Shown: positions 1 through 62,942 of the stretch, piece by piece
Layout: every line of letters starts with the position of its first letter
How positions within the stretch are numbered: position 1 is the first letter of the stretch
Virus record (IMG/VR): IMGVR_UViG_3300009152_000050
Coordinates: 1-62,942 of that record
Length of the DNA stretch: 62,942 nt
Reading direction: 5' to 3' (one strand)
From: a virus
Notes under the pieces: generated by a model
The model's database searches: none
Told to the model about the DNA's origin: nothing
What the model saw: the letters and a program-made list of their open reading frames with translations, nothing else
Position numbers and translations under genes: made by a program

Positions 1-123
1 GTAATTGGCCGTTAATTGGCCTCCACTCATCCTTATTAGTTACCACTCATCAATCTCTTTACACTTAAATATGGTTATTTAATAAAATAAATTTGGATAA
101 TTAAATAGGGTGTTGTATCTTTG
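1..123. repeat. Left inverted terminal repeat (123 bp)
   Basis: Bases 1-123 are a perfect reverse complement of 62820-62942. Identity stops exactly at base 123: the next base differs (c here, g in the reverse complement of the other end). Inside are short direct repeats: TAATTGGCC at 2-10 and 13-21, and CCACTCATC at 23-31 and 43-51. The inner end of the repeat coincides with the last base of a promoter -7 box. Joining the two ends would give a 246-bp perfect palindrome centred on TTACGTAA. It could be a true genome end or an assembly break at an inverted repeat. Confidence 0.97.
92..123 (+). promoter_or_regulatory. Inward promoter in left terminal repeat
   Basis: TTTG at 92-95, 20 bp, then TATCTTTG at 116-123. 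This is a full match to the Bacteroidota housekeeping promoter (TTTG, 19-21 bp, TAnnTTTG). It reads into the early genes that start at 156. The same promoter is present in the right repeat, pointing the other way. Confidence 0.85.
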
Positions 124-155
124 CTTTATCAATTTATCATTTAAAATATTTAATT

Positions 156-302
156 ATGAAATTCTTATTTGCACTAATAGAAAAAACCGAAGTAAATAAT
201 TTTAATAGCTGCTATGAAACAAGGGAAATGACCCCAACAGAAGCACAGCACATTAATGAAGATATGACACGATTAGTTTGGGTAATGTATCCAGAAAATT
301 AA
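156..302 (+). CDS. Small early protein, 48 aa, unknown
   Basis: ATG at 156, stop at 300-302. The protein begins MKFLFALIEKTEV and ends VWVMYPEN; it has no signal or membrane segment. It is the first gene after the left terminal-repeat promoter, about 32 nt beyond the -7 box, so it is probably the most proximal early product. I do not recognise the family. Early phage proteins of this size often act on host machinery, but nothing in the sequence shows that here. Confidence 0.6.
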   Translation: MKFLFALIEKTEVNNFNSCYETREMTPTEAQHINEDMTRLVWVMYPEN

Positions 303-357
303 GCAAAATTAATAATATTAAATTAATCAATCTTTAATCATATTAAAAATTAAAACT

Positions 358-543
358 ATGGACAAAAATACATTGTTATCAATTCCTTTAAGACAGGAAG
401 ATATAAATTTAATAACCTTTGCACTAAGGAGGGTGAAAGGTGAAATATTAAAATATGAGGCTGATAATCTCATGGCATATATTAATTTTGTAAATCTTGA
501 TCTAATTGCAGAAATGAAAGAACAGGACAAAATTACCGTTTAA
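358..543 (+). CDS. Small early protein, 61 aa, unknown
   Basis: ATG at 358 in an A-rich context. The protein is charged and probably helical, with leucine/isoleucine spacing in its central part, and has no cysteine motif or membrane segment. It lies in the same-strand run of small early genes that starts at the left terminal-repeat promoter. An opposite-strand reading frame covers the same bases but has no supporting context. Function unknown. Confidence 0.65.
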   Translation: MDKNTLLSIPLRQEDINLITFALRRVKGEILKYEADNLMAYINFVNLDLIAEMKEQDKITV

Positions 544-629
544 ACCTCTTTTCTTACCGTTCATCACTTTAAACTATTGGCCTATTGATTAAAATTATAC
601 TTTTACTTTTTATTAAATAACCGTTTAAA

Positions 630-1103
630 ATGTCAGGCGCAGACTATAACAGGCGCACAAAAAAAATGACTACTACAATAGAAAAACTTACAAAGTTTGT
701 GAATCAACGTCCGGGTCTTGATTTTTGTAATTACGGGGATGTTTCTGCATATCGTAGAGAGAGCGCAGAAATTACAAGAGATAGGGCAGATTTTTTTGAA
801 CTACTTTCTTTTGCTTTCCGTAGGATTGAAAATTTAGAAAATGTATTAAATGACTATTTACAAAAAAATTCAGGACGCTTATCTTTAGATGATAAAGGGA
901 ATATAGATTATTGTACTGGGCAATATTTTTGCACAGAATACCGTCCGGCAGCTAACAGGGTGTTATCTAACCTTATATGGGCATCGTATAGGGATGAGAT
1001 AGAATATAATAGCCCTAATAATGTATATGCAGACGGAAACGCAATACGCAAAGCAATAAAGCGCAATGTATCACGTAGAATAGCAAAAAATTATTTTAAT
1101 TAA
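630..1103 (+). CDS. Early protein, 157 aa, unknown
   Basis: One of the larger proteins of the left early region. The ATG at 630 gives 157 aa. A second ATG at 666 (MTTTIEKL) would give 145 aa and cannot be excluded, because these genes lack Shine-Dalgarno sequences. The middle is predicted helical (FFELLSFAFRRIENLENVL) and the C-terminus is basic (KAIKRNVSRRIAKN), which would suit nucleic-acid or protein binding. I do not recognise the family. Confidence 0.7.
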   Translation: MSGADYNRRTKKMTTTIEKLTKFVNQRPGLDFCNYGDVSAYRRESAEITRDRADFFELLSFAFRRIENLENVLNDYLQKNSGRLSLDDKGNIDYCTGQYFCTEYRPAANRVLSNLIWASYRDEIEYNSPNNVYADGNAIRKAIKRNVSRRIAKNYFN

Positions 1104-1120
1104 TCTATAAATAAACGTTT

Positions 1121-1201
1121 ATGAATCAGTCCGAAAAAATAGATATTTCTATATTAGTTGTTGGCTTTTTTCTTATCATTATTTTGTTAGCAATTAATTA
1201 A
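1121..1201 (+). CDS. Membrane micropeptide, 26 aa
   Basis: ATG at 1121 and TAA at 1199-1201. The peptide has a short polar head (MNQSEKIDIS) followed by a continuous hydrophobic stretch of about 15 residues (ILVVGFFLIIILLAI), a single membrane span. It sits 17 nt after the preceding stop and in the same strand. Two other similar single-span peptides occur in the window (2829-2900 and 13406-13489). Expression is inferred only from position and composition. Confidence 0.4.
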   Translation: MNQSEKIDISILVVGFFLIIILLAIN

Positions 1202-1256
1202 TCAGCAACATACAACATATTAAATAAAACAATAATAACCATTTAAATTAAACATC

Positions 1257-1325
1257 ATGAAAAAATTATTAAATGCTTTCCGTTCATTCTTTACCTTACA
1301 GGGCTTTAATGCCTATAATTTGTAA
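1257..1325 (+). CDS. Possible 22-aa basic peptide
   Basis: ATG at 1257 in an A/T-rich context like that of neighbouring starts, TAA at 1323-1325. The peptide is MKKLLNAFRSFFTLQGFNAYNL, amphipathic with a basic N-terminus. It fills an otherwise empty 160-bp gap between two genes. It is too short for composition to prove coding, so it is listed as possible. Confidence 0.3.
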   Translation: MKKLLNAFRSFFTLQGFNAYNL

Positions 1326-1415
1326 AGGGAATTAGCTGCAAAGGTATAGCCAGACAATCGAATTGTATTGCAGCTACTAAAATTATTTATTAATCATTTA
1401 TTAAACACTTTAGCA

Positions 1416-1793
1416 ATGTTACAAATTACAAAAAACATCATTAATTATGAAGATCAAAATTATTCTCATGCAGTAAACTATTCAGGTAGTTTATATAATT
1501 ACCCTATGACTTTAAATTATGGGGATAAGCACAAGAGAACAAAATATATATTATCATCCTGCACACAAGATATTGTTGAATTATGGCAGGACGGTATTTA
1601 TATATATGTTTTAGGGCAAAATAATGGACTTTCTTATATCTCATTAATGGAGATTGATACTGAAAAAAAAGAAGTAGTTGGAGAGGTATTTTTAAATGAA
1701 CAGGACTGCACAAGTGAGGATAATTTTAGTTATGGAATATTAGAGATGATGAGCGAAGATCAAATTAAAATACTTTGCCAATATATTTATTAA
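1416..1793 (+). CDS. Early protein, 125 aa, unknown
   Basis: The frame opens at a TTG at 1368, but the ATG at 1416 is preferred. It gives MLQITKNIINYEDQNY and 125 aa, and the 16 residues before it look like a chance extension. The protein reads as alternating beta strands (IVELWQDGIYIYVLG, LSYISLMEID) and acidic turns, with no catalytic motif I recognise. It is part of the left early gene run. Confidence 0.65.
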   Translation: MLQITKNIINYEDQNYSHAVNYSGSLYNYPMTLNYGDKHKRTKYILSSCTQDIVELWQDGIYIYVLGQNNGLSYISLMEIDTEKKEVVGEVFLNEQDCTSEDNFSYGILEMMSEDQIKILCQYIY

Positions 1794-1878
1794 AAATAGC
1801 TAAAGTAAAGGGAAAGTATAGTTATATTAGTACCTTTCTTTTTTAAAATTATTAACTAACATATAAATATATATAAAA

Positions 1879-2067
1879 ATGAAATACTACTTAGTAACTT
1901 TAAAATTTGATTACGGCAAAATTAGGATATTAACAACGGCCGAAAATGAACAGGCAGCAAAGGAAAAAGTATGTGCGGCCGAAAAATGCCCTCTTACTGC
2001 TGTTATTAATATTCACCAACATTCAGGAGCAGGGTATATGATAGAAAAAATCATAAACGTTTATTAA
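1879..2067 (+). CDS. Small early protein, 62 aa, unknown
   Basis: ATG at 1879. The sequence has a beta-alpha-beta look: MKYYLVTLKFDYG, then TTAENEQAAKEKVCAAEKCP, then AVINIHQHSG. This resembles small ferredoxin-like folds that appear as uncharacterised proteins in many phages. Two cysteines nine residues apart are not a metal motif. The gene lies between two others of the early run on the same strand. Function unknown. Confidence 0.6.
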   Translation: MKYYLVTLKFDYGKIRILTTAENEQAAKEKVCAAEKCPLTAVINIHQHSGAGYMIEKIINVY

Positions 2068-2088
2068 TTACCATTAAACTATACTACA

Positions 2089-2310
2089 ATGAGATACCAA
2101 ATAAAAAGAGAATGTTGGAATGAAAAAACATACAATGGGTATGAAGATGCTCCTTATTGGAGGATTGAAATTAAAGGGTTAAGTTTTGGACTAAATGATA
2201 ATGGTAAATTATGGGCTATTGGTAACTATTATCAAATAAAAGACTATATTGAAGATGTAGAGAATATTATAAAAGAATGTAAATTACCTATAAAAATATT
2301 AACCAACTAA
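2089..2310 (+). CDS. Small early protein, 73 aa, unknown
   Basis: ATG at 2089, 22 nt after the preceding stop. The leader AAACTATACTACAATG is nearly repeated before the next gene (AAACTATACTATAATG at 2323), so these two starts may share a translation context. The protein is rich in tyrosine and tryptophan (NEKTYNGYEDAPYWRIEIKGL) and predicted alpha/beta. Function unknown. Confidence 0.6.
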   Translation: MRYQIKRECWNEKTYNGYEDAPYWRIEIKGLSFGLNDNGKLWAIGNYYQIKDYIEDVENIIKECKLPIKILTN

Positions 2311-2322
2311 AACTATACTATA

Positions 2323-2622
2323 ATGACAAAGAAACAATTTACAGCCTATGAAATAAGTAAGGCAAAGGATAATAAAATGAAAATGTTGATTAAAGAAGCA
2401 TTAAACAGATATGATGCAGACGAATTATTGGGATTTTTGACAGAAATTACTACCGGCAATAGTGAAGAATATTTAAAGGATAAAATGGTAAGTGAATTAA
2501 CATTGGCAGGATATTGTATATTTAAGCCAGAAATGACTACACAAGCTGATAAGCTAAAGGAATATGCAGAAACATATATCTTTCCTTATTATAATGAACA
2601 ACAATCAGCAATTCTATTTTAA
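2323..2622 (+). CDS. Early protein, 99 aa, unknown
   Basis: ATG at 2323, 13 nt after the preceding stop, with the same leader sequence as that gene. The protein is mainly helical and charged, with no signal peptide, membrane segment or zinc motif. The hydrophobic pattern ALNRYDADELLGFLTEI suggests an alpha-helical bundle. Function unknown; probably co-transcribed with the surrounding small early genes. Confidence 0.6.
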   Translation: MTKKQFTAYEISKAKDNKMKMLIKEALNRYDADELLGFLTEITTGNSEEYLKDKMVSELTLAGYCIFKPEMTTQADKLKEYAETYIFPYYNEQQSAILF

Positions 2623-2644
2623 TAACATATTAAATATTAAAGCC

Positions 2645-2800
2645 ATGAGTACACTAACTCAAATTAAGGCATTACAGGCGAAATTAGACAGTCTACCAAA
2701 AAAGCAGTACTATACCTGCAAAGCTAAAATAAATGCCCTAATAAGGCAGGAACAACGCAAAGCGAAGCAGTATAGCTACTATGAATGGCTGGGAAGGTAA
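2645..2800 (+). CDS. Small basic helical protein, 51 aa
   Basis: The frame is open from 2564, but the ATG at 2645 (MSTLTQIKALQ) is a better start: the upstream part overlaps the preceding gene and is of low quality. From 2645 the protein is almost entirely helical with many lysines and arginines (LIRQEQRKAKQYSYYEWLGR), which would suit nucleic-acid binding. Family unknown. Confidence 0.55.
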   Translation: MSTLTQIKALQAKLDSLPKKQYYTCKAKINALIRQEQRKAKQYSYYEWLGR

Positions 2801-2828
2801 ACATATTAGATAATTAAATAATAAACCA

Positions 2829-2900
2829 ATGGAAAAGAAAAAAGAAAACCTATTCATAATACTACTTATCATTGTATGTGTAGTGTTAATGATGATCTAA
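2829..2900 (+). CDS. Membrane micropeptide, 23 aa
   Basis: ATG at 2829, TAA at 2898-2900. The peptide has a basic head (MEKKKEN) and a hydrophobic tail of 15 residues (LFIILLIIVCVVLMM): a classic single-span membrane peptide with a cytoplasmic positive N-terminus. It lies between two early genes on the same strand. Existence is inferred from composition and position. Confidence 0.45.
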   Translation: MEKKKENLFIILLIIVCVVLMMI

Positions 2901-2927
2901 ATTAATTAATCTTAAAAACTAAATAAC

Positions 2928-3116
2928 ATGAAAAAAGAATTAAAACAAGCAATCGTTAATTGCATATTTGAAAATGAAAAACAATTTCAACTTATTAACT
3001 ATGTAAAGACCCCCTTTCGGGGATACATATATACCAGTCAAGGTAATTACCTTATTGGGGGTGAGGAAGTAGGAGAATTTATTGATAATGCGATAAAACT
3101 ATTAATTAACCGATAA
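2928..3116 (+). CDS. Small early protein, 62 aa, unknown
   Basis: ATG at 2928 after an AAACTAAATAAC leader. An N-terminal helix (KKELKQAIVNCIFENEKQF) is followed by beta-strand-like segments (FRGYIYTSQGNYLIGGEEV). It contains one cysteine and no recognisable motif. It is followed after 11 nt by the next early gene, probably in one transcript. Function unknown. Confidence 0.6.
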   Translation: MKKELKQAIVNCIFENEKQFQLINYVKTPFRGYIYTSQGNYLIGGEEVGEFIDNAIKLLINR

Positions 3117-3127
3117 AACTAAACAAA

Positions 3128-3457
3128 ATGACAAAGTACATATTACAAGACACAGAAGCAGGTAACGTTATCAATGAATTTATTTATTTAACCGATGCAG
3201 AAAATTCATTAAAGGAATTTGAAGAAACGGATAAATTAAATGGTGAATATACTCCTGATTTTTACGAAATAAAGGAAGTAAGAGAACCGGCCACATTGTT
3301 AACTGAAAACCAAAAAATATCATTGCAGCAATTTATATTCGCTAACCTTCTTATGGCTGATGAGATAGGACTGGGAGAAGTAAATGAATGTAGAGATACA
3401 GCACAATTCATAGTTGAAGAATGGGCAAATGATAATAACATCACATTTATTGATTAA
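3128..3457 (+). CDS. Early protein, 109 aa, unknown
   Basis: ATG at 3128. The first half resembles small phage proteins with a beta-hairpin and helix (MTKYILQDTEAGNVINEF, then a charged helix). The second half contains a helical segment (LQQFIFANLLMADEIGLGEVNECR). Net charge is strongly negative, which is sometimes seen in phage DNA-mimic or inhibitor proteins, but I see no firm sign of that function here. Confidence 0.6.
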   Translation: MTKYILQDTEAGNVINEFIYLTDAENSLKEFEETDKLNGEYTPDFYEIKEVREPATLLTENQKISLQQFIFANLLMADEIGLGEVNECRDTAQFIVEEWANDNNITFID

Positions 3458-3476
3458 CATTTTAAAAATTAAAAAA

Positions 3477-3704
3477 ATGAAAGAGCAATTTGAAATACTA
3501 AAAGGTTGGGAAAATTACATTGATGACTTTTTTGCTATTACAGTCTATGATTCCTATTTGACAATGCTTGGGAATTATTCAACCGAAAAATATCATAAAT
3601 ATTTGTCATTAGGGTTCGTATTTAAAGCAGAGATTAATGAGCCGTATGTTATGCTTAATGCGACAAAAGATTCTATAAGAATAACTCTTAAAATAGATTT
3701 ATAA
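3477..3704 (+). CDS. Small early protein, 75 aa, unknown
   Basis: The frame is open from 3414, but that start lies inside the preceding gene. The ATG at 3477 (MKEQFEILKGWENYI), 20 nt after the preceding stop, is the likely start. The protein is alpha/beta with several aromatic residues and ends in a beta strand (DSIRITLKIDL). Function unknown. Confidence 0.55.
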   Translation: MKEQFEILKGWENYIDDFFAITVYDSYLTMLGNYSTEKYHKYLSLGFVFKAEINEPYVMLNATKDSIRITLKIDL

Positions 3705-3723
3705 TCACTAAAAATCTAATCTC

Positions 3724-3834
3724 ATGCTAACAATAATAATCTTATTCAATGGTACAGGGAAGTATAAAGATATGGTAAAGATGCTATGTATAGCTTTACT
3801 TTTTGATTTATGCTATATTTTACCTCTGCTTTAA
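3724..3834 (+). CDS. Small hydrophobic protein, 36 aa
   Basis: ATG at 3724, TAA at 3832-3834. The peptide has two hydrophobic segments (MLTIIILF and MLCIALLFDLCYILPLL) separated by a short basic loop, which would fit a tiny membrane protein. It follows the preceding gene by 19 nt. No family recognised; expression not certain. Confidence 0.4.
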   Translation: MLTIIILFNGTGKYKDMVKMLCIALLFDLCYILPLL

Positions 3835-3866
3835 GCGATTAATAACATATTAAATAATTAAATAAC

Positions 3867-4055
3867 ATGAAAGAAACGAATTATATTATCTCCCCTATCA
3901 GCACTTATGATGATGATTTAGAGATGTTTTCAACTAAGATAGGACAGAAGGGGAAAGATATGCCACTACTGTATAGTACATGGGGGAAAACAGAACAGGA
4001 AAGCAGGATAAGGGCTGAATTACTAATTGATAACCTTTTAAATTTTAAACTATGA
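3867..4055 (+). CDS. Small early protein, 62 aa, unknown
   Basis: ATG at 3867. The protein begins MKETNYIISPISTYD and has a helical C-terminus with several arginines and glutamates. Its stop overlaps the start of the next gene by 4 bases (ATGA type), so the two are probably translationally coupled. Function unknown. Confidence 0.6.
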   Translation: MKETNYIISPISTYDDDLEMFSTKIGQKGKDMPLLYSTWGKTEQESRIRAELLIDNLLNFKL

Positions 4056-4249
4056 TTTGCAAAGAATATGATGAATTAACGCCAATAGAAAAAACTATCT
4101 TCATAGGTGAATTAGTCCATGCAGCTATGAATGATAGCGACCTATTTAGAATTTGCCAAAAGGTAGTAGATACTGCCATTGTAAAGGGGTTGTTTAATGG
4201 AGTGCAAATGATTCCTGACCCTATTGATAACCAAATAATACCAGAATAA
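4052..4249 (+). CDS. Small early protein, 65 aa, unknown
   Basis: ATG at 4052 overlaps the previous stop by 4 bases; its own stop overlaps the next ATG by one base (TAATG). This is the tightest operon-like packing in the left region. The protein is acidic and largely helical (TPIEKTIFIGELVHAAMND). Function unknown. Confidence 0.6.
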   Translation: MICKEYDELTPIEKTIFIGELVHAAMNDSDLFRICQKVVDTAIVKGLFNGVQMIPDPIDNQIIPE

Positions 4250-4539
4250 TGAAAAACTCAACGTTTGGTTTGCTGTTAATATTATTTTTCCTTATCTTGT
4301 ATCAAAATTACAACATGATATTACTTTCAATATTAGGCAGCCTAATTGGTATAGCCTCTATATATGCTCTTATTTCAGTTCTTAATATTAAGCGAAGTGA
4401 TGCAAAAAAGAAAAAGCAATTAGCAGAACAGAACCGGCTATTCTTTCAAAGACTAAGGGATAACGAAAGGTACAATGAGTTGTCCGATCTAAAAGATTGG
4501 GATTTAAACCAATATGATGATACATTTTCAAGTAATTAA
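4249..4539 (+). CDS. Two-span membrane protein, 96 aa
   Basis: ATG at 4249 immediately at the preceding stop. Residues about 7-48 are hydrophobic with one break (LLLILFFLILYQNYNMILLSILGSLIGIASIYALISVL), predicting one or two membrane spans. The second half is a charged, probably coiled-coil cytoplasmic tail (KRSDAKKKKQLAEQNRLFFQRLRDNERYN is highly helical). It is likely an inner-membrane protein of the early region, perhaps for superinfection immunity or host takeover. That role is a guess. Confidence 0.6.
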   Translation: MKNSTFGLLLILFFLILYQNYNMILLSILGSLIGIASIYALISVLNIKRSDAKKKKQLAEQNRLFFQRLRDNERYNELSDLKDWDLNQYDDTFSSN

Positions 4540-4556
4540 CCATTAAAAAATAAAAC

Positions 4557-4832
4557 ATGACAGACATTTTAGAAACACTTGCAAAAACGTTTGAGCCATT
4601 ACCTACAATGGAGTTAGCTGCTATATGGTTAGAAAAGCCAGTAGTAACTAATGAAGGTAAGACAGTAAGACTTACAAAAGGCCATCAAGTATTAGTAGTA
4701 GATAATGAATTAACTGATATGATAGATGACCCTTCCCATCAAGTACTAAAAGTATTCGGTAAAAGTAATAGCGATTTCAGTATTTTGTTAGTGGATTTGA
4801 TTACATTTGATTTATTAACCATAAACCTTTAA
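4557..4832 (+). CDS. Early protein, 91 aa, unknown
   Basis: ATG at 4557, 17 nt after the preceding stop. The protein is acidic and predicted alpha/beta (TVRLTKGHQVLVVDNELTDMID, FSILLVDLITFDLL), with no signal peptide or metal motif. It is followed after 3 nt by the next gene, so the two are probably co-translated. Function unknown. Confidence 0.6.
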   Translation: MTDILETLAKTFEPLPTMELAAIWLEKPVVTNEGKTVRLTKGHQVLVVDNELTDMIDDPSHQVLKVFGKSNSDFSILLVDLITFDLLTINL

Positions 4833-4835
4833 AAA

Positions 4836-5096
4836 ATGGAGATTACACACACAAACGTAGGAAGTCCTAAATTAGCAGTAGGATATAAAGCAAATGTAAG
4901 AAGCAATACTGCACCAGAAATTGCGGAAACATTCACAGATGATAATGGAGAAGTACAGTACATACTATGTAATGGTAATACACAACCTAAAATAGTATAT
5001 GATGCTCTATGGAATCCAATAAAAGGTAAAGTAAACCTAAACAAACTATATAAAGGAGAAAACCCTGATAGAACTAAGCTATGGTATAAGGGATAA
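4836..5096 (+). CDS. Early protein at left edge of cassette array, 86 aa
   Basis: ATG at 4836. The protein is small, beta-rich and basic at its end (NPDRTKLWYKG). Its stop codon TAA (5094-5096) lies inside the sequence GGATAACG, which begins the first, degenerate attC-like site. The last phage-type early gene therefore abuts the cassette array exactly. The same arrangement is seen at the left edge of the second array (54734-54736). Function unknown. Confidence 0.6.
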   Translation: MEITHTNVGSPKLAVGYKANVRSNTAPEIAETFTDDNGEVQYILCNGNTQPKIVYDALWNPIKGKVNLNKLYKGENPDRTKLWYKG

Positions 5097-5134
5097 CGTT
5101 TTGCGTATATACGAGGTACGCCTTAACGAAATTA
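5094..5134 (+). repeat. Degenerate attC-like site, left edge of cassette array I
   Basis: ATAACG at 5093-5098 resembles the first core of the other sites. A short inverted repeat GCGTA/TACGC (5103-5107 and 5117-5121) and TTAACG at 5123-5128 follow. The second core is not a clean GTTRRRY, and its sequence does not pair with the far end of the first cassette (GCTTATAAC at 5352-5360). It could be a decayed attC or the original insertion point in the phage. Confidence 0.45.
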
Positions 5135-5148
5135 TAAATTATAAACAA

Positions 5149-5349
5149 ATGGGAGATTACAGTTTCGATTTAAGACCACTAATTTGGTTAGGTGCATTTA
5201 TCATCCTTGCAATTTGGGGATGTTGGGAGTTGATTGATTGGTTATGGATAGACGATGCCATTCGTAGCACCAAACCAATTATACCCGAAATAGAATTGAT
5301 TATAAAAAATAATGTTGTAGATACTGTCTATGTGTATCGTCAGCCTTAA
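5149..5349 (+). CDS. Cassette-borne small membrane protein, 66 aa
   Basis: The frame opens at a TTG at 5101 inside the attC-like site, but the ATG at 5149 (MGDYSFDLRPLIW) is the likelier start. One strong hydrophobic segment rich in tryptophan (LIWLGAFIILAIWGCWELIDWLWI, about residues 11-34) predicts a membrane span, followed by a periplasmic or cytoplasmic tail ending VDTVYVYRQP. The gene is alone between two attC-like sites, which fits one gene per cassette. Family unknown; a toxin- or immunity-like role is possible but not shown. Confidence 0.55.
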   Translation: MGDYSFDLRPLIWLGAFIILAIWGCWELIDWLWIDDAIRSTKPIIPEIELIIKNNVVDTVYVYRQP

Positions 5350-5351
5350 TT

Positions 5352-5440
5352 GCTTATAACGTTTTCGGGCTTAGCGAAGTGGCTTTTGTGCGTTGGCTTG
5401 TGTGTCGGAAAGCCATTTTGCCAAACCCGTGTTATATGAA
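5352..5440 (+). repeat. attC-like recombination site B
   Basis: The outer cores are TTATAAC (5354-5360) and GTTATA(T) (5431-5437). Inside, CGGGCTTAGCGAAGTGGCTTT (from 5366) pairs almost throughout with the segment ending in CCAAACCCG (to 5429), with G-T wobbles at the mismatches, leaving a variable loop. This layout of imperfect stem, outer cores ending in AAC and GTT, and variable terminal loop is that of integron attC sites. The downstream core GTTATATGAA is perfectly complementary to the far end of the next cassette (TTCATATAAC, 6859-6868). Confidence 0.75.
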
Positions 5441-5505
5441 GTGCCGACTTATTTACGATAAAGCTCAATTGGAATACTAAACAGAAAAACAAAAAGAAAA
5501 AAAAC

Positions 5506-5688
5506 GTGGGAAATTTAAAAGTAAAAATAATTGATACCAATGGATTAAGTGAAGAAACTATATCCAAGATTGAAGATACTATGATTTATTTAGGTATGGA
5601 GCAAGTAGATGAATGTATGTTCTGCAAAATAAAGAATAGTAAAAACGAAGTATTAATGATATTCCCAGAAAGAATAATAAAACTATAA
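5506..5688 (+). CDS. Cassette-borne protein, 60 aa, unknown
   Basis: The likely start is GTG at 5506 (protein MGNLKVKIIDTNG), after an A-rich leader. The protein is alpha/beta with a helix (SEETISKIEDTMIYLG) and a CxxC-like pair (ECMFCKIK). It is the first of three genes in the largest cassette (5431-6868), two nucleotides before the next start. I do not recognise the family. Because cassette-borne genes often travel together only by chance, its link to the glycosyltransferase downstream is uncertain. Confidence 0.55.
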   Translation: MGNLKVKIIDTNGLSEETISKIEDTMIYLGMEQVDECMFCKIKNSKNEVLMIFPERIIKL

Positions 5689-5690
5689 AT

Positions 5691-5954
5691 ATGGAAAACA
5701 CATTAAGTTTATTTGATGATTTAGAAAACGAATGGCAAAAAGAATGGAAGGATATGCCAGAGTTTATAACAAATAACAAAAAACCTTATCAGCAAATTAT
5801 TGTGTCATTTAAAAATTTTGATGATGTAAAAGAATTTGCAAAGAGATTAGGTTTAAATGTTACACCTAAAACAGATGCTTTATGGTTTCCAATGAAGGAT
5901 AAAGAAAGTGGATTACATTATGTAAATGATAATTGGAGTAAAGATGAAAAATAA
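5691..5954 (+). CDS. Small phage-type protein with conserved WFP ending, 87 aa
   Basis: ATG at 5691. The N-terminal part is acidic and tryptophan-rich (EWQKEWKDMPEF). The second half reads IIVSFKNFDDVKEFAKRLG then LNVTPKTDALWFP. From memory this pattern is common to a small family found next to ParB-like, methyltransferase or glycosyltransferase genes in phages; I cannot verify that here. The gene overlaps the start of the downstream glycosyltransferase by 11 bases, so the two are coupled. Molecular role unknown. Confidence 0.6.
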   Translation: MENTLSLFDDLENEWQKEWKDMPEFITNNKKPYQQIIVSFKNFDDVKEFAKRLGLNVTPKTDALWFPMKDKESGLHYVNDNWSKDEK

Positions 5955-6789
5955 ATACCCAATATTTATACCGACAAAAGGAAGGTTTAAAACACCACAG
6001 ACTATCAATATGTTTAAATCACATAATGTTGATTTTAGAATTGTTATAGAAAAACAAGAGTATGAGCAGTATTCTAAAATTATAGACAAATCAAAAATAA
6101 TAGTTGTTCCTCACCAAAACGAAGGATTGACTGTTACAAGGAATTGGATATGGGATTTTGCAGAAAATGAAGGACACGAAAAATTCTGGACATTTGACGA
6201 TAATATTGGTAGGGTTTACAGATGGAACAATAACACAAGATACCAATGTAAGGATGGAACATATTTAAAAGTAATTGAAGATTTTGCAGATAGATATAAT
6301 AACCTACACATAATTGGTATGAACTATATGTGTTTTTGTAAAAGTGGTGATAACATACCTCCATACTACCCTAATACAAGGATTTATAGTAATATGCTTT
6401 TACCGACAAATGTAAAACTATCTAATGGTGAAAAACTAAGAAACAAGTTGTTTTATAACGATGATACAGACCTTTGTTTAAGAGTTTTAAAGGATGGACT
6501 ACCTACTATACAAATCAATGCTTTTTTAATAGACAAGAGCCAAACAATGACAGTAAAAGGAGGGATGACAGATTACTATTTAAGTGATGAATGTAAAGGC
6601 AGATTAACATTTGCTGAAGAATTACAAAAGGCACATCCAGACGTAACGACTATAACTCAAAAGTTTGGGAGGTGGCATCACCACGTTAATTATAAACCTT
6701 TTAGAAAAAATAAGTTAATCCCAAAAGAAGGACTTATAATAAAAAAACAAGTCAATGAATATGGAATGGAACTTAAAAAAACTATTTAA
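5944..6789 (+). CDS. TAGT/GREB1-type glycosyltransferase
   Basis: The ATG at 5944 is preferred over 5926: it gives MKNKYPIFIPTKGR and is preceded by GGAGTAAAG, a rare Shine-Dalgarno-like sequence here. The protein is 281 aa. The opening beta strand IFIPTKGR, then T-P-Q-T, VIEKQEYEQY, TVTRNWIW (R66, N67) and FWTFDDNI (D85, D86) follow the glycosyltransferase pattern of TET-associated/GREB1-like enzymes. In phages, members of that family add sugars to modified bases. The DDN is the expected nucleotide-sugar and metal-binding motif. Its neighbours in the array are a DNA methyltransferase and a HAD protein. I see no TET/JBP dioxygenase or hydroxymethylase in the window, so the base substrate, if any, is unknown. 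It could instead glycosylate a protein. Confidence 0.6.
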   Translation: MKNKYPIFIPTKGRFKTPQTINMFKSHNVDFRIVIEKQEYEQYSKIIDKSKIIVVPHQNEGLTVTRNWIWDFAENEGHEKFWTFDDNIGRVYRWNNNTRYQCKDGTYLKVIEDFADRYNNLHIIGMNYMCFCKSGDNIPPYYPNTRIYSNMLLPTNVKLSNGEKLRNKLFYNDDTDLCLRVLKDGLPTIQINAFLIDKSQTMTVKGGMTDYYLSDECKGRLTFAEELQKAHPDVTTITQKFGRWHHHVNYKPFRKNKLIPKEGLIIKKQVNEYGMELKKTI

Positions 6790-6858
6790 AAGTGCGTTGG
6801 CTTTTTTCTTTTTGTTTTTCCTTCACGGATTTTCAATTGGAAACGGTCAGCAAGGCAT

Positions 6859-6995
6859 TTCATATAACGTTTTCGGGCTTGGCGAAGGCGGGGAGTTTAA
6901 CCACAAAAGTTTAATAGAATGACAGAAGATAATATAACCACAAATGTTCAATTGGAAAACGGAAGCCCCGCTTTTGCCAAACCCGTGTTATGTGC
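6859..6995 (+). repeat. attC-like recombination site C
   Basis: The outer cores are CATATAAC (6861-6868) and GTTATGTG (6987-6994). The stem CGGGCTTGGCGAAGGCGGGG (from 6874) pairs with GCCCCGCTTTTGCCAAACCCG (to 6985) with few mismatches, around a loop of about 70 nt. The upstream end TTCATATAAC complements the start of the preceding cassette. The downstream GTTATGTGC complements the end of the next one (GCACATAAC, 7635-7643). The ATG of the methyltransferase frame (6919) lies in the loop. Confidence 0.78.
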
Positions 6996-7629
6996 TGGTG
7001 CGGTTTCAAAAGACGGAATTTCGTTAATAAACGGAGATTGTTTGCAAGCCTTACGAGGCTATGGCGATAATCATTTTAAGATAGCAATAGTTGACCCACC
7101 TTATGGAATTAATGCAGGTAAAATGACAATGGGAAGCGGTAAGCACAAATTTAGCAAAGACAAAGATTGGGATAGTGCAATACCAAGCGAAGAGTATTTT
7201 ACCGAATTATTTAGGGTGTCTGAAAATCAAATTGTGTGGGGTGGCAATTACTTTACTGAATTTTTACCGCCTACACCACATTGGCTTTTATGGGATAAGA
7301 AAAACCCAAATTTGAGCTTTGCTGAAGGTGAGTTGGCTTGGGTGCGAAAAGGTAAAAACCTGCGGATATTTCAACACTATTCAGCACAAGTTGAAGAAGG
7401 CGGCAAAATACACCCGACACAAAAGCCTGTAAAATTATACAGGTGGATATTAAACAACTACACAAGCGAAGGGGATTTGATTTTAGACACCCATTTGGGA
7501 AGCGGGTCAATCGCCATAGCCTGCCATCAAATGAAACGAAATTTAATAGCCTATGAGATTGATGAAGAATACTACCGAAAGGCTTGCAAACGATTTGAAG
7601 AACAAACTCGTCAAACTGCACTATGGTAG
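6919..7629 (+). CDS. Cassette-borne DNA methyltransferase (DPPY, beta class)
   Basis: The enzyme transfers a methyl group from S-adenosylmethionine to N6-adenine or N4-cytosine. Motif IV DPPY is at residues 59-62; the SAM-binding motif DTHLGSGS (190-196 region) lies C-terminal, giving the beta-class order. HPTQKP at 165-170 is typical just before motif I. The ATG at 6919 is inside attC site C, so residues 1 to about 30 are encoded by the recombination site (SPAFAKPVLCAGAV). Conserved sequence begins near GISLINGDCLQAL. The true start may be a non-ATG codon such as the GTG at 6985, or the enzyme really carries an attC-encoded leader. No partner nuclease is present, so it probably protects phage DNA from host restriction. 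Confidence 0.85.
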   Translation: MTEDNITTNVQLENGSPAFAKPVLCAGAVSKDGISLINGDCLQALRGYGDNHFKIAIVDPPYGINAGKMTMGSGKHKFSKDKDWDSAIPSEEYFTELFRVSENQIVWGGNYFTEFLPPTPHWLLWDKKNPNLSFAEGELAWVRKGKNLRIFQHYSAQVEEGGKIHPTQKPVKLYRWILNNYTSEGDLILDTHLGSGSIAIACHQMKRNLIAYEIDEEYYRKACKRFEEQTRQTALW

Positions 7630-7634
7630 CACTT

Positions 7635-7692
7635 GCACATAACGGTTTGCGTATAAAAAATCGTTTTAATGTTTTTTATACGCTGTTAGGTG
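7635..7692 (+). repeat. attC-like recombination site D (short)
   Basis: The outer cores are GCACATAAC (7635-7643) and GTTAGGTG (7685-7692); GTTAGGT is a perfect GTTRRRY. The stem TTGCGTATAAAAAA (from 7647) pairs with TTTTTTATACGC (to 7683) around a loop of about 13 nt. The first core complements the start of the upstream cassette (GTTATGTGC at 6987). The second complements the end of the downstream cassette (CACCTAAC at 8227-8234). Confidence 0.8.
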
Positions 7693-7717
7693 TCTGGTTT
7701 TATTTAAAATTTGAGCG

Positions 7718-8233
7718 ATGGAAAAAATTATATTCTTAGATATTGACGGCGTTTTAGCAACTCCAAAATATTTGAAAGATGGACAATGGGCTTTAAACCC
7801 AGAAAAACAAAAACTGTTAGGTGAAATACTTACCCAAACAGATGCTAAAATTGTTTTATCTTCTTCATGGAGGTATGCGACTTTAGAAAAAACAAAAGAA
7901 CACATGGAAGCGGAAGGATTTTTGTTTAACGATAAATTGATTGGTGTTACAATTAGAGCATACCAATGGCTTGAACGTGGAACAGGGATACACTTATCAA
8001 TTCCAAGAGGTGTAGAGATAAAACAATGGGTTGATACTCATATTCATTCTGATAATGGTAAAAATTGGGAACGAAAGAAATTAGGCAAGGATTTTACCTA
8101 TGTGATATTAGATGATGAAAGTGATATGCTTTTGGAACACAGAAATAATTTTGTGCATACTAAAAGTGAAATAGGATTGACAGATGATGATGTTAGGAGT
8201 GCGGTGGCAATTTTAAATAAAACTTGCACCTAA
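7718..8233 (+). CDS. Cassette-borne HAD-superfamily phosphatase
   Basis: A HAD hydrolase of 171 aa. Motif I is FLDIDGVL with the nucleophile D8 and acid/base D10; SSSWR at 48-52 supplies motif II; a lysine-rich segment (ERKKLGKDF) and ILDDESD near 125-132 supply motifs III and IV. The SSSWR plus short-cap layout resembles the HAD group often linked to RNA or nucleotide repair. The stop codon (TAA, 8231-8233) lies inside the terminal core CACCTAAC. It is the only gene of its cassette (7685-8234). The substrate is unknown; a polynucleotide 3'- or 5'-phosphate is a reasonable guess. Confidence 0.75.
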   Translation: MEKIIFLDIDGVLATPKYLKDGQWALNPEKQKLLGEILTQTDAKIVLSSSWRYATLEKTKEHMEAEGFLFNDKLIGVTIRAYQWLERGTGIHLSIPRGVEIKQWVDTHIHSDNGKNWERKKLGKDFTYVILDDESDMLLEHRNNFVHTKSEIGLTDDDVRSAVAILNKTCT

Positions 8234-8246
8234 CGGGTATATGTAA
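8227..8246 (+). repeat. Terminal half-site of cassette array I
   Basis: CACCTAAC (8227-8234; ACCTAAC is a perfect RYYYAAC) pairs with the cassette start GTTAGGTG at 7685-7692. It is followed by GGGTATATGTAAAC, with no long stem and no GTTRRRY. The right edge of array II has the same look (GTATAAC then ATAAAATATGTACG at 55763-55783), with ATATGTA shared. It is probably where cassette DNA meets phage DNA. Confidence 0.55.
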
Positions 8247-8285
8247 ACATTCTTTATAACTAAATGATAATTAAATAATTATGTT

Positions 8286-9119
8286 ATGAATATCGGAAAG
8301 TATATACAGTTGTATTCCGAAGATTTACGATTGAAAAATTATGCTGAATCTTCTATTTCCAATTATGTATCACAGGTTAAATGTTTTTTAGAGCATTTTT
8401 CTGATGTAGCTACAAAGCCTTCTGAAATAAACGAAAGGCAAATAAAACAATGGCTACTTTCCGCTAATTCTATTAATGGAAGAAGGCATAGATTATCAGC
8501 ATTAAAGCTATTCTATTCGCTTACAGGTAAACAGCCGTTAAAATTTAAGCACATAGAATATCCTCGGTCAGAAAAAAAATTACCAATCGTTCTGTCTGTG
8601 GAAGAAGTACAGAAAATGTTTTCAGCGTGTTCTAATACAAAACACAAGTTAATATTGGCTATTTTGTACTCTTGCGGATTACGGGTTAGTGAATTGATAA
8701 GCCTTAAATGGAATAACATTGACAGGAGCAGGATGGTAATAAATATTATTGGAGCAAAAGGGAATAAAGACCGTCAAGTACCGTTACCTGAAATACTTAT
8801 TCCTTTATTAGAAAAATACTGGTATAAATACAAAACTAAAACATACATTTTAGAGGGGCAATTTAAAGATGTATATAGCAGCAGAAGTGTACTTGAAGTA
8901 GTTAAACAATTAGCAGAAAAAGCAGGGTTAAGGAAAGATGTTTGGACGCACTTAATTCGTCATTGCTATGGAACGCATCAGGTGGAAAGTGGAGTTGACA
9001 TAAATCTCATACAGAAAATACTTGGGCATAGCAATGTTAAGACAACTAATATCTATTTACATACCTCACATAACTTAATATCTCGTATTCAATCACCTTT
9101 AAATAGTATTAATTTATGA
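8286..9119 (+). CDS. Tyrosine recombinase next to cassette array
   Basis: The protein is 277 aa, with an N-terminal SAM-like core-binding domain (about 1-85) and a C-terminal catalytic domain. The complete catalytic set is visible: R133 (GLRVSEL), K158 (GAKGNKDR), H222 and R225 (HLIRH), H248 (LGHSN) and the nucleophile Y257 (NIYLHT). It joins DNA by breaking one strand at a time through a 3'-phosphotyrosine. It lacks the extra roughly 16-residue patch of classical IntI, being closer to XerC/XerD or short phage integrases. It starts 52 nt after the terminal half-site of array I and overlaps the next gene by 4 bases (ATGA). It could serve phage integration, cassette movement, or both. Confidence 0.88.
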   Translation: MNIGKYIQLYSEDLRLKNYAESSISNYVSQVKCFLEHFSDVATKPSEINERQIKQWLLSANSINGRRHRLSALKLFYSLTGKQPLKFKHIEYPRSEKKLPIVLSVEEVQKMFSACSNTKHKLILAILYSCGLRVSELISLKWNNIDRSRMVINIIGAKGNKDRQVPLPEILIPLLEKYWYKYKTKTYILEGQFKDVYSSRSVLEVVKQLAEKAGLRKDVWTHLIRHCYGTHQVESGVDINLIQKILGHSNVKTTNIYLHTSHNLISRIQSPLNSINL

Positions 9120-9565
9120 AGCGACTACTAATTTTATTGTTATTAACATCTAAGTTATCTTATAGTCAAAAGTGGTGGAATATAACTAAGAATGATTTAC
9201 TGATAGTGGGAGTAGGTTTTGTAGGAGGTGGTGCAGATGCTTATAATCAACGTATCTTACATCATAAGTACGGAGCAGGAAAGCCATTTTGGGATTACTC
9301 TACATCGTATAAAAGGAAATATAAAGATTTTGAGAATGGAGATTTAAGAGCAGCATATCCCGGCAGTAAGACATGGTTAGTAATGACTACTGATGGCTAC
9401 CACCTTACAAGAGCAGTAGATAGGTTTCATTCATTATTTACGATTGGTATAACTGCGTATGAATGGAATGAATATAAAGGATGGGATAGGGTACTATTTA
9501 TTAGTAAGAAAGTACTACTGTCTGGCGTTAGTAATAGAATTGCATTTAATTTAATCTACAAATAA
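9116..9565 (+). CDS. Exported protein, 149 aa, unknown
   Basis: ATG at 9116 overlaps the recombinase stop. A clear signal peptide opens the protein (MKRLLILLLLTSKLSYSQKW; likely cut after SYS). The mature part has a glycine-rich hydrophobic segment (LLIVGVGFVGGGADAYN), then a YxxKxxxKYxxF-like and WDxxTS region. It is probably periplasmic or outer-membrane. It is translationally coupled to the recombinase and followed by a second exported protein, an arrangement expected of surface-altering prophage genes. Function unknown. Confidence 0.6.
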   Translation: MKRLLILLLLTSKLSYSQKWWNITKNDLLIVGVGFVGGGADAYNQRILHHKYGAGKPFWDYSTSYKRKYKDFENGDLRAAYPGSKTWLVMTTDGYHLTRAVDRFHSLFTIGITAYEWNEYKGWDRVLFISKKVLLSGVSNRIAFNLIYK

Positions 9566-9577
9566 ACCCACCTAATT

Positions 9578-10039
9578 ATGAAAGTTTTAATCACCCTCAA
9601 CCTAATTTTAATTTTATCAATCCCTTCATTTACCCAACCTTATTTTGGGATAGGATTGCAGAACAAAGGCTTTAATATGAGTTTAGGAATAGTCGCAGAT
9701 AATATTGATGCACAAATCAACTTTAAAACCCCATTAACATCGGCAGAAGAATCAAAGGTACTATCTCTTACTATTGGTAGAATGATTAATATAACCAATA
9801 ATGATGAAGATAACTACTCCATTACCCCCTTATTAGGAATAGGATGGAGTAAGTATCAAGATTTTAGCCAGTACGATTTAGATGATAAAGCAGCCATTAT
9901 AGACGTTAATAAGTTTAGTGGGGTATATGGCTTAGAAATCGGAAAAGATGCCCACGTTGGTCGCATATCGCTTATGGGAAGGTATTGTGATAGTAAGATG
10001 TACTATGGTGTAACAATGAGAGTATTTTTTAGCAGATAG
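9578..10039 (+). CDS. Outer-membrane beta-barrel-like protein, 153 aa
   Basis: A signal peptide (MKVLITLNLILILSIPSFTQ) is followed by alternating hydrophobic/polar strands with turns (YFGIGLQNKGFNMSLGIV, KVLSLTIGRMINI, ITPLLGIGWSKYQ). It ends with a phenylalanine-rich strand (YGVTMRVFFSR), as in small outer-membrane barrels. It is the last gene before a strong bidirectional terminator. With its exported neighbour it may alter the host surface, for example to block superinfection; that is inference. Confidence 0.6.
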   Translation: MKVLITLNLILILSIPSFTQPYFGIGLQNKGFNMSLGIVADNIDAQINFKTPLTSAEESKVLSLTIGRMINITNNDEDNYSITPLLGIGWSKYQDFSQYDLDDKAAIIDVNKFSGVYGLEIGKDAHVGRISLMGRYCDSKMYYGVTMRVFFSR

Positions 10040-10057
10040 CAGGTTGATTAGTAAATG

Positions 10058-10090
10058 AAAAGTCGGTTACGTATTGTAGCCGACTTTTTT
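10058..10090. terminator. Bidirectional rho-independent terminator
   Basis: The stem AAGTCGG(T)TAC / GTAGCCGACTT with a short loop is flanked by A-tract and T-tract (CGACTTTTTT). It lies between the + left arm (ends 10039) and the - late region (last stop 10089), so it works in both directions. Confidence 0.85.
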
Positions 10091-10592
10091 ATTTGCTGGT
10101 GTTCTTTAAAAATGACTTTAATCTATTGTATTGAAAATAAACATCTTTACCTGATTTTATGGCCTTTATTTCAGCATCATTCATCCCTACTTTTTTACAG
10201 AATGAAAGGGTATAAGTGTGCATTAGTTTAAGGTTATTCAGTCTTGCCCTTCCGTATTCTTCTTTTGCCTTTCCCTTTTCATCTATGGTAATTTCATCAA
10301 AGCCAAAATGATACATTCCAAAAGTAAATGGCAGTATCTTTCTTTCACACTTTACGGAAAAAAACAATTCAAAAGCACTACTATGTATCTCTCCTATTGC
10401 TGTTAATGTGCATTTTTCTGGGCAACTTTCAATCATGTTCTGAATAGTGTAAAATACTGATATATTACCCCCTACGCTATCTATATAAATGTCTTTTTTC
10501 TTTTGGCTTGTTTTTTCAGAATCATTCCATTCCTTTACAAACTTTTGCAAAAGGTCGTTATCCCCAAATCCATTTATAGATATGATGCTCAT
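10089..10592 (-). CDS. ClpP-like serine peptidase-fold protein, 167 aa
   Basis: The layout follows the ClpP fold. DSVGGN (38-42) stands in for the SPGG oxyanion loop, GEIHSSAF (67-74) provides a candidate nucleophile S71 (ClpP has GQAAS), and GMYHFG places H95 24 residues later, close to ClpP spacing. Length is near that of a single ClpP domain. It is the last gene of the late region, next to a terminator. Phage ClpP-like proteins usually process capsid or scaffold, but those genes sit next to the capsid. This one is far away, so a different target is possible. Confidence 0.6.
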   Translation of the reverse strand: MSIISINGFGDNDLLQKFVKEWNDSEKTSQKKKDIYIDSVGGNISVFYTIQNMIESCPEKCTLTAIGEIHSSAFELFFSVKCERKILPFTFGMYHFGFDEITIDEKGKAKEEYGRARLNNLKLMHTYTLSFCKKVGMNDAEIKAIKSGKDVYFQYNRLKSFLKNTSK

Positions 10593-10593
10593 T

Positions 10594-10761
10594 TTATTTA
10601 ATCTTAGGGTACATTTGCCTTTCCAATAATTTAATTTGTTCCTCCAATGGCATTATAACATTTTGCTTTATGTGTTTTGCTTCTCGGTGCTTTGCATTGT
10701 ACTCTCTTTCTGCTGCATCTTTTCTGTCGCAAAGTTCTTTATGTTTTTTATAGTTATCCAT
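10594..10761 (-). CDS. Small coiled-coil protein, 55 aa
   Basis: ATG at 10761 (reverse strand), stop at 10594. The protein is almost wholly helical and charged, ending EEQIKLLERQMYPKIK, with heptad-like leucine/isoleucine spacing. It fills the gap between the homing endonuclease and the ClpP-like gene with 1-2 nt between genes. Function unknown. Confidence 0.55.
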   Translation of the reverse strand: MDNYKKHKELCDRKDAAEREYNAKHREAKHIKQNVIMPLEEQIKLLERQMYPKIK

Positions 10762-10763
10762 TA

Positions 10764-11630
10764 TTATAATTTTTCTTTACGTGCTTGTTTTGACATACTC
10801 ATTTTTAGCTTAGTTTCATCTGTGTGTTTCCTCCCTGTGGATAGTTTTCTGAAATACTCTCTATATTCTGCGGAACGTGGAGGCATCTTTGTTCCAGTAT
10901 GAGCCTTTATAATTTTTTTTCTGCCTCTTTCTTTTATATCGTTAGGATGTTCAAGTATAAATAACCCATCTCTTGACTTAATTGGAGATAATATATTACT
11001 CCTTGTTAAGAAATATCCAGACGGATGCAGCCTTCTATTTATATAGCGGCTCATAGTACTCATACTTGTGTTAAAATAGTCCGCAATAGCCTGTAATGAC
11101 TTACAAGTAGTAATTAATATACCTGTTGTAGAATATACGTATATAACGCCTTTGTAATTAGGATTGCCTACTCCTTGATAATTTTCTATACATAACTTTC
11201 TTGAATCTTCTATTTGTTTAAGTGTTTTTGCCCTACCCTTACTCTTTTCAGACATTTTTTTCTTAGTAGCCTCTGTATGCTTTTTGCCCGTCCATGCTCC
11301 TTTTTTATTTCTCTCTGCCAACTTTGGATTTTTAATACCAAGTACCCCATCCCCTCCTTTTGTAAGATTAGCGAGTGTACCTCCATCACAAGACCGACCA
11401 TATATCTCTATAAACTCTATTTCTTTCTGTTTAGCTGTATCATAAGGTATATCTTGGAAAAGAATTTGTACATCTATTGGAGTTTTATTATAAATAGCCA
11501 TCCAATATTTGTTCCTATGTCTTGGGTCGTGATTGTACGCACGTTCATAATTAGGACTATCTCTTTTAGATATTCCTATATAAAATACTTTATTAGTATC
11601 AACCCTTATATGCCTATATACGTATGCCAT
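10764..11630 (-). CDS. GIY-YIG homing endonuclease with NUMOD repeats
   Basis: The protein is 288 aa. An N-terminal GIY-YIG nuclease (VYRHIR ... FYIGIS, with R and E residues further on) is followed by NUMOD3-type helices (about 112-135, GKKHTEATKKKMSEKSKGR). A NUMOD1-like helix-turn-helix follows (KSLQAIADYFNTSMSTMSRYI), then a second NUMOD3 near the end (GRKHTDETKLKMS). This is the build of free-standing phage homing endonucleases, which cut related phage DNA and spread by repair. It overlaps the phosphoesterase gene upstream by one base and probably invaded the late operon without breaking a gene. Confidence 0.88.
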   Translation of the reverse strand: MAYVYRHIRVDTNKVFYIGISKRDSPNYERAYNHDPRHRNKYWMAIYNKTPIDVQILFQDIPYDTAKQKEIEFIEIYGRSCDGGTLANLTKGGDGVLGIKNPKLAERNKKGAWTGKKHTEATKKKMSEKSKGRAKTLKQIEDSRKLCIENYQGVGNPNYKGVIYVYSTTGILITTCKSLQAIADYFNTSMSTMSRYINRRLHPSGYFLTRSNILSPIKSRDGLFILEHPNDIKERGRKKIIKAHTGTKMPPRSAEYREYFRKLSTGRKHTDETKLKMSMSKQARKEKL

Positions 11631-12802
11631 TAAAATAAATGAGTTAATCTTGCTACTTGCCCATGTTCGGGATGATGTATAAAAGCTTCTACTGCTTTTG
11701 GTGCGTGGGCGTAACCATTTCTATGATGCCAACTATCCGTACCTGACGGACTTCTTAATACTTCTACACATACACTCATATAGTCTTTACTTATTTTATG
11801 GTGCAGATCGTGGATATAAAAGTATCTATGTTTGCAGTTATTCCAATCTTTACTTTCATGTGCCATCAATAATGCTAAATCAGTCTGCTTTGCACCATCA
11901 CCATGAGTAGTGCCTATTAGGTTATTATGATAAACATAATATTTCCTGTGTGCGGTTGTAGCATTAAATGTGCATCCTTTATTATTCCTAAACCATGCCT
12001 CTAATGTTTGTGCTAACATAAATCCACTAACATAATCATGGTTACTGGGGTCATATTGTATATGTACTGGTGCAACTGTTAATAACATTTCAATACAATC
12101 AACAAGTAATTTCTTAGCAATCATAAAGGCATCATACCACATTAACTCTGTGTCTTGTGGTGTTCCGCTTGTAGTTAGGCTTTTAGCATTATCTGTATGT
12201 AGAATATCATTACCTATTACAAATAATATTTTTTCAATAGGGAAACCTTTTGCTTTCTGTATCAATCCTGCTACCCCTGATTTAACTCTATCTATTGCTA
12301 TTTGATGATTATATTCATCCCCTGTTTCAAATGATTTGCATAACTTCCCAATATGGACATCTGCGGGGTCAACTACTAATAAATGACCATCCGTTATTTT
12401 TGGGTATTTTATTACAGGGTATTTAGGGGAGTACTTTTGTATATCTGCAATTATTCTGTCTTTTAATTCCCAAAGATTTACTTTCTTATTACCTACGTGA
12501 ATAGAGAAATGCTCTCCTTTATACCAATAGTGATTAACGTCTTGAATGGGAATACCTTTTGATTCACATTCTTCATTTAATGCTCTGTGTTCCCCTGCGT
12601 ATTCTTCTGTGATTGATAACCCTGCTTTACATCCTAAACTAACCTTGCTTTTATCTAATGCGCCCCCTTCTCTTAATCTTTGTATTGCTGTTTTTACTGC
12701 GTTGTAAGTACTATCTATTATTTCAGCATACTGCGTTTTTGAAAGATTAGGATTGATAGATATTTGTTCTAAAAGTTTCTTTTGTAATGGAGTTATTTTC
12801 AT
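11630..12802 (-). CDS. Calcineurin-like metallophosphoesterase with N-terminal HTH
   Basis: The protein is 390 aa. Residues 1-50 form a helix-turn-helix-like domain (LSKTQYAEIIDSTYNAVKTAIQRLR). The metal-binding motifs of the calcineurin-like fold follow in order: DVH (148-150), GNDILH (197-202), NHD (254-256), THGD (299-302) and HDLHH (331-335). These enzymes use two metals to cut phosphodiesters or phosphomonoesters. The DNA-binding-like domain suggests a nucleic-acid substrate. It lies between the endolysin and the homing endonuclease at the end of the late operon. Confidence 0.8.
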   Translation of the reverse strand: MKITPLQKKLLEQISINPNLSKTQYAEIIDSTYNAVKTAIQRLREGGALDKSKVSLGCKAGLSITEEYAGEHRALNEECESKGIPIQDVNHYWYKGEHFSIHVGNKKVNLWELKDRIIADIQKYSPKYPVIKYPKITDGHLLVVDPADVHIGKLCKSFETGDEYNHQIAIDRVKSGVAGLIQKAKGFPIEKILFVIGNDILHTDNAKSLTTSGTPQDTELMWYDAFMIAKKLLVDCIEMLLTVAPVHIQYDPSNHDYVSGFMLAQTLEAWFRNNKGCTFNATTAHRKYYVYHNNLIGTTHGDGAKQTDLALLMAHESKDWNNCKHRYFYIHDLHHKISKDYMSVCVEVLRSPSGTDSWHHRNGYAHAPKAVEAFIHHPEHGQVARLTHLF

Positions 12803-12824
12803 AATTACGTTTTATATTTTAGGG

Positions 12825-13412
12825 TTAAATTTTATGTAAACATTTTAAAAATTTCCTTCCGTAACCTGCAATTAATTCTTTTTTATCTGTTCCATTAATT
12901 ATTTTCCTTGCGCCCTCCCAATCCTCAACTTTTGATGTAAAGTACATTTCTAAGCACCTCCCTGTAAAATCTCCGAAAGAACTTGCGCCCTTAGTCATTC
13001 CTTCAAATAGTATTTTTGTAGCTACTTTAACGTCTAATGCAAATTCTGGATTACCTAATAAATCAATGCCTAATAGTCTGCCTATTAGGTCATAATTTTC
13101 GTACCATGTAAGTTGTACGTAGCCTCTGCCAAAATATAATTTATCGGGAATTGTGTATTTTATTCCACTATGCTTTATTTTCTTACCGTATGATCTGCCT
13201 TTCCCTTTACCATATTCTTCTATTGGGAGCATTGTGTTTGCAGTTTCGTGCTTAGTGGTTGCCAGTATGTAAGCTAACCATCTTAGGTCTGTATATCCTG
13301 CGCCATCCCAATAGTTAATGATTGCATCTATACTATCTATCTGTTTTTGATTTAGTTTATTTAGTAACCCTTGCTCTCTTGCAGTTTTATAGAAAAATTG
13401 TTTATCTACCAT
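12825..13412 (-). CDS. Endolysin, GH19/chitinase-like muramidase
   Basis: The protein is 195 aa with no signal peptide. The core is glycoside hydrolase family 19-like: the catalytic glutamate E56 sits in ATTKHETANTM. GRGYVQLTWYENY (about 94-107) is the conserved substrate-groove segment of phage GH19-type lysozymes. It should cleave the glycan chain of peptidoglycan once the holin opens the membrane. It ends the lysis cassette, downstream of two tiny membrane proteins and the spanin. Confidence 0.88.
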   Translation of the reverse strand: MVDKQFFYKTAREQGLLNKLNQKQIDSIDAIINYWDGAGYTDLRWLAYILATTKHETANTMLPIEEYGKGKGRSYGKKIKHSGIKYTIPDKLYFGRGYVQLTWYENYDLIGRLLGIDLLGNPEFALDVKVATKILFEGMTKGASSFGDFTGRCLEMYFTSKVEDWEGARKIINGTDKKELIAGYGRKFLKCLHKI

Positions 13413-13489
13413 AACTTTTTATTTTCTGATACCCATGCCAAGTAGTACCCCAATGCTATTGCTAATATACATAGGAGTAATTGAGGCAT
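13406..13489 (-). CDS. Lysis-region membrane micropeptide, 27 aa
   Basis: ATG at 13489 (reverse), stop 13406. The peptide starts MPQLLLCILAIALGYYLAW and ends SENKKLW, with one membrane span. It overlaps the endolysin start by 7 bases and begins 5 nt after the upstream gene. Its place in the lysis cassette suggests an auxiliary holin or antiholin-type peptide. Confidence 0.5.
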   Translation of the reverse strand: MPQLLLCILAIALGYYLAWVSENKKLW

Positions 13490-13494
13490 CGTTG

Positions 13495-13692
13495 CTATCC
13501 TTTAGGGTTGCCTCCTTGTTGGTTGTACTTGTGGGCTATGTAGGCTATTGCGCCTACTACTAATACTACTCCTAATCCTAAAAATAAAGTAGATAAATTA
13601 TTTGTATCAGCATAATATCCGAAAGCAGTAAAGATTGATACGAAGCCTAATAATCCAACTAAGGAGGTGAGTGTGAATTGCCATCTTTTCAT
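13495..13692 (-). CDS. Two-span membrane protein of lysis cassette, 65 aa
   Basis: Two hydrophobic segments (LTSLVGLLGFVSIFTAFGYY and LSTLFLGLGVVLVVGAIAYIAH) are joined by a short loop. The N-terminus is basic (MKRW) and the C-terminus is basic and glycine-rich. This is the usual topology of small phage holins. Its start overlaps the spanin stop by 4 bases. It could be the pore-forming holin or an antiholin. Confidence 0.6.
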   Translation of the reverse strand: MKRWQFTLTSLVGLLGFVSIFTAFGYYADTNNLSTLFLGLGVVLVVGAIAYIAHKYNQQGGNPKG

Positions 13693-14201
13693 GGTTTTAT
13701 AATTTTAATTAATTTTATAATATACGGAATTGAAAGGCCTATTGATACAATGATAAGCCATTTTATCCACTTATTTTTCTTTTCTATTTTATTTTCTAAT
13801 GCCACAATCACTAAGTCCTTATCAGTCAATTTCTTAGTTAATTTATTTATTTTATCAGTATCTTCCGTTGTGATGATTTTTGTGATAGTATTTGTTACCA
13901 ATTCGGGAACTTTCACCTTAATATATACTGGAACTTTTACCGCTACCGATGTTTCAAAACTATCTATCCTATACTGTATTGTGTCAGGGCATTGTACGTC
14001 AATAGTCTTATATAAGGTGTCTATTGTCTTTACTGAATCCACTTTAATAGCAGTACATGGGTAGTCTTTCCTTACTAATTCAGCTACCTTTTCTTCATTC
14101 TTATCTTTGGCTTTATTGTATAATTCTGCTGCCGTTTTGCATGACGTTAAACATATTACACATACTACTGCAAGTATTAAATAAAATAAATTCTTATTCA
14201 T
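13689..14201 (-). CDS. Unimolecular spanin (u-spanin)
   Basis: A 170-aa protein with a lipoprotein signal at its start (lipobox LTSC, C21) and a transmembrane segment near its end (about 146-163, WLIIVSIGLSIPYIIKLI). A periplasmic stretch of beta and coiled-coil character lies between (DKINKLTKKLTDKDLVIVALENKIE). A lipid anchor in the outer membrane plus an inner-membrane span in one protein is the definition of a u-spanin, which fuses the two membranes at the last step of lysis. Its place among holin-like genes and the endolysin fits. Confidence 0.85.
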   Translation of the reverse strand: MNKNLFYLILAVVCVICLTSCKTAAELYNKAKDKNEEKVAELVRKDYPCTAIKVDSVKTIDTLYKTIDVQCPDTIQYRIDSFETSVAVKVPVYIKVKVPELVTNTITKIITTEDTDKINKLTKKLTDKDLVIVALENKIEKKNKWIKWLIIVSIGLSIPYIIKLIKIIKP

Positions 14202-14213
14202 ATTACGATTTTT

Positions 14214-14486
14214 TTAAGGTTTTTCGCCTGTCTTTACTTCTTCTACTGCATCTACAACATTTTCTACTGCTTCTTCGTCATTAACTCCAAATAGTTTTGA
14301 AAGTGTTTTTGTTGCTAACATTATGAACCCTATCCACATTGCATAATCTTCACCAGTAAGATGAAGTTTTGGTGCGAATAAATTTGCAAATGCCAATGCG
14401 CCCATAAAAAAATAGAGAAGTGTATCTCTAATATCTTTTACTCTTTGTGGAGTAGTTTTTCTCATTTGACTTAATCCGAATCCCAT
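14214..14486 (-). CDS. Holin-like membrane protein, 90 aa
   Basis: Hydrophobic segments at about 21-40 (IRDTLLYFFMGALAFANLFA) and 46-62 (GEDYAMWIGFIMLATKTL) are followed by an acidic tail with VENVVDAVEEVK. Two spans plus a charged tail, in a lysis cassette just upstream of the spanin, fit a class II holin or a pinholin-like protein. The sequence family is not recognised. Confidence 0.6.
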   Translation of the reverse strand: MGFGLSQMRKTTPQRVKDIRDTLLYFFMGALAFANLFAPKLHLTGEDYAMWIGFIMLATKTLSKLFGVNDEEAVENVVDAVEEVKTGEKP

Positions 14487-14491
14487 AACTT

Positions 14492-14713
14492 TTAATTTTT
14501 AAATGCTTTTAATAATTCTTCAAAATTGTTAGTAATCATTTTTTCCATTATATCAAAACGCTTGTTGTAATAAATATCTCTGCTCTCGTACTGATTTAAT
14601 AGTTTACCGAACTTTCTCATTATTGCGTTTACCCTTAATGTTATGTACACTATAAATAAAGCCAGTACTATCATACATATAGAGCCTACTAATACTAATT
14701 CATTAACTGTCAT
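14492..14713 (-). CDS. Single-span membrane protein of lysis region, 73 aa
   Basis: An N-terminal span (VNELVLVGSICMIVLALFIVYITLRV) is followed by a charged helical tail (MRKFGKLLNQYESRD). Start overlaps the upstream gene by 4 bases (ATGA). Spanin-like or holin-helper roles are both possible; there is no lipobox. Confidence 0.55.
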   Translation of the reverse strand: MTVNELVLVGSICMIVLALFIVYITLRVNAIMRKFGKLLNQYESRDIYYNKRFDIMEKMITNNFEELLKAFKN

Positions 14714-14982
14714 TTCATTAGTGCTACGGATAGAGAAATAATAGTTAAAATCAAAAGCCCAAAACCTATAAATTTATAGATTCCAAGCCCCTCGTTTGCT
14801 ATTTTCTCTAACCGCCCTATGCGTTCTTCGTGATCTTTTACTTTTGTAGTTTCTAATTCCTTCAAGGAACTTGCGAATCCCTCTACTGCCTTTGAAAAGT
14901 GTTGCATATTAAGATTAGTTTCTCGGATTTCTCCACTCAACTGTATCATTATTTCTCTGTCTGTCTTAGGTTCTAATGCCAT
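14710..14982 (-). CDS. XhlA-like tail-anchored coiled-coil protein, 90 aa
   Basis: A charged helical body (HEERIGRLEKIANEGLG) leads to a C-terminal membrane span (IYKFIGFGLLILTIISLSVALM). A coiled coil plus a tail anchor is the layout of hemolysin XhlA-type phage proteins that work with holins. It is the first gene of the lysis group after the sigma-like gene. Confidence 0.6.
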   Translation of the reverse strand: MALEPKTDREIMIQLSGEIRETNLNMQHFSKAVEGFASSLKELETTKVKDHEERIGRLEKIANEGLGIYKFIGFGLLILTIISLSVALMK

Positions 14983-15061
14983 TCTATCAGGTTTAAAAGT
15001 ATAAGGTATCGTACGTCTTTTGTAAAGGTATAACTTATTTTTGTATTTAGCACTTATACCC

Positions 15062-15511
15062 CTATGCTCTATTAAATTGTTTCATTTTTCTTTGTACGTT
15101 AAAAACTCTTGATGCTACCCTCAACTCATTCACCCCCATCTTCTTCGCTATGTCCTTGTATTTTAGTCCGAAGTAACGATTTAGTAAAAACGCATCCTTG
15201 CATTTACTATCGTTTCTAAGGCTGTAAATAAAGTTCAAAACCCTATCCAACAACTCCCCACTATCGCTATCTCTGTTATCAATCACATCAAAATCCAAAT
15301 CAACTGCGCCGTTTCTTTTTCCCTTTCTGCAATGGTCTAAAAATACAGACCTCAAAACCATGTAATAATACCCTTCCTTTTCATCCAGCTTACCCGATGC
15401 CCACACTTTGATTAGCGTATCTTGTACCAATTCTTGAGGTAATAAATTATTGTTAGAACATAGAATCTTAGCATAGTTGTATAGAAATTTATTATCGTTT
15501 AAAATTTTCAT
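15062..15511 (-). CDS. ECF-type sigma factor-like protein
   Basis: 149 aa, the length of a short ECF sigma factor. A region 2-like helix (LPQELVQDTLIKVWASGKL, from residue 23) continues through YYYMVLRSVFLDHCRKGKR. A C-terminal helix-turn-helix resembles region 4 (YFGLKYKDIAKKMGVNELRVASRVF, from about residue 113). It would bind host RNA polymerase and redirect it to phage promoters, or be a degenerate derivative used as a DNA-binding protein or small-terminase-like protein. It sits late in the operon just before the lysis genes, overlapping the gene upstream by 4 bases. Confidence 0.65.
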   Translation of the reverse strand: MKILNDNKFLYNYAKILCSNNNLLPQELVQDTLIKVWASGKLDEKEGYYYMVLRSVFLDHCRKGKRNGAVDLDFDVIDNRDSDSGELLDRVLNFIYSLRNDSKCKDAFLLNRYFGLKYKDIAKKMGVNELRVASRVFNVQRKMKQFNRA

Positions 15512-15843
15512 TCTTCAATGGCGTTGATTGAATGTCCTTTATCAATAGCATCAAGTAACTTATCCAATGCCCTACCCAATGGCTTCAATAACCCTAACCT
15601 TTTATTCTTACCCAATACGCTACTTATCGTTTCATCTTCACAACCAAATTGCCATCCGTTACTTTTGATTAATGCGATATTAAACAGTTTTGCACCAACT
15701 ACATTACCAAGTTGGTCTATGCTTATTGCAGTACGAAATAAGAACTCTGTACGACCTTTAAAAATTAAAGTGAATACAAAGCAAATCGGCAATAGTATTG
15801 CAGATATTAGTAAGGCTGATATTAGTAAGATTATATTTTTCAC
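15508..15843 (-). CDS. Membrane-anchored protein, 111 aa, unknown
   Basis: The frame is open to an ATG at 15918, but that start lies 79 bases inside the upstream gene. The GTG at 15843 makes the usual 4-base GTGA overlap with the upstream stop and opens the protein directly with a membrane span (MKNIILLISALLISAILLPICFVFTLIFKG). The rest is soluble and ends acidic. A GTG start is preferred. Function unknown; perhaps a virion or lysis accessory protein. Confidence 0.55.
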   Translation of the reverse strand: MKNIILLISALLISAILLPICFVFTLIFKGRTEFLFRTAISIDQLGNVVGAKLFNIALIKSNGWQFGCEDETISSVLGKNKRLGLLKPLGRALDKLLDAIDKGHSINAIEE

Positions 15844-16271
15844 CACTCTGTTATCATGTTTCCAAATTGGCGAATCATTGCGTGAACATTTACATCTTTC
15901 GTTTCTGCCATTGCACAAAAGAAGTCATACTGCCCTGTGTAATTTACAAGAGGGTCGTAATCCAAAATATCAACACCGCTTTCATCTTGCCCGATAACAA
16001 TTTTAGCAATCGGGTAGCCGTTAGTGATGTCGCACATCGTTGAATTATCGGCAACTGTTTTCTTTGTGTAGTCGGGAACGAAAGATAGGTAAGTACCTTT
16101 TTTCCCATCAAGAAAACTAAAGTGCTGAACAGTCCACAATAGGGTTAAAGAAGCCGAATCTATCGAGTAATTCATACCCGACAAATAGGCTTCACGAAAT
16201 ATTTTTGTTCCGTCTATCTCAATCGCAGGAACTGATACTGTTACTTTTGGGGTTGTTAATTGTATAAACAT
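15840..16271 (-). CDS. Tail-associated protein, 143 aa, unknown
   Basis: The protein is beta-rich and starts with strands (MFIQLTTPKVTVSVPAIEIDG). No signal peptide or metal motif is seen. It lies immediately downstream of the tail-fibre gene (10 nt), which suggests a tail-fibre chaperone, cap or host-interaction protein. I do not recognise the family. Confidence 0.55.
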   Translation of the reverse strand: MFIQLTTPKVTVSVPAIEIDGTKIFREAYLSGMNYSIDSASLTLLWTVQHFSFLDGKKGTYLSFVPDYTKKTVADNSTMCDITNGYPIAKIVIGQDESGVDILDYDPLVNYTGQYDFFCAMAETKDVNVHAMIRQFGNMITEW

Positions 16272-16281
16272 ATTTTAATTT

Positions 16282-19200
16282 TTAAAGTGATGTAATTATC
16301 TCCCATACTGCGCCTGTATAAATACATAATTTGTGTAGAGTTAAATCATACACAACCAAACCCTCCGCTGGTGTTGCAATAGCATTCTTCTGCGTTGTTG
16401 TCATACGTGGAGGAAGGAAGCCTTGTGTAGTGCTTTCTACTGTTAGTTTTGATGAGGTTACGTCTGTTGAAGTACCTACTAATACATTACCCGTACCGTT
16501 AAAAATCACCTTACCAACTGTTGTTTCTATTGCTCTAAAGTCTGCTGCTGCTGTAAGTGTAGGAGCAACATATAATCCTCTTGTTATTCCAGACGCTGTA
16601 CCTGTTTGGTTAAAGGTATTATTAATAGCAATGCCATTGAAAGCACCTGTTCCTGTTGTGGGAGCGTATGTGTCTAATGTGTTAATTGACCCCGATAACC
16701 CTCCTGTGGTTGAGTAAGAAGTTGAACTATTCGTAAATAATGAATAAGCCTGATTATTACTTCCTAACCCAGCAATAACTATACTTGTATTACTATTGCC
16801 CCCTGAAATATGAGCAGGACTACCACCTGAGCCAAATTGCAAAGAACCGCCCAACCCTGTACCTGCTGTAATCCTAACATTACCATCTTTTCTTACTCTG
16901 AAAATAGAGTTAGTGCCTACCAATAAGTCCATCAAATTACTACTTGCCCCACTTGCAGTATTAGTTACATTCAATTTTATCCCTGTAACATTCCCTGTTG
17001 TGTTCCATGTTTGCGATAAGTCCACTACACCTACTGCTGAACTTCCTGTTTGTGTTGTACCTGTACCTGATAGAAGCCCTGTGAAGGTTGGAGAGGCTGA
17101 TTGCAAGTCATTAACCCATGCACCACCTAAGTAAGTATCATTTGTATTTGTGGTTGTGTTGTAAACTGTTAGTCCTGTTGCTGGGGTAGCTATGGCATCA
17201 CGTTGTGTTGTTGTCATACGGGGGAGTAGAACGCCTTTGGTGGTCGATACTATATCCAATTTTGCGGAGGTATTATAAGTATCAGAATAAGTCCCTATAA
17301 TTACATTACCATTGCTTTTAATTCCGGCTAAGTAAGTTCCACTTCTGTCCCATATTCCATTATCTGCATACGTGCCGGCAGATCCTATAATAGTTAGTCC
17401 AAATGCCCCAGTCTGTAATGACGCTTGCGGATTTCCTGATCCACCTATTTGAACGCCATTAAATTTTCCAGAAAAAGAACTTATTAAACTTGAATTTAAG
17501 ACAGTTACACCATCATTCCTTATACCAAAATAATAACCTCCAGTATGGTCAAACATTGCAATATCAAGCTGTCCACTCCCTGCGTTACCTCCAACCATAT
17601 TTAGCCTGCTGGAAGATCCATATATTGATAATGGTTCGGCGCTGTTTACCCCTGTTTTAAAAACTAAGGCTCCGTTTATTCTTGCCGCATAATTTTTAAC
17701 CCCTGAAAATGCTCCATTGGTAAATGTTGGGTTAATATCTATGCCGACCAATGTGTCATTATTAGCTGTAGCTGTCATTATGGATGCTACATATAAACCT
17801 TTTGCTATTGCAAAAGATGGGGTGACCGATGGTGTGTAAGTAAAACTAGAACTTGCTCCAAACGCTCCCGCATTATTATATTGGATTTCCATTGTAGAAC
17901 CTGCTGGTGACCCACCCGCATAACTCGGTATATTCAATGCCCCTGTACCCTGATTAAAAGTTGCTGCCCCGCTTGTGCCTGTAGTGGTAAGGGTAACTAA
18001 GTTTTGTTTCAACGCCAATGCAGCGTTATTAACCACCTGTATTGAATCTGCCACCTTAGTTAATCTTCCCCTACTTGCAAATCCTGTGGTTGCTACTGAA
18101 TCGGATTTGTTTAACTTTAAGTTCGTAATGCTATCTGAATATACTTTTTGAATGTAGGATAAATTATCATAGTTAGCGGAGAAATTTTGATTTGAGTTAA
18201 TCCCTTTATTTAATGCATTCTCCCCTGAAACTACAATACCTGTTGAACCTATACTTAAATTTGAATTATTTAATGAACCACCATTAAAAGCAAGTCCTCC
18301 GGGATAAGTTGAATATTCACTCTTCCTAAAAGAAAGTTCATCGTTAAAAGGATTAACACTTATTTCGGCAGTAAAACCTCCATTATCAATTTCAATATCC
18401 CCTGTAACTGGCTTGCCTACTCTTGTTCCCGAAAGTGGAATCATCAAAGCAAGGCTATCCGACAACTCACTCCTCACACTATCAGCCTTTCTATCTACAT
18501 ATACTTTTTGGATGTATGTAAAGGGGGTATAATTAGGGGAATAATCTATTGTTCCTTTTATACCATACGAGCCTAGAGGCCCTTCTGCAATTTCAATCCC
18601 GCCCCTACTTGTACCCGAATTAAGGACTATACCTATATTATTAGATGCAGATAAAGCGACTGATGAATCGTCTAAATAAATATAATTGTTATAATCAGCA
18701 TCCCGTATAGCCACACCATAATCGCTTGTGAATACCAAATCCCCCGTTATCTTCTTATCAGGTCTTGTTCCCGCAAGTGGAATCATAAGCGCAAGGCTAT
18801 CTGATAGGGTGGTGGAATCAATGCCTCCACTTCCTATACTATCTTTTGCCGCATATCTTGTACCGTCTGATAATAAAAGTATAGTACTATCTCTCCCTGC
18901 ATTTTTACTATAACTAACTACATAAGGAGAAGTGCTGCCTCCCGCTTTATACCAAAAAGTATTGATACCATTTTTTACTTTATATAGGCTATCGTTACTT
19001 GCATAAACATCGGTTAGGTAGTTAGTGCTTCCTGTTGTTACGCCTCCATTAAGTGTCATGTAGTCAATATAAAATCCATTTGCATTAGTACCTGTTGCTG
19101 TAAACCTTACTCCGTCTATTGTACTTGGAAATGATGTACTTGCAAAATCAGTAAATGGTATAGATATATTTTGATATACCCCTGTTAACGATTTATTCAA

Positions 19201-20136
19201 TCCTTGCAATGAACTTAATAGCAATGGTGAGGTAACTGATACACCGCCACTTCTAAGGGTAACATAAATATTTGCAGTAGTAGCTAATGTGCTTTTTAGC
19301 CTTATAAAAAACTTTAAAGTGTTATAGGTAGTCGTAGAATAAGCAGTACCCGAATAGGTAATGCCTAATCTTGCCCCTGTTGTATTCCATGCGCCTATAT
19401 CTGTTGCCTTTACTCCTACGTATGGATTAAGAGTATTATCAAAGTTAGTTACTGCGCCTGTATATGCACCTGTATATTCTGGACTTCCAATATTCTCGTT
19501 CCATAGCACTACACTACTTACTCCTGATGGTGTTGTTGCTCCTGCACCTACTAAAACATTCGTAAGGTATAATTGACTTGATGGGTCAACTTGTGGTACT
19601 GCGGGGTCTGCTGCGGGTGTTCCTGTTAGTTTAAATATCTGCCCTAATGTATCTACCCCTATAACGTCTATTCTTGGTAGTGAAGGGTCTGCTGCGTCTA
19701 AGGTAATTGTTCCTGATGCTGAATTATAAGTATTGTTAGTTATGCAATAGATTGCTGCACTTACATCAAACTCTAATAAGCTATTCCATGTTACCACACC
19801 ACCACTTAATAATCCTGCACAAGTATTTGTACTACTTCCTGTACCATTACCTACAAATAACCACCTTGTAGCACTTATATTTCTTATCCATAAGGCATTA
19901 TCACTTGTAGTAAATATTTGAGAACCTGCGTAATACTTTAAATACGAATTAAGGTTAGCACTTGCCGTATCTGCGAATCTTGCATTTACAAAACCACTAT
20001 CGGCTTTTAATATACCTCTCGTTACTAATAAGTTATTAGCATTACCCTGCCATTGGGTATTTTGTGTAGGGTCTGTCTGCCCCATAGTTACAAATGAAAA
20101 TGCCATAAGGCATATCAGTAATAGTATTTTGTTCAT
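16282..20136 (-). CDS. Tail fibre / receptor-binding protein, 1284 aa
   Basis: A very long beta-rich protein. It starts with what looks like a signal peptide (MNKILLLICLMAFSFVTMGQ), then repetitive strands. The unit DSLALMIPL(A/S)GTR is present twice. Near the C-terminal third and at the very end, a repeated segment (LLPRMTTTQRDAIATP..GLTVYN and FLPPRMTTTQKNAIATP..GLVVYD) is followed by an aromatic GAVW-type ending. That ending is common in Bacteroidota phage fibres and host surface proteins. It probably forms a trimeric fibre that touches the receptor. The signal peptide is odd for a virion protein. Confidence 0.7.
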   Translation of the reverse strand: MNKILLLICLMAFSFVTMGQTDPTQNTQWQGNANNLLVTRGILKADSGFVNARFADTASANLNSYLKYYAGSQIFTTSDNALWIRNISATRWLFVGNGTGSSTNTCAGLLSGGVVTWNSLLEFDVSAAIYCITNNTYNSASGTITLDAADPSLPRIDVIGVDTLGQIFKLTGTPAADPAVPQVDPSSQLYLTNVLVGAGATTPSGVSSVVLWNENIGSPEYTGAYTGAVTNFDNTLNPYVGVKATDIGAWNTTGARLGITYSGTAYSTTTYNTLKFFIRLKSTLATTANIYVTLRSGGVSVTSPLLLSSLQGLNKSLTGVYQNISIPFTDFASTSFPSTIDGVRFTATGTNANGFYIDYMTLNGGVTTGSTNYLTDVYASNDSLYKVKNGINTFWYKAGGSTSPYVVSYSKNAGRDSTILLLSDGTRYAAKDSIGSGGIDSTTLSDSLALMIPLAGTRPDKKITGDLVFTSDYGVAIRDADYNNYIYLDDSSVALSASNNIGIVLNSGTSRGGIEIAEGPLGSYGIKGTIDYSPNYTPFTYIQKVYVDRKADSVRSELSDSLALMIPLSGTRVGKPVTGDIEIDNGGFTAEISVNPFNDELSFRKSEYSTYPGGLAFNGGSLNNSNLSIGSTGIVVSGENALNKGINSNQNFSANYDNLSYIQKVYSDSITNLKLNKSDSVATTGFASRGRLTKVADSIQVVNNAALALKQNLVTLTTTGTSGAATFNQGTGALNIPSYAGGSPAGSTMEIQYNNAGAFGASSSFTYTPSVTPSFAIAKGLYVASIMTATANNDTLVGIDINPTFTNGAFSGVKNYAARINGALVFKTGVNSAEPLSIYGSSSRLNMVGGNAGSGQLDIAMFDHTGGYYFGIRNDGVTVLNSSLISSFSGKFNGVQIGGSGNPQASLQTGAFGLTIIGSAGTYADNGIWDRSGTYLAGIKSNGNVIIGTYSDTYNTSAKLDIVSTTKGVLLPRMTTTQRDAIATPATGLTVYNTTTNTNDTYLGGAWVNDLQSASPTFTGLLSGTGTTQTGSSAVGVVDLSQTWNTTGNVTGIKLNVTNTASGASSNLMDLLVGTNSIFRVRKDGNVRITAGTGLGGSLQFGSGGSPAHISGGNSNTSIVIAGLGSNNQAYSLFTNSSTSYSTTGGLSGSINTLDTYAPTTGTGAFNGIAINNTFNQTGTASGITRGLYVAPTLTAAADFRAIETTVGKVIFNGTGNVLVGTSTDVTSSKLTVESTTQGFLPPRMTTTQKNAIATPAEGLVVYDLTLHKLCIYTGAVWEIITSL

Positions 20137-20145
20137 AATTATCTT

Positions 20146-20691
20146 TTAAATTAATCTAAGAAAAGGAACTATAATAGTTTCCCCTGTGCTAAATGTATTT
20201 GTCCTTGTCATAGTACCCGACCCTGTATCAAATGTTACTTGTCCTTCTGATACTGTTTCTGTAACCCCTCCTGCTAATATATATACAAATTGTAACCCAC
20301 CAATAAACTGATTAAACTGAAATGTATTCTCTCCGTTAGTAGGTTGTCCTGTTGTTGGTGTTGCTGTTACTATAAAAGATAGTGCTGTGTAAACATATCC
20401 ACTTGGAGATATTGGAGATACAGAACCACCGCCACCGCCAGTTATAATTGCCAATGCCTTCAACCCTTCACCACCGCATAATTCCATTAGGTAATTACTT
20501 GTTCCTAATAAGGTTGTATCTGCACTATCATACTCATTCTGCCACCTTATAGCATCTGTTTCCATTGCTAACATTTGTGGTAGTCTTGGGTCTAATTTAG
20601 CACCAAATAACCCACTCTTTAATACTTTTGAAAGTGCTAAATAAGTAGATACATCACCTATTTGTATTTTATCTTCGGTAGTTAATGCCAT
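20146..20691 (-). CDS. Tail-region structural protein, 181 aa
   Basis: An N-terminal helical part (LALSKVLKSGLFGAKLDPRLPQML) is followed by a glycine/serine-rich linker (ITGGGGGSVSPISPSG) and a C-terminal beta domain rich in threonine (TGSGTMTRTNTFSTG). The layout of anchor, flexible linker and beta knob suits a minor tail or fibre-attachment protein. Its start shares one base with the upstream stop. Confidence 0.5.
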   Translation of the reverse strand: MALTTEDKIQIGDVSTYLALSKVLKSGLFGAKLDPRLPQMLAMETDAIRWQNEYDSADTTLLGTSNYLMELCGGEGLKALAIITGGGGGSVSPISPSGYVYTALSFIVTATPTTGQPTNGENTFQFNQFIGGLQFVYILAGGVTETVSEGQVTFDTGSGTMTRTNTFSTGETIIVPFLRLI

Positions 20692-21209
20692 TAGAAAAAT
20701 AAGTTTTCATTATCTGTTAAATAAGTTGCTGAATCTATTGCTAATTGACTGTTACCTATATCCCCACCTATGCTTACTGCATTTTCAGCACTTATGATAT
20801 TAGTCCATAACTTAGCCTTATTATCATAGTAGTTCTTATCTTGTGTTACCCCCAAATTAGCTGCTTGAAATTGTGTAAGTGAGTAGTAAAAAGTCTTATT
20901 GTAAAGCGAAAATAATGTTAGTACTGTCTTAGTATATAAAACTGTACCCGATACATTTAACCAATCTACTCTTACATTTAAACAATAGTCCTTATCTAAG
21001 GCATCTATATCTATTGAAGCATCAGCGTAATCCCATGCTATATAGTTAGTAGTTGTTCCTGTTGGCACAAGATATGTACCATCATTTTTAATAAGATATA
21101 CCCTACGCTGCGTTACTAAAACATCACTACCTGTTGATGTATCTGTAACTGTTATTATACTTGGTAATCCTACTGTTTGAGAAGTAGTAAATAATGGAGT
21201 TAATGCCAT
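20691..21209 (-). CDS. Tail-region structural protein, 172 aa
   Basis: An N-terminal immunoglobulin-like beta domain (LTPLFTTSQTVGLPSIITVTDTSTGSDVLVTQRRVYLI) is followed by a helical C-terminus (YYDNKAKLWTNIISAENAVSIGG). It is the first gene after a terminator and a -7-like box, so it may open a tail-fibre/lysis transcript. Probably a virion component at the tail tip; the family is not recognised. Confidence 0.5.
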   Translation of the reverse strand: MALTPLFTTSQTVGLPSIITVTDTSTGSDVLVTQRRVYLIKNDGTYLVPTGTTTNYIAWDYADASIDIDALDKDYCLNVRVDWLNVSGTVLYTKTVLTLFSLYNKTFYYSLTQFQAANLGVTQDKNYYDNKAKLWTNIISAENAVSIGGDIGNSQLAIDSATYLTDNENLFF

Positions 21210-21225
21210 AGCTTTTATTTAATGT

Positions 21226-21233
21226 CAAATGTA
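21226..21233 (-). promoter_or_regulatory. Possible -7 box before the tail-fibre/lysis genes
   Basis: On the reverse strand TACATTTG matches TAnnTTTG, 16 nt before the start at 21209. No TTTG is found at the expected distance upstream, so it is weak. Its place directly after a terminator makes a promoter here plausible. Confidence 0.4.
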
Positions 21234-21236
21234 AAA

Positions 21237-21267
21237 ATAAACCCCCACTTTTTAAGGTGAGGGAGTA
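21237..21267 (-). terminator. Terminator after the giant internal protein gene
   Basis: On the reverse strand CCCTCACC and GTGGGGG pair around a short AAAAA loop, followed by TTTATTTTT. It lies 20 nt after the stop of the 2140-aa gene, separating it from the tail-fibre and lysis genes. Confidence 0.65.
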
Positions 21268-21286
21268 GAAAGTTACTATAAGATTA

Positions 21287-24200
21287 TCAGTTTGTCATTA
21301 TCTGCATATATGGTGATATTTTAGGGATTTTAAATATCTGTTCAAACAAATCAGCCTTTGCATCAATAGTTGCCTGTGATGAAATACCTGACAACCACTT
21401 GTTCAATTCGGCAGAAGTAGCTTGGTCTGCTGTTTTTGGATTGAAAATATCTCCATCTACTATCATCTTTGTTTTCCCTGATATAAAATCTTCTATTTTA
21501 GATTTTATTTTTTTCCCTCTGGTTTTAGAAAATTCATAGTATTCATCTTCGGTAACGGGTCTATCTTCTCCTATTTTAGAATCAAATACCGTTAATGTAT
21601 TTTTATTTACAGGTGCTACCCATCCTTTTTTATCTAATAGGTACTTCCATACTGGGTCGGGGTTTTCTTTTGATTTCAATAAATCAACATCTTTTATAAC
21701 TTCATCCCCTAAAGAATTTATCCTATTATTTAAAAAATTTCGTGCAATAGGTATATCTTTTATTAATAATTGACCAAAGTTATTTGCCTCTTTTTGTGGT
21801 ATTCCAAACATCTGTTCTATCTTTTGTGCGCCTTGTGTATATAGATTAGGCATTAAGAAACTTTTAGCTGAATTTTTTATTGAGTTTGATAATATACTTG
21901 TTGCCTTATTACTATTATCGCTTGATATAGCTGCCATTATAGGTGCTGCTGATGAAACCCATGTCATATCAGTTATTAACTTCATGCTATTATACAATGT
22001 CAACCCTATTCTGTCTGTTAGTGTATCTTCATCTACGTCTTTATCGTATTCTTCGTGATCTCTAATACTTCCAATTACACCTAATCCAAATACCATTGGT
22101 GTTAGTTTATAGGAATAATAAGTATCTCCAATCTTAATACTAAATGGCTGCCATCCTTCTTCTATTAATTGTAGTTTTTTATCTATATTAGAAGGGCCAG
22201 CACCAGTTATTTGAATAATACCATTCTTAGATAACGCATAGGCTGTTGCCATAGTAGCTATACCTAAAGAAGCCTTTATTATTGTCTGCCTTCTTTCTTC
22301 TGGTGTCATTTCAATTCTTTTCCCTGATGCCTCTGATGCTAATAACCCTCTTTTCCCTACTGCACCCCTTACTAAGCCTATTGGACTAAAATCAAGTGAG
22401 TTATTTGCTACGTTTGTTATAATCCTCGTAAATGGCACTAAAAATCTTAAAGGCTTAGTACCTCCAACTTGTAAAGAATTGTCAAGGAATCCGCTTATAG
22501 CATCCGACAAAGCACCTAATGTACCTTCTGTATTATGGTTAAATGTTCCTTTTGCAGCAAATCCGTATGCCGCATCTGTCATTTCTTGTGGTCTTGACAT
22601 TTCCATTAACTCATAACGCCTTCTCATTGCAGCTATCCCCGTTAATTTCTCTTGCTTTATTTGTTCGTCTGCAATTTCTAATCTTTCTTTAGTATTAAAT
22701 AATAACTCATTTACTTTTTGATAAGTTTTCTTAGAAAGTGGGTTTTTAAGTCCGAGCATATTAGCTTCTTTATATGCTAATTGTGTTGCTCTCATTTCTT
22801 TTAACCCTTGAAATAAAAGTACATCTTCCGCTTTCATAGCCCTACCTACAAATTTAAACCAATTAGCAGGGTTTAATAATCCTCCCTTAAATCTTGTTCT
22901 TTCAAGAATATCAGGTATCTCAATTTTTGCAATATGGATAGGAGTTTCCCCTGTTACAAGTGTATGATACGCTTCTGATAATCCTTTAGTAAGTCCTTTG
23001 CTCATCCCTAACATTAAGAAGGGAACTGCTCTTGGATTACTAATAGCTTCAACTCCAGCAAAACTTAATGTATTATAAAAGGTAGATACAATATTTCTTA
23101 CATGAGTTGCATATCCTGATAATATATTAGCATACCAAACACCTTGCGCTACTTCCCCCCAATTAGTTCCTTTTAAATTTGCTCTGTATTTTAATAACTC
23201 TACTGTCGCATTTGTTTTAGGTGAACCTATTGGTGCTTCTTGTATTTTATTAGCTAATTCTATTATTTTTGCGGCCTCTGCTGGACTAACTTTGCCTATG
23301 CCTAACCTTTCTGCAATAACATCTAATAATTTGCCATTATCAAATGCCCCTAAATTAGAGAACTTAATTATTTCATCTTGAACTTGCCTTCTTTCTACTT
23401 TTGCTCCTGAAAGTTGCTTACTTTTTATTTTGTTTAATCTGCGTATTTCTCTATCTAATATATCCCCTTTTTTACGACTGGCTATATTATCAAATTCTGT
23501 TTGTATTTCTTTTGCTAATTGAGTAGCTTCTTCCTTTTCTAAACCTAATTTATCAATAAATTTATTTATCAAAGACTTTTTAGATTCTTCCTTTACTGTA
23601 TAATGTTCTTTTACTATTTTGTTTATTTCATTTTCAATATCTTTTACTCCCTTAGCTATTTTAACATCACCAGCTTTTAGTGCATGGGTTTGTGCTATAT
23701 CGTTTACATTTCTTATTACTTCATCATTAGGGGTTTTACCTGTTACTTCTTGTAAATGCTTTAATATTTTTTCTGCAATTATTTCAGCCCTCCCTATCCC
23801 CTCATCTAAATATGTTTTAGCCATATTACCAACAAATTCAATACCCTCCTTAGTTAAACCTATCCCAGCATATAAGTTTTTCCCTTTATCTGCTTGATAT
23901 TTTTTTAAAATATTGGCTCTTGCTTCTCTTGCTTTTGCAACTTTATCTTGTCCTTTTTTTGCTATTCTGCCATGTAATCTTTCTGCGGCTGATTTAGTTT
24001 TCCCTTTTTGAGTTATTTGTTCCGCTACAACATTATTAACCTCTTGTAAAGCATCACCTATTTTATCTACATCTTTTTTTATTTTAGTCTTAGCTTTATC
24101 CCCTTGCTTTTTCATATCTTTTACACTTGCTCTTAACTGCGCTTCGGGAGAAAGCCTTTCCCACATAGAAAATGCTTGTATTTGCTGCCCTGCATCAGTA

Positions 24201-27200
24201 GCTAATTTTTCTGTAACAAATGTTGCTGCTTCTATTGTTTTATCTAAATAATAATTCTTTGTAGCTTCATCAGGTGCGTTTTTAGCGTTGTCATTATATT
24301 TTTTAATAACAGCCTGCGCTATGGTAGCCCTAACTGCACCATTTACATTATTATTCCTATCCATTATTAAGCTAAAAGATTCATCAACACCTAACTTATT
24401 AATAGTTTCTTCTGCTTCCTTTGCAGACATAGCATTTGTCTGCTCTACATATTCTAATGTTTCTTTTACCTTTGCCTTAGATTCAGGACTTAAATCCTCT
24501 GTTTCAAGCATTTGCTTGGTAAATGCCCTTTCTTTCCCTTCTACCTTTGCTTCTTCCTCCATTTGCTTTAAAAGTTTTTCTCTTAAAGCATCTTCGGGTA
24601 GAGTTCCAAATTCTTTTGTGTTCCAGTTATCTTTAAAGTGTTTAATACCTGCTTCTACCGCCTCTTTTATATTTAAAGATGTAGCGTAAGTTGATTTTAT
24701 AACTTCGTTTGCTCCTGTTACTAAGTCTGCAATAGTTAAACCTTTTGTAGTAGCACCCCTTGTTGTCTTTGGGGTTAAGAAATCTATAAGGTCTTTAGCT
24801 GCCTTATCCGCTTTCTCATTAAACTCTTTTATCTTAATTTCTTTGGTTTTTAAAATGGCATTGGTAGTTTCTGCTGCTCCATCACCCATTGGTTCAGCAC
24901 CTTGTTGTACTCCTTCTTTAACTCCTTGTTCTTTGGGTTCTGTAATAGTCTTTGATATAGGTTCTGTAACTTCTGTTGTAGGTTCATTTATTTTTTCTTT
25001 TGGTTGTTCTTTTACTTCTACTACTCCCTCTTGTTTACCTTCTGTACCCTTTACTTCTTGGGTTTGTTCTTTAGATAGTAGGGATTGCTGAATTTTTTTT
25101 TGAATATCATTTAAGGATTCACCTTCTGCCACATTTATATCAATAACTTCTACATCAGGATTTTCTTTTTTAAAATCTTCAAGTGATTGTTTATTTCTAC
25201 GGCTATCCGAATTTTCAAAATCTCCAACTGTTACGTTTACGATTTTTTTAACACCTGCATCATTTACATCTTCATTAAAATTAGCCCAATCAGGAGTATG
25301 GTTTTTAATACGAATTACAGTATTCCCTTTACGTTTATACCCACTTGAACTTAATCCGTTAGCCTGTGTTAATTCAACTTCAAAATCCACAGCATTATCT
25401 TTCGACAAATCCATTTCTTTTAATGCAGGATTATTAACCACTCCACTTACTTGACTTTCTCCTTTGGGTAATTTATAAAATGTAACATCACTTTCTTGTC
25501 CAAATGATTCTGGGCTATAATCAGTACCATATCCTGCTTCTTCTAACTTCTTATTAAATTCTGTCTTATCATTAGCATCACCATATTTATCAACTATATC
25601 TTTTACATTTTGCGGTAATTCATCATACTCTATTACTTCTCCTTGTACCCTATCAGGTATAGTAGATACTACTTCTCCTTCTTTTATACCCGATATGGTA
25701 CTTACTTCTGTACTTAATTCTACTGGTTTAGATATTTCTTCTGCTGTACCTTCTATTATAGGAGGGGTAGGTTCTTTTAATGGTTCACCTGTTACTTCAT
25801 CAATTTCGTATTTTAATGGGTCGTTTGTTTTTGTAATATTTTCTATTTGCTTATTTAATGCCTCTATCTTTTGCTCGTATAGTGGACGCTGTGTTTCATC
25901 CTTAGTTTCCATTTCTGCAATAAGATTATCCTTTGCTTGTATAAGCCCTGCTACTGACGCTTTTGCTTCTGGTGTAAGCCCTTCGGCTGTTTTAGCTAAT
26001 GCCTCTTTATATCCATCAATGCTTTCTATTACTTGTTCAGTAGCACCTTTTGGTATATTACCTTGTTGTTCGTTTGCTGATAATACCTCTCTTATATTTT
26101 CAGTTGGAACATCTTTTAGCGCATTTTTATATGAAGATAATAAAGCCTTTGGCATTTTGACAGCACCCGTTACAGCACTTGTAATACCATGTAATATCAT
26201 TCCTACTGTTGCGTTTTCTTCAAAAGATTTTAAAGTGGCTGATGCTATATCTTCTGCCTTTGTATTATACCCCTCTATATTACCTTCTATTTGCTCTCCT
26301 GCTGTAACACCTGCGGTAGTAGCACCCATTTTAAGCCCCGCCTTAATAGTTCCTTTTGCAAAGTCTTTTATGATATTTTTACTTTCTGCTGTTATAGGGG
26401 CTTTCATTAATCCCCCGCTTCCTCTCATAAACACCATATTCTCTACTAAACCTCCAATTCCCCCTACAATAGTTCCCGATTCTTTTGCCTGTTTCATCAA
26501 GTCTAACTCATTAGCATTAGGGTTCTGCTGTTTTAGTATATTAAAACGTCTAAGGGTTTCATTCGTTGCCCCCTGATTCTGCATATCATATGCAGTCATA
26601 GCAAATGCTGTTACTGCCGGTAATCCTGCTAATGATGCCCCCGCTGTTTCTGGTGCTGCTGCTACCATTGCAGTACCAGCCATTGTTCCTATTGTAGCTT
26701 TTGCTAAAAATGGCCCTGCGCCTCCTAAAAAAGTACCTGCGCCTTGATCTCTTTCATCTAAGTATTCATCTGTTGGTCTTTCTGCTGCCTTTCTATTAGC
26801 AAACTCTACTTGCTGCTCGGTAGTCATGGTATTAGTAAAATCATCAGCTTCATCATTACCATTTACGGCTTCATTCCATCCTTTACTTACCCCTTCCCAA
26901 AAACCTATTGTTCTATCCAATCCTAATACTCCATCTTTACTATGATAAGTAGCATCGCCATTATCTACTAATTTCTGTATTTTTTGTCTTTGTTCATTAT
27001 ATAATGGAGTACCCTTTGGTGCTTTAATTCCCATTATTTTTAATTTCTTTTCGGTAGTATTATCTATGGCTATTTGTTCTTTCTCTTTTATCTTTTCGCC
27101 CCTTTTAATGCTTTCTTTTATTTCTATTTCTGTCAATGGTTTAGATACAGAAGTGCTTGCTGCGACATTGGATATATTTATTTTTTCAGGCTTATACTCC

Positions 27201-27709
27201 GATTTCCGCTTTCTTTTTGAGAAAGAAAGTGGGCTATTCATTTCAAATTCAGATTGCTCTACCCTTTTACCACCTCCCATAATAGGATTAGGCTGTTGTT
27301 GTTGTGTAGGGTATTGCCCAAAAGCACTTATATCATCTTTCATACCCCATGATATTCCTTCTGCTTTTACGCCTAACTTGGTTGATAAATTTGCATACTC
27401 GGACGCTTCACTTTGAGTTAATCCAGTTGTAATGTTGGCCTTATCCCATAATTCTGTAAAGCGTTTCTTTTCTGCGTAAGCCCCATTTTTAGGGATTGGT
27501 GCAATCGTAGGGAAATCTTCTTCACCAAAATCTACTTGGTCTTTATAAACAGGGTATTTAGCTATAATCTTATCAGTAAGTATTTTGTCATCAATATCTT
27601 TATAAACAGGATATTTTGCCTTTATTTTTTGCGCAAAATCCTTTACACTTACTTTTACAGGTGGTTCTTGTTGACCATTCTGTTCGTTATTTATTATATT
27701 ATCTTCCAT
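21287..27709 (-). CDS. Giant internal virion / ejection protein, 2140 aa
   Basis: The largest gene in the window. The N-terminus repeats a short helical unit (KIKAKYPVYKDIDDK, then KIIAKYPVYKDQVDF). Near 330-370 there is an alanine/glycine-rich hydrophobic stretch (ATIGTMAGTAMVAAAPE). The middle is long and highly charged, with P/E/K-rich linkers and coiled coils. The C-terminal third has amphipathic and hydrophobic segments (GVWYANILSGYATHVRNIVS; IIKASLGIATMATAYAL). I see no polymerase or peptidase motif. Such large proteins in podoviruses sit inside the capsid and are ejected with the DNA to form a channel through the envelope, which fits the amphipathic segments and the place beside other internal proteins. 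Confidence 0.6.
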   Translation of the reverse strand: MEDNIINNEQNGQQEPPVKVSVKDFAQKIKAKYPVYKDIDDKILTDKIIAKYPVYKDQVDFGEEDFPTIAPIPKNGAYAEKKRFTELWDKANITTGLTQSEASEYANLSTKLGVKAEGISWGMKDDISAFGQYPTQQQQPNPIMGGGKRVEQSEFEMNSPLSFSKRKRKSEYKPEKINISNVAASTSVSKPLTEIEIKESIKRGEKIKEKEQIAIDNTTEKKLKIMGIKAPKGTPLYNEQRQKIQKLVDNGDATYHSKDGVLGLDRTIGFWEGVSKGWNEAVNGNDEADDFTNTMTTEQQVEFANRKAAERPTDEYLDERDQGAGTFLGGAGPFLAKATIGTMAGTAMVAAAPETAGASLAGLPAVTAFAMTAYDMQNQGATNETLRRFNILKQQNPNANELDLMKQAKESGTIVGGIGGLVENMVFMRGSGGLMKAPITAESKNIIKDFAKGTIKAGLKMGATTAGVTAGEQIEGNIEGYNTKAEDIASATLKSFEENATVGMILHGITSAVTGAVKMPKALLSSYKNALKDVPTENIREVLSANEQQGNIPKGATEQVIESIDGYKEALAKTAEGLTPEAKASVAGLIQAKDNLIAEMETKDETQRPLYEQKIEALNKQIENITKTNDPLKYEIDEVTGEPLKEPTPPIIEGTAEEISKPVELSTEVSTISGIKEGEVVSTIPDRVQGEVIEYDELPQNVKDIVDKYGDANDKTEFNKKLEEAGYGTDYSPESFGQESDVTFYKLPKGESQVSGVVNNPALKEMDLSKDNAVDFEVELTQANGLSSSGYKRKGNTVIRIKNHTPDWANFNEDVNDAGVKKIVNVTVGDFENSDSRRNKQSLEDFKKENPDVEVIDINVAEGESLNDIQKKIQQSLLSKEQTQEVKGTEGKQEGVVEVKEQPKEKINEPTTEVTEPISKTITEPKEQGVKEGVQQGAEPMGDGAAETTNAILKTKEIKIKEFNEKADKAAKDLIDFLTPKTTRGATTKGLTIADLVTGANEVIKSTYATSLNIKEAVEAGIKHFKDNWNTKEFGTLPEDALREKLLKQMEEEAKVEGKERAFTKQMLETEDLSPESKAKVKETLEYVEQTNAMSAKEAEETINKLGVDESFSLIMDRNNNVNGAVRATIAQAVIKKYNDNAKNAPDEATKNYYLDKTIEAATFVTEKLATDAGQQIQAFSMWERLSPEAQLRASVKDMKKQGDKAKTKIKKDVDKIGDALQEVNNVVAEQITQKGKTKSAAERLHGRIAKKGQDKVAKAREARANILKKYQADKGKNLYAGIGLTKEGIEFVGNMAKTYLDEGIGRAEIIAEKILKHLQEVTGKTPNDEVIRNVNDIAQTHALKAGDVKIAKGVKDIENEINKIVKEHYTVKEESKKSLINKFIDKLGLEKEEATQLAKEIQTEFDNIASRKKGDILDREIRRLNKIKSKQLSGAKVERRQVQDEIIKFSNLGAFDNGKLLDVIAERLGIGKVSPAEAAKIIELANKIQEAPIGSPKTNATVELLKYRANLKGTNWGEVAQGVWYANILSGYATHVRNIVSTFYNTLSFAGVEAISNPRAVPFLMLGMSKGLTKGLSEAYHTLVTGETPIHIAKIEIPDILERTRFKGGLLNPANWFKFVGRAMKAEDVLLFQGLKEMRATQLAYKEANMLGLKNPLSKKTYQKVNELLFNTKERLEIADEQIKQEKLTGIAAMRRRYELMEMSRPQEMTDAAYGFAAKGTFNHNTEGTLGALSDAISGFLDNSLQVGGTKPLRFLVPFTRIITNVANNSLDFSPIGLVRGAVGKRGLLASEASGKRIEMTPEERRQTIIKASLGIATMATAYALSKNGIIQITGAGPSNIDKKLQLIEEGWQPFSIKIGDTYYSYKLTPMVFGLGVIGSIRDHEEYDKDVDEDTLTDRIGLTLYNSMKLITDMTWVSSAAPIMAAISSDNSNKATSILSNSIKNSAKSFLMPNLYTQGAQKIEQMFGIPQKEANNFGQLLIKDIPIARNFLNNRINSLGDEVIKDVDLLKSKENPDPVWKYLLDKKGWVAPVNKNTLTVFDSKIGEDRPVTEDEYYEFSKTRGKKIKSKIEDFISGKTKMIVDGDIFNPKTADQATSAELNKWLSGISSQATIDAKADLFEQIFKIPKISPYMQIMTN

Positions 27710-27712
27710 AAT

Positions 27713-29119
27713 TTATAAATCTAATTCTAATGGATTATTTTCTGTTTTTGTTTTAGGTGCTGCCCCTACTTGTGTTCTTTTTAACTGCCCCTTGTTCATT
27801 TTAGTAGTAACCCCACCTATCCTTGAAAACTTATTAGCAAGTGCTTCATCCCTATCTACTTGCCTACCTGCTGCATCAAATAATGCTCCGTTTTCTATTT
27901 TTAAATATAATTTGCCGTTCCTGATTATTGGCGGTACTTTATATTGTCCTCTTGCATCCATCTTCCCTATCAAGTCCTCTGTTTCTGCGGCAGATAACCC
28001 TTCAAGGCTTGCTAATTTTTCGGTTTCTGTTGTTGTTGGGCTAAGCGGATTATTAGGATTGCTACCATATACCACTTTAGGCAAATCTACTACATTAACA
28101 GCTACAACATCATAAGGGTCTGTTACTTGGTTTAATATAGCACTTAATCTCCTGTTTTTATTTTGTTCAGATATTGTTTGCTTCTCTAATGCGTTTTTAC
28201 GCCTTATTTCTATTAGTTCTTTTTTAAGTTTTTGTGCATAGTTAGGGTCTGTAACCTTTACTTCTTGCATTGATTCTTTTGTTCTTAAAATAGCGTCTGC
28301 TTGTGCGGCTTGTTTTGGGGTTTCTATTACTTTATCCTTTCCGTAAACCTCTTGATAAGCATCATTAGCTTGTGTCATAAAGGTTTTATCTGTCATTAAA
28401 TTTTTGTAATGCTTTCTTGCTATTTTACTACCCTCAAATAAATTCCCTGCATTTGTCGCAATAGACTGTATAGATTCAGGTGCATATCCCATTGGAATAA
28501 ATACACTTCCTGTTACTTCATCTACTCTTGCATTTTTTTCATCGTATGTAGGCTTTGATTTTCCTATTGCTGCGTTAAAAAATTGTGTTTGCTTTTGAGG
28601 GTCAAAGTCAGGTATTGCTTTTGACGTATCTGCCCATCCATATTCACTAACTCCATCATCTTTATAAGATGCAGGGTCATATATTGACCTATGTATTTTA
28701 TCTATAATTGGCAAATCTTCTTCTTCGGGGTTATATGTACCTTCAAACTTAGCCTTACCCATTTCTAATTCTGTCTTTGCTCTTGCTTTTGATTGCGCTA
28801 TTTTATTTAAAATGGATTGGTATTTACTCATATACTGCTGCTGTGGCATACCTCCACTCTTAATGTTTCTCTTATCAGCCATTGCGTCAATCTTCCACTG
28901 CTCAATATCTCTTAATATCCCTCCGTTTTCACTTTCTAAATCTTGTTTTCTAACTCCTGCTGTATTTAGGCTATCCCCTAATTTATTATAGTATTGGTTT
29001 AATGCTTCATCCTGTGCATTTTTTTGTGCTTGTGCTTTTTGCAAAGCCACTCTATAAGGAGTAGTATCAAATATACCTTGACCGCCTGAATATAATGTAG
29101 AAGGATTAATTAATGCCAT
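27713..29119 (-). CDS. Probable internal virion protein, 468 aa
   Basis: The protein is predicted mainly helical and lysine/glutamine-rich (FDTTPYRVALQKAQAQKNAQDEALNQYYNKL). Long coiled-coil segments follow, with an ordered region around residues 330-400 (YDVVAVNVVDLPKVVYG). It lies between the small alanine-rich protein and the giant protein with 3-nt spacing, so it is probably part of the same ejectosome set. No enzyme motif seen. Confidence 0.55.
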   Translation of the reverse strand: MALINPSTLYSGGQGIFDTTPYRVALQKAQAQKNAQDEALNQYYNKLGDSLNTAGVRKQDLESENGGILRDIEQWKIDAMADKRNIKSGGMPQQQYMSKYQSILNKIAQSKARAKTELEMGKAKFEGTYNPEEEDLPIIDKIHRSIYDPASYKDDGVSEYGWADTSKAIPDFDPQKQTQFFNAAIGKSKPTYDEKNARVDEVTGSVFIPMGYAPESIQSIATNAGNLFEGSKIARKHYKNLMTDKTFMTQANDAYQEVYGKDKVIETPKQAAQADAILRTKESMQEVKVTDPNYAQKLKKELIEIRRKNALEKQTISEQNKNRRLSAILNQVTDPYDVVAVNVVDLPKVVYGSNPNNPLSPTTTETEKLASLEGLSAAETEDLIGKMDARGQYKVPPIIRNGKLYLKIENGALFDAAGRQVDRDEALANKFSRIGGVTTKMNKGQLKRTQVGAAPKTKTENNPLELDL

Positions 29120-29151
29120 TTTTTTATTTATTTTAATATCCGAATTAAACT

Positions 29152-29718
29152 TTATACTACTGGGGTGTCAGTTTTTTTGAATTGACCAGCCATTCCTGCA
29201 ACATCACTTAACCCTCCAAATATGTTTTGCAATCCCATATTTTTAGTTCTTGCTGCTTGTCCTGCTTTTGCTGCAAGTAGGTTATACTTCATTTCAAATG
29301 GGTATTTCTGCTCTTGTGTTTTCATACCTGCTGCTTGTCCTAATCTACTAAGGTCTTGTCCTTGTTGTTGTTCTGCTTGTGCTGCTGCTCTTGCACTTGC
29401 ATCATTAGAGCCTTGTACTAAGCCACCAATAGTAGCTAATCCACCCCTTCTGTTTTGTGATGCACCTATTCCTGTCGCTAAGTTACGACCTATTTGATTA
29501 GTTTGTTGTCTATATGCAGCACTATTATATGCGTTTGGGTCATATTTAGCTAATGCCTTGTTGTAGAAATCCATTATAGATTCATTAGGCTTATAGGTAT
29601 CTGCAAACCTTTCTAATTTACGATTGGCTTTCTTTTCGCCACTAAATAATGTTTGAAGCCCACCACCTATTGTTTTTAATGCTCCCGAAGCTAATGATGC
29701 GATTGTTAACGGATCCAT
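29152..29718 (-). CDS. Small internal virion protein, 188 aa
   Basis: The N-terminus is an Ala/Gly-rich amphipathic segment (MDPLTIASLASGALKTIGGGLQTLFSG). The rest is alanine- and glutamine-rich helices (ASARAAAQAEQQQGQDLS). Podoviral ejection proteins often have this composition and gene position, after the large tail protein and before larger internal proteins. Not proven by motif. Confidence 0.6.
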   Translation of the reverse strand: MDPLTIASLASGALKTIGGGLQTLFSGEKKANRKLERFADTYKPNESIMDFYNKALAKYDPNAYNSAAYRQQTNQIGRNLATGIGASQNRRGGLATIGGLVQGSNDASARAAAQAEQQQGQDLSRLGQAAGMKTQEQKYPFEMKYNLLAAKAGQAARTKNMGLQNIFGGLSDVAGMAGQFKKTDTPVV

Positions 29719-29738
29719 AATGATTTATTTTTATTATT

Positions 29739-32700
29739 TTATCTATTATTTAATGCTGAATCAGTAAACCTTAAACTTACTATATTCAAAGATACTAAAT
29801 TACTTGCATTTGCGTTATTCATTTTTATCTTTATCCAATCTCCTTTTAATGTGCTACCCCCTTCTATCCCTCCTATGCTATTACTATCTCTTAAAAGTGC
29901 TGCACACCACTTACCTTCTAATGGCTTAAAATCTTCTGCTACAAGGTTACTTTGTTGTGGTGTAGTGCCATAACTCATTAATGATGTTTCTATTTCAGGA
30001 CAACTCCATACATTACTTGACTTTTCTTCATAAGCTAAGAATGACTTAACCGCCCCTGATGCTTGGTTAAATACTGGTGTTATACTGCTTTCGTACTGCA
30101 CTCCATAAAAATTATTATACGTGCTGCTATCATGTGTGTATAATGCACCATTTTTAAAACTTACAAATAGAGTTCCCAATGTAGTCATCATTTCGGGTTG
30201 CAATGAAATAAAGCTATCAAATGTATTACTTTCTTCGTCAAATATTAAGGTTGCTGCTGCATCTGTTCCTGTTGCTTCTAATGCTACTACATAGTTGTTT
30301 AGTCTTTGGTCAAATGCTCCATAAACTTTATAATTACCTGTTCTTAGTGGTAGCTTTTCTGTTGCCCATGAGTTTATTTTATAAGTTACAGATATAGGGT
30401 TTAGTCCATCATTACTTATCCTACAAACCTCTCCTACTACGTTAGTAGTAAAGTAATCCGCAAAGTTATAAGATGCTAAACTTTCAGCGTGTTCACCTAT
30501 CCCTTTATTACCTGCATAGTATTGTATAGGGTTAAGTAACTTATCTGTAACTACTAATAGTTGTGTACCGTCTGCGTTCTTTGAAATCTGATTAAAGATA
30601 GGTACACTACCCACCTTAAACTTTTGGAAAACACGAATATATCTATCCCTTGTTTTTACTCTCATTATATCTCCTGCACTTAGATCATATTCATCAAAGT
30701 TTAATGGAAAGAACCGATTTAACCCATTGATATTAGTATTAGGTTGAAACGCTTGTCCAAATCTTACCATTGCAGAATAGTATGCTCTCCTTGCATTTTC
30801 ATCTACTATATTAGGTCTGCCATCTATACTGTTTACTGCACTTATATAAAAATCTACAAGGTTTCTGTCAAGTACATTAAATGTTTGAGTAGAAGATATG
30901 CCTGTTTCTGCTACTTTTAAATTCCTTTGCCTAAAATAAGCATCACCATTGTAAAAATTAAATTCGGCAGGTACTTTTGTAGCTATATCTTGGTCGGTTA
31001 CTTGTCCAGCATGATACCTTGTGCTTAGTGTTGGATTTAATATTCTATATTCTTCTCCAAACTCATAATATACTTGATTTTCGCTACCCGCTAATTGTTG
31101 TGAAGGTCTGTATATCTGAATTACAAAATTATCAGAAGTAAATAAACCATCATTAAATGGAGATGATTTTCTTGTTTTTACAAACGTACCCGGCACAGGA
31201 ACTCCATTAATTTTAGGGTCAACCACAAGTCCTTCTATTGCCGCATCGTATGTATCGTTAAAGACTACATCAGTAAACACATTCCTTATTAACCTTAATC
31301 TATCCCCGTCTTGAAATGTATAACTTAATACTGCTGCTGTTGTTGGAAATTTATCCTGATTTAATTTGATGTTACTTACATCATAATATAGATAATTATC
31401 TTCCGCTTTATTAACTGCTACTGTAACCCAATACAAATAATTTGTATTTTCTTTTGTCAATACCCATTGATAGCTATATGCCCAATCGGGAGGGGTATGA
31501 TATATTTTAGAATTGATATATGGTAATAAAACTTCTTGACTAACATTTTCTGCATAGGCAGGGAAAGTTACTTTGCTATTATAAAGCACTCCATTAGTTT
31601 TGCCTTTTTGGTCAAAATATACAAGTCCTATTCTTCTTTCAGTAGAGAATGGAAATGTAGCTATTGAATTTGTAGTAGCGGATGATGCAGGTGCAGAAAT
31701 ATCTAAAGCAGAAAAAGCATACACAGTAGTATAATAGAAAAACCTAACCATACCAATAGCGGGATTTGATAAGAAGCTAACATCAGCTATCCCTATTGCA
31801 ATAATACTTGCTTGTATCTTTGTTGCTACTGTGGTAGCTGTATCTCCTGCTACTGTGGTTACGGATGCAGCATCAAGTATAGCACTATCAGACAACCTTC
31901 TTAGTTTTATTTTTACTGTTGTACCTACTGCTGGTAATCCTGTAAATGTAACTTGATACTCTCTCCCAATGATAAGAATTGGCCCTAAATCAACTAATGC
32001 CCCACTAAGACTTCCTGTGGAAGTTCCACCCCCGGCTGCTATTGTATCTACTTGTATATTTACATTTGGCTCTAAATCTCTATTATACCCTTCTGTTATT
32101 CCCCAATATGTTAATACATTACCATTTGCAAGTTCTTGTGCATTTGCCTTTTCGGGTACTGCGTCAAACAATAAAATACTTTCAGAAATATCAATATTTG
32201 GATATACCCCATCATTGTAAAATGAATAAGGGAAATCTACATTTTCTACAAATACACCACTTGGTTCTACTAATGTAGTAGTGTTATATTCATAAAGTGC
32301 AATATCAAATAATAGGTATAATGTACCTTGTACATTTGTTGCAAGTGATATTCCTAATGCTCCAGCACTTACCGCTAATGCTGTTGCTACTGTATTTGCA
32401 TTATCTCCCGCTATTGTGGTATAGGTGGCTGCTGTTACTATTGCATTGTCAGATAATCTTTTAAACTTAATTGTTACTACTGTACCTGCTTTTGGTAATC
32501 CTCTAAATTCATAAGCATAAGTAGTTGTTAATGGTAGTTCCGCATATACTGTTGCCTCTACTGTAAATGCAGTATTAATACTTTCTACTAATACAAAATC
32601 ACTCCAATCATTACTTTTTTCTACAAAGGACATTCCTAATTCTACTGCCTTTACATTTTTACTGCCACTATTCAATGATAGTCTTACTACGTTATTATTT

Positions 32701-33413
32701 GTAATTACGCTTGTATAAGTATCAGTTAAGATATTTACAGGCAATGGAACTGCGCTTATTGGACTAAATGTACTTTTTTCAAGGTCATCATATACGTATC
32801 TATACTTAAATCTAAATAGTTTATTTCTTAAATTATTTGCCCTTCTATCTACATCATTACCATAAAGATTACTTGGTGGTGATAGTGGAGGCATTTTTGC
32901 TACATCAATAATATTCCTTTCTACGGGTGTGTACATCCCCGCTTTAAAACTTTGAATATTTAATCCCGTTGGCCTACCTAAGCTATCTAAGAAATAAAGT
33001 AAATCACCTTCTGTTTCTCTTGGTAATACGTTTATGCTTGTTATCTTTTCGTGTTGTGTAAATCCTAAAATATCTACACTTCCTGTATCTGTTAAGTTTT
33101 CAAGTATAGGGGTAATTGTCCTTGTTGTGTTATTGTATTCTAAAATTAAATGCAGATTAGTGCTATTCCATACAAAGTAGATAATAGTATTTCTTAGTGT
33201 ATTAGGGTATGCTCCTATAACTTTATTTGTTCCTGCTGGTAATGTATAATCTACTAACTGATTACCTACTATATTTGTTATTACTAAATCATTAGAACCC
33301 TCTACTGCATCCTTAGTAATATTAAGTGCATCTATATATGCGTTTGGTTGTACCCTATATGGGCTATCATCCAAATTAAGTCCTGCACTAAAATCACTTT
33401 TTATACTTTGCAT
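29739..33413 (-). CDS. Large tail hub / tail-stabilising protein, 1224 aa
   Basis: The protein starts MQSIKSDFSAGLNLDDSPYRVQPNAYIDALNI, the opening pattern of large tail-needle/hub proteins of crAss-like and related podoviruses. It is beta-rich throughout. Two copies of a domain of about 55 residues occur, near 300-355 and 485-540. Each has a VGT.VKIK.(R)RLSD core, then (T)TVAGD.A.TVAT; see the separate entries. Its stop side adjoins the internal proteins and its start overlaps a small gene by one base. Likely forms the bulk of the tail. Confidence 0.65.
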   Translation of the reverse strand: MQSIKSDFSAGLNLDDSPYRVQPNAYIDALNITKDAVEGSNDLVITNIVGNQLVDYTLPAGTNKVIGAYPNTLRNTIIYFVWNSTNLHLILEYNNTTRTITPILENLTDTGSVDILGFTQHEKITSINVLPRETEGDLLYFLDSLGRPTGLNIQSFKAGMYTPVERNIIDVAKMPPLSPPSNLYGNDVDRRANNLRNKLFRFKYRYVYDDLEKSTFSPISAVPLPVNILTDTYTSVITNNNVVRLSLNSGSKNVKAVELGMSFVEKSNDWSDFVLVESINTAFTVEATVYAELPLTTTYAYEFRGLPKAGTVVTIKFKRLSDNAIVTAATYTTIAGDNANTVATALAVSAGALGISLATNVQGTLYLLFDIALYEYNTTTLVEPSGVFVENVDFPYSFYNDGVYPNIDISESILLFDAVPEKANAQELANGNVLTYWGITEGYNRDLEPNVNIQVDTIAAGGGTSTGSLSGALVDLGPILIIGREYQVTFTGLPAVGTTVKIKLRRLSDSAILDAASVTTVAGDTATTVATKIQASIIAIGIADVSFLSNPAIGMVRFFYYTTVYAFSALDISAPASSATTNSIATFPFSTERRIGLVYFDQKGKTNGVLYNSKVTFPAYAENVSQEVLLPYINSKIYHTPPDWAYSYQWVLTKENTNYLYWVTVAVNKAEDNYLYYDVSNIKLNQDKFPTTAAVLSYTFQDGDRLRLIRNVFTDVVFNDTYDAAIEGLVVDPKINGVPVPGTFVKTRKSSPFNDGLFTSDNFVIQIYRPSQQLAGSENQVYYEFGEEYRILNPTLSTRYHAGQVTDQDIATKVPAEFNFYNGDAYFRQRNLKVAETGISSTQTFNVLDRNLVDFYISAVNSIDGRPNIVDENARRAYYSAMVRFGQAFQPNTNINGLNRFFPLNFDEYDLSAGDIMRVKTRDRYIRVFQKFKVGSVPIFNQISKNADGTQLLVVTDKLLNPIQYYAGNKGIGEHAESLASYNFADYFTTNVVGEVCRISNDGLNPISVTYKINSWATEKLPLRTGNYKVYGAFDQRLNNYVVALEATGTDAAATLIFDEESNTFDSFISLQPEMMTTLGTLFVSFKNGALYTHDSSTYNNFYGVQYESSITPVFNQASGAVKSFLAYEEKSSNVWSCPEIETSLMSYGTTPQQSNLVAEDFKPLEGKWCAALLRDSNSIGGIEGGSTLKGDWIKIKMNNANASNLVSLNIVSLRFTDSALNNR
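31797..31960 (-). repeat. Duplicated beta-domain segment, copy 2
   Basis: Part of the 1224-aa tail gene encoding VGTTVKIKLRRLSDSAILDAA, then SVTTVAGDTATTVATK. It matches copy 1 (32338-32525) in the order and spacing of the core motif. It is an internal domain duplication. Confidence 0.7.
32338..32525 (-). repeat. Duplicated beta-domain segment, copy 1
   Basis: Part of the 1224-aa tail gene encoding AGTVVTIKFKRLSDNAIVTAA, then TYTTIAGDNANTVATALAV. It is similar in sequence to copy 2 at 31797-31960 and separated from it by about 180 residues. Confidence 0.7.
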
Positions 33414-33685
33414 TATACTGGAGATTGTTCGGGTTCAGTTAATATAATTTTATTTTCATCAAGCAACGAATACTGCACATTTTGTATAATGATAACAGGA
33501 TTTGTTAAAGACTGTGGGTACAATATCCTATCTCCAACACTATACCCCAATGTATTAAAGTTCTTTTCTTCTATATACCCAAAAGTTAATAAATCAGAAT
33601 TTATAGGTAATGATATATTATATACACTTGCAGTTGGTGTAACTACAAGGTATGGCGGCTTTAAGTATATCTGTATTGGTAGCAT
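33413..33685 (-). CDS. Small tail-connector protein, 90 aa
   Basis: A beta-rich protein (MLPIQIYLKPPYLVVTPTAS at the start, then PVIIIQNVQYSLLDENKIILTEPE). Both ends overlap neighbours by one base, so it belongs to a tightly packed tail operon. Size and place suggest a connector or tail-tube stub protein. Family not recognised. Confidence 0.5.
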   Translation of the reverse strand: MLPIQIYLKPPYLVVTPTASVYNISLPINSDLLTFGYIEEKNFNTLGYSVGDRILYPQSLTNPVIIIQNVQYSLLDENKIILTEPEQSPV

Positions 33686-34455
33686 TAAGTTTTAACTGTT
33701 AGTCTTGTACTTTCTAATGATGATTGATAACCGTCTTGTATTGAAAGTGGCTTATACCTAAGAACTGCCAATCGCCTTTCGTTATAATAATCATGCCTAC
33801 GATCTCTCTTATCCCCTAATGTACCCCTTCTGCTATTCGGTAGGCTTATTATATCTTTCCATCTTAGATAGGCTATAATCGCTTCCCTAAAGTGTATAGG
33901 TAGGAAGTAAGCCTCTCCCTCCTTTGGACTTGAAATGTATTCCAATATAAGATACTCGTACTTAAATGTTTCATTAAGTAATATAACTCCGTTTGCATTA
34001 TCAATTTTAAAACTCCCCACGAATGGCGCACCACTTGGTAATCCGTAAAGATTTCCAAAAGTACCATTATCATAGTAGTTATAAAATACTCCGCTTTGTG
34101 GGTTATAAATATTAGAAAGGCTATTATCTTGTGTTTTTGCAATTCTATCAGGTAATAAGTCAGCGTATGTTGTTAGTTTATTATTATAGTTAAGTGTTAC
34201 TACTTCACCTTTATCATTTAGTACTCCTACTTTTGAATAATTAAGATAATCACCGGGTAGTGTTACTGTAAGGTTTGAATTAATAGGTAGCTTTACAGAT
34301 TTAACCGAATAAAAGAAATCTAATCCTAATTCATCTAATGCTCTAAATGCCAAATTGAAGCACTTAAAATACTTATGCACTCCTTGTTCGGATTCATCAA
34401 GATAAAAGTTTATACATTCATCTAAATCTACCCATTGACGATTTTGTGTTGACAT
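33685..34455 (-). CDS. Head-to-tail connector (tail tube/ring) protein, 256 aa
   Basis: The protein opens with a helical domain (DLDECINFYLDESEQGVHKYFKCFNLAFRALDELGLDF). A beta domain follows (SVKLPINSNLTVTLPGDYLNYSKVGVLND), then a C-terminal basic segment (GDKRDRRHDYYNERRLAVLRYK). The LPGDY..YSKVGV pattern is shared by connector/ring proteins of crAss-like phages as I remember them. It lies just before the large tail protein in transcription order. Confidence 0.6.
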   Translation of the reverse strand: MSTQNRQWVDLDECINFYLDESEQGVHKYFKCFNLAFRALDELGLDFFYSVKSVKLPINSNLTVTLPGDYLNYSKVGVLNDKGEVVTLNYNNKLTTYADLLPDRIAKTQDNSLSNIYNPQSGVFYNYYDNGTFGNLYGLPSGAPFVGSFKIDNANGVILLNETFKYEYLILEYISSPKEGEAYFLPIHFREAIIAYLRWKDIISLPNSRRGTLGDKRDRRHDYYNERRLAVLRYKPLSIQDGYQSSLESTRLTVKT

Positions 34456-34470
34456 TTCTCGCTTTTAGTT

Positions 34471-34737
34471 TTAATTAAGTGCTATAATGGCGACATCTTC
34501 CATCATATAAAATAGTTCTCCATCACATTCAATAGGCATACCCCAACCATGTACCCTATAACCAATATCACCTTTCTTTAACTTCATAGGTCTTTTACTT
34601 GTTCCGTTACCTACTGCCACTACTTCTACTTTATCTCCTTCCTTTACTAAGTTATCAGGAATATACAAACCACTTAATGTTGTATTTGTTCCCATAAACG
34701 CTTTTACTACTATCTTGTTTCCTATTGGCTTGACCAT
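34471..34737 (-). CDS. GroES-like co-chaperonin, 88 aa
   Basis: Pattern of a Cpn10/GroES protein: VKPIGNKIVVKAF at the start, a loop with SGLYIPDN in the place of the mobile loop, KVEVVAVGNGT, then KLKKGDIGYRVHGWG and a final beta strand (MMEDVAIIALN). Length is slightly under the usual 95-100. Phage co-chaperonins replace GroES so the host GroEL can fold the capsid protein. It lies between capsid-connector genes and its start overlaps the HAD gene by 16 bases. Confidence 0.75.
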   Translation of the reverse strand: MVKPIGNKIVVKAFMGTNTTLSGLYIPDNLVKEGDKVEVVAVGNGTSKRPMKLKKGDIGYRVHGWGMPIECDGELFYMMEDVAIIALN

Positions 34738-35039
34738 AATACAGGTATTGTGTTTGTAAAGTTTTTTATATCCTGAAATTCATCTTCAATATTATCAAAG
34801 TAAATATCAGCATTTAACATTTGTAAAGTTTCTAATTTAGGTTTATGCGAACAATAAAAAACGCTATGCTCACTCATCCTAATTTTATCAAGTACTGGCT
34901 TTAATGCTTTTTTATTAAAATCATTATCTGTTCTTGCCGTTACTATATAAACTTCGTTTCCCTCTCTTATCAGTTTTTTTGCCAATGCTTGTAACCTAAT
35001 GTCATCAAGCGTTCCGTCATAATCAAAACATACTATCAT
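34722..35039 (-). CDS. Small HAD-like phosphatase, 105 aa
   Basis: Minimal HAD core: VCFDYDGTLDD (D6, D8), then YIVTARTDND as motif II, and FDNIEDEF as the last acidic motif. At 105 aa it has no cap domain. Such small HAD proteins could be polynucleotide or sugar phosphatases. The heptose-like pathway in the upstream part of the same late operon would need a phosphatase, but the link is speculative. Confidence 0.7.
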   Translation of the reverse strand: MIVCFDYDGTLDDIRLQALAKKLIREGNEVYIVTARTDNDFNKKALKPVLDKIRMSEHSVFYCSHKPKLETLQMLNADIYFDNIEDEFQDIKNFTNTIPVLWSSQ

Positions 35040-35042
35040 AAA

Positions 35043-35678
35043 TTATGTTGTCTTAATTGCTCCCGAACCATCATTTGCTGAATCCTCTGCCTGATTCCTT
35101 TCAAGTATTAATAATTTAGAACAATAATCTATAATTACAGGTATATAATCATCGGGTACAATTAATTCACTTGTTAAGTCAGAACTATTGCCACCGCTAA
35201 TCATTGTAACACTTGCAGTATATTCACTCATTAATATAGGAGTAAGTACTTTTGCATAGTTTCCTTCCACGTAATAAAGAACTTTATTGGGTACTCGCCT
35301 CATACCATTTACATACCCTGTTTGATTTGTAGATAAAGGTATTGCATCTATTGATACTTTGTTTAGTGTACTCTTAAATCTTATATTAGAAATACCTTCA
35401 TTCTTCCCTACTGCTGTTGGTATTTGTGGGAGTTCAAACTTCCATAAGAAGTTTTCGTCTTGCGTAATGGCTATACTTTTAAATGTAGTATAAAAACTAT
35501 TGTTTACATAGCCTACTCCATCTAATTGTATTGCCTCTTTGTAGTTTTGCTTTACTGCTAATGCTAACCCTTGATTTATATAAATATTAATCAGGTTATC
35601 AGTTATTTGTGAATCCTGTGTAGGTTGCCCATTATGGACTAACCTTGATATTTGCTCTATTAAATTTTGACGAACCAT
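35043..35678 (-). CDS. Head-tail connector-like protein, 211 aa
   Basis: An N-terminal helix bundle (NLIEQISRLVHNGQPTQDSQITDNLINIYINQGLALAVKQNY) leads into a beta domain (VLYYVEGNYAKVLTPILMSEYTASVTM) and a helical end (VIIDYCSKLLILERNQ). The layout matches virion neck proteins of podoviruses. It sits between the 222-aa connector-like protein and the HAD gene. Specific role not determined. Confidence 0.55.
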   Translation of the reverse strand: MVRQNLIEQISRLVHNGQPTQDSQITDNLINIYINQGLALAVKQNYKEAIQLDGVGYVNNSFYTTFKSIAITQDENFLWKFELPQIPTAVGKNEGISNIRFKSTLNKVSIDAIPLSTNQTGYVNGMRRVPNKVLYYVEGNYAKVLTPILMSEYTASVTMISGGNSSDLTSELIVPDDYIPVIIDYCSKLLILERNQAEDSANDGSGAIKTT

Positions 35679-35699
35679 TTTTGTACCTTTAAAGTGTCA

Positions 35700-36368
35700 T
35701 TATTGACCTGTATTTTTAATTTCATTGCTATATGCAATAACCTGATTCATTTGCAAATTTAAGCCAACTAATTGTAATGCCCTAACTATTATTTCTAAAA
35801 TTGAAACGTCATCCCATACAGGGTCAATACTATGTACTGCACTATAAACCCTTCTGCCATTACTATCAAGTACATAACCCCAATATATTGAAGGTGGCGT
35901 TTTTACATAACTCATTTTAGCTTGTGCTATTGTTGTTGGGGCAAACTCAAAACCTGTATCTTTTAGCATATAGATAGGATTGGTTGCTACGGGGTCTATC
36001 TTACTATTGTATGCAGAATACCATCTATCTTGGTCAACAAATCTTATTCTACTATACCCATATACACCCCACATACTATCTGTCTGTACATAATCAGCAG
36101 GATAAGGGGAAAATCCAGCACCATTGACGTTTAATGTGTACCCATAAATTACAGGTGTTAAGCGTTGTCTAACTACTGAATTTTGCCCTAATTCTACCCT
36201 TGCTACTGGCCTTCCAGCTTGGTACTGCTGTAAACTACCTAATAAAAATGAAACATAACTGTTTTGGGCTAAGTTTGACACACGATTAAATTCCTCGCTT
36301 GTTAAATACCCATTTTGAGATTTGTTTACGGCAAACTGCATCAACAAATACATATCATTTACAGTCAT
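35700..36368 (-). CDS. Head-tail connector-like protein, 222 aa
   Basis: The N-terminus is MTVNDMYLLMQFAVNKSQNG, then a helix, then beta-rich sequence (YPADYVQTDSMWGVYGYSRIRFVD). A helical end follows (ISEIIVRAL-like: VSILEIIVRALQLVGLNLQMNQVI). The DYVQ..S near the middle resembles connector/ring proteins. It follows the 293-aa virion gene by 10 nt in the operon. A head completion or ring role is inferred from position. Confidence 0.55.
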   Translation of the reverse strand: MTVNDMYLLMQFAVNKSQNGYLTSEEFNRVSNLAQNSYVSFLLGSLQQYQAGRPVARVELGQNSVVRQRLTPVIYGYTLNVNGAGFSPYPADYVQTDSMWGVYGYSRIRFVDQDRWYSAYNSKIDPVATNPIYMLKDTGFEFAPTTIAQAKMSYVKTPPSIYWGYVLDSNGRRVYSAVHSIDPVWDDVSILEIIVRALQLVGLNLQMNQVIAYSNEIKNTGQ

Positions 36369-36378
36369 GTTCTTTTTT

Positions 36379-37260
36379 TTATTTAACTACATTATTTAAT
36401 TGTTCTAAGAAAACTCTCCCTTCATCACTATTTGTCATTGCAAGTTCTACTAAATATTCTTGTGGTTTTCTTGATGCAGGTATTTTACCGATCATTCCAC
36501 CATTTGCCCATGATACATTTCCGTTTCCACCACCTAAATCAATCTTAGCATCTAATATCGCTTTTTTAACTAAGTACGCTACTTCTACTTCTTTTGAATT
36601 TAGATTTTGCTGAAACTTTTTAGGATCACGTTTTGCAAATAACATCAATTCCCTTCTTATTCCATCGTCTGTTTTAGGCTGTCCTAATTCATCATAGAAA
36701 ATAATACCAAAGAAGTTAGCTAATTTTCTTGCCTTACCGATTTCCATTTTACTTGCTTCAATAGCCATATCCATTTCAAGCATTTCTTTATCAAGTGCTA
36801 CTTGTTGTTGTTTTGCAGGGTTGTATTCAAAAAACTCATTTTTGCTACCGCCTCTGCGTGAAGGATTGTCTAACAAGTGTCTGCAATTATTAATAAAATC
36901 TAAGGTTAAAGAATCCCAATCTGGTACTCTTAAAACCCCACCTTCAAACTGCAAAGAACGTCTATTATTTCTAACATAGTCTTTATCTTTTAAAGTTTCT
37001 ACTAAGTCTGTTGCCCAAATACTATTTGCACCTGAAAGAAGCCATATCCTTTCCATTTTACCTGTTGTGGGATTTATTACATCATCTATCCCATCTATAT
37101 AAACTCTACCTTTTCTTTTGGTGTTTACTAATTTATAGATAATCCATTTTGTTTCGTTACTCTTTGAATTTTCTTCTGCTAAACGAGTAATTTCATTTGA
37201 TATATCTAATCCGTTTTGTGTGCCATTCATTGAATTTTGCACATCTTTTATTTTTGCCAT
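36379..37260 (-). CDS. Virion-associated protein, 293 aa
   Basis: The protein is mostly helical and charged, with no signal. N-terminus MAKIKDVQNSMNGTQNG. A KWIIYKLVNTKRKGRVYIDGID region is followed by a proline-poor helical core. It comes directly after the capsid gene and its terminator-like hairpin. In related phages this position holds a head decoration, minor capsid or head-vertex protein. Family not recognised. Confidence 0.5.
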   Translation of the reverse strand: MAKIKDVQNSMNGTQNGLDISNEITRLAEENSKSNETKWIIYKLVNTKRKGRVYIDGIDDVINPTTGKMERIWLLSGANSIWATDLVETLKDKDYVRNNRRSLQFEGGVLRVPDWDSLTLDFINNCRHLLDNPSRRGGSKNEFFEYNPAKQQQVALDKEMLEMDMAIEASKMEIGKARKLANFFGIIFYDELGQPKTDDGIRRELMLFAKRDPKKFQQNLNSKEVEVAYLVKKAILDAKIDLGGGNGNVSWANGGMIGKIPASRKPQEYLVELAMTNSDEGRVFLEQLNNVVK

Positions 37261-37316
37261 TTTTATTTATTTACTTTATGAATTTAATTCTCCTTCATCC
37301 CGAAGGCGTTTAAAAG

Positions 37317-37347
37317 AAGCACCCTCACGTTTTAAGCAAGGGTGCTA
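37317..37347 (-). terminator. Hairpin after the major capsid gene
   Basis: AGCACCCT at 37318-37325 pairs with AGGGTGCT at 37339-37346. On the reverse strand it is followed by TTCTTTT. It lies 11 nt after the capsid stop. A partial terminator here would raise capsid mRNA relative to downstream genes. Confidence 0.65.
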
Positions 37348-37357
37348 TCATATTTAA

Positions 37358-38785
37358 TTATGAACTTGTAACCTGAATAAACTGGTTAGCAGCTACTACT
37401 CTAACACCACGATAACAAACCATTTCAACATGATCTCTTAAAGTTCCGTCAGTTGGATTCAAAGAACCACCACCCCACTGCCATACACGAATACCATTAC
37501 CAGTTGTACCACCACGTTGAGGTTGTTGATACATAACTGTGATATTTTTGTAAGACTTAGTGCTGTCTTTGCTATCTCTTGAAGAACCTTGTGGGCAGAT
37601 AATACCATAGTTACGGAACGCATCAGTTGTTGGTGTTTTACCAGTTGTAACCTCTGTATTGAACTGTGAGTATTTCTTAACTCCGAATCTGTAACCATCA
37701 ATCATAATGCTTTGTACACCATAGTTGATATTTGCTTCTTCGGATTTTTCGTTGCTACCCCATACCCATGCACCTGCTGGGAACTCTTTAAAGATACCAT
37801 CAGAGAAGTTTTGACGTTGGTAAATATCTTGCAACCAAAGGTTATCTTTAGCGCAACCATTTACGTCCATGATACGAGTAATCTCATGCAATTTTGCAAT
37901 ATCCAAAGTACCCGGAGTGTAAGTTACATTTTCTCCACCTGCCTCAATTTGAGAAATGAAACCTTGTGTACCTACTGAATTGCTAAGTCCTGTGTTATTT
38001 TGAATATCACCACGCATTAATTTTTGCTCAATGTTATTCTTATAACGAGTGTTTGCTTTTACAAGTCCTTTCAAAGTGAAATAACTTGTTCCAGCTTGTC
38101 CACCACCTGCCATTTCAGAACCGCTTACACCACTATTGTAGTAAACTTCGGTCATTTCTGCAAGGTCAGTAGCACTCCATGATTCTCTCATTTCGGTAAC
38201 TGTACCTGTGTACTTTTTATCTAAATGAATCAATGGCTCAATAGAACTTGATGCTTCACCTACGTCCATGTTACCACCGAAAATCAATACTTCACTTGCC
38301 AATAGATTCAAAGAACCTGCTGATACAAATGCTTGTGTAGATTGCTTAGGTCTAACTGTGAAAGTAAATGCACTTGGAGTAGTATCATCTACTGCAAGGA
38401 TAACACCTTCTACGTTACTTGATGCAACTCTTACTGTTTCACCTGCTCTTAATGGAGATTCAGTTGTAGAGAAATAATCGGCTGCTGCGATAGACAAAGT
38501 AACTGTTGCTCCTGCTGCTGGTGCTACCACCGCAGTAAGGTTAGTTACGGCTACCATCAATTTACCTCTGTTCTCAAACCAAAAGAAATCTCTGTTTTTT
38601 ACTTCTTCCATGCCGCCATATGTCGCAAGCCACATGAAAAATTCTTCACTACCGTACTTTTCAACATATTTGTTGTAGTACTGTGGGGTCAATAACTGTA
38701 AGTCAGAGATTAACGCCCGATTCACTCCACCTTCTACGCTAATTGCGCCCGGTTGGAGGATGTTACTGGTTGGGATTCCTGCCAT
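37358..38785 (-). CDS. Major capsid protein, 475 aa
   Basis: Called from position and content. It is preceded by a glutamate-rich scaffold-like gene and followed by a hairpin, and 475 aa is a normal HK97-fold length. An N-terminal helical arm (RALISDLQLLTPQYYNKYVEKYGSEEFFMWL) is followed by a beta-rich insertion (residues about 85-175) and a mixed core. The C-terminus has LRDHVEMVCYRGVRVVAANQF, like the axial segment of phage capsids. It should form the icosahedral shell. Confidence 0.75.
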   Translation of the reverse strand: MAGIPTSNILQPGAISVEGGVNRALISDLQLLTPQYYNKYVEKYGSEEFFMWLATYGGMEEVKNRDFFWFENRGKLMVAVTNLTAVVAPAAGATVTLSIAAADYFSTTESPLRAGETVRVASSNVEGVILAVDDTTPSAFTFTVRPKQSTQAFVSAGSLNLLASEVLIFGGNMDVGEASSSIEPLIHLDKKYTGTVTEMRESWSATDLAEMTEVYYNSGVSGSEMAGGGQAGTSYFTLKGLVKANTRYKNNIEQKLMRGDIQNNTGLSNSVGTQGFISQIEAGGENVTYTPGTLDIAKLHEITRIMDVNGCAKDNLWLQDIYQRQNFSDGIFKEFPAGAWVWGSNEKSEEANINYGVQSIMIDGYRFGVKKYSQFNTEVTTGKTPTTDAFRNYGIICPQGSSRDSKDSTKSYKNITVMYQQPQRGGTTGNGIRVWQWGGGSLNPTDGTLRDHVEMVCYRGVRVVAANQFIQVTSS

Positions 38786-38830
38786 TTTAATAAATTTAAT
38801 TTTTTTAAAAAATAATTGTTGTTTTTACAA

Positions 38831-39976
38831 TTAGTTTGACCAAAAAAAGTCTTGCATCTTTTGGGTATCTGTTTTATCACCCTCTGGACTAAATGCTTTT
38901 TGACCATTCCCTCCACCTACATTAATATTACTTGCTTTTTTACGATACTCTACTAATCTCTTAGCAACACCATCGTTTACAAATTTCTGTGATATTTTAT
39001 CATCACTTTCAAGTTTTGCAATATCTCTCACCATCTGATTTACGTTTAATGTATTGTCAGCGTTCACCCATCTTTCGGCAAAAATTGCGTTTACATTAAA
39101 ATCGTTCTCTGCAAATGATTTAAGTTTGTCAGTAACATTTTTCTTTTCTTCTTCTGATAAGGTATAGCTTAGGGGTATAGCGACATCTTCGTCTTTATAC
39201 TCCATATTAAACCCTTCAAATGAATTAATAGATGAATCTACACTTTGCAAATAGTTCGCTACAAATTTCTTACCTGCTACCAATTCTTCTTGGGTAGGTT
39301 CTACACTTGTTTCTGCTTTTTGCGATATATTAGGAAGTACTAATTCCGATTTGTATTTATCTAATTCAGGCTTTAATAATTTCGCCTCAATTAATAATTC
39401 TTTTTTAGCATCACTCAAATCACTTTCCCACTTTGATTTCCTTTCAGCAAACTCATCATCAGTTTCCTCAAATGTTTGACTTGGTTCTGCTGGTAATGCG
39501 AATTGCTTATTATACTTATAGTCAATTTCTTCGGGAGTTAAGTCCTTATACTTTTGTTGCATACCAAACTTTATAATTTCGGTTGCTGTACTTTCATTAA
39601 CCTCTGACGTTGTAAGTCTTTCTACTCTTTTCTTTTCGTTTAAAAAAGTGAATAGTTCATCCTCTTTTCCATCTTTTACGTACTCAAAGAACTTTTTGCT
39701 TGTTTCATTAGCAAATTCCAAATCTTTAGGTGCTGCATCTTTTAATTTACGCAACTCATCTATTTCAGATTTTGCGCTTGCCCAGTCCTTAAACCCTAAT
39801 TCTTTTTCAAGATAGGTATTGGCATCTACTATTTCTTCTTCTTGTTTTGTTTCTGCAACCTGTTCGGTTGTTTGCAAGGTAGGAGCATCTTGCCCCGCAG
39901 CACTTTCAGTCCAACTTCCTTCGTCAAAAGGATTGGCTAATTGTTGCTGTTCTTGCGTTTGTGTTGTTTCTTCCAT
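38831..39976 (-). CDS. Scaffold-like protein, 381 aa
   Basis: Very acidic and lysine/glutamate-rich, with glutamine-rich ends (MEETTQTQEQQQLANPFDEGSW). Long coiled-coil segments (EFAERKSKWESDLSDAKKELLIEAKLLKPEL) and no cysteines. This composition, its size and its place directly before the capsid gene are those of a phage scaffolding protein that guides shell assembly and is then lost. Confidence 0.7.
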   Translation of the reverse strand: MEETTQTQEQQQLANPFDEGSWTESAAGQDAPTLQTTEQVAETKQEEEIVDANTYLEKELGFKDWASAKSEIDELRKLKDAAPKDLEFANETSKKFFEYVKDGKEDELFTFLNEKKRVERLTTSEVNESTATEIIKFGMQQKYKDLTPEEIDYKYNKQFALPAEPSQTFEETDDEFAERKSKWESDLSDAKKELLIEAKLLKPELDKYKSELVLPNISQKAETSVEPTQEELVAGKKFVANYLQSVDSSINSFEGFNMEYKDEDVAIPLSYTLSEEEKKNVTDKLKSFAENDFNVNAIFAERWVNADNTLNVNQMVRDIAKLESDDKISQKFVNDGVAKRLVEYRKKASNINVGGGNGQKAFSPEGDKTDTQKMQDFFWSN

Positions 39977-39992
39977 TTTTGTTTATTTATAT

Positions 39993-40415
39993 TTAAGATA
40001 ACATAAGCAAGTAATTAAATTTTGCCCCTGTTCCGCTAAGACTTTGTGCTATGTTTTCAATATCACAATACCCTTTTTCTTCACCAAATTCTTCTAACTT
40101 ATATGCAAAATCCATTATCTCTTTTGCTAATTTCTTAGATACCGAATTTGAATATTCAGGGATAGCTTCAAGTTTTATTTCCCCAATCATTTTCCCTTGA
40201 TACCCTTGTATTTTTTCACTTACCTCATCCTTTACTCCTACCAATTCATTATACAGAAAATCTAATGCTTTATGTTCTGCAAAAGAAGTAGTGCTTAGAT
40301 GAAACTTGTGGGCTGCATCGTGAAAATAAAATAATTTACTTTGTATGGATTCAGGGGTAAGCGTTGTCTTTGGTTCTTCTGAATCCTCTTTTTTGGAAAC
40401 TTTTAAGAGTGCCAT
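39993..40415 (-). CDS. Helical protein between portal and scaffold, 140 aa
   Basis: The protein is helical and charged throughout (IQSKLFYFHDAAHKFHLSTTSFAEHKALDFLYNELVGVKDEV; LAKEIMDFAYKLEEFGEEKG). The FHDAAHKFHLST...FAEH pattern recalls Dps/ferritin-like helix bundles, but I see no complete metal site. Two nt separate it from the preceding gene. Function unknown. Confidence 0.5.
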   Translation of the reverse strand: MALLKVSKKEDSEEPKTTLTPESIQSKLFYFHDAAHKFHLSTTSFAEHKALDFLYNELVGVKDEVSEKIQGYQGKMIGEIKLEAIPEYSNSVSKKLAKEIMDFAYKLEEFGEEKGYCDIENIAQSLSGTGAKFNYLLMLS

Positions 40416-40416
40416 A

Positions 40417-40758
40417 TTATGATATTTTAGCTAACATTATAATAATTTTACTTGCTGCTGCTGATGTACCACCAAACTTTAAATACCTACCAGCAACATT
40501 TATTTTATACAACCCTGCTGCATCAACGGCTGTTACTGCTGTATTAGTTGATAGCTTAGTAGCATATACGGCAGTAAAGTTTGCTGCTGTGGTATAGTTA
40601 CCATCAGTAGTACCTTGTACATCACCACTATCATTAGTAGATGTAATACTTATTGTTCCTGTTGGTGCAACAAATTGTGCTACTACATAATCATAGTTAG
40701 ATACATCAATAACGAAAGCGTTGCTTACGAAAACTGGTTGGATATATTGTGCTAACAT
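40417..40758 (-). CDS. Small beta-rich virion protein, 113 aa
   Basis: The protein is rich in threonine, valine and alanine with little charge (VAQFVAPTGTISITSTNDSGDVQGTTDGNYTTAANFT). It is predicted to be a compact beta sandwich. Such proteins next to portal and capsid genes are commonly head fibre or decoration proteins. The YLKFGGTSAAASKIIIMLAK ending fits a beta strand. No motif gives proof. Confidence 0.55.
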   Translation of the reverse strand: MLAQYIQPVFVSNAFVIDVSNYDYVVAQFVAPTGTISITSTNDSGDVQGTTDGNYTTAANFTAVYATKLSTNTAVTAVDAAGLYKINVAGRYLKFGGTSAAASKIIIMLAKIS

Positions 40759-40781
40759 AGTTTTATTTTTTTATTTAGTGT

Positions 40782-43211
40782 TTACATTACTTGTTGTTGT
40801 CCTTGCATTTGCTCTTGTTCCATTCCTTCTTGTGGTTGTTGCTCTTGCATTTGTTCTTGTCCTTCTTGTTGCCCCTGTTGTTGTTCTTGCTGCATTTGTT
40901 GTTGTTGCATTTGCTCTAATACTTGCTGTTGTATTTGTTCGTTTTGTATAGATGCTGGCAATGCTACATTCTGAATAACCGCTTGTGCTAATGCTTGTAA
41001 TTCTACCGGCATTGGTAGTCCTTGCTCATATATCTTCATTATAGAAGCTAAAACTGTATTTTTATTTTGGTACTCTCCGGTTGTTTTTGTTTTCTGTAAT
41101 TCAATATCCCCTTTTACTGATTCAGTTTCTTGCTTTGATTTTTCTGCTGCTTGTGCCGATGCTATTTGTCCTTCTATTGTAGCTTTTTGATTTTGCGCTG
41201 CTGTTTCTTGTTGGCTTTTTAGCATTTTTCTTTGCCCTTGCCTATACAATGTTTCAGCTAATTTCACATCCTCCTTTGCTACTCTTATTAATTGGAATGG
41301 GTCAATAAATAAAACAAGTTCAGGTGTTGATACCATTGCTTGATTAAGTAATGCCTCAAATTTCATTATCTCTTGGCCATCAGGTAAAAATCTAACATTG
41401 GTGTTAAATATTCTACTTGCTACTTCCTCTTGATTTATTAATCTTCTATAAACATCTGCGCCATGAGTTACACTATCCTTTAGTAAACAAGATATTTTCC
41501 TTGCAGTATCTTTCATACATTCAGCATAAGCTAAATACATATAATCGGTTGCATTTGCAGCTACGTCTTGTGATGTGGCTACGTTACCTTGTGTTACTCT
41601 TGGTTGTAATGCACTTGCCGCTAAATTCGGGTCTTCACCTAATTCATCCCTTAGCACTTGATAATGGAATCTATACAACTCCATTAAGGCTTGCATCTGT
41701 GGTAAAAACCCTGCATTTGCAAGTTCTGTAATTGGTACAGGTACAGGATTTCCTTCTGCATCTGTTCCGTTATAATACAAATCACCTACTTGTTCGTATA
41801 GTTGTTTGTAGTCTATTGTTTTATTCTTATCTCCTAATCCGTAATCTATATTTTGTAATGCAGTTACATTTATTGCAGCACCTACTGGTTTCATCTTAGC
41901 TACAAGTTGCTGTATCTTTAACCTTGCTAAAATCATTTGATCGGCAGGTTCTTCTATCTTTTCAGGCACAGCTATATTTCTCATTTCATAGCTTTGGTAC
42001 ATATAGAATGAATAAGAAAACTCTGCGTTACCTACTTCTTTAGGGTCTTGTGGTCTAATCATGTTTTGCTTCAATCCCCACTCTAACATATAGTCAGTAT
42101 CTTTCACATACACACCACGATAGATATTCCACATTCTATCTTCTTCCGCTTTTTCATTATCACCCCTTTTTTCTGAAACTCCTTTTTTTACAATAGTGCT
42201 TTTATTCTTTTTTGTTGTTACTACTGTATATGGCTCGCTATCTACTGTTTTAATTTCAAACTCATAAATATCAACATTCCATTCATCATAAGGTCTTGTA
42301 TAAATAGCTGCCCATTGGTCAAGCCATGTAATCTTATCGCCTAATTGATATTCTTTTGCAGTTGCAGCTATTCTAAATAAATCTTCTTCTGTTAGTTTAC
42401 CACCAAATTGCTTACCATACTTTTTACGTAGTTCGCTTATCTTCATTGCCCTAACTCTACCTCTAAATGTGGTATCTCTAAAATCAGGAAACTCACTATA
42501 TGAATAAAAAGCATTTTCAGGTTTAACCCATTCAACATGAATAACTCCATACTCATCCATCCACGTATAAGTACCTACAAATCCTACTTCCGCACTATCA
42601 TGTAGCATTTTTTCTTTCATAACAGTAAACCAACTGCATGAATCTAATACTTCATTAGTACCCATTTCATACTTAATTTCTTCTGGTAGTCTTTGGAATT
42701 GAGTAACCCATAAATTAAGTTCTTCTTTATCGGCAGGAATTGAAGTGTTTTGTGGAATCATTTGCACCCCTGATTCAGCCTGTAATTGTTCTAACATGGC
42801 TCTATTATCCATGATAAACTCTATGTTCTCGTATTCGTCTTGCTTTTGTTTTACTGAAAGTGAATCGGTAGCATTTACTACTATCTTTTCATTTCGGTTC
42901 ATCCATCGGCCTACTAATCCTGATACAATCCTGTTTACTATTCTAATGCTTTGCCAGTTAATATTTGCATAGTTAGTCTTTCCGTTAAATTCCATTAAGT
43001 CCTGAAATTTCTTCATATTAATTTTGCCATTGGCAGAATTTCTATTTTGCTTAAACCTACTGTTTCTTGCAAAATAATACCCTCCAATGCCTCCATTAAC
43101 TGTACTAACGATGTACTTAGCCAAATCTAAGCCCGTATTATCTTCGGATTTCTTAGCAATGCTATTATTTGATAACTGAAATTCTTTTAGTATTTGTTGG
43201 TTTTGCTCCAA
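40782..43211 (-). CDS. Portal protein, 809 aa
   Basis: Large portal of the P22/crAss type. Helical N-terminus, then a wing/clip region with KMKPVGAAINVTALQN and LRDELGEDPNLAASALQ segments. TYTWMDEYGVIHVEWVKPENAFYSYSEFPDFRD is a strand/turn typical of these portals. The C-terminal 120 residues are glutamine-rich and coiled (MEQEQMQGQQQ-like repeats), suggesting a barrel or internal extension. It would form the dodecameric ring through which DNA is packaged and ejected. Its place between terminase and scaffold is the usual one. Confidence 0.75.
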   Translation of the reverse strand: MEQNQQILKEFQLSNNSIAKKSEDNTGLDLAKYIVSTVNGGIGGYYFARNSRFKQNRNSANGKINMKKFQDLMEFNGKTNYANINWQSIRIVNRIVSGLVGRWMNRNEKIVVNATDSLSVKQKQDEYENIEFIMDNRAMLEQLQAESGVQMIPQNTSIPADKEELNLWVTQFQRLPEEIKYEMGTNEVLDSCSWFTVMKEKMLHDSAEVGFVGTYTWMDEYGVIHVEWVKPENAFYSYSEFPDFRDTTFRGRVRAMKISELRKKYGKQFGGKLTEEDLFRIAATAKEYQLGDKITWLDQWAAIYTRPYDEWNVDIYEFEIKTVDSEPYTVVTTKKNKSTIVKKGVSEKRGDNEKAEEDRMWNIYRGVYVKDTDYMLEWGLKQNMIRPQDPKEVGNAEFSYSFYMYQSYEMRNIAVPEKIEEPADQMILARLKIQQLVAKMKPVGAAINVTALQNIDYGLGDKNKTIDYKQLYEQVGDLYYNGTDAEGNPVPVPITELANAGFLPQMQALMELYRFHYQVLRDELGEDPNLAASALQPRVTQGNVATSQDVAANATDYMYLAYAECMKDTARKISCLLKDSVTHGADVYRRLINQEEVASRIFNTNVRFLPDGQEIMKFEALLNQAMVSTPELVLFIDPFQLIRVAKEDVKLAETLYRQGQRKMLKSQQETAAQNQKATIEGQIASAQAAEKSKQETESVKGDIELQKTKTTGEYQNKNTVLASIMKIYEQGLPMPVELQALAQAVIQNVALPASIQNEQIQQQVLEQMQQQQMQQEQQQGQQEGQEQMQEQQPQEGMEQEQMQGQQQVM

Positions 43212-43266
43212 AATTTGTACTTTGAGATAATTTTCATAAAACTACTATTAGTTTTGAATTTTTATC

Positions 43267-43297
43267 TTTGTTACGTTAAAAAGTTATATTAACTTTG
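43267..43297 (+). promoter_or_regulatory. Promoter of antisense RHH-like gene
   Basis: TTTG at 43267-43270, 19 bp, TAACTTTG at 43290-43297. This is a full match to the Bacteroidota promoter, 14 nt before the ATG at 43312. It drives a small + strand gene opposite to the surrounding late operon. Confidence 0.75.
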
Positions 43298-43311
43298 ATA
43301 AACTTTTGTCT

Positions 43312-43479
43312 ATGGCAATAATGCAAATAAAAAGGATGCCCGATGATATATCCCTATATCTCAAACAAATTCAGAAAGAAATAAAAGAAAAAAAAGGGAT
43401 AAAACAATTCTCCTTAGAATTAACCGCAATAAGTATAATCAGAGAACACAAAGATGATAAAGAAAAAAAGCAACCTTAA
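43312..43479 (+). CDS. Ribbon-helix-helix-like protein, 55 aa, antisense to late operon
   Basis: ATG at 43312, TAA at 43477-43479. MAIMQIKRMPDDISLYLKQI gives a short beta strand and a first helix, and KQFSLELTAISIIREH a second helix: the size and order of a ribbon-helix-helix DNA-binding protein. It overlaps the 3' end of the terminase gene by 4 bases on the other strand. It has its own promoter and shares a bidirectional terminator with the terminase, so it is a self-contained unit. It might repress late or early genes, or be an autoregulated accessory gene. Confidence 0.6.
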   Translation: MAIMQIKRMPDDISLYLKQIQKEIKEKKGIKQFSLELTAISIIREHKDDKEKKQP

Positions 43480-43490
43480 TAGTTGCTTTG
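43461..43490. terminator. Bidirectional terminator between terminase and antisense gene
   Basis: AAAGCAAC at 43467-43474 pairs with GTTGCTTT at 43482-43489. On the reverse strand the stem is followed by TTTTTTTC, a strong terminator for the terminase transcript. On the forward strand it ends the antisense gene. Confidence 0.75.
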
Positions 43491-45539
43491 TATTCCGTTG
43501 TTTTCATAAAGTTTTATAAGTGGTGTGGTCATCGGTGGCGGCACTCTTACTGGTTCAATCAATACTGATATTAACATCAAGAACGAAACTACTGTATCAT
43601 AACTTGTCCTATCGTATGGGTCAAATAATAATGAGTTCCTTAATAGTTCTATGTAGTCAATCATATTACAATGATGCTCAAAATAAGATATACCATTATC
43701 AAGTTGCTTAGTAAGGCTAAATGGCGTTATTGGTGTTCCTCTATATCTTTCCGCTGTACTTCTTTTTGTAGGGTCAATAAGACTTAATGGGTACTTACCT
43801 AAGTAACCTCTTTTACCCCTATCTTTAAAATACCCATCATAATCATCTGCTGTATGCTCATAATAAACTAAATACCCCCAATATTCTGCTGCTAATAATA
43901 CTTGGTTATGCAGCATATCTTTTTCCGAAGGTCTGCCATATAAATGCCCTATTGGTCTGCCTGTATTATTTGGGTTATTAATATCAAACCTTCTACCTAT
44001 CCATGCTGATGCTTTTGACCCATATTTTCTACCTCCCTGACTGTTTGAGTAGCTATCTACTGTTATAGCACCATCATTAATATTGGCTGGTATTCTTTGT
44101 CCGTTATTTATTGTGTATTTATTATCTCTACCCCTTTCAGGCATAGATGTCATTTTCCAATGAAAACTTGTTTCTGATGCGTTAATATCTCTCCACGCTA
44201 CTACTTGGTCATCTTTCCTATAATAAATAATATCTCTTGTTACAATAGGTGAATCTTCTAATTCTTTTATTCTTTTGTTTATATTAAATGAGTTAAAGGC
44301 ACAACCAGTATTGGCTGCTTCAAACATTTCTTGAACTGTGCAAGGGTTCATCCTTATTTCTTCCTCTAATAAATCTCCTGCAAGTCCTTTTCTTCTGCTT
44401 TGGATATAAACTCTTGCCCCTGCCTTAATATCTTCTTCTGAAATCTCACTTACTGTATCTCCCGATATTGGGTCTTTTACTACCCATTTATCTACTAAAT
44501 ATTTGTATTGTTCATCGGTTGGTTCATCAATAACACTCATACCATACTTATCAATAAAACCTTCATAGTTATCATATGCAGGTGTAAAGTATGTTACAAG
44601 TCTATTTGGTGTCTTTTTTCCTCCTGTCTTAAATTGGTCTGCGCCATCCCATATCTTTTTAAATTCAGCACCACCACCCTTTGTCATTTCGTTTACAGTA
44701 GAGGGCATTTCTACCCATCCTACTCTCTTAGCACCCTTAACAAGTGTCTTACTTATAATACCCCAAAACTTTGATGCAGGTACGTCAAGAGGTAATTTAC
44801 CAAACTCATCCAATAAAATACGGCTCATTCTACCTCTATCATAAGCGTTCAATACTGGCGCACGATAGTTTATCTTAGAACGTAACCCTTTTGCATTAGG
44901 GTTATTTTTATCAATCTTTGCGGCAAATACCAATTCAGTTACACTACCCTCTCTATTTAATTGTCTTGGCTTTAAAAATACTGGTAACTGATTATAGCCA
45001 AATGCAGCCATATCGGTAAATGTATCTCTACTATCAATATTTGTTTTTGAAACTAACCCGCAATTACTATTGGTAAAAAATATACACTCATAAATAAGGT
45101 TTGCGGTTGCCTGTGATGACGCACCCTCCCTTCTTTTCTTACCTCTTGCTACTCCTAAACACCACAATACATTTTCCCAAAAATCTAAAAATAAAAAATA
45201 CCTTCTATCTGCATCACGATAGTCTGCATAAATATCATCTTCCAATTTCCAGTAAGATAAATAAAAATAATTCTTCCCTGTAATTTTTATTTTTTGACCA
45301 TTATTCAAAAATGTAAATCCTTCTTTACACCTTTTTACTTCTTCAATAGCATATTTAGATTGAATGTCATTTAATAGTGCATTACCATCTACATCTTTAT
45401 TAATTAAATTGAAATATTCTGGAAGTTCTTTTCTTCGCCAATACTGCATAGAAGGGGTGTCAGGATAACCCCAATCTTCAATATATTCATCATAATTTAT
45501 TGGTATTAACGAGCCGTAAATTTCTATATTTTTAAGCAT
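43476..45539 (-). CDS. Terminase large subunit
   Basis: 687 aa. The packaging motor. A basic, degenerate Walker A-like loop is GVARGKKRREGAS (129-141) and Walker B is ILLDEFGK (241-248, catalytic E245). The nuclease domain follows, with GAITVDSYS (490-498; D495) as a metal-binding strand, then SQGGRKYGSKASAW. It uses ATP to pump DNA through the portal and cuts it. It is followed by a terminator and, upstream, by an HNH endonuclease gene that overlaps its start by 8 bases. Confidence 0.88.
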   Translation of the reverse strand: MLKNIEIYGSLIPINYDEYIEDWGYPDTPSMQYWRRKELPEYFNLINKDVDGNALLNDIQSKYAIEEVKRCKEGFTFLNNGQKIKITGKNYFYLSYWKLEDDIYADYRDADRRYFLFLDFWENVLWCLGVARGKKRREGASSQATANLIYECIFFTNSNCGLVSKTNIDSRDTFTDMAAFGYNQLPVFLKPRQLNREGSVTELVFAAKIDKNNPNAKGLRSKINYRAPVLNAYDRGRMSRILLDEFGKLPLDVPASKFWGIISKTLVKGAKRVGWVEMPSTVNEMTKGGGAEFKKIWDGADQFKTGGKKTPNRLVTYFTPAYDNYEGFIDKYGMSVIDEPTDEQYKYLVDKWVVKDPISGDTVSEISEEDIKAGARVYIQSRRKGLAGDLLEEEIRMNPCTVQEMFEAANTGCAFNSFNINKRIKELEDSPIVTRDIIYYRKDDQVVAWRDINASETSFHWKMTSMPERGRDNKYTINNGQRIPANINDGAITVDSYSNSQGGRKYGSKASAWIGRRFDINNPNNTGRPIGHLYGRPSEKDMLHNQVLLAAEYWGYLVYYEHTADDYDGYFKDRGKRGYLGKYPLSLIDPTKRSTAERYRGTPITPFSLTKQLDNGISYFEHHCNMIDYIELLRNSLLFDPYDRTSYDTVVSFLMLISVLIEPVRVPPPMTTPLIKLYENNGIQSNY

Positions 45540-46071
45540 ATATCAAATTAGTCCAATTATTATCTCTGCCATTTAACATACCGACAAGTGTCTTGTATTT
45601 AATATCATAGGCTTTAGCGGCATCTTTAACACAATCATAAAAAACACCATTTTCTATATTTAAAACTATTTTAGCTGTTTTGCTTTCTCCACCACATTTC
45701 CCATAAGAATAGTGATTTTTCCCTTTCGGGATAAGATTATTTATTCTTCTATGGTTTGCATCTTCTTGTGGTGTTGCCCACTCTAAATTTGATAAATTAT
45801 TATTTATTTTATTTGCATCTATATGATTAACTTGTGGCTTATTTTGCGGATTTTCAATAAATGCAATAGCTACAAGTCTATGTATTTTCATACACTTTAC
45901 TTTACCCCCGATAAAAAGGGATACTTCATGGTATCCGTAAGCGTCTATTTTTGGTTTTAATATAAATACATCTGACTTATTACCAGTTTTATTAAACCTC
46001 TTAAACGACATGACATCCCCATTAATGTTTACCTTATAATGACCTTCGTAACCATTTATATCTTTCCACAT
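45532..46071 (-). CDS. HNH homing endonuclease (NUMOD4-HNH)
   Basis: 179 aa. NUMOD4 (MWKDINGYEGHYKVNINGDVMSF) leads into an HNH core (IHRLVAIAFIENPQNKPQVNHIDANKINNNLSNLEW, from about residue 62) and a NUMOD1-like end (GVFYDCVKDAAKAYDIKYKTL). Typical of free-standing homing endonucleases that sit beside terminase genes and cut rival phages. It overlaps terL by 8 bases, so it is carried inside the packaging operon. Confidence 0.88.
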   Translation of the reverse strand: MWKDINGYEGHYKVNINGDVMSFKRFNKTGNKSDVFILKPKIDAYGYHEVSLFIGGKVKCMKIHRLVAIAFIENPQNKPQVNHIDANKINNNLSNLEWATPQEDANHRRINNLIPKGKNHYSYGKCGGESKTAKIVLNIENGVFYDCVKDAAKAYDIKYKTLVGMLNGRDNNWTNLIYA

Positions 46072-46073
46072 AA

Positions 46074-46385
46074 TTAATCTCTTTTAGTTGCTACCGTTTC
46101 AATGAATGGTCTGCGTTCTACATCTTTCTTTTCATTACCTGTAACTCCTGCAATATCCCCTAATGTTTTTACTGCTGTTGCGATTGATGCTGCATCTTGC
46201 CAGATTACTTTTAGCCTATCAAAAGTTTTATCTTTGGCATCATCTATACTCATAGTACCTAAATTGTTTTTATTCATAATGTCAGCCATTTCATTCATCT
46301 TTCTATTAAGAGAATAATATAACTTGGCTGCGCCATCATTTTCATACATATTTATTGTCGCTTGCAGTTCTTCGTTTGATGCCAT
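46074..46385 (-). CDS. Candidate small terminase or packaging accessory protein, 103 aa
   Basis: The protein is helical and charged (MASNEELQATINMYENDGAAKLYYSLNRKMNEMADIMNKNN). Its place just upstream of terL (interrupted only by the homing endonuclease) and its size would suit a small terminase subunit. I see no helix-turn-helix of the usual kind, so the call rests on position. Confidence 0.4.
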   Translation of the reverse strand: MASNEELQATINMYENDGAAKLYYSLNRKMNEMADIMNKNNLGTMSIDDAKDKTFDRLKVIWQDAASIATAVKTLGDIAGVTGNEKKDVERRPFIETVATKRD

Positions 46386-46389
46386 AAAT

Positions 46390-46965
46390 TTATTTTTGCT
46401 TAATAATTAATCCTTGCCCAGTTCCTAAGTCTATACATATTTCAGGCTTATCTGCAAGAAACTCCCATACTGCCTTTGGGCATCCTTGTGTAGTTTCAAA
46501 CTGAAAGTCATCTAAGAGGATAACACCACCAACTACCATTTTATCGTAAAAGTAATTAAGGCAATCCATAGTGGAACTGTAAATATCTACATCTAAATGT
46601 ACCATGCCAAATGTATGCCCATCTAATAAGTGTTTAGCATCATTAAAGTCATTTTTAATAACTTGGCAATTAGAGAACTTAGATAAGAATTGGGAAACAT
46701 CTTCATAAGACGTATCTGCAAAATCACCTTTGTTATGCCAATCTATTGACTTATCTGTTTCAGGCATACCCTCAAAAGTATCTATACAAAATACTAAGTC
46801 TTTGGCAATACTATTAATTAAATAAGCAGAACCACCTTTATAAACGCCTACTTCTGCGATTGGTAAGTCAGCATACTGTTTTACCAATTCTGATATAATA
46901 GATAGCCTTTGTTTATTAATTAAAGTCCTTCCATCAATTTGTGATATAATATCATCTATACTCAT
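46390..46965 (-). CDS. TylF-like SAM-dependent O-methyltransferase, 191 aa
   Basis: Class I methyltransferase of the TylF/MycF (macrocin O-methyltransferase) type. The SAM-binding loop is EVGVYKGGSAY (about 38-48), then VFCIDTFEGMPETD, and MVHLDVDIYSSTMDCLNYFYDKM provides the metal-binding aspartates. VILLDDF follows. Members methylate sugar hydroxyls. It fits the glycan genes upstream in the same operon, suggesting a methylated sugar on a surface glycan or virion glycoprotein. Confidence 0.75.
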   Translation of the reverse strand: MSIDDIISQIDGRTLINKQRLSIISELVKQYADLPIAEVGVYKGGSAYLINSIAKDLVFCIDTFEGMPETDKSIDWHNKGDFADTSYEDVSQFLSKFSNCQVIKNDFNDAKHLLDGHTFGMVHLDVDIYSSTMDCLNYFYDKMVVGGVILLDDFQFETTQGCPKAVWEFLADKPEICIDLGTGQGLIIKQK

Positions 46966-46977
46966 AGTATCTAAAAG

Positions 46978-47532
46978 TTATTTTGATGCAATAACGGGTG
47001 CGGCAGATGCAACCTTTGCTTGATTTTCTGCCGCTTCTGCTGCATATCTATCGTTTAATAGATTAGAAAAAACATTCATAAAATTAGGGTGTATCTCATT
47101 AAATTTAGGGTCATTAAGTCCTGACTTATATTTTCCTCCTGTTAGGTATTCTTTATTAGCCATTATTTCAAGTGGAGTTCTGATACCTTTTGCTCTTGCT
47201 TTTGCTAACATTTCTTTAATTGCAGCTTGTTTCCACATACCCTGTTGCTTTAGTATATTAGCAGTTTCAGCTTTATTACCCATTTGGTTAGCTAAATTAG
47301 GTGATGATGTTAATGCTGATGATGCAGAAGTAACTAATTGGTCTGCATTAACAAGCCCTCTCCTTGATAGGTCTTTTGCTATGTCTATTGTATTACCTTG
47401 TGGAATCCAATTAGCAAACCTTTCTAATTGTTCTGTTGTTAGTGGGGTAGAATTACTAACTGGTGTTCCTGCTGTTGGAGTACCTTTAACTTCTAATTTC
47501 TTTTTTGCTGCTAATAGTTTATTTTCAGGCAT
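46978..47532 (-). CDS. Helical protein, 184 aa, unknown
   Basis: The protein is lysine- and alanine-rich with a proline/threonine linker near the start (GTPTAGTPVSNSTPLTTEQLERF). It ends AAEAAENQAKVASAAPVIASK. There is no catalytic motif. It lies between the GroES-like gene (overlap 8 bases) and the methyltransferase. Its composition resembles packaging-associated or internal head proteins. Function unknown. Confidence 0.45.
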   Translation of the reverse strand: MPENKLLAAKKKLEVKGTPTAGTPVSNSTPLTTEQLERFANWIPQGNTIDIAKDLSRRGLVNADQLVTSASSALTSSPNLANQMGNKAETANILKQQGMWKQAAIKEMLAKARAKGIRTPLEIMANKEYLTGGKYKSGLNDPKFNEIHPNFMNVFSNLLNDRYAAEAAENQAKVASAAPVIASK

Positions 47533-48187
47533 AATCGTTTATTTTTTTTGCATTATTTAATGAAAGTCCTACCAAAAGTACGGAATTTTTTACTTTTTTG
47601 GTTAAATACCCATCAACCGCTATAATTTCTTCTCTTTCATTTTCTTCATCACCAAAATGCCTTACTCTTATTTTTCTTTCCTCCTTGCCACTATCTCCTT
47701 GATATATTATTTCATAATCACTTGCTTTTAATGTGTGAACAACCTTACCTTTCAACTTGCCGCTTGTAATATACAATACGTCTTTTATCGGACTTGGCTG
47801 CACTCCTTCAAGCGTTCCTGTATATGGTTCATATACTCTTAACGCAGTTTCAAATCCCTTTATTGGTTTCCACTCTTTGCCGTTCCCTTCCCTCCATAAA
47901 TAACATTCTAAGTAAGGTATGCTATAATAAGTTTCAGACGTTTCACGTGAAAAATCACTTAAAAACACTTTATTACTATCATGTATTGAGTTATGATGTA
48001 TTAGAACTTGTGAGCCTTTTGGCAGTCCATCTGCCGATACTACTTCTGCATTTACTGGCATAGTTTCCCTTTGGTTTAAGTTCTCTATGTTCCTTTCTAA
48101 TATTATCTTAGTTCCATTGTCAAAGGTATGACTGTTCTTTAAGTTTAAGTCTATCTTAATCAATACCCTGTTTTCTGTATGTTTCAT
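47525..48187 (-). CDS. Possible GroES-fold protein, 220 aa
   Basis: The start at 48187 is preferred: its ATG overlaps the upstream TGA (ATGA), while the longer start at 48208 lies inside that gene. The beginning resembles a Cpn10 barrel (ENRVLIKIDL, FDNGTKIILER, NAEVVSADGLPKGSQVLIHH). A second half of unclear fold follows, ending with a TGKLKGKVV strand and a basic tail. A second co-chaperonin-like protein would be unusual; it could also be a structural beta-barrel protein. Confidence 0.4.
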   Translation of the reverse strand: MKHTENRVLIKIDLNLKNSHTFDNGTKIILERNIENLNQRETMPVNAEVVSADGLPKGSQVLIHHNSIHDSNKVFLSDFSRETSETYYSIPYLECYLWREGNGKEWKPIKGFETALRVYEPYTGTLEGVQPSPIKDVLYITSGKLKGKVVHTLKASDYEIIYQGDSGKEERKIRVRHFGDEENEREEIIAVDGYLTKKVKNSVLLVGLSLNNAKKINDYA

Positions 48188-48939
48188 TTGTTTAATTTTG
48201 ATACCCAATCTTTTAAATAAATAGGTAATGGTTTATGAATTTTTACCAAATCCGCTTCCGTAAATCCCCAATCTTTCCAATCAAATTCTTCTTTTAAATC
48301 GGCACGTTTATCATACTCTATTTGAAATATATTACCTTGTATTTCTTTTATCTTGGCAATATGCTTTTTACTATCCCTGATAAAGCCACAATGCCAAATT
48401 TCAATTTTATTGATAAAGTTTAAATTAGAATTACTTAGTATAGATTCACCATCATTGTATGACCTATAACAAGTTTTAGTAAGTCTATTTACTATTGTAC
48501 TGACAGGCGATCTATCTTGTCTTACATTCAACATATGGTTTTCATCTGCCCATAAATTATGCCTTGTTACACAATATCCTTCTTCTCCTAATTCAACTGC
48601 TTGTCTTATATGCGGTATGCTATCTTCATGGATTGATTCGTCAGATTGGCAAAGAAAACAATACTCATATCCATCAATTTGTGCTTGATTAATTGCTATG
48701 TTTTGGAAATAAGACAACTTCTCTCTACCTTGTATTTTACCCCACTCGTCTTTATTGCAAACTATTAAAGTTATACCTCCAATAGCTTTTAGTAATTCTA
48801 ATGTTTCATCTTCCCCCTCAACATAACATACATAAACAACATCACAAAATGCCTTCATTGAATTAATAGATGCTTCTATACAATAATCAAACAAAATTGC
48901 ATTGCGAACAAAACACACTCCAGCTAACTTTTTACTCAT
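48184..48939 (-). CDS. Glycosyltransferase-like protein (GT2-type), 251 aa
   Basis: A GT-A like opening (GVCFVRNAILFDYCIEASINSMKAFCDVVYVCYVEGEDE) leads to an acidic nucleotide-sugar motif (CFLCQSDESIHEDS), with the D-E pair at the expected place. WHCGFIRDSKKH follows. It probably transfers a sugar from a nucleotide donor. It is part of the glycan cluster and its start is 6 nt after the small methyltransferase stop. Confidence 0.6.
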   Translation of the reverse strand: MSKKLAGVCFVRNAILFDYCIEASINSMKAFCDVVYVCYVEGEDETLELLKAIGGITLIVCNKDEWGKIQGREKLSYFQNIAINQAQIDGYEYCFLCQSDESIHEDSIPHIRQAVELGEEGYCVTRHNLWADENHMLNVRQDRSPVSTIVNRLTKTCYRSYNDGESILSNSNLNFINKIEIWHCGFIRDSKKHIAKIKEIQGNIFQIEYDKRADLKEEFDWKDWGFTEADLVKIHKPLPIYLKDWVSKLNK

Positions 48940-48945
48940 ACCTTT

Positions 48946-49458
48946 TTAAGTTTTTTGCGCAACGATGTAAAAAGAATATTTGTCATCCCCTATGTGTTCT
49001 CCATATTCTACTAATTCAAATAATTTTGGTAAATTTTGACCTTTGTAATCTTTCCCTTCACCGCAAAATGCTTGTTTAAAATAAAACATAAAGTCTGCAA
49101 AATTATAATCTCTCATGTGTTCTGTGTTTTCTTTATTCATATAAAATCTACCATCAGGTAAATATAAAATAAGTAACCCTCCCTCAATAAGTAATTCACG
49201 CCAACTTTCTAATGCTTCTGTGTCGTTTCTTAAATGCTCTAAAACATGGCTTGAATATACCACATTAAACGGAAGCAAATTACTTAATTTATCTACTAAA
49301 TGAACAAGTCCATCTACCTCTATATCAGCACCAATAGAACCTCTGCCGTCTATACCTATTGCTTGTGGGCATACTTTATCATTACCGCAACCGATGTCTA
49401 ATATTTTACCTTGTAAATATTTTGTAAGTATAGGTCTTATTTTTTCAGTTTCACTCAT
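48946..49458 (-). CDS. Class I SAM methyltransferase, 170 aa
   Basis: SAM-binding motif I GKILDIGCGNDKVC (about 14-27), a second acidic strand IGADIEVDGL, and motif IV VVYSSHVLEHLRNDTEAL with a proline-free loop. A substrate domain (FYMNKENTEHMRDYNF) follows. This resembles methyltransferases attached to glycan gene clusters. It overlaps the GT9-type gene by 4 bases. Confidence 0.7.
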   Translation of the reverse strand: MSETEKIRPILTKYLQGKILDIGCGNDKVCPQAIGIDGRGSIGADIEVDGLVHLVDKLSNLLPFNVVYSSHVLEHLRNDTEALESWRELLIEGGLLILYLPDGRFYMNKENTEHMRDYNFADFMFYFKQAFCGEGKDYKGQNLPKLFELVEYGEHIGDDKYSFYIVAQKT

Positions 49459-50867
49459 ATTTTTAATAGTTTATTTGATTTTTCTATAATAAAAAATTCA
49501 CCATGAGAGCAGCAAGGAGGTCTTTCTTTATCATAAATACACTCTACCCCCGTAGTTCCACAGACTGAATGATAACAATTTTTATACTCTTGGCTTGGAC
49601 ACTCCCCTTGTACTACTCCTATTTTTTCAAAGTTACTATATCTCAATGTTAAATCAACACTTCCTGATAATATTACTGTTGGTGTACCTAATGCTACTGA
49701 TATTTGAGCAACTCCCGAATCTAAAGCTATTACTAAGTCAGCACCTTTACACATATACATAAGTAAATCTTTAGTAGGGCAGTTATAGTGTGGTGCTATA
49801 TGTTCTATTGGGTTATTGCCTACTTGAAATACAAGGTAGCCTATTTTTTGGTAGTAAGCAACTATTAATGCCCAATTAACTCCATAGCTATTTCGGTGGG
49901 GCATATTTAAATTATCGTAATGAATTAGTATATACTTTTGGAATATCTTTTGATGTGGTTCTTGGTGCATATAAAGCCTTGAATTACGTAGTTCTCCATC
50001 ACTTATCCCTGCCATTTCGTAATAAGACTTTAATACAAGTTGTTTAGGCTTTATTTCGTAAGCCATATCAAGATTGATAACCTTAATTGGTTTTATCTTA
50101 GGATTCATTTGAGATATGTGCTTCAAAAAATATGGATATTGCAAAAACAACTTCATATCATCTAAAGGTATATCTAATACTACTTGGTAATTATTTTTTG
50201 CAAAATATTCTACTACTGGCTCTGCCATAATAATATCGCCTGTTGCACCCAACCTCTTTATAACTATATGCTCTCTGAATGGCTGCCAAAAAAATGAGTG
50301 AAATCCCAACGTCCGTTGATATGGCTCTCTTAATTCAAATGAAAATCTTTCTGCAACTTCAATAGGCGCAAACACTATGTTGTGTTTCTTTTCAAGATAT
50401 GCTCCATATAATCGGCAAATTGCATCATCTTCTTGTTCTGTTACATCTATAAAATCATCAGTACCTAACGCTTCTAATAACTTTTTTGACCTAATAGAAA
50501 ATCCTCCATTACCTACTGCTCTTTCGCTATCAGGATAGTTCCATGCTCCCCCAATATAGTCAAATTCTAAAAACTCTTTTCCCCACATTTCTTCACAAAT
50601 AGGGTAGCCATCGTGTTGTATTACTAAGCAATAGTCTGTGGTTATATACTTCCACAATTCCTTTATCATAAAATAGCTATACTCATTCTTGCTTTTTATC
50701 TTTTGTATAACTATTGTTTCTGCTTCATCAATATTAATATCTACATCGGTAAAAAATATTGTCCTTGCTGGATTTAGTATTTTTAATGTTTTATTAATAG
50801 CTAAAACCGCTTTTCCTTGATTTACGCAATCAACTATAACTACTGTTACATTATTTAGATTTACCAT
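49455..50867 (-). CDS. Two-domain glycosyltransferase: DUF5672-like plus GT9 heptosyltransferase-like
   Basis: 470 aa. The N-terminal half matches the DUF5672 pattern (DYCLVIQHDGYPI, EFLEFDYIGGAWNYP, GNGGFSIRSKKLLEAL). From about residue 200 a GT-B fold of the GT9 type begins (IVIKRLGATGDIIMAEPVVEYF) and continues to GADLVIALDSGVAQISVALGTPTVILSGSVD. These are the features of ADP-heptose LPS heptosyltransferases. A cysteine-rich tail follows (CPSQEYKNCYHSVCGTTGVEC). It likely builds a surface glycan using an ADP-heptose-like donor, which fits the kinase and nucleotidyltransferase upstream. Confidence 0.75.
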   Translation of the reverse strand: MVNLNNVTVVIVDCVNQGKAVLAINKTLKILNPARTIFFTDVDINIDEAETIVIQKIKSKNEYSYFMIKELWKYITTDYCLVIQHDGYPICEEMWGKEFLEFDYIGGAWNYPDSERAVGNGGFSIRSKKLLEALGTDDFIDVTEQEDDAICRLYGAYLEKKHNIVFAPIEVAERFSFELREPYQRTLGFHSFFWQPFREHIVIKRLGATGDIIMAEPVVEYFAKNNYQVVLDIPLDDMKLFLQYPYFLKHISQMNPKIKPIKVINLDMAYEIKPKQLVLKSYYEMAGISDGELRNSRLYMHQEPHQKIFQKYILIHYDNLNMPHRNSYGVNWALIVAYYQKIGYLVFQVGNNPIEHIAPHYNCPTKDLLMYMCKGADLVIALDSGVAQISVALGTPTVILSGSVDLTLRYSNFEKIGVVQGECPSQEYKNCYHSVCGTTGVECIYDKERPPCCSHGEFFIIEKSNKLLKI

Positions 50868-51252
50868 TGGTTAAAATTTTCGTTGTAGAAAACCCTTTTA
50901 TTCTTTTAAAGTATTTTATTTCTTTTGCGTATTCGCCACCTATTATTTTTTTACCTTCCCAATCACTACCTACTACCATTACATCAGGAGAGTATTTTTT
51001 TATCATTTCTGCCAGTTCTTCATCAGAGTTAAATACTTGTACCATACCTACCCCTTTTATGCTCATAAGGTTTGATACCCTTTGTTCTTGTGTATGGAAT
51101 GGCCTATCTACTCCTTTCATTTCTTTTACTCTTTCATCTGAATCTACTGCCATAGATAAAAACCCTCCTAATGTTCTTGCATACTTTATTAACTCAAAAT
51201 GTGCATGAGTTAGTACGTCAAATGTTCCGTTTACCCAAACTGTTTTTATCAT
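50851..51252 (-). CDS. HldE-type nucleotidyltransferase domain (sugar-phosphate adenylyltransferase/cytidylyltransferase)
   Basis: 133 aa, one Rossmann-like domain. GTFDVLTHAHFELIK (9-23) carries the HxxH-type HAHF motif of the cytidylyltransferase superfamily. PFHTQEQRVSNLMSIKGV and SPDVMVVGSDWEG follow, then a SFSTTKIL-like end (GFSTTKIL, the usual STTxI). In HldE this domain forms ADP-heptose from heptose-1-phosphate. Here it is a separate gene in the same cluster as its kinase partner. Overlap with the GT gene is 17 bases. Confidence 0.8.
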   Translation of the reverse strand: MIKTVWVNGTFDVLTHAHFELIKYARTLGGFLSMAVDSDERVKEMKGVDRPFHTQEQRVSNLMSIKGVGMVQVFNSDEELAEMIKKYSPDVMVVGSDWEGKKIIGGEYAKEIKYFKRIKGFSTTKILTNGKSK

Positions 51253-51253
51253 A

Positions 51254-51607
51254 TTAATCTCCTTTTATTATTCTGTAACTGTCAGATTCAAAATGTTGTG
51301 TACTAAACTCATACAATTCAGAATCTTCTATTGCTTCCATTTGGTGAATAAGTCCAACTGGAATGTGGAATATATCACCTTCTTGTAGTATGAAAAAATT
51401 AGCTTTTTCTACATTTTCATCATATCCACATCTTAGTATCATTTTACCTTTTGATAGTCTAAATGTTTCGTCTTTTATTTTGTGCTTATGAAAACTGCAT
51501 TTTTTACCTTTATCAAAGTAAAGTATCTTTCCGCAATATTTATCATTGTTTACTATCCATTCTTCTTTTCCCCAACCTTTGATATGTATTTCTGCTTCTT
51601 TTCTCAT
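51254..51607 (-). CDS. Cupin-fold sugar-associated protein, 117 aa
   Basis: A cupin core: CSFHKHKIKDETFRLSKGKMILRCG gives the metal-binding histidines and glutamate (HKH and E), then GDIFHIPVGLIHQMEA with the second histidine motif. This is the mannose-6-phosphate isomerase type II / sugar epimerase-like layout found in glycan clusters. It may isomerise or stabilise a sugar phosphate. It lies between nucleotidyltransferase and kinase, with 4-base overlap to the kinase. Confidence 0.7.
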   Translation of the reverse strand: MRKEAEIHIKGWGKEEWIVNNDKYCGKILYFDKGKKCSFHKHKIKDETFRLSKGKMILRCGYDENVEKANFFILQEGDIFHIPVGLIHQMEAIEDSELYEFSTQHFESDSYRIIKGD

Positions 51608-52347
51608 ATCGTTGTTACTCCTTTTTTTGCAACTACTTGGGCTGCAATTTTGTTTGCAAATATAATTGAGTTTTTAATATCCTTAGTTTTCAAATACTTA
51701 GTTACTAATGCAGCTAAGAATGTATCTCCTGCACCTGAAAGGTCTTGTATCTTTACTTCTACTCCTTTAAAGTTTTCCCCATTGTAGTCGCATCCGTCTT
51801 TCCCTTTTGTTATTATTAATTGATCTCGCCAGTTTATTTCGGATGCCCCATTTAGTTCAGACTTACTCCATTCGTGTTCATTTATTTTTACAAAAGTAAA
51901 CCCTTGCGCCCATTCCCCTAATGGTGTTTTTGTATCTAAGAATGATAGTTTTGAATCATCAGCAATGCGTTCCATATCCCACTTAGTTAGAAATCCTTTT
52001 GCATAATCACTTACCACTACTGCATCAAAGTCATTGTAATCATGGTCATTAAACATAAACTTACCATTGCCGTCTATTGGTTCATCTACTCTTAGTAATG
52101 TATAGTTAGACTTTTCATCTACAAATCTTGCTTTTTGTGGTTTTGCTTTATTGGTATCGTATGTTATTTTTATGGTTTTATCTAATGCCTTAATATTAGC
52201 AACTACATTACCAGCCATCCCTTCATTTTCACTAAAATATTCAACATCTAATATAGCAGTAGGACATTCGGGGGATATTCTATTAACCTTGCCATAATAA
52301 AATCTATCAATACATGAATCACCTATTACAAGTATTTTATAAGACAT
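51604..52347 (-). CDS. HldE-type sugar kinase domain (PfkB family)
   Basis: 247 aa. ILVIGDSCIDRFYYGKVNRISPECP matches the start of HldE/RfaE1 kinases, and GAGDTF (205-210) is the PfkB anion-hole motif with catalytic D208. NEGMAGNVVANIKAL is the sugar-binding strand. In HldE the kinase makes heptose-1,7-bisphosphate. Full HldE has both domains in one chain; here they are two genes. The gene's start overlaps the GT9-like gene upstream by 11 bases. Confidence 0.8.
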   Translation of the reverse strand: MSYKILVIGDSCIDRFYYGKVNRISPECPTAILDVEYFSENEGMAGNVVANIKALDKTIKITYDTNKAKPQKARFVDEKSNYTLLRVDEPIDGNGKFMFNDHDYNDFDAVVVSDYAKGFLTKWDMERIADDSKLSFLDTKTPLGEWAQGFTFVKINEHEWSKSELNGASEINWRDQLIITKGKDGCDYNGENFKGVEVKIQDLSGAGDTFLAALVTKYLKTKDIKNSIIFANKIAAQVVAKKGVTTI

Positions 52348-53146
52348 ATTTTTCTTTTAATTGGTTAAAATATAATGTTAGAGCATCTTGATAAATAAAA
52401 GCATATCCATTAAATCCATTTGGCATAGTATTCGGGAACTGTGAACAAACTTCTAATACTCTTGGAACTTTCAGGGCATTTGATAAATGGAAACATAAAC
52501 TTTGATTACCTAAAAAGAAAGCGCAATTATCTATAATTTTAGCTAATTCTAAAAAATCTTTTATTGGATAATATTCAATGTTTAAATCCCATTTTTTGTT
52601 AAATAACTTATGTTCCTCTGGCGTTCCCACAAATATAATATCTTTTTCACTATCTTTCAAAAAATAATATTGTATGTACGGGTTTCTGTATCTATCGGTA
52701 AAATTTATGACTATTTTATTATTAAAATGACCATATTCAGATTCATAAATGGATAGCCATTCTTCTGATAAATCACAAGCTAATTGTGGAAACACAAACC
52801 AACTCCAACTAAATATATCTCCATAAGGCATTGGTATATACTTTCTATCTCTTGTTATTTGAAAATCTAAATCTACCGCTTCCCCTTTCCATACCCTAAA
52901 TGATTCTATATAATTTTGTGATTCTATTAGTGGCTTCATTAAGTCAAATGTTTCCTGATTGAAACATACTTGTTGTCCTTCATGTTTTATTGGATGATCT
53001 GCACCTTCATAATAAAAAGCGGGAAAGTTAATGTATTGGTATATAGTAGTCTTAATTCTTGTTTCTCTATATAATTTTTTAAGTCCGGGCAGTATTGTAA
53101 TTAAATCCCCTGAATTATAATGATGTAATATTTTATAACTATTCAT
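52337..53146 (-). CDS. GT9-like glycosyltransferase, 269 aa
   Basis: The protein starts NSYKILHHYNSGDLITILPGLKKLY (the GD(L/I)xxxLP signature of GT9). Later ELAKIIDNCAFFLGNQSLCFHLSNALKVPRVLEV gives the C-terminal donor-binding pattern. It is the first gene of the long late transcript, next to the intergenic region before 53210. I see no clear promoter consensus in that region on the reverse strand. It likely extends a surface glycan. Confidence 0.65.
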   Translation of the reverse strand: MNSYKILHHYNSGDLITILPGLKKLYRETRIKTTIYQYINFPAFYYEGADHPIKHEGQQVCFNQETFDLMKPLIESQNYIESFRVWKGEAVDLDFQITRDRKYIPMPYGDIFSWSWFVFPQLACDLSEEWLSIYESEYGHFNNKIVINFTDRYRNPYIQYYFLKDSEKDIIFVGTPEEHKLFNKKWDLNIEYYPIKDFLELAKIIDNCAFFLGNQSLCFHLSNALKVPRVLEVCSQFPNTMPNGFNGYAFIYQDALTLYFNQLKEKYVL

Positions 53147-53209
53147 TAAATTTATTTTGTTTTTATATAATTTTACTCTATTATTTTTTAAAAACTAAAC
53201 TTTCTTACT

Positions 53210-53458
53210 ATGGCACAAATTTTTGCAGCATCCATTTACGGAGCAAACAAAAACGATTGGAACACACCGCAAGGTACTCAAATGGGTTTTTCTACCCAAA
53301 ATGTAATCATTAGGCAAATTGACGGAGGCACTACCGCTTATTCAGGAGTTAACTGTGTAAGTCAAATTCAGTTGTTACCAACTGCTCCATCACCAATTCA
53401 GCCTGTTTATTACAGTCCTTTGACTGTTGCAGCTTTAATTGTTTTGGCTAACGCTTAA
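53210..53458 (+). CDS. Small secreted-like or virion protein, 82 aa
   Basis: A single gene on the forward strand between two reverse-strand regions, ended by a strong terminator. The protein is low in charge, rich in Q/T/P/G, and has a hydrophobic tail (YYSPLTVAALIVLANA). No signal peptide. The layout of a lone gene with its own terminator suggests strong separate expression. A small virion decoration or host-directed protein is possible; not recognised. Confidence 0.55.
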   Translation: MAQIFAASIYGANKNDWNTPQGTQMGFSTQNVIIRQIDGGTTAYSGVNCVSQIQLLPTAPSPIQPVYYSPLTVAALIVLANA

Positions 53459-53475
53459 TTATTAAATTTTGTTTT

Positions 53476-53508
53476 CAAAAAAGCCTCTATTTATTTAGGG
53501 GCTTTTTT
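53476..53508. terminator. Bidirectional terminator between 53458 and 53487
   Basis: AAAAAAGCCTCTA pairs with TAGGGGCTTTTTT (one G-T wobble) around a short loop, with A- and T-tracts on each side. It ends the lone + gene and the NinG-like gene on the - strand. Confidence 0.85.
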
Positions 53509-54101
53509 AGTTTCTGTTCAATTATTTTTAGTCTTGCCCTGTAATCTATTAAAAGTTGCTTTAGTTCATCAGTTCCTATTTTCTCTACTTCTCTGCTTCT
53601 TTCTTTTAATTGCTCTACTATTCCTGTGTGTTCTTTTTCAAGTTGTTCTGCATATTTTTGTAGGTTTCCATCAAGGTACTGGTTGCATTTTTTACAGCCG
53701 GCACGTAAATTAAATCTTATATCAAACCTTACCCCCATGTGCTTTCTTGATATAAAGTGCATATTGTCTGCCATCGTAAAGTGTACCTTAGTGCCACATA
53801 TATAACAGTTTAAATAGCCTTTATCATCTGATGCCATTATACGTACTATGCGACTTGTGATAGTATCAAGTTCTTCTATTAAGTTATTGCGATTTTCTGC
53901 TAACTCTTTTTGATTATCTGATACATGAGGTAATGTTCTTATTCTATTCCTTTCCGATGCTCTGTCTATCTGTTGCTTTATCTTATTGTTCTTATGGCAG
54001 TTGTATAAACAAAATAAATCTTTACCCACTTTAACACAAGCTACATTCTTATCTCCACATTGAGAACAATTACCAATTTTATGTTTAGGAAGTAGGCTCA
54101 T
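53487..54101 (-). CDS. NinG/Rap-like recombination nuclease
   Basis: 204 aa. Zinc fingers at the start (CSQCG, C12 and C15, with later C-x-x-x-C) and middle (CYICG, then AGCKKCNQYLDG) flank a helical linker. MHFISRKHMGVRFDIRFN is the core of the NinG/Rap family, HNH-like Holliday-junction or D-loop nucleases of lambdoid phages. It would promote recombination during replication. It has its own promoter, divergent from the 54206 gene. Confidence 0.75.
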   Translation of the reverse strand: MSLLPKHKIGNCSQCGDKNVACVKVGKDLFCLYNCHKNNKIKQQIDRASERNRIRTLPHVSDNQKELAENRNNLIEELDTITSRIVRIMASDDKGYLNCYICGTKVHFTMADNMHFISRKHMGVRFDIRFNLRAGCKKCNQYLDGNLQKYAEQLEKEHTGIVEQLKERSREVEKIGTDELKQLLIDYRARLKIIEQKLKKPLNK

Positions 54102-54115
54102 GTATTATGTTTTAT

Positions 54116-54147
54116 CAAAAATATAAATAGTTAATGTAATTACCAAA
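54116..54147 (-). promoter_or_regulatory. Promoter for NinG-like gene
   Basis: On the reverse strand TTTG (54144-54147), 20 bp, TATTTTTG (54116-54123). Perfect consensus and spacing, 14 nt before the start at 54101. Confidence 0.8.
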
Positions 54148-54193
54148 TTAATTTTACTACATTAAAAATATTTTTTTAGTTCAATTAAAGTTA

Positions 54194-54201
54194 TATATTT
54201 G
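54194..54201 (+). promoter_or_regulatory. Probable promoter of small control genes
   Basis: TATATTTG at 54194-54201 is a perfect -7 box; the -33 position 20 bp upstream is T-rich (ATTT/TTTT) but not TTTG. It lies 4 nt before the ATG at 54206 and is divergent from the NinG promoter. Confidence 0.6.
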
Positions 54202-54205
54202 TGTC

Positions 54206-54349
54206 ATGACAGAAAAAAGCACAAAGGGTAGAAAGCCATTACCCGATAAAGAAAAGAAAGTACCTGTTACTGTATGGGTAAAATCAAAAAATGCACTAAT
54301 TATTACAATAGAGTGTATTAAAATAGCTAATCAGTATGATAAAGATTAA
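54206..54349 (+). CDS. Small basic protein, 47 aa
   Basis: ATG at 54206, TAA at 54347-54349. The protein is basic at its start (MTEKSTKGRKPLPDKEKKVPVTVWVK), followed by a helix (NALIITIECIKIANQYD). It resembles a short DNA-binding or anti-repressor protein. It overlaps the next gene by 14 bases and is preceded by a divergent promoter pair, the place where phage control genes usually sit. Confidence 0.55.
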   Translation: MTEKSTKGRKPLPDKEKKVPVTVWVKSKNALIITIECIKIANQYDKD

Positions 54350-54575
54350 AGTAGAAAAACCAGATAACCATTGCTTACCTCTGCCTACAAGAATACATAG
54401 GTTATCGGATAGTGTAGAGTTGGTATTAGTTGCTAAAAAGCCTAAATCTATAAAACAACAAGTTGACCTATATACCTACAAGTACCTTAATGGAATATTA
54501 AAAGATAGTACAGTAGATTATACAGAAGATGAAATAGTAAAGCAGTTAAAGAACTATTGGAGAGAAAGTATTTAA
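54336..54575 (+). CDS. Small control-region protein, 79 aa
   Basis: ATG at 54336, inside the end of the previous gene. A beta-rich start (MIKIKVEKPDNHCLPLPTRIHRLSDSVELVLVAKKP) is followed by a helical C-terminus (EDEIVKQLKNYWRE). It might be a partner or regulator of the adjacent basic protein. Function unknown. Confidence 0.55.
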   Translation: MIKIKVEKPDNHCLPLPTRIHRLSDSVELVLVAKKPKSIKQQVDLYTYKYLNGILKDSTVDYTEDEIVKQLKNYWRESI

Positions 54576-54595
54576 TCATTTAAAACCATAAAAAC

Positions 54596-54736
54596 ATGAA
54601 AAAATTATTCAGAAAAATTATTGCAATATACAATCGTTGTAGATACTGCGGAAGAACAATAGAAGATACTGGTGCTGGTTCTGAACCAAGACCTAATATG
54701 TGTGAAAGATGTTTTGAAAACGGAGGGGATGAATAA
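54596..54736 (+). CDS. Small zinc-ribbon protein, 46 aa
   Basis: ATG at 54596. Two CxxC pairs (RCRYCGRTIEDTG and NMCERCFENG), the layout of a zinc ribbon of about 40 residues. The stop codon TAA (54734-54736) is part of GAATAACG, the start of attC-like site E, so the gene borders the second cassette array. Possible roles are RNA/DNA binding or a truncated partner of the control proteins. Confidence 0.6.
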   Translation: MKKLFRKIIAIYNRCRYCGRTIEDTGAGSEPRPNMCERCFENGGDE

Positions 54737-54828
54737 CGAATGGTGCTATGAGCAGGTTTGCCTTGCAGAAATGTTCAAATTTAGCACAAATTTTATTGGC
54801 AAACTTGCTTATAGCACGTGTTATACGC
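54731..54828 (+). repeat. attC-like recombination site E
   Basis: Outer cores GAATAAC (54731-54737) and GTTATACGC (54820-54828). The stem GTGCTATGAGCAGGTTTGCC (from 54743) pairs with GGCAAACTTGCTTATAGCAC (to 54818) at 18 of 20 positions, with G-T wobble at the others, around a loop of about 34 nt. GTTATACGC is perfectly complementary to the far end of the next cassette (GCGTATAAC, 55761-55769). It differs in sequence from the sites of array I but has the same layout. Confidence 0.78.
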
Positions 54829-54883
54829 TGGCACGGGTGATTTAGAAGAATGTTTAATTGGAATACGGTAAAAAAGAAAATAA

Positions 54884-55672
54884 ATGCGAAGCGAGGGGAA
54901 AATAGAATTGTTTAATGAGGACTGTATGCTAACTATGAAACGGATAGCATCAGGGACGGTTGATTTGATATTGACTGACCCGCCATATAACACAACGCAA
55001 TGTGAATGGGAATATGATATTGATTTAACGGCTTTATGGGCTGAATGGCAAAGGATATTGAAGCCCAATGGAGTAATATGTGTTTTTGCAGATGAACCAT
55101 TTACAAGCCGTTTAATCGTTTCAAAATTGGATTGGTTTAAAATTAGGATTACTTGGGATAAAATGACTGGCTCAAACTTTTTGAATGCTAAAAAAATGCC
55201 GTTAAAACAAACTGAAGATGTAGTAATTTTTTCAGGCGTTAAAAATGGGCAATACACTTACAACCCGATTTTAACTGATAAACCTAAACACAATATAAGA
55301 CCCGTTGGAAATAGAAAGCCAAGTGTAAATAATACTACATACGGACAACACAGCGGACAATATTCAGCGGATTACGACCCAACAAAGAACTATCCGACAA
55401 ACTTACTTTCAATAATGGCAAAGCAAGATGAATGTAATAGCGTGAACCGATGGCATCCAACTCAAAAACCTACAGAGATTATGCAATGGCTTGTAAAGAC
55501 ATTTAGCAACCAACACGAAATTGTTTTTGATGGATATAGTGGAAGCGGAGTAACTGCCATTGCTTGTGAAATTGAAAATAGAAACTTTATAGGAAGTGAA
55601 TTGAATGAGGAATATTACAAAAAAGCATTACAACGAATTAAAGATGAAACAGCACAACTTAAAATATTTTAA
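54884..55672 (+). CDS. Cassette-borne DNA methyltransferase (DPPY, beta class)
   Basis: 262 aa. Motif IV DPPY at residues 32-35 and the SAM-binding FDGYSGSG at 215-222 give the beta-class order. RWHPTQKP (189-196) precedes motif I. ATG at 54884 follows an AAATGCGAAG leader. It probably methylates adenine or cytosine in short palindromes. It is the only gene between attC-like core 54820 and 55769, and its relationship to the array I methylase is only at the level of class. No restriction enzyme partner seen. Confidence 0.85.
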   Translation: MRSEGKIELFNEDCMLTMKRIASGTVDLILTDPPYNTTQCEWEYDIDLTALWAEWQRILKPNGVICVFADEPFTSRLIVSKLDWFKIRITWDKMTGSNFLNAKKMPLKQTEDVVIFSGVKNGQYTYNPILTDKPKHNIRPVGNRKPSVNNTTYGQHSGQYSADYDPTKNYPTNLLSIMAKQDECNSVNRWHPTQKPTEIMQWLVKTFSNQHEIVFDGYSGSGVTAIACEIENRNFIGSELNEEYYKKALQRIKDETAQLKIF

Positions 55673-55760
55673 TGGTTTTGAAAAAACCAACAGAAGCGTG
55701 GGGCATTTATTTTCTTTTTTACTTCCACAAAAGTTCAATTGGAACACGGATGTAGTGCTT

Positions 55761-55783
55761 GCGTATAACATAAAATATGTACG
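55761..55783 (+). repeat. Terminal half-site of cassette array II
   Basis: GCGTATAAC (55761-55769) is a perfect complement of GTTATACGC at 54820. It is followed by ATAAAATATGTACG, without a long stem or GTTRRRY. It shares ATATGTA with the array I terminal half-site (8227-8246). Confidence 0.6.
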
Positions 55784-55867
55784 TTTCCTTTGTAATTAAT
55801 TAATTTAAAGCTACTTATGATATGTTTCCTGAACGTATCGGTAGTCTTATTCAGTAAACTATAAACT

Positions 55868-56140
55868 ATGACACAAATTTCAGCAATCGCATTATCACTA
55901 TTAAATGGTGAAACATTAAGTATTATGGATGGGTACAGAAAGTTTGCCTGTTCTAATTTACCAAGAGAAATATCAAGAGGTATAGAGCAAAAGTTTGGGG
56001 TAAGAGTAGAAAGAACTCCCACTAAATTTATTTCAAGATACGGGCAGTCTGGCTCTTATCATAAATACCACCTACTTAATTCAGATCAAAATAAAGACGG
56101 AATAAAAAAAATGAAAGAATATATAAAAGAAAATATTTGA
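55868..56140 (+). CDS. Helix-turn-helix protein, 90 aa
   Basis: MTQISAIALSLLNGETLSIMDGYRKF and NLPREISRGIEQKFGVRVERTPTKF form a two-helix DNA-binding layout like small phage HTH proteins. FISRYGQSGSYHKYHLL suggests a winged extension. Its end overlaps the start of the leader promoter (56136-56139). It may control the replication operon or act in replication initiation. Confidence 0.6.
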   Translation: MTQISAIALSLLNGETLSIMDGYRKFACSNLPREISRGIEQKFGVRVERTPTKFISRYGQSGSYHKYHLLNSDQNKDGIKKMKEYIKENI

Positions 56141-56167
56141 TTGTATTGTTTTTTCCCTTTATCTTTG
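56136..56167 (+). promoter_or_regulatory. Promoter of the replication operon
   Basis: TTTG at 56136-56139, 20 bp, TATCTTTG at 56160-56167: a perfect match to the Bacteroidota promoter. The start point should fall near 56173, where the structured leader begins. Confidence 0.85.
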
Positions 56168-56171
56168 ATTT

Positions 56172-56289
56172 GCGAAAACCTAAAAATGAAATTATACAAA
56201 TACATAACATTTTTTATACACAGCTAATCCGCTGCGGTTAATCTTTCTTACGCCTTCTTGCGTACGGGGTTTTCGCAGCCGCAGCGGAT
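56172..56289 (+). promoter_or_regulatory. Structured leader RNA with competing stems before replication genes
   Basis: Three arms can be seen. GCGAAAACC (56172-56180, the very start of the transcript) is a perfect complement of GGTTTTCGC (56268-56276). ATCCGCTGCGG (56227-56237) is a perfect complement of CCGCAGCGGAT (56279-56289), and a small inner hairpin TACGC/GCGTA (56249-56264) lies within. The first and second long stems cross each other, so they form either a pseudoknot or two exclusive folds. The region is G+C-rich inside an AT-rich genome. A 13-codon reading frame lies at 56186-56227. An attenuator, a regulatory RNA or a replication origin structure are all possible. Confidence 0.65.
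56186..56227 (+). CDS. Leader peptide candidate, 13 aa
   Basis: ATG at 56186, TAA at 56225-56227; the peptide is MKLYKYITFFIHS. It sits within the structured leader; its stop codon overlaps the first base of the stem that begins at 56227. A ribosome stalled here would decide which stem forms. Too short to prove coding. Confidence 0.3.
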   Translation: MKLYKYITFFIHS

Positions 56290-56307
56290 AGGCTTATTTT
56301 TATTATT

Positions 56308-56835
56308 ATGGCTAAACGACTTACCGATTCGGAAAAATGGAATGACGATTGGTTTATATCATTAGATAATGATTACCGAATCATTTGGATATGGTTACTT
56401 GATAATTGCAGCCATGCTGGTATCTGTAAAAGGAGCATGAAATTGTTAAATATGATGTGTAATACCAATATTACGGAGGAAGAATTATTAAAGCAAATGG
56501 AAGAAAGGGTTGTTTTAGTAGATAATAACTGGTTCATTCCCAAGTTTTTAAAATTTCAATACGCAAATTTGCATAGCGATAGACCTGTAATTGTTTCGGT
56601 AGTAAAAGAGTTAGTTAAATTAGGTTATGATAAATTAATTCCTGAATCATTTGGTAATGATTACTTAATGATTAAGGATAAAAGTAAGGATAAGGATATT
56701 AGTATTGTTAAACATAAAAAAAACGAAAATGGAAAATTTAGCGGAAACTTTAAATCACAGGGGGAAGAATTTTTCTTTGGCAGAATTGAAAAAGGATTTG
56801 AAAAATTTAGGGAAAGTAGAGTGTCTGGTGATTGA
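56308..56835 (+). CDS. Replication initiator-like protein, 175 aa
   Basis: The beginning (MAKRLTDSEKWNDDWFISLDNDYRIIWIWLLDNCSHAGICKRSMKLLNMM) resembles replisome-organiser/DnaD-like N-terminal domains of phages, with NNWFIPKFLKFQYANLHSDRPVIV in the middle. A low-complexity charged tail follows (KDKSKDKDISIVKHKKNENG). It is the first gene of the replication operon after the leader. The tail overlaps the next gene by 107 bases in another frame. Confidence 0.6.
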   Translation: MAKRLTDSEKWNDDWFISLDNDYRIIWIWLLDNCSHAGICKRSMKLLNMMCNTNITEEELLKQMEERVVLVDNNWFIPKFLKFQYANLHSDRPVIVSVVKELVKLGYDKLIPESFGNDYLMIKDKSKDKDISIVKHKKNENGKFSGNFKSQGEEFFFGRIEKGFEKFRESRVSGD

Positions 56836-57223
56836 TGCAAGATTAGAAGGAAAAACATTTTCCCAAATGTCGGAGGAAGAATTAGTAGTAGCAGTAGATC
56901 AAATAATTTTAAGGAGTAGTGCAGAAATTGGGTGCGACCTTCCTTTTACAGAAATGTTTTCAAATGTACTTTCAGAACAAATAATATTATTTATTAATAA
57001 TTGCGGGTACGAAAATTATACTTTAAGGGAAGTGTTATTATCTTTTCAGATTAACCTAATACACCCATTACCAAAATATTTAGCAGTAGAATTACATGAA
57101 GTTATTTTTTCAGGTCGTTGTGTAAACGTAAGTTTTATATCCAAGACTTTGAGTAATTATAAGGAGATAAGGCATCAACTTGACAGGAAATTACAAAACT
57201 TTATAGACGGCTATCAGCAATAA
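56729..57223 (+). CDS. Replication-operon protein, 164 aa, unknown
   Basis: The frame opens at 56705, but the ATG at 56729 (MENLAETLNHRGKNF) is preferred. It overlaps the end of the initiator-like gene by 107 bases in another frame. Mainly helical (SEEELVVAVDQIILRSS; LRKLQNFI-like end). It might be a helicase loader, given its place between initiator-like and helicase genes, but no AAA+ motif is present. Confidence 0.6.
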   Translation: MENLAETLNHRGKNFSLAELKKDLKNLGKVECLVIDARLEGKTFSQMSEEELVVAVDQIILRSSAEIGCDLPFTEMFSNVLSEQIILFINNCGYENYTLREVLLSFQINLIHPLPKYLAVELHEVIFSGRCVNVSFISKTLSNYKEIRHQLDRKLQNFIDGYQQ

Positions 57224-57245
57224 TGTACCATTAAAACATTAAAAG

Positions 57246-59312
57246 ATGAATTGTGAAAATTTATTAGAATTTGATGGCCTACAATTTATGCCAGTAAAAA
57301 ACAATAAGCAACCTATTGTAAAAGGGTGGCAAACGTATAATGGCAAACACAATTTAAGTAATTGCGATGCAGTAGGGATTGTATGTGGTTCATTAAGTGG
57401 AGGGTTAGAGGTTATTGACGTAGATAGCAAATATGATTTAGTTGGTAATTTGTTTGAAAACTATAAAAGATTAATTCATTCTACTAACCCAGATTTATTA
57501 GCTAAACTTGTTGTACAGAAAACAAAGGGTGGTGGGTATCATTTAATTTACCGATGTAGTCAAATTTCGGGAAACCTAAAATTAGCAAACAGGCAAACTA
57601 CCGAAGAAGAAAAACAAGATACTTACAACAAAACATATCAAGCTGAAATACTAAATGGCGATGACGCTGCCGCAGTAACAAGGGCTAAGAAAGCGTCTGT
57701 AAACGACAAGGTAAGGGTATTGTTAGAAACAAGGGGGCAGGGAGGATTTATAATGTGCTACCCGTCTAAGGGGTATGAAATAATACATGGTGATTATTAT
57801 TCTATAAGTGAAATTAGTCCTGATGAAAGAGAAACATTACATAGTATAGCAAGGCAGTTTAATACGGTTGTAGATGAAGTAGTAATACCAAAAACTGCAC
57901 AAATTAAAACTAAAGGGGTATCATCATTTGAAGATTATAATAATCGTGGGGATGTGGTTCAATTACTTCAAAACAACGGATGGAAAGTAGTATCTCAAAA
58001 AGGAAGAAAAACTATATTCATAAGACCCGGCCAAACTACTGCGCAAACTTCGGGTAATTACGATCACGATAGAAAATGGTTTAGTGTGTTTACTACAAGC
58101 ACCGAATTTGAACCAGAAAAAGCATATTTACCTTACGCTGTTTTTGCAATTTTAGAATGTAATAAAGATTTTTCAGTAGCAAGTAAAAAATTATACGAAT
58201 TAGGATTTGGCGAAAGGGAAGAATCGGCTATAAAAGAAAAAGCACAAAGTACAAGACAAATATCTTCAAGAGTAAATTCTGATGATGAAGATTATTCATT
58301 TTTAGCAAAACCCGAAGATTACGATGACTACCTACAATCTGTAAGGGATGGAACATTGGTACAAGGATTAACAACAGGCATACCTTCTCTTGATAATTAT
58401 TTTGTATTTAAAGAGGGTAATATGGTTATGACTAATGGTCATGATAACGCAGGTAAGAGTGTAGTGGTGTGGTACTTAGCTTTACTTTCTGCAATGTATC
58501 ATAATTGGAATTGGATAATTTTTGCAAGTGAAAATACGATTGGAGGCTTTATGCGAAAGATGATTCAGTTCTATGTAGGTAAGCCATTAAACGGAAAGTT
58601 TGCAATGAGTGATAGTGAATACCATACTGCAAAAAAGTTTATTGAGAGCCACTTTTCATCAATAAAGGCAGAGGAAGATATGTATAACTATAAAGATATT
58701 ATCAATATGGTTAAAAAGGCATCTAAGGTAAAAAAGTATCATTCTGTAATGATAGACCCCTACAATGGTTTAAAGATTGATTTAAGCGGTTTTAGTAAGT
58801 TAAGTACACATGAGTACCATTATGAAGCATTAAGCGATTTAAAGCTATACGGAAAGAAGAATAACATAGGTATTTGGGTAAACCACCATGCGGTAACGGC
58901 TGCATTAAGGCAAAAGGATGGAGAAAAAAAATATCCAGTAGCACCACAAAAAGCAGATACAGAGGGTGGAGGTAAGGTAGGTAATAAAACAGATGACTTT
59001 CTAACTATTCACAGGGTTACGCAGCACCCTACCGAATGGATGGTTACAGAATTACACGTTAGAAAAATAAAAGATACAGATACAGGAGGCAGGGTTACTC
59101 CAATAGATTCACCTGTAAAGTTAGAAATGTATAAAAATGGGTGTGCTTTTTTAGAAAGATTAGAAATGGGTGGAAATCCGATTGACCCAATTCATTCGTG
59201 GCACATGAGTAAAGAATTAAAACAGACTGAATTACCGGCAATAAAGGAAGAACCAAGCGTAACTAATTGGATGCCTATGGCTGATGCTAATGGCGAAGCA
59301 ATAAACTTTTAA
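57246..59312 (+). CDS. Bifunctional prim-pol / DnaB-like helicase
   Basis: 688 aa with two enzyme parts. The N-terminal part is a prim-pol-type primase: residues 44-60 (GIVCGSLSGGLEVIDVD, with the DVD metal motif at 58-60), then GGGYHLIY at 95-102. After a linker of about 250 residues the C-terminal part is a DnaB/RecA-fold helicase with Walker A GHDNAGKS (398-405), Walker B VMIDP (501-505), and WVNHH. It should open DNA and lay primers. Fusion of both functions suits a phage that relies on host DNA polymerase; I found no polymerase gene in the window. Confidence 0.85.
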   Translation: MNCENLLEFDGLQFMPVKNNKQPIVKGWQTYNGKHNLSNCDAVGIVCGSLSGGLEVIDVDSKYDLVGNLFENYKRLIHSTNPDLLAKLVVQKTKGGGYHLIYRCSQISGNLKLANRQTTEEEKQDTYNKTYQAEILNGDDAAAVTRAKKASVNDKVRVLLETRGQGGFIMCYPSKGYEIIHGDYYSISEISPDERETLHSIARQFNTVVDEVVIPKTAQIKTKGVSSFEDYNNRGDVVQLLQNNGWKVVSQKGRKTIFIRPGQTTAQTSGNYDHDRKWFSVFTTSTEFEPEKAYLPYAVFAILECNKDFSVASKKLYELGFGEREESAIKEKAQSTRQISSRVNSDDEDYSFLAKPEDYDDYLQSVRDGTLVQGLTTGIPSLDNYFVFKEGNMVMTNGHDNAGKSVVVWYLALLSAMYHNWNWIIFASENTIGGFMRKMIQFYVGKPLNGKFAMSDSEYHTAKKFIESHFSSIKAEEDMYNYKDIINMVKKASKVKKYHSVMIDPYNGLKIDLSGFSKLSTHEYHYEALSDLKLYGKKNNIGIWVNHHAVTAALRQKDGEKKYPVAPQKADTEGGGKVGNKTDDFLTIHRVTQHPTEWMVTELHVRKIKDTDTGGRVTPIDSPVKLEMYKNGCAFLERLEMGGNPIDPIHSWHMSKELKQTELPAIKEEPSVTNWMPMADANGEAINF

Positions 59313-59315
59313 CTT

Positions 59316-59519
59316 ATGGAATGGTTAGCTATAAAACACTATGAGTATGATTTAATCTTTGTTCAAAGTAGAGAAGGTAGGGATATAGTTTTAAATTATT
59401 ATGTAGAAAATGGGATAACTATAAATACAGTAGTTTTAAGAGTTTTTAATAGCGAAGAAGAAGCAACAAAATACTGCAACAATATTAACCAAATAACAAA
59501 CCTAATCAAGAATTTATGA
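59316..59519 (+). CDS. Small protein after helicase, 67 aa
   Basis: ATG at 59316, 3 nt after the helicase stop. An alpha/beta protein (MEWLAIKHYEYDLIFVQSREGRDIVLNYYVENGITIN) with a short acidic helix near the end. Stop overlaps the next ATG by 4 bases. Function unknown. Confidence 0.55.
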   Translation: MEWLAIKHYEYDLIFVQSREGRDIVLNYYVENGITINTVVLRVFNSEEEATKYCNNINQITNLIKNL

Positions 59520-59872
59520 GTAATCACAAAAACATTACAGAACAAGAAAGCATCCATTGTTTAAACGCATTATTAGTAGGATGTGAGTTTTTAGAACTAT
59601 TGGATAAGGTAAAAGAGTTTACTATTTTTAGGCATGGACTGAAACAAAAAGTAAACAATTTATTACCTGAATTAGAAAAACATTGCGACCAATTAGAACT
59701 AATTACAGGCACAGACGATACTATTATGTTTACCTTAATGGATAGAAAAGAACTTATGAAAAGTATTAGTTGTTTAAGACCTGAATACAAACTAGGTTTG
59801 GCTGAACTACTAAATCAATTTAATAATGCTCCAGAACTTGTATTGCACAGAAACGGAGTTAAAATAGCATAA
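59516..59872 (+). CDS. Helical protein, 118 aa, unknown
   Basis: MSNHKNITEQESIHCLNALLVGCEFLELLDKVKEF and a helical core (KQKVNNLLPELEKHCDQLELI). Regular leucine spacing suggests a coiled coil. It is translationally coupled to the preceding gene (4-base overlap). Role in replication possible from position only. Confidence 0.55.
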   Translation: MSNHKNITEQESIHCLNALLVGCEFLELLDKVKEFTIFRHGLKQKVNNLLPELEKHCDQLELITGTDDTIMFTLMDRKELMKSISCLRPEYKLGLAELLNQFNNAPELVLHRNGVKIA

Positions 59873-59875
59873 ATT

Positions 59876-60064
59876 ATGGAAAAGTTATTCCCTGATGATG
59901 GAAAGGTATTAGTAGATACATGGTACAAAGAAAAAATGGAAAATTTAAGATATAAATGGAATCCACCAATTCTATTAAAAAAAATATGGGAAGAAATGGA
60001 TAAAAGTATTGTTAACCCTAAAGGCGAAATAAAAGATAAAAACAATGGAAACACTAACAGATAA
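59876..60064 (+). CDS. Small protein, 62 aa, unknown
   Basis: ATG at 59876, 3 nt after the preceding stop. Charged, with a tryptophan-rich beginning (LFPDDGKVLVDTWYKEKMENLRYKWNPPILLKKIW). Its end overlaps the next gene by 20 bases. Function unknown. Confidence 0.5.
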   Translation: MEKLFPDDGKVLVDTWYKEKMENLRYKWNPPILLKKIWEEMDKSIVNPKGEIKDKNNGNTNR

Positions 60065-60413
60065 GATAATACTGGATATTAAAAAGAACAGACGTAAGTA
60101 CCATGTAGTACTTCACAATGGAAAAACATACGACTATTGCACTATGGATAAAGAAAGGGAGCAATGTATAAAAGATTTATTTGAATTATTCCATGACCAG
60201 CCAACTATGACTATATTTGAAAATGGTGAAATAGTATTTGAGATAAAAAAGAAACTTACTGTAATGAAAATATTAAATCGTGAAAATAAGGACATATACG
60301 AAACCTTAGAAGAAGCTATGGAGGCAACAGGTAAAACACGAAATATGGTTATATCCCATATACGAAATCATCCTCGTAGTTGGAGTAAATTAGAAAGAAT
60401 TATTTGTGAATAA
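60045..60413 (+). CDS. Protein with helix-turn-helix-like end, 122 aa
   Basis: The first half is beta-rich (KYHVVLHNGKTYDYCT). The second half contains ENKDIYETLEEAMEATGKTRNMVISHIRNHPRSW, a helix-turn-helix of the NUMOD1 kind that recognises DNA. It might be a small regulator of the replication region, or a remnant of a homing endonuclease. No nuclease core present. Confidence 0.55.
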   Translation: METLTDKIILDIKKNRRKYHVVLHNGKTYDYCTMDKEREQCIKDLFELFHDQPTMTIFENGEIVFEIKKKLTVMKILNRENKDIYETLEEAMEATGKTRNMVISHIRNHPRSWSKLERIICE

Positions 60414-60452
60414 AAGTTATTACCTTAGCACTATGAAAAAATAAAAAATATT

Positions 60453-60770
60453 ATGACAGTAGCACAAATGCGCCAATTATGCAATAAGAAACCTACCGAT
60501 ATGTCATGGAACGATTTTGACAATTTAGAATTAGTAGCACTTACAGATATAGCAATAGAGTTCATAAGTGAATTTAAAGATAAGCATGGAGTAATGAACA
60601 TAGAGTGTGATTGTGGTGAATGTGATGGCAATAAAAAGGTATTTGCACTATTAACAGAAGATGCCTTTGAAGAACTTTACCCACCAGAAGAAATAGACGA
60701 AATAACAGCGCAAGAAGAACTGATTATCTTTGCAACAGAGGATGAAGAACTTAGGCTGAACCTAAATTAA
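60453..60770 (+). CDS. Small acidic protein, 105 aa
   Basis: Acidic in its second half (EEIDEITAQEELIIFATEDEE). A central cluster CDCGECDG is a cysteine pair that may bind a metal. Helical start (MTVAQMRQLCNKKPTDMSWNDF). It is the last gene of the replication operon before two terminators. Function unknown. Confidence 0.55.
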   Translation: MTVAQMRQLCNKKPTDMSWNDFDNLELVALTDIAIEFISEFKDKHGVMNIECDCGECDGNKKVFALLTEDAFEELYPPEEIDEITAQEELIIFATEDEELRLNLN

Positions 60771-60794
60771 AGTTTTGTTGATTAGTTATAGATT

Positions 60795-60826
60795 ACCCCT
60801 TACCGTTTCTACGGAGAGGGGTTTTT
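60795..60826 (+). terminator. Terminator of replication operon
   Basis: ACCCCT(TA)CCG pairs with CGG(AG)AGGGGT around a TTTCTA loop and is followed by TTTTTC. It lies 24 nt after the last replication gene. Confidence 0.8.
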
Positions 60827-60852
60827 CATTTCACAAGTAGCTTAATGCTAAC

Positions 60853-60880
60853 AAAAAAGCCACCTAATAATAAGGTAGCT
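60853..60880 (-). terminator. Terminator of right early genes
   Basis: On the reverse strand AGCTACCT pairs with AGGTGGCT (one wobble) around TATTATT, followed by TTTTTTG. It ends the gene group 60923-62732. Confidence 0.75.
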
Positions 60881-60922
60881 AATTTGCCTTTGACAAGTCA
60901 GGAAAGATGTATTGCTTAAAGT

Positions 60923-61123
60923 TTAATTACACTTAGGTTTACAAATTTCTACAAGTTGATTCATTATTTCACTACTTCTACCTCCCCAATACATTTCACA
61001 TTTATTATCTGCATAAGGAGGCTTAATAAACCACGATTGACGTTCTGATACTGGTGCAGTAAATCTATAACAAGTTTCTTTTAATGGGCAATCAATACCC
61101 TTGCATTTACTTATATCTGCCAT
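60923..61123 (-). CDS. Small cysteine-rich protein, 66 aa
   Basis: Seven cysteines (KCKGIDCPLKETCYRFTAPVSERQ, KCEMYWGG, CKPKC) suggest one or two metal sites. No recognised fold. It is the last gene of the right early group, 3 nt after the 126-aa gene. Function unknown. Confidence 0.6.
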   Translation of the reverse strand: MADISKCKGIDCPLKETCYRFTAPVSERQSWFIKPPYADNKCEMYWGGRSSEIMNQLVEICKPKCN

Positions 61124-61126
61124 TGT

Positions 61127-61507
61127 TTAAAGTTTAATTTCTAATTCAGTTCCTGTTAATGCGAATATTAAATTTTGAAGTTGGTGGAGATATTTAACTG
61201 TTGTATAAAAGCACGAATTGTACCATTCATTATCATTTATGCGTATGCGACCAACTTTATACAATGGCGATAAATACCCGCCAAAATTATCGTTTGCTTT
61301 CTCAAAACCACACTTTTCTAACAGTTCTGCCGTAAGAGGCATGGTTCTATAATACTTATCGAAATGCTCTTTATTATTCAAGCAGCACTCAATATCTTGC
61401 AAGTCTATTTTATTCTTCACCCAAAAGCCGGGGTCAGATTTTTTCATATTATCTTCAATATAATATTCACAGTAGTTTCCTAATCTTAGTTCATTTGCTG
61501 CTATCAT
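61127..61507 (-). CDS. Phage early protein, 126 aa
   Basis: The beginning MIAANELRLGNYCEYYI resembles a protein that I recall as common in phages and prophages of Bacteroidota, with TAELLEKCGFEKANDNFGGYLSP in the middle and YLHQLQNLIFALTGTELEIKL at the end. Function unknown. Confidence 0.65.
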   Translation of the reverse strand: MIAANELRLGNYCEYYIEDNMKKSDPGFWVKNKIDLQDIECCLNNKEHFDKYYRTMPLTAELLEKCGFEKANDNFGGYLSPLYKVGRIRINDNEWYNSCFYTTVKYLHQLQNLIFALTGTELEIKL

Positions 61508-61509
61508 TG

Positions 61510-61734
61510 TTATTTCTTTTTAAATTGTTCAATCAATTCATTAAAATTATCTTCTCCTGTTAATTGAAAGTTTCTACCTGTTTCAAAAGATAACTTCATA
61601 TCTTCCTCACTATACATTCTACTATTTTGTTCATGTTCACATTCATTCCATACTTTTATTAATGCTTGACAAACGCTTACACTATTTGGAAAGGCTGTTG
61701 TTTCTTGTATTTCTTTAATTCTGTCTGCTGTCAT
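61510..61734 (-). CDS. Small early protein, 74 aa
   Basis: Helical and charged (RIKEIQETTAFPNSVSVCQALIKVWNECEHEQ), with no metal or membrane motif. Two nt before the 126-aa gene in the same transcript. Function unknown. Confidence 0.55.
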   Translation of the reverse strand: MTADRIKEIQETTAFPNSVSVCQALIKVWNECEHEQNSRMYSEEDMKLSFETGRNFQLTGEDNFNELIEQFKKK

Positions 61735-61807
61735 GTTTTTTGTTTTTAAATGTTAATAATTCCAACCCATACCTGTTAACCCTGTTATAGGGCAGCAGTA
61801 CTTTTTA

Positions 61808-61860
61808 AATGTTGCTTATTACCCACAAAAAGGGGTTATATGTTGAATTTAAGCAACATT
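61808..61860. repeat. Inverted repeat AATGTTGCTT / AAGCAACATT
   Basis: A perfect 10-bp inverted repeat (61808-61817 and 61851-61860) with a smaller ACCC/GGGT hairpin inside (61830-61836 region). The right arm overlaps the stop of the 158-aa gene. No T-tract follows on the reverse strand, so it is not a simple terminator; an mRNA processing or operator site is possible. Confidence 0.5.
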
Positions 61861-62325
61861 ATTGGTTATTTTAAGGTTAATGATAGATTCTTTTAACTTA
61901 TCAATTTCAACTTCTTGCGATAATTTAAATAGTCTGGGATGGTGTCCTAATGGGCAACTTCCCCTTTCTAAGTCTAATATTTGTTTATTAATGCTGTTTA
62001 TTTTTATTTCAAGTTGCTCTTTAGTTAATTTTATATTTTCAGGAGGGGTAAATTCGGTAATAGGTGATTCTAAAATGTTTGTAGGTAATTCTATATATTC
62101 TATATTTTTAACTACATCTTTAATTACTTTACCTTTTTCTTTTTTATTAAAAGATGGTAGCTTTTGCCCTTTCCCCTTTGCGATTAACCAAAATTCAGGT
62201 TTCCTACCTTTCGCAACCATTCTGCATAAAGCGGTTCTACAAGCGGTGGAACAAGTAATCTTTGATTCAGTACCCTTAACCTCTTTTCCGCAAACCAAAC
62301 AAATTTTATTAGTCATTCTTGCCAT
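61849..62325 (-). CDS. Zinc-finger protein, 158 aa
   Basis: A start at 62325 (MARMTNKICLVCGKEV) is chosen, because the longer frame to 62355 would run through the promoter -7 box at 62344-62351. CLVCG and CSTACRTALC give a CxxC...CxxxC zinc finger near the start. The rest is charged and helical with LEIKINSINKQILDLE. Probably a DNA-binding early regulator. Confidence 0.65.
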   Translation of the reverse strand: MARMTNKICLVCGKEVKGTESKITCSTACRTALCRMVAKGRKPEFWLIAKGKGQKLPSFNKKEKGKVIKDVVKNIEYIELPTNILESPITEFTPPENIKLTKEQLEIKINSINKQILDLERGSCPLGHHPRLFKLSQEVEIDKLKESIINLKITNNVA

Positions 62326-62343
62326 TGTAACAGTTTTGAAACA

Positions 62344-62374
62344 CAAATGTAACAAATAAAATCATAAATACAAA
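62344..62374 (-). promoter_or_regulatory. Promoter of zinc-finger gene
   Basis: On the reverse strand TTTG (62371-62374), 19 bp, TACATTTG (62344-62351). Perfect consensus. Leader of about 13 nt to the start at 62325. Confidence 0.8.
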
Positions 62375-62519
62375 AATATTTTCGTGTTTTTTTTTAAAAA
62401 AATAAAAAATAAAATAACCAAAAAATCATTTGGCGCATTTTAAAGCCTATTTAAGCCAAAAAATATAAAAGTAAGGTAATCTATCCAAAAAGATATTTGA
62501 AAGCAATTTTGATATGTTT

Positions 62520-62732
62520 CTATTTGCCACAGCGTACTTTATCTGCTAATTCACCTAACCATTCGTTAAACATCTTATGTAAATTCAATCCGTACCTATC
62601 TCTAACAGCGTCTAAATCTTCTTTTTCACAAGTAGCATTATATGTTGCGGACTGCTTAAATACTCGTGGACGCCCACCCCCAAAGGCTTTTCCGCCATTG
62701 TTTACCCTTCCATCTTTTTTTGTTTCTTTCAT
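62520..62732 (-). CDS. Small basic regulator-like protein, 70 aa
   Basis: The protein is basic with a glycine-rich start (KKDGRVNNGGKAFGGGRPRVFKQ), and a helical C-terminus (AVRDRYGLNLHKMFNEWLGELADKV). It is the first gene read from the right terminal-repeat promoter and lies behind a 9-bp inverted repeat (62787-62816), so it may be a DNA-binding regulator. Family not recognised. Confidence 0.6.
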   Translation of the reverse strand: MKETKKDGRVNNGGKAFGGGRPRVFKQSATYNATCEKEDLDAVRDRYGLNLHKMFNEWLGELADKVRCGK

Positions 62733-62786
62733 CTTTTAAGTTTTAGTTGGTTAAATATTTAATAGATAGTAAAAGTATAATGTATA

Positions 62787-62816
62787 TTCAATAGGCTATT
62801 TAATCCCCCTATTGAA
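62787..62816. promoter_or_regulatory. Operator-like inverted repeat behind right promoter
   Basis: TTCAATAGG (62787-62795) and CCTATTGAA (62808-62816) are perfect complements, 12 bases apart. The repeat begins 3 bases inside the right terminal repeat, right after the -7 box, so a bound protein would block transcription. The left end has no such site. Confidence 0.6.
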
Positions 62817-62819
62817 GAC

Positions 62820-62851
62820 CAAAGATACAACACCCTATTTAATTATCCAAA
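62820..62851 (-). promoter_or_regulatory. Inward promoter in right terminal repeat
   Basis: On the reverse strand TTTG (62848-62851), 20 bp, TATCTTTG (62820-62827). Identical to the left-end promoter and pointing into the 62732 gene. Confidence 0.85.
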
Positions 62852-62942
62852 TTTATTTTATTAAATAACCATATTTAAGTGTAAAGAGATTGATGAGTGG
62901 TAACTAATAAGGATGAGTGGAGGCCAATTAACGGCCAATTAC
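62820..62942. repeat. Right inverted terminal repeat (123 bp)
   Basis: Perfect reverse complement of bases 1-123. Its inner edge (62820) is the last base of the -7 box of the promoter. See the left repeat for the internal short repeats. Confidence 0.97.

Follow-up and report, generated by a model that had tools for sequence, protein, structure and literature searches.

A viral contig with perfect 123-bp inverted ends: probable assembly break at a real inverted repeat

The window, by which we mean the whole stretch of DNA analysed here (62,942 bases, a single IMG/VR virus record), begins and ends with the same sequence in opposite orientations. We consider it highly probable (roughly 90%) that the assembly broke at these ends, within a real inverted repeat measuring 123 bp or more that flanks a missing module of a larger genome. 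It is almost certain that the matching ends, which form an inverted terminal repeat (ITR) in the contig, are not the tips of a chromosome, and a natural linear genome is unlikely for this window. The original prediction had listed three options and leaned toward unusual natural termini. The assembly break at a repeat is the option that stood, whereas hairpin telomeres and natural termini did not: relatives read through the break, a module is missing there, and the window has neither a family-B polymerase nor a protelomerase.

The terminal repeat and its length

Direct comparison and a repeat search agree with the earlier description of perfect 123-bp inverted ends. Positions 1-123 and 62820-62942 are exact reverse complements, with the first mismatch at base 124, and the search returned this pair at 100% over 123 nt, the runner-up inverted pair in the window being 36 nt at 78%. 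The repeat is real within the contig and cannot be a product of chance. The copies and the gene blocks next to them are as follows:

1..123, + strand: left repeat copy, matching 62820-62942 perfectly in reverse complement and probably cut at 123 bases by the assembly; it reads inward into small early-type genes
156..10039, + strand: rightward block in which most genes are small, lying downstream of the left copy (ORF list)
60923..62732, - strand: leftward small-gene block downstream of the right copy (ORF list), with two genes conserved in the relative L004; its ORFs are 60923-61123, 61127-61507, 61510-61734, 61849-62316 and 62520-62732
62820..62942, - strand: right repeat copy, whose homologue in L004 is internal, with the genome going on past it

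The palindrome centre proposed earlier, TTACGTAA, is correct for ends joined head to tail, and it is the centre because of where the contig was cut.

The terminal identity is exactly as long as the highest k in a JGI MEGAHIT setting from the literature (k-list 23, 43, 63, 83, 103, 123; PMC6646334), which may not be the setting of the window's own assembler. In a viral-assembly benchmark, contigs fragmented at repeats carried ends of exactly maxK with both MEGAHIT and metaSPAdes (PMC10914622). When we simulated a circular genome with an inverted repeat, the ITR of the large unitig was equal to k whenever the repeat was k or longer, and the graph simulation gave the same result with or without a segment between the arms (X = 0 rows included). 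The length of 123 suggests a cut at k. An exact match to k tells us no more than that the repeat was cut at this point and is 123 bp or longer in reality. On length alone, a circle cannot be told from a naturally linear genome whose ITR exceeds 123 bp, since both would yield this contig.

The X = 0 rows also mean that a circle with one perfect palindrome of at least 246 bp, and no segment between the arms, yields the same contig. However, relatives carry about 2.5 kb or more past the arm, with genes that the window lacks, and a palindrome of this kind would be expected to be unstable, as long perfect palindromes usually are in bacteria. We regard such a circle as very improbable.

Elsewhere in the data, the starts of L045 and L056, the one such pair among 111 fetched loci, share exactly 127 bases. 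Their sample numbers are neighbouring and 127 is the top k of the JGI SPAdes setting (PMC6646334); as a k-mer signature, this is suggestive only.

Relatives across the break point

Relatives were found using the window's prim-pol/helicase as the query. L004 (IMGVR_UViG_3300037042_004811), with 86% DNA identity to the window over the prim-pol region, aligns at 7126-7276 to the right end of the window (62785-62931) and then runs 2.8 kb further. Beyond the right-end homologue it has an A/C-rich spacer, a promoter-like site and, among its genes, a RecE-like exonuclease (phrog_5715) and a RusA-like resolvase; a single arm only is present in the L004 stretch examined. G003, which is 99.75% identical to L004 up to the break region, also enters the L004-type spacer and is without the small gene and arm present in L004. 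In a side-by-side view of L004 6915-7265 and L013 from 10005, again 99.75% identical genomes, the small gene, arm and promoter are present in the former and absent from the latter. The site is thus variable among strains, even near-identical ones.

G006 (65,788 bases), whose prim-pol is 68% identical to that of the window, shows the order prim-pol, NinG, arm, position of an annealing-like protein, exonuclease and RusA. This internal arm lies at the place that matches the window's right end, and it recurs, inverted and perfect over 103 bp, as the opposite end of the G006 contig. The terminal copy leads inward into a small-gene block comparable to 156..10039; 103 is also a member of the published k-list (PMC6646334). 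G010 (62,651 bases) ends within about 40 bases of the matching point, and all three module-bearing contigs end inside RusA or at most 160 bp past it. Continuation past the window's break is seen in L004, G003 and G006, and no exonuclease or RusA of the relatives' kind was detected in the window. The original prediction had named repeats flanking a missing internal segment as an outcome that would speak against natural termini; the module present in L004 and G006 and absent from the window supports such an arrangement.

We propose that the real genome would contain two opposite-orientation copies of a promoter region, each 123 bp or longer, with a module of about 2.5-3 kb between them; a RecE-like exonuclease and a RusA-like resolvase would be among the proteins that this module encodes. 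A short-read assembler would be unable to pass the repeat, and the contig would end at the same k-mer on both sides, giving a perfect terminal inverted repeat of exactly k = 123 bases. Here we infer that MEGAHIT with k = 123 was used on this sample, that the stretch missing in this phage is the exonuclease/RusA module and that the genome is circular-mapping. Judging from G006 and L004, the genome is probably missing about 2.5-3 kb.

Among the relatives, no single unbroken contig joined both arms to one module, and the viral contigs searched yielded none that carries the segment missing from this phage. The outer 21-mer of the repeat had no match in other viral contigs; a 26-mer common to the window and L004 matched only L004 there, and a 32-mer from the L004 spacer matched only L004 and G003. 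A search with the left-end protein of 157 aa found no relatives.

The arms could also be recombination sites that keep the copies identical, with the exonuclease/RusA module flipping between them to give two isomers. This is compatible with the assembly-break explanation and would add a function to it: the isomers would redirect early transcription or replication. Within the window, and likewise within G006, the two arms match perfectly, but the arms of one genome do not align with those of the other, which is expected if the copies are kept alike in each genome, and the module encodes recombination-type enzymes. Against it, no recombinase is common to the window and G006, recent duplication would explain the arm identity equally well, and the cultivated phages phi38:1 and elemoE, unlike the window, have no long inverted repeats. 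An inversion-prone circle found no positive evidence, and we consider flipping of the module unlikely.

Two further observations came from the same comparisons. A 28,685-base contig, L003 (IMGVR_UViG_3300027974_000128), is identical to window positions 32011-60695, so the same phage is present in a second IMG/VR record. In L117/G011, the prim-pol segment (about 16416-19357) lies at the same location as in G006, G012 and G013 but in the opposite orientation, with no strong inverted repeat flanking it; this inversion could be real or a misassembly.

Gene content and natural ends

Three genes of the window bear on replication and packaging:

57246..59312, + strand: prim-pol/helicase (phrog_19930, E 8e-78; PF09250)
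43476..45539, - strand: terminase large subunit (phrog_6681, E 2e-62)
40782..43211, - strand: portal protein (phrog_6547, E 9e-39)

The prim-pol/helicase had been predicted before, and the gene is there. The window also encodes NinG and a sigma factor, and one of its proteins is matched by the Crassvirus muzzle domain. Searching bacterial genomes with the prim-pol returned no prophage.

A genuine linear genome with ITRs, replicated from its ends by a protein or another primer, would agree with the perfection of the repeat and with a window size near that of other members (62.7 and 65.8 kb). However, the relatives do not terminate at the matching place, a conserved module is missing exactly at the window's break, and the large terminase and portal are of the usual tailed-phage kind. 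The PF03175 search found no family-B DNA polymerase in the window, in line with what had been claimed, while the same search finds that of phi29 (positive control, 371 bits). We give a protein-primed or otherwise end-replicated genome very little credence.

Hairpin telomeres made by a protelomerase, as in phage N15, are the least credible of the explanations considered. The ends are indeed inverted copies of one sequence, and a tyrosine recombinase is encoded at 8286-9119. However, this recombinase is of the XerA/XerD/integron-integrase type (its best NCBIfam matches are XerA/integron-integrase models, all below cut-off) and was not detected in G006 or G010. The window has no match to the ResT/TelK-type protelomerase domain (PF16684), for which the control was positive in Synechococcus. 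The arm shows no unusual folding of a telomere-like kind (z -1.0), and L004 reads through the right-end homologue. Two lines of evidence led us to reject both hairpin and protein-primed ends: gene searches backed by positive controls, and the relatives' read-through. The recombinase was rejected as an agent of the repeat on its lack of detection in G006 and G010.

The neighbourhood of this recombinase has features of its own. Imperfect attC-like palindromes at 5356-5437, 6862-6887 and 7640-7690 adjoin a glycosyltransferase (5926-6789) and a DNA methyltransferase (6919-7629), followed by the tyrosine recombinase. Those of the window fold no better than shuffled sequences; a similar palindrome at L031 170-285 has a z of -2.7. 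Integrons in phages have already been reported (PMC9892861).

Promoter-like arms and known systems

Both arms contain a promoter-like site that points inward:

92..123, + strand: TTTG-N20-TATCTTTG, Bacteroidota -33/-7 type, inside the left copy (from sequence)
62820..62851, - strand: TTTG-N20-TATCTTTG, reading leftwards, in the right copy; conserved in L004 (7160-7191) and G006 (62947-62978)

In flavobacteria, TAnnTTTG is the sigma-A -7 element (PMC9723704). Across the window, the promoter motif shows no enrichment (9 found vs 4.7 expected, with a random-sequence maximum of 10), and the promoter reading is supported by position and from conservation in L004 and G006, not from motif count. Each arm is probably an early promoter for its own flanking gene block, the two being divergent.

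Databases class contigs of this kind as ITR genomes that are putatively complete (PMC12807716), and pipelines place the window in this class because its identical inverted ends sit on one contig. According to CheckV, more than 90% completeness is reached by 33.2% of the IMG/VR ITR contigs with an estimate vs 90.0% of the DTR contigs (PMC8116208). An ITR length equal to the assembler's k should flag a contig as a likely break; the window combines a repeat length identical to a published k with the absence of a module conserved in relatives.

Inverted terminal repeats are what the window shares with Bacillus phage phi29. However, phi29 is a poor model for a 123-bp repeat, its annotated inverted repeat being only 6 bp, and it has a family-B polymerase and a terminal protein, whereas the window has no such polymerase. 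In phage N15 the likeness would be ends that are inverted copies of one half-site; N15 has a protelomerase, whereas no such domain was found in the window. The window resembles the breaks on which COBRA is based, i.e., k-length end overlaps in de Bruijn assemblies (PMC10914622), both in its terminal identity at the published maximum k and in the conserved neighbouring module missing at its break. Unlike the usual k-length overlaps, its two identical ends sit on one contig and are inverted.

As for affiliation, the nearest cultivated relatives are Cellulophaga phages phi38:1 and Calle (Callevirus, Pervagoviridae) and the Flavobacterium elemo phages. The prim-pol is 32% identical to those of phi38:1 and Calle, TerL is 27% identical to those of the elemo phages and the portal is 24% identical to that of phi38:1; at 24-32% protein identity, the window does not belong to the same genus. 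The record of phi38:1, distant from the window, is circular and has a PolA gene. TerL, the portal and the gene order (TerL, portal, structural genes) are shared with these Callevirus/elemo-type Bacteroidota podoviruses, and the best reading of the window is a near-complete, probably circular-mapping genome of a crAss/Callevirus-related Bacteroidota podovirus.

Follow-up and report, generated by a model that had tools for sequence, protein, structure and literature searches.

The stretch of DNA that was analysed (the window) spans all 62,942 bases of an IMG/VR virus record. The first gene of its replication operon, at 56308-56835 on the plus strand, encodes a 175-aa protein (MAKRLTDSEKW...) and is followed on the same strand by a gene for a 688-aa Prim-Pol primase-polymerase/helicase (57246-59312; PF09250, 9.8e-8; phrog_19930, DNA polymerase/primase, 8e-78). 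The 175-aa protein has no match in Pfam or PHROG; we call it rep, a function inferred from its position and from its homologues, a family whose genes often lie beside those for primases or helicases. A tyrosine integrase gene at 8286-9119 indicates that the phage is temperate. All relatives that carry the leader described below are uncultured virus contigs, and the assignment of their hosts to the Bacteroidetes rests on the promoter type and on related proteins.

Several other features of the window are recorded here for completeness. Upstream of the operon, the segment 54738-55765 contains an N6/N4 DNA methyltransferase gene (54884-55672) that is flanked by two inverted repeats, one of 20 nt and perfect (54868-54887/55703-55722), the other of 16 nt and 88% identity (54819-54834/55755-55770). 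This segment looks like an exchanged cassette, because a close relative (L004/L013) has a different sequence of about 490 nt in its place. The protein encoded at 5926-6789 matches the beta-glucosyl-HMC-alpha-glucosyltransferase family (phrog_842, 2e-35), which suggests DNA base modification, and a second DNA methyltransferase gene follows it at 6919-7629. An intergenic structured element at 5350-5440 contains the pairing GCGAAGTGGCTTTT/GAAAGCCATTTTGC and the ends TATAACG/CGTGTTATA.

Transcription of the replication operon would start from a Bacteroidetes-type promoter on the plus strand (56136-56167), identified from the sequence and by a consensus scan: TTTG at 56136-56139, a 20-nt spacer and TATCTTTG at 56160-56167, in agreement with the Bacteroidetes -33/-7 consensus. 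The -7 element is also present in the aligned relative L003/L004. The transcript would begin with an arm that we call A, TTGCGAAAACCT (56170-56181, core 56171-56180). Its complement, A' (56267-56278), lies on the 3' side of a hairpin loop and adjoins the right arm of that hairpin. The core of A, TGCGAAAACC (56171-56180), is perfectly complementary over 10 bp to GGTTTTCGCA (56268-56277), and with G-U ends the helix runs to 12 contiguous pairs (56170-56181/56267-56278). The hairpin itself is formed by B and B', which are perfectly complementary over 11 bp (56227-56237/56279-56289) and can be extended to 16-nt arms at 88% (56222-56237/56279-56294). An inner hairpin, TACGC-CTTCTT-GCGTA (56249-56264), is predicted within the B/B' loop. 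The order of the four arms is thus A-B-A'-B', with a gap of 1 nt from A' to B', so that the two stems cross. A mini-ORF of 13 codons (MKLYKYITFFIHS and a stop; 56186-56227) starts 5 nt past A and its stop overlaps B. The leader forms a patch of 44-45% G+C in surroundings of about 30%. The promoter, the complementarity of the transcript start to a downstream site, the second perfect stem crossing the first, the 13-codon ORF reaching its left arm and the G+C-rich patch had all been pointed out in an earlier note on this DNA, and each of them was confirmed. Absent from that description was a T-rich run, TTATTTTT (56294-56301), which comes after B' and which the same kind of detector finds in relatives. 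Because of this run B/B' has the layout of an intrinsic terminator: a very stable hairpin (computed at about -37 kcal/mol), then a U-rich run, then a gene, the ATG of rep lying 13 nt past the end of B'.

The inverted repeats could in principle be a dispersed mobile repeat or a coincidence, and the block is indeed found in one clade of close relatives only. The shuffle statistics argue against this. When the 5' region (53 nt) is dinucleotide-shuffled 4000 times, no shuffle pairs with the hairpin as well as the real sequence does, and only 4 of 4000 do so when 110 nt upstream are shuffled instead; an 11-bp perfect inverted repeat appears in 2 of 2000 shuffled stretches. The predicted fold of 56169-56310 has an energy of -38.4 kcal/mol (z = -4.15), and none of 200 shuffles folds as low. 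Moreover, neither arm is repeated elsewhere in the window, viral contigs hold the same leader only, once in each of three records (one being this phage), and 84,980 species genomes contain 0 copies. With copies confined to the same leader, a dispersed repeat or mobile palindrome is refuted at the level tested, and repeat or coincidence together strike us as extremely improbable.

Among the nearest relatives, one lineage of about 86% DNA identity (L003 = L012, L004 = L013) carries the same leader. In the alignment with L003/L004 an 81-nt block (56221-56301, plus strand) comprising the hairpin, its loop and the T-run is identical, in loci that are about 86% identical overall; upstream of it, the mini-ORF region differs at several positions while its length and frame are kept. 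Within the same lineage (L018) A is changed from AAAACCT to AAAATCCC, and the pairing with the unchanged A' is retained over 13 contiguous pairs. The window's own lineage offers just two distinct leader sequences; for this reason it contains no compensatory change in the window's own stems, and the covariation evidence derives from relatives. In six rep homologues of 70-75% protein identity (L005-L010) this leader is absent and another small gene takes its place, from which it follows that the element is dispensable or replaceable.

The covariation comes from a family of nine leaders, collected with a DNA pattern derived from three leaders in their B region: L209 (= L226), L212 (= L214, L249), L219, L220, L238, L240, L244, L246 and L255. 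The pattern fixes B, which inflates the apparent conservation of B; B' and A/A' are not affected. In this family the A-A' helix is 100% paired with zero G-U pairs, and both sides have changed in six of its eight pairs. The whole named structure (alignment A5) is 96% paired as against 75% in shuffled alignments, and both sides have changed in 13 of 22 pairs. Its covariation score is 0.668, compared with 0.244 ± 0.032 after shuffling and at most 0.226 when slid. Seven A/A' alleles occur (CCTTCAAC, (G)CACTTCAC, CCTCTTAC, TCCTTCAC, CCTCTAAC, CGTCTAAC and CTCTTCAC), every one matched by an exactly complementary A', and GCACTTCAC stands beside CCTCTTAC and CCTTCAAC among the natural leader alleles. 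A' sits in the 10-nt loop of a 4-bp stem, which covaries too (three of four pairs). The earlier note had staked its reading on covariation or conserved pairing in related phages; the compensatory changes in A-A' within this family, and the recurrence before rep homologues given below, supply both.

At the variable A/A' positions, differences are about twice as frequent as in the remainder of the leader, whereas B/B' is nearly invariant within subfamilies. This contrast is as expected of a specificity element, although the fast change of A/A' could in part be drift, and the small P3 stem also varies. The same type of leader stands before different replication-initiator-like genes: a MAKRFTDS-type rep, a DUF6291-type protein (L240, L244 and L255), a relative of phage proteins that are annotated for replication initiation (L246) and a protein with a weak, sub-threshold HTH match (L238). 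One allele is common to L219 and L255, which have different genes downstream.

These comparisons also bear on whether the element acts as DNA, either as two operator copies or as a replication-origin structure bound by Rep, the latter having been the second possibility in the earlier note. Each arm in the window is a near-palindrome, CCGC-T-GCGG, the two lie 52 bp apart, about five helical turns, and the element sits before rep. The arms of related leaders, however, are non-palindromic and unrelated, while the complementarity, the T-run and the position are kept, and the window contains no further copies. An origin is unsupported because arms that differ wholly between relatives while pairing and terminator context are retained fit RNA pairing and not an initiator binding site, and we regard a DNA element of either kind as very unlikely. 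Of the earlier note's two suggestions, the attenuator or switch layout has gained from the crossing stems, the terminator-like second stem, the covariation and the recurrence, whereas the origin structure finds no support, given the divergence of the arms.

Leaders lying immediately before distant rep homologues share the order A-B-A'-B'-T-run-ATG, in sequences that are unrelated. The A/A' pairs are GCGATTCAAG/CTTGGATCGC in L034, GGCAAGGA/TCCTTGCC in L029, GGGATTGGC/GCCAATCCC in L167, AGTAAGGC/GCCTTACT in L190, GTAGGCT/AGCCTAC in L147, GGGTATAGGA/TCCTATGCCC in L192, GGGAGGGC/GCTCTCCC in L181 and GGTGAAG/CTTCACC in L039, with 21 contiguous pairs in L098 and 19 in L182. In most of these leaders A is near the predicted transcription start. 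In the rep leaders of L190, L191 and L147 an upstream hairpin of their own displays A in its loop, where A-A' would be a kissing-loop (loop-loop) contact. Altogether, a crossing A/A' inside the rep-leader terminator is found in about 12 leader families.

Because the layout was first noticed by eye in these loci, the fair test is a comparison with unselected terminators, not the individual p-values. Using one detector throughout, 10 of 15 distinct rep-leader terminators have an A-A' helix score of at least 20, compared with 156 of 1405 other terminators from the same loci and from other fetched records (Fisher p = 7e-7); the figure of 10/15 is conservative, as the detector missed the window, L018 and L039 and scored L098 on the wrong terminator. 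Terminators not associated with rep agree with their own shuffled null. We could thus reject the layout as a general property of phage terminators: with no gene within 95 nt, 40 terminators reach a score of at least 22 where 38.4 are expected. Where a gene does follow, there is a small excess over the shuffled null, which consists in part of the rep leaders themselves. Control terminators before other genes have the same layout at L114:440-560, L189:510-620 and L200:200-300; the L114 pairing, ATCTAACGCAGGGC/GCCCTGCGTTAGAT (14 bp), lies upstream of the stretch leading to rep. The A-B-A'-B' architecture may extend beyond rep leaders. By eye, no such leader was seen in five annotated phages whose Rep proteins are similar (Flavobacterium elemoE, Nitratiruptor NrS-4, Vibrio 1.112.O, Lactobacillus phiLdb and Psychrobacter D'Alembert), and a search of species genomes for rep homologues gave none that was confirmed.

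Predicted folds of prefixes and of complete leaders suggest the order of events that the layout would impose. When the prefix ends at A', the full A-A' helix is optimal in all 11 leaders computed. When the terminator is complete, the nested optimum loses A-A' in seven of the 11, with the B-B' terminator optimal; in L098, L167, L147 and L192 the nested optimum keeps A-A', the cut-off in L147 having fallen before B'. In these computed folds the change from prefix to full length is what one would expect of an attenuator whose A-A' helix forms early and later meets competition from B-B'. Alternatively, the two stems could be present together in a pseudoknot instead of competing. A rival reading takes the leader for a constitutive partial terminator or pseudoknot that does not switch: B/B' would lower rep expression, and A-A' would protect the 5' end or stabilise the leader RNA. 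The stability of B/B' suits such a scheme, as does the fact that the pseudoknot is sterically possible, but it leaves the compensatory upkeep of a diversifying A-A' helix unexplained and we consider it unlikely.

The mini-ORF provides a different route to attenuation, purely in cis. A ribosome translating the mini-ORF, or positioned at the stop codon, would cover B and block B/B', so that transcription continues; an initiating ribosome would also cover A, and the A-A' helix would in turn prevent initiation on the mini-ORF. The geometry is suitable, with the start so close behind A and the stop contacting B. The corresponding ORF in L003/L004 (MKLYKKIFYFIPS and a stop) has equal length and the same frame despite 8 nt differences, and an ATG is found at or shortly after A in leaders L034, L029, L098, L115 and L182. 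The nucleotide differences in the window's lineage are, however, mostly non-synonymous, the peptide contains neither a codon run nor a known arrest motif, and the ATG is missing from this place in most leaders of the covarying family (L209, L212, L220, L240, L244, L246 and L255). Because of this absence we conclude that the mini-ORF is real but not general, and is not the general driver of the leader; control by the ribosome in cis seems to us rather improbable, if less so than a terminator that does not switch.

Our preferred reading, to which we assign a probability of about 0.6, is that the leader attenuates transcription of the phage replication operon, with A-A' competing against the terminator. 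As A' is transcribed before B', A-A' would form first and delay B-B', and the polymerase would continue into rep (the ON state). With A or A' occupied (the OFF state), B-B' would be unhindered and transcription would halt before rep. The occupying molecule may be the terminated leader itself, acting as a repressor in trans, for which we put the chances a little short of even. Since the complement lies on the same strand, the terminated leader would carry an exposed A' able to act on a nascent A; capturing it would favour termination. Such terminated leaders would build up from a resident prophage or from replicating copies, and would shut the replication genes both of their own phage and of any superinfecting phage that shares its A/A' allele. 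Capture in trans would thereby amount to feedback on the replication genes combined with allele-specific immunity. The diversification of A/A', its display in small loops and its re-pairing with different rep genes favour action in trans, although the present results are compatible with both cis and trans action.

Database searches place the leader in no described class. Rfam 15 has no match for the window or for 16 related loci, a permissive scan giving only sub-threshold matches at chance level, and BLAST of the leader against annotated phages and plasmids likewise gave only chance-level matches. A metabolite riboswitch finds no support, as the sequences differ entirely from one leader family to another, with no conserved ligand-binding core and no Rfam match. 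In open-licence papers we found no description of this class of leader, the analogues found being P4, c4 and IsrK, and the RNA-based phage immunity found there concerns a few enterobacterial elements (P4, P1/P7).

Plasmid replication genes provide two comparisons. The rep attenuators of pT181 and pIP501 are controlled by antisense RNA, a countertranscript from the opposite strand. They resemble the leader in that alternative folds determine whether transcription stops at a terminator or continues into the gene for a replication initiator; in the leader, however, the complement is on the same strand, and a scan of the minus strand at 56300-56970 for a Bacteroidetes-type -33/-7 promoter that could drive a countertranscript found none. 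The rep leaders of IncI/IncB plasmids combine a leader peptide, RepY, with a pseudoknot that promotes rep translation. Here too a putative leader peptide, stems that may compete and a possible pseudoknot precede a rep gene, but the second stem of our leader looks like a transcription terminator and its leader peptide is not general.

By analogy the leader would work most like the CI RNA of satellite phage P4 and the c4 RNA of P1/P7. Immunity in P4 uses seqA, seqB and seqC, and the CI RNA is processed from a transcript. As in P4, the 5' part of a replication leader is complementary, on the same strand, to a structured RNA from that leader, and transcription of the replication genes of a temperate element is terminated prematurely (PMC4825925), the termination being a prediction in our case. 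The c4 antisense RNA displays its complementary sequences in loops and underlies heteroimmunity (PMC12197685), and the loop display in our leaders is similar. Complementary repressor and target on the same strand of one leader are found both in the window and in related leaders; control of a replication or antirepressor operon in a temperate element is indicated by position only (Prim-Pol downstream, tyrosine integrase). In contrast to P4, the hairpin bearing A' is itself intrinsic-terminator-like, with its T-run directly before rep, and the proposed RNA would be the terminated leader only, whereas that of P4 is processed. In contrast to c4, which targets translation of the antirepressor gene ant, our leader would act on a replication operon, with an intrinsic terminator as its readout. 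A second target like seqC of P4 was not found, the window having no further copy of A at up to one mismatch and scattered matches at two. We assign the leader to neither system because it has no Rfam match and no second target and because a stem resembling an intrinsic terminator replaces the processed RNA.

More broadly, and tentatively, we propose a widespread class of RNAs for phage immunity or the control of replication, undescribed as judged from Rfam and the open-licence literature, in which a self-complementary attenuator opens phage replication operons and the RNA it releases on termination is its own allele-specific repressor in trans. A/A' would then be a fast-evolving specificity of immunity that can be matched anew to different initiator genes; at four chances in ten or so this is a less secure proposal than the attenuator itself. 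The leader is a compact module suited to tests in reporter plasmids, and the phages bearing it include both those with Bacteroidetes-type and those with sigma70-like promoters. A recurrent, covarying leader before replication genes would point to RNA-controlled attenuation as a common form of replication control in phages.
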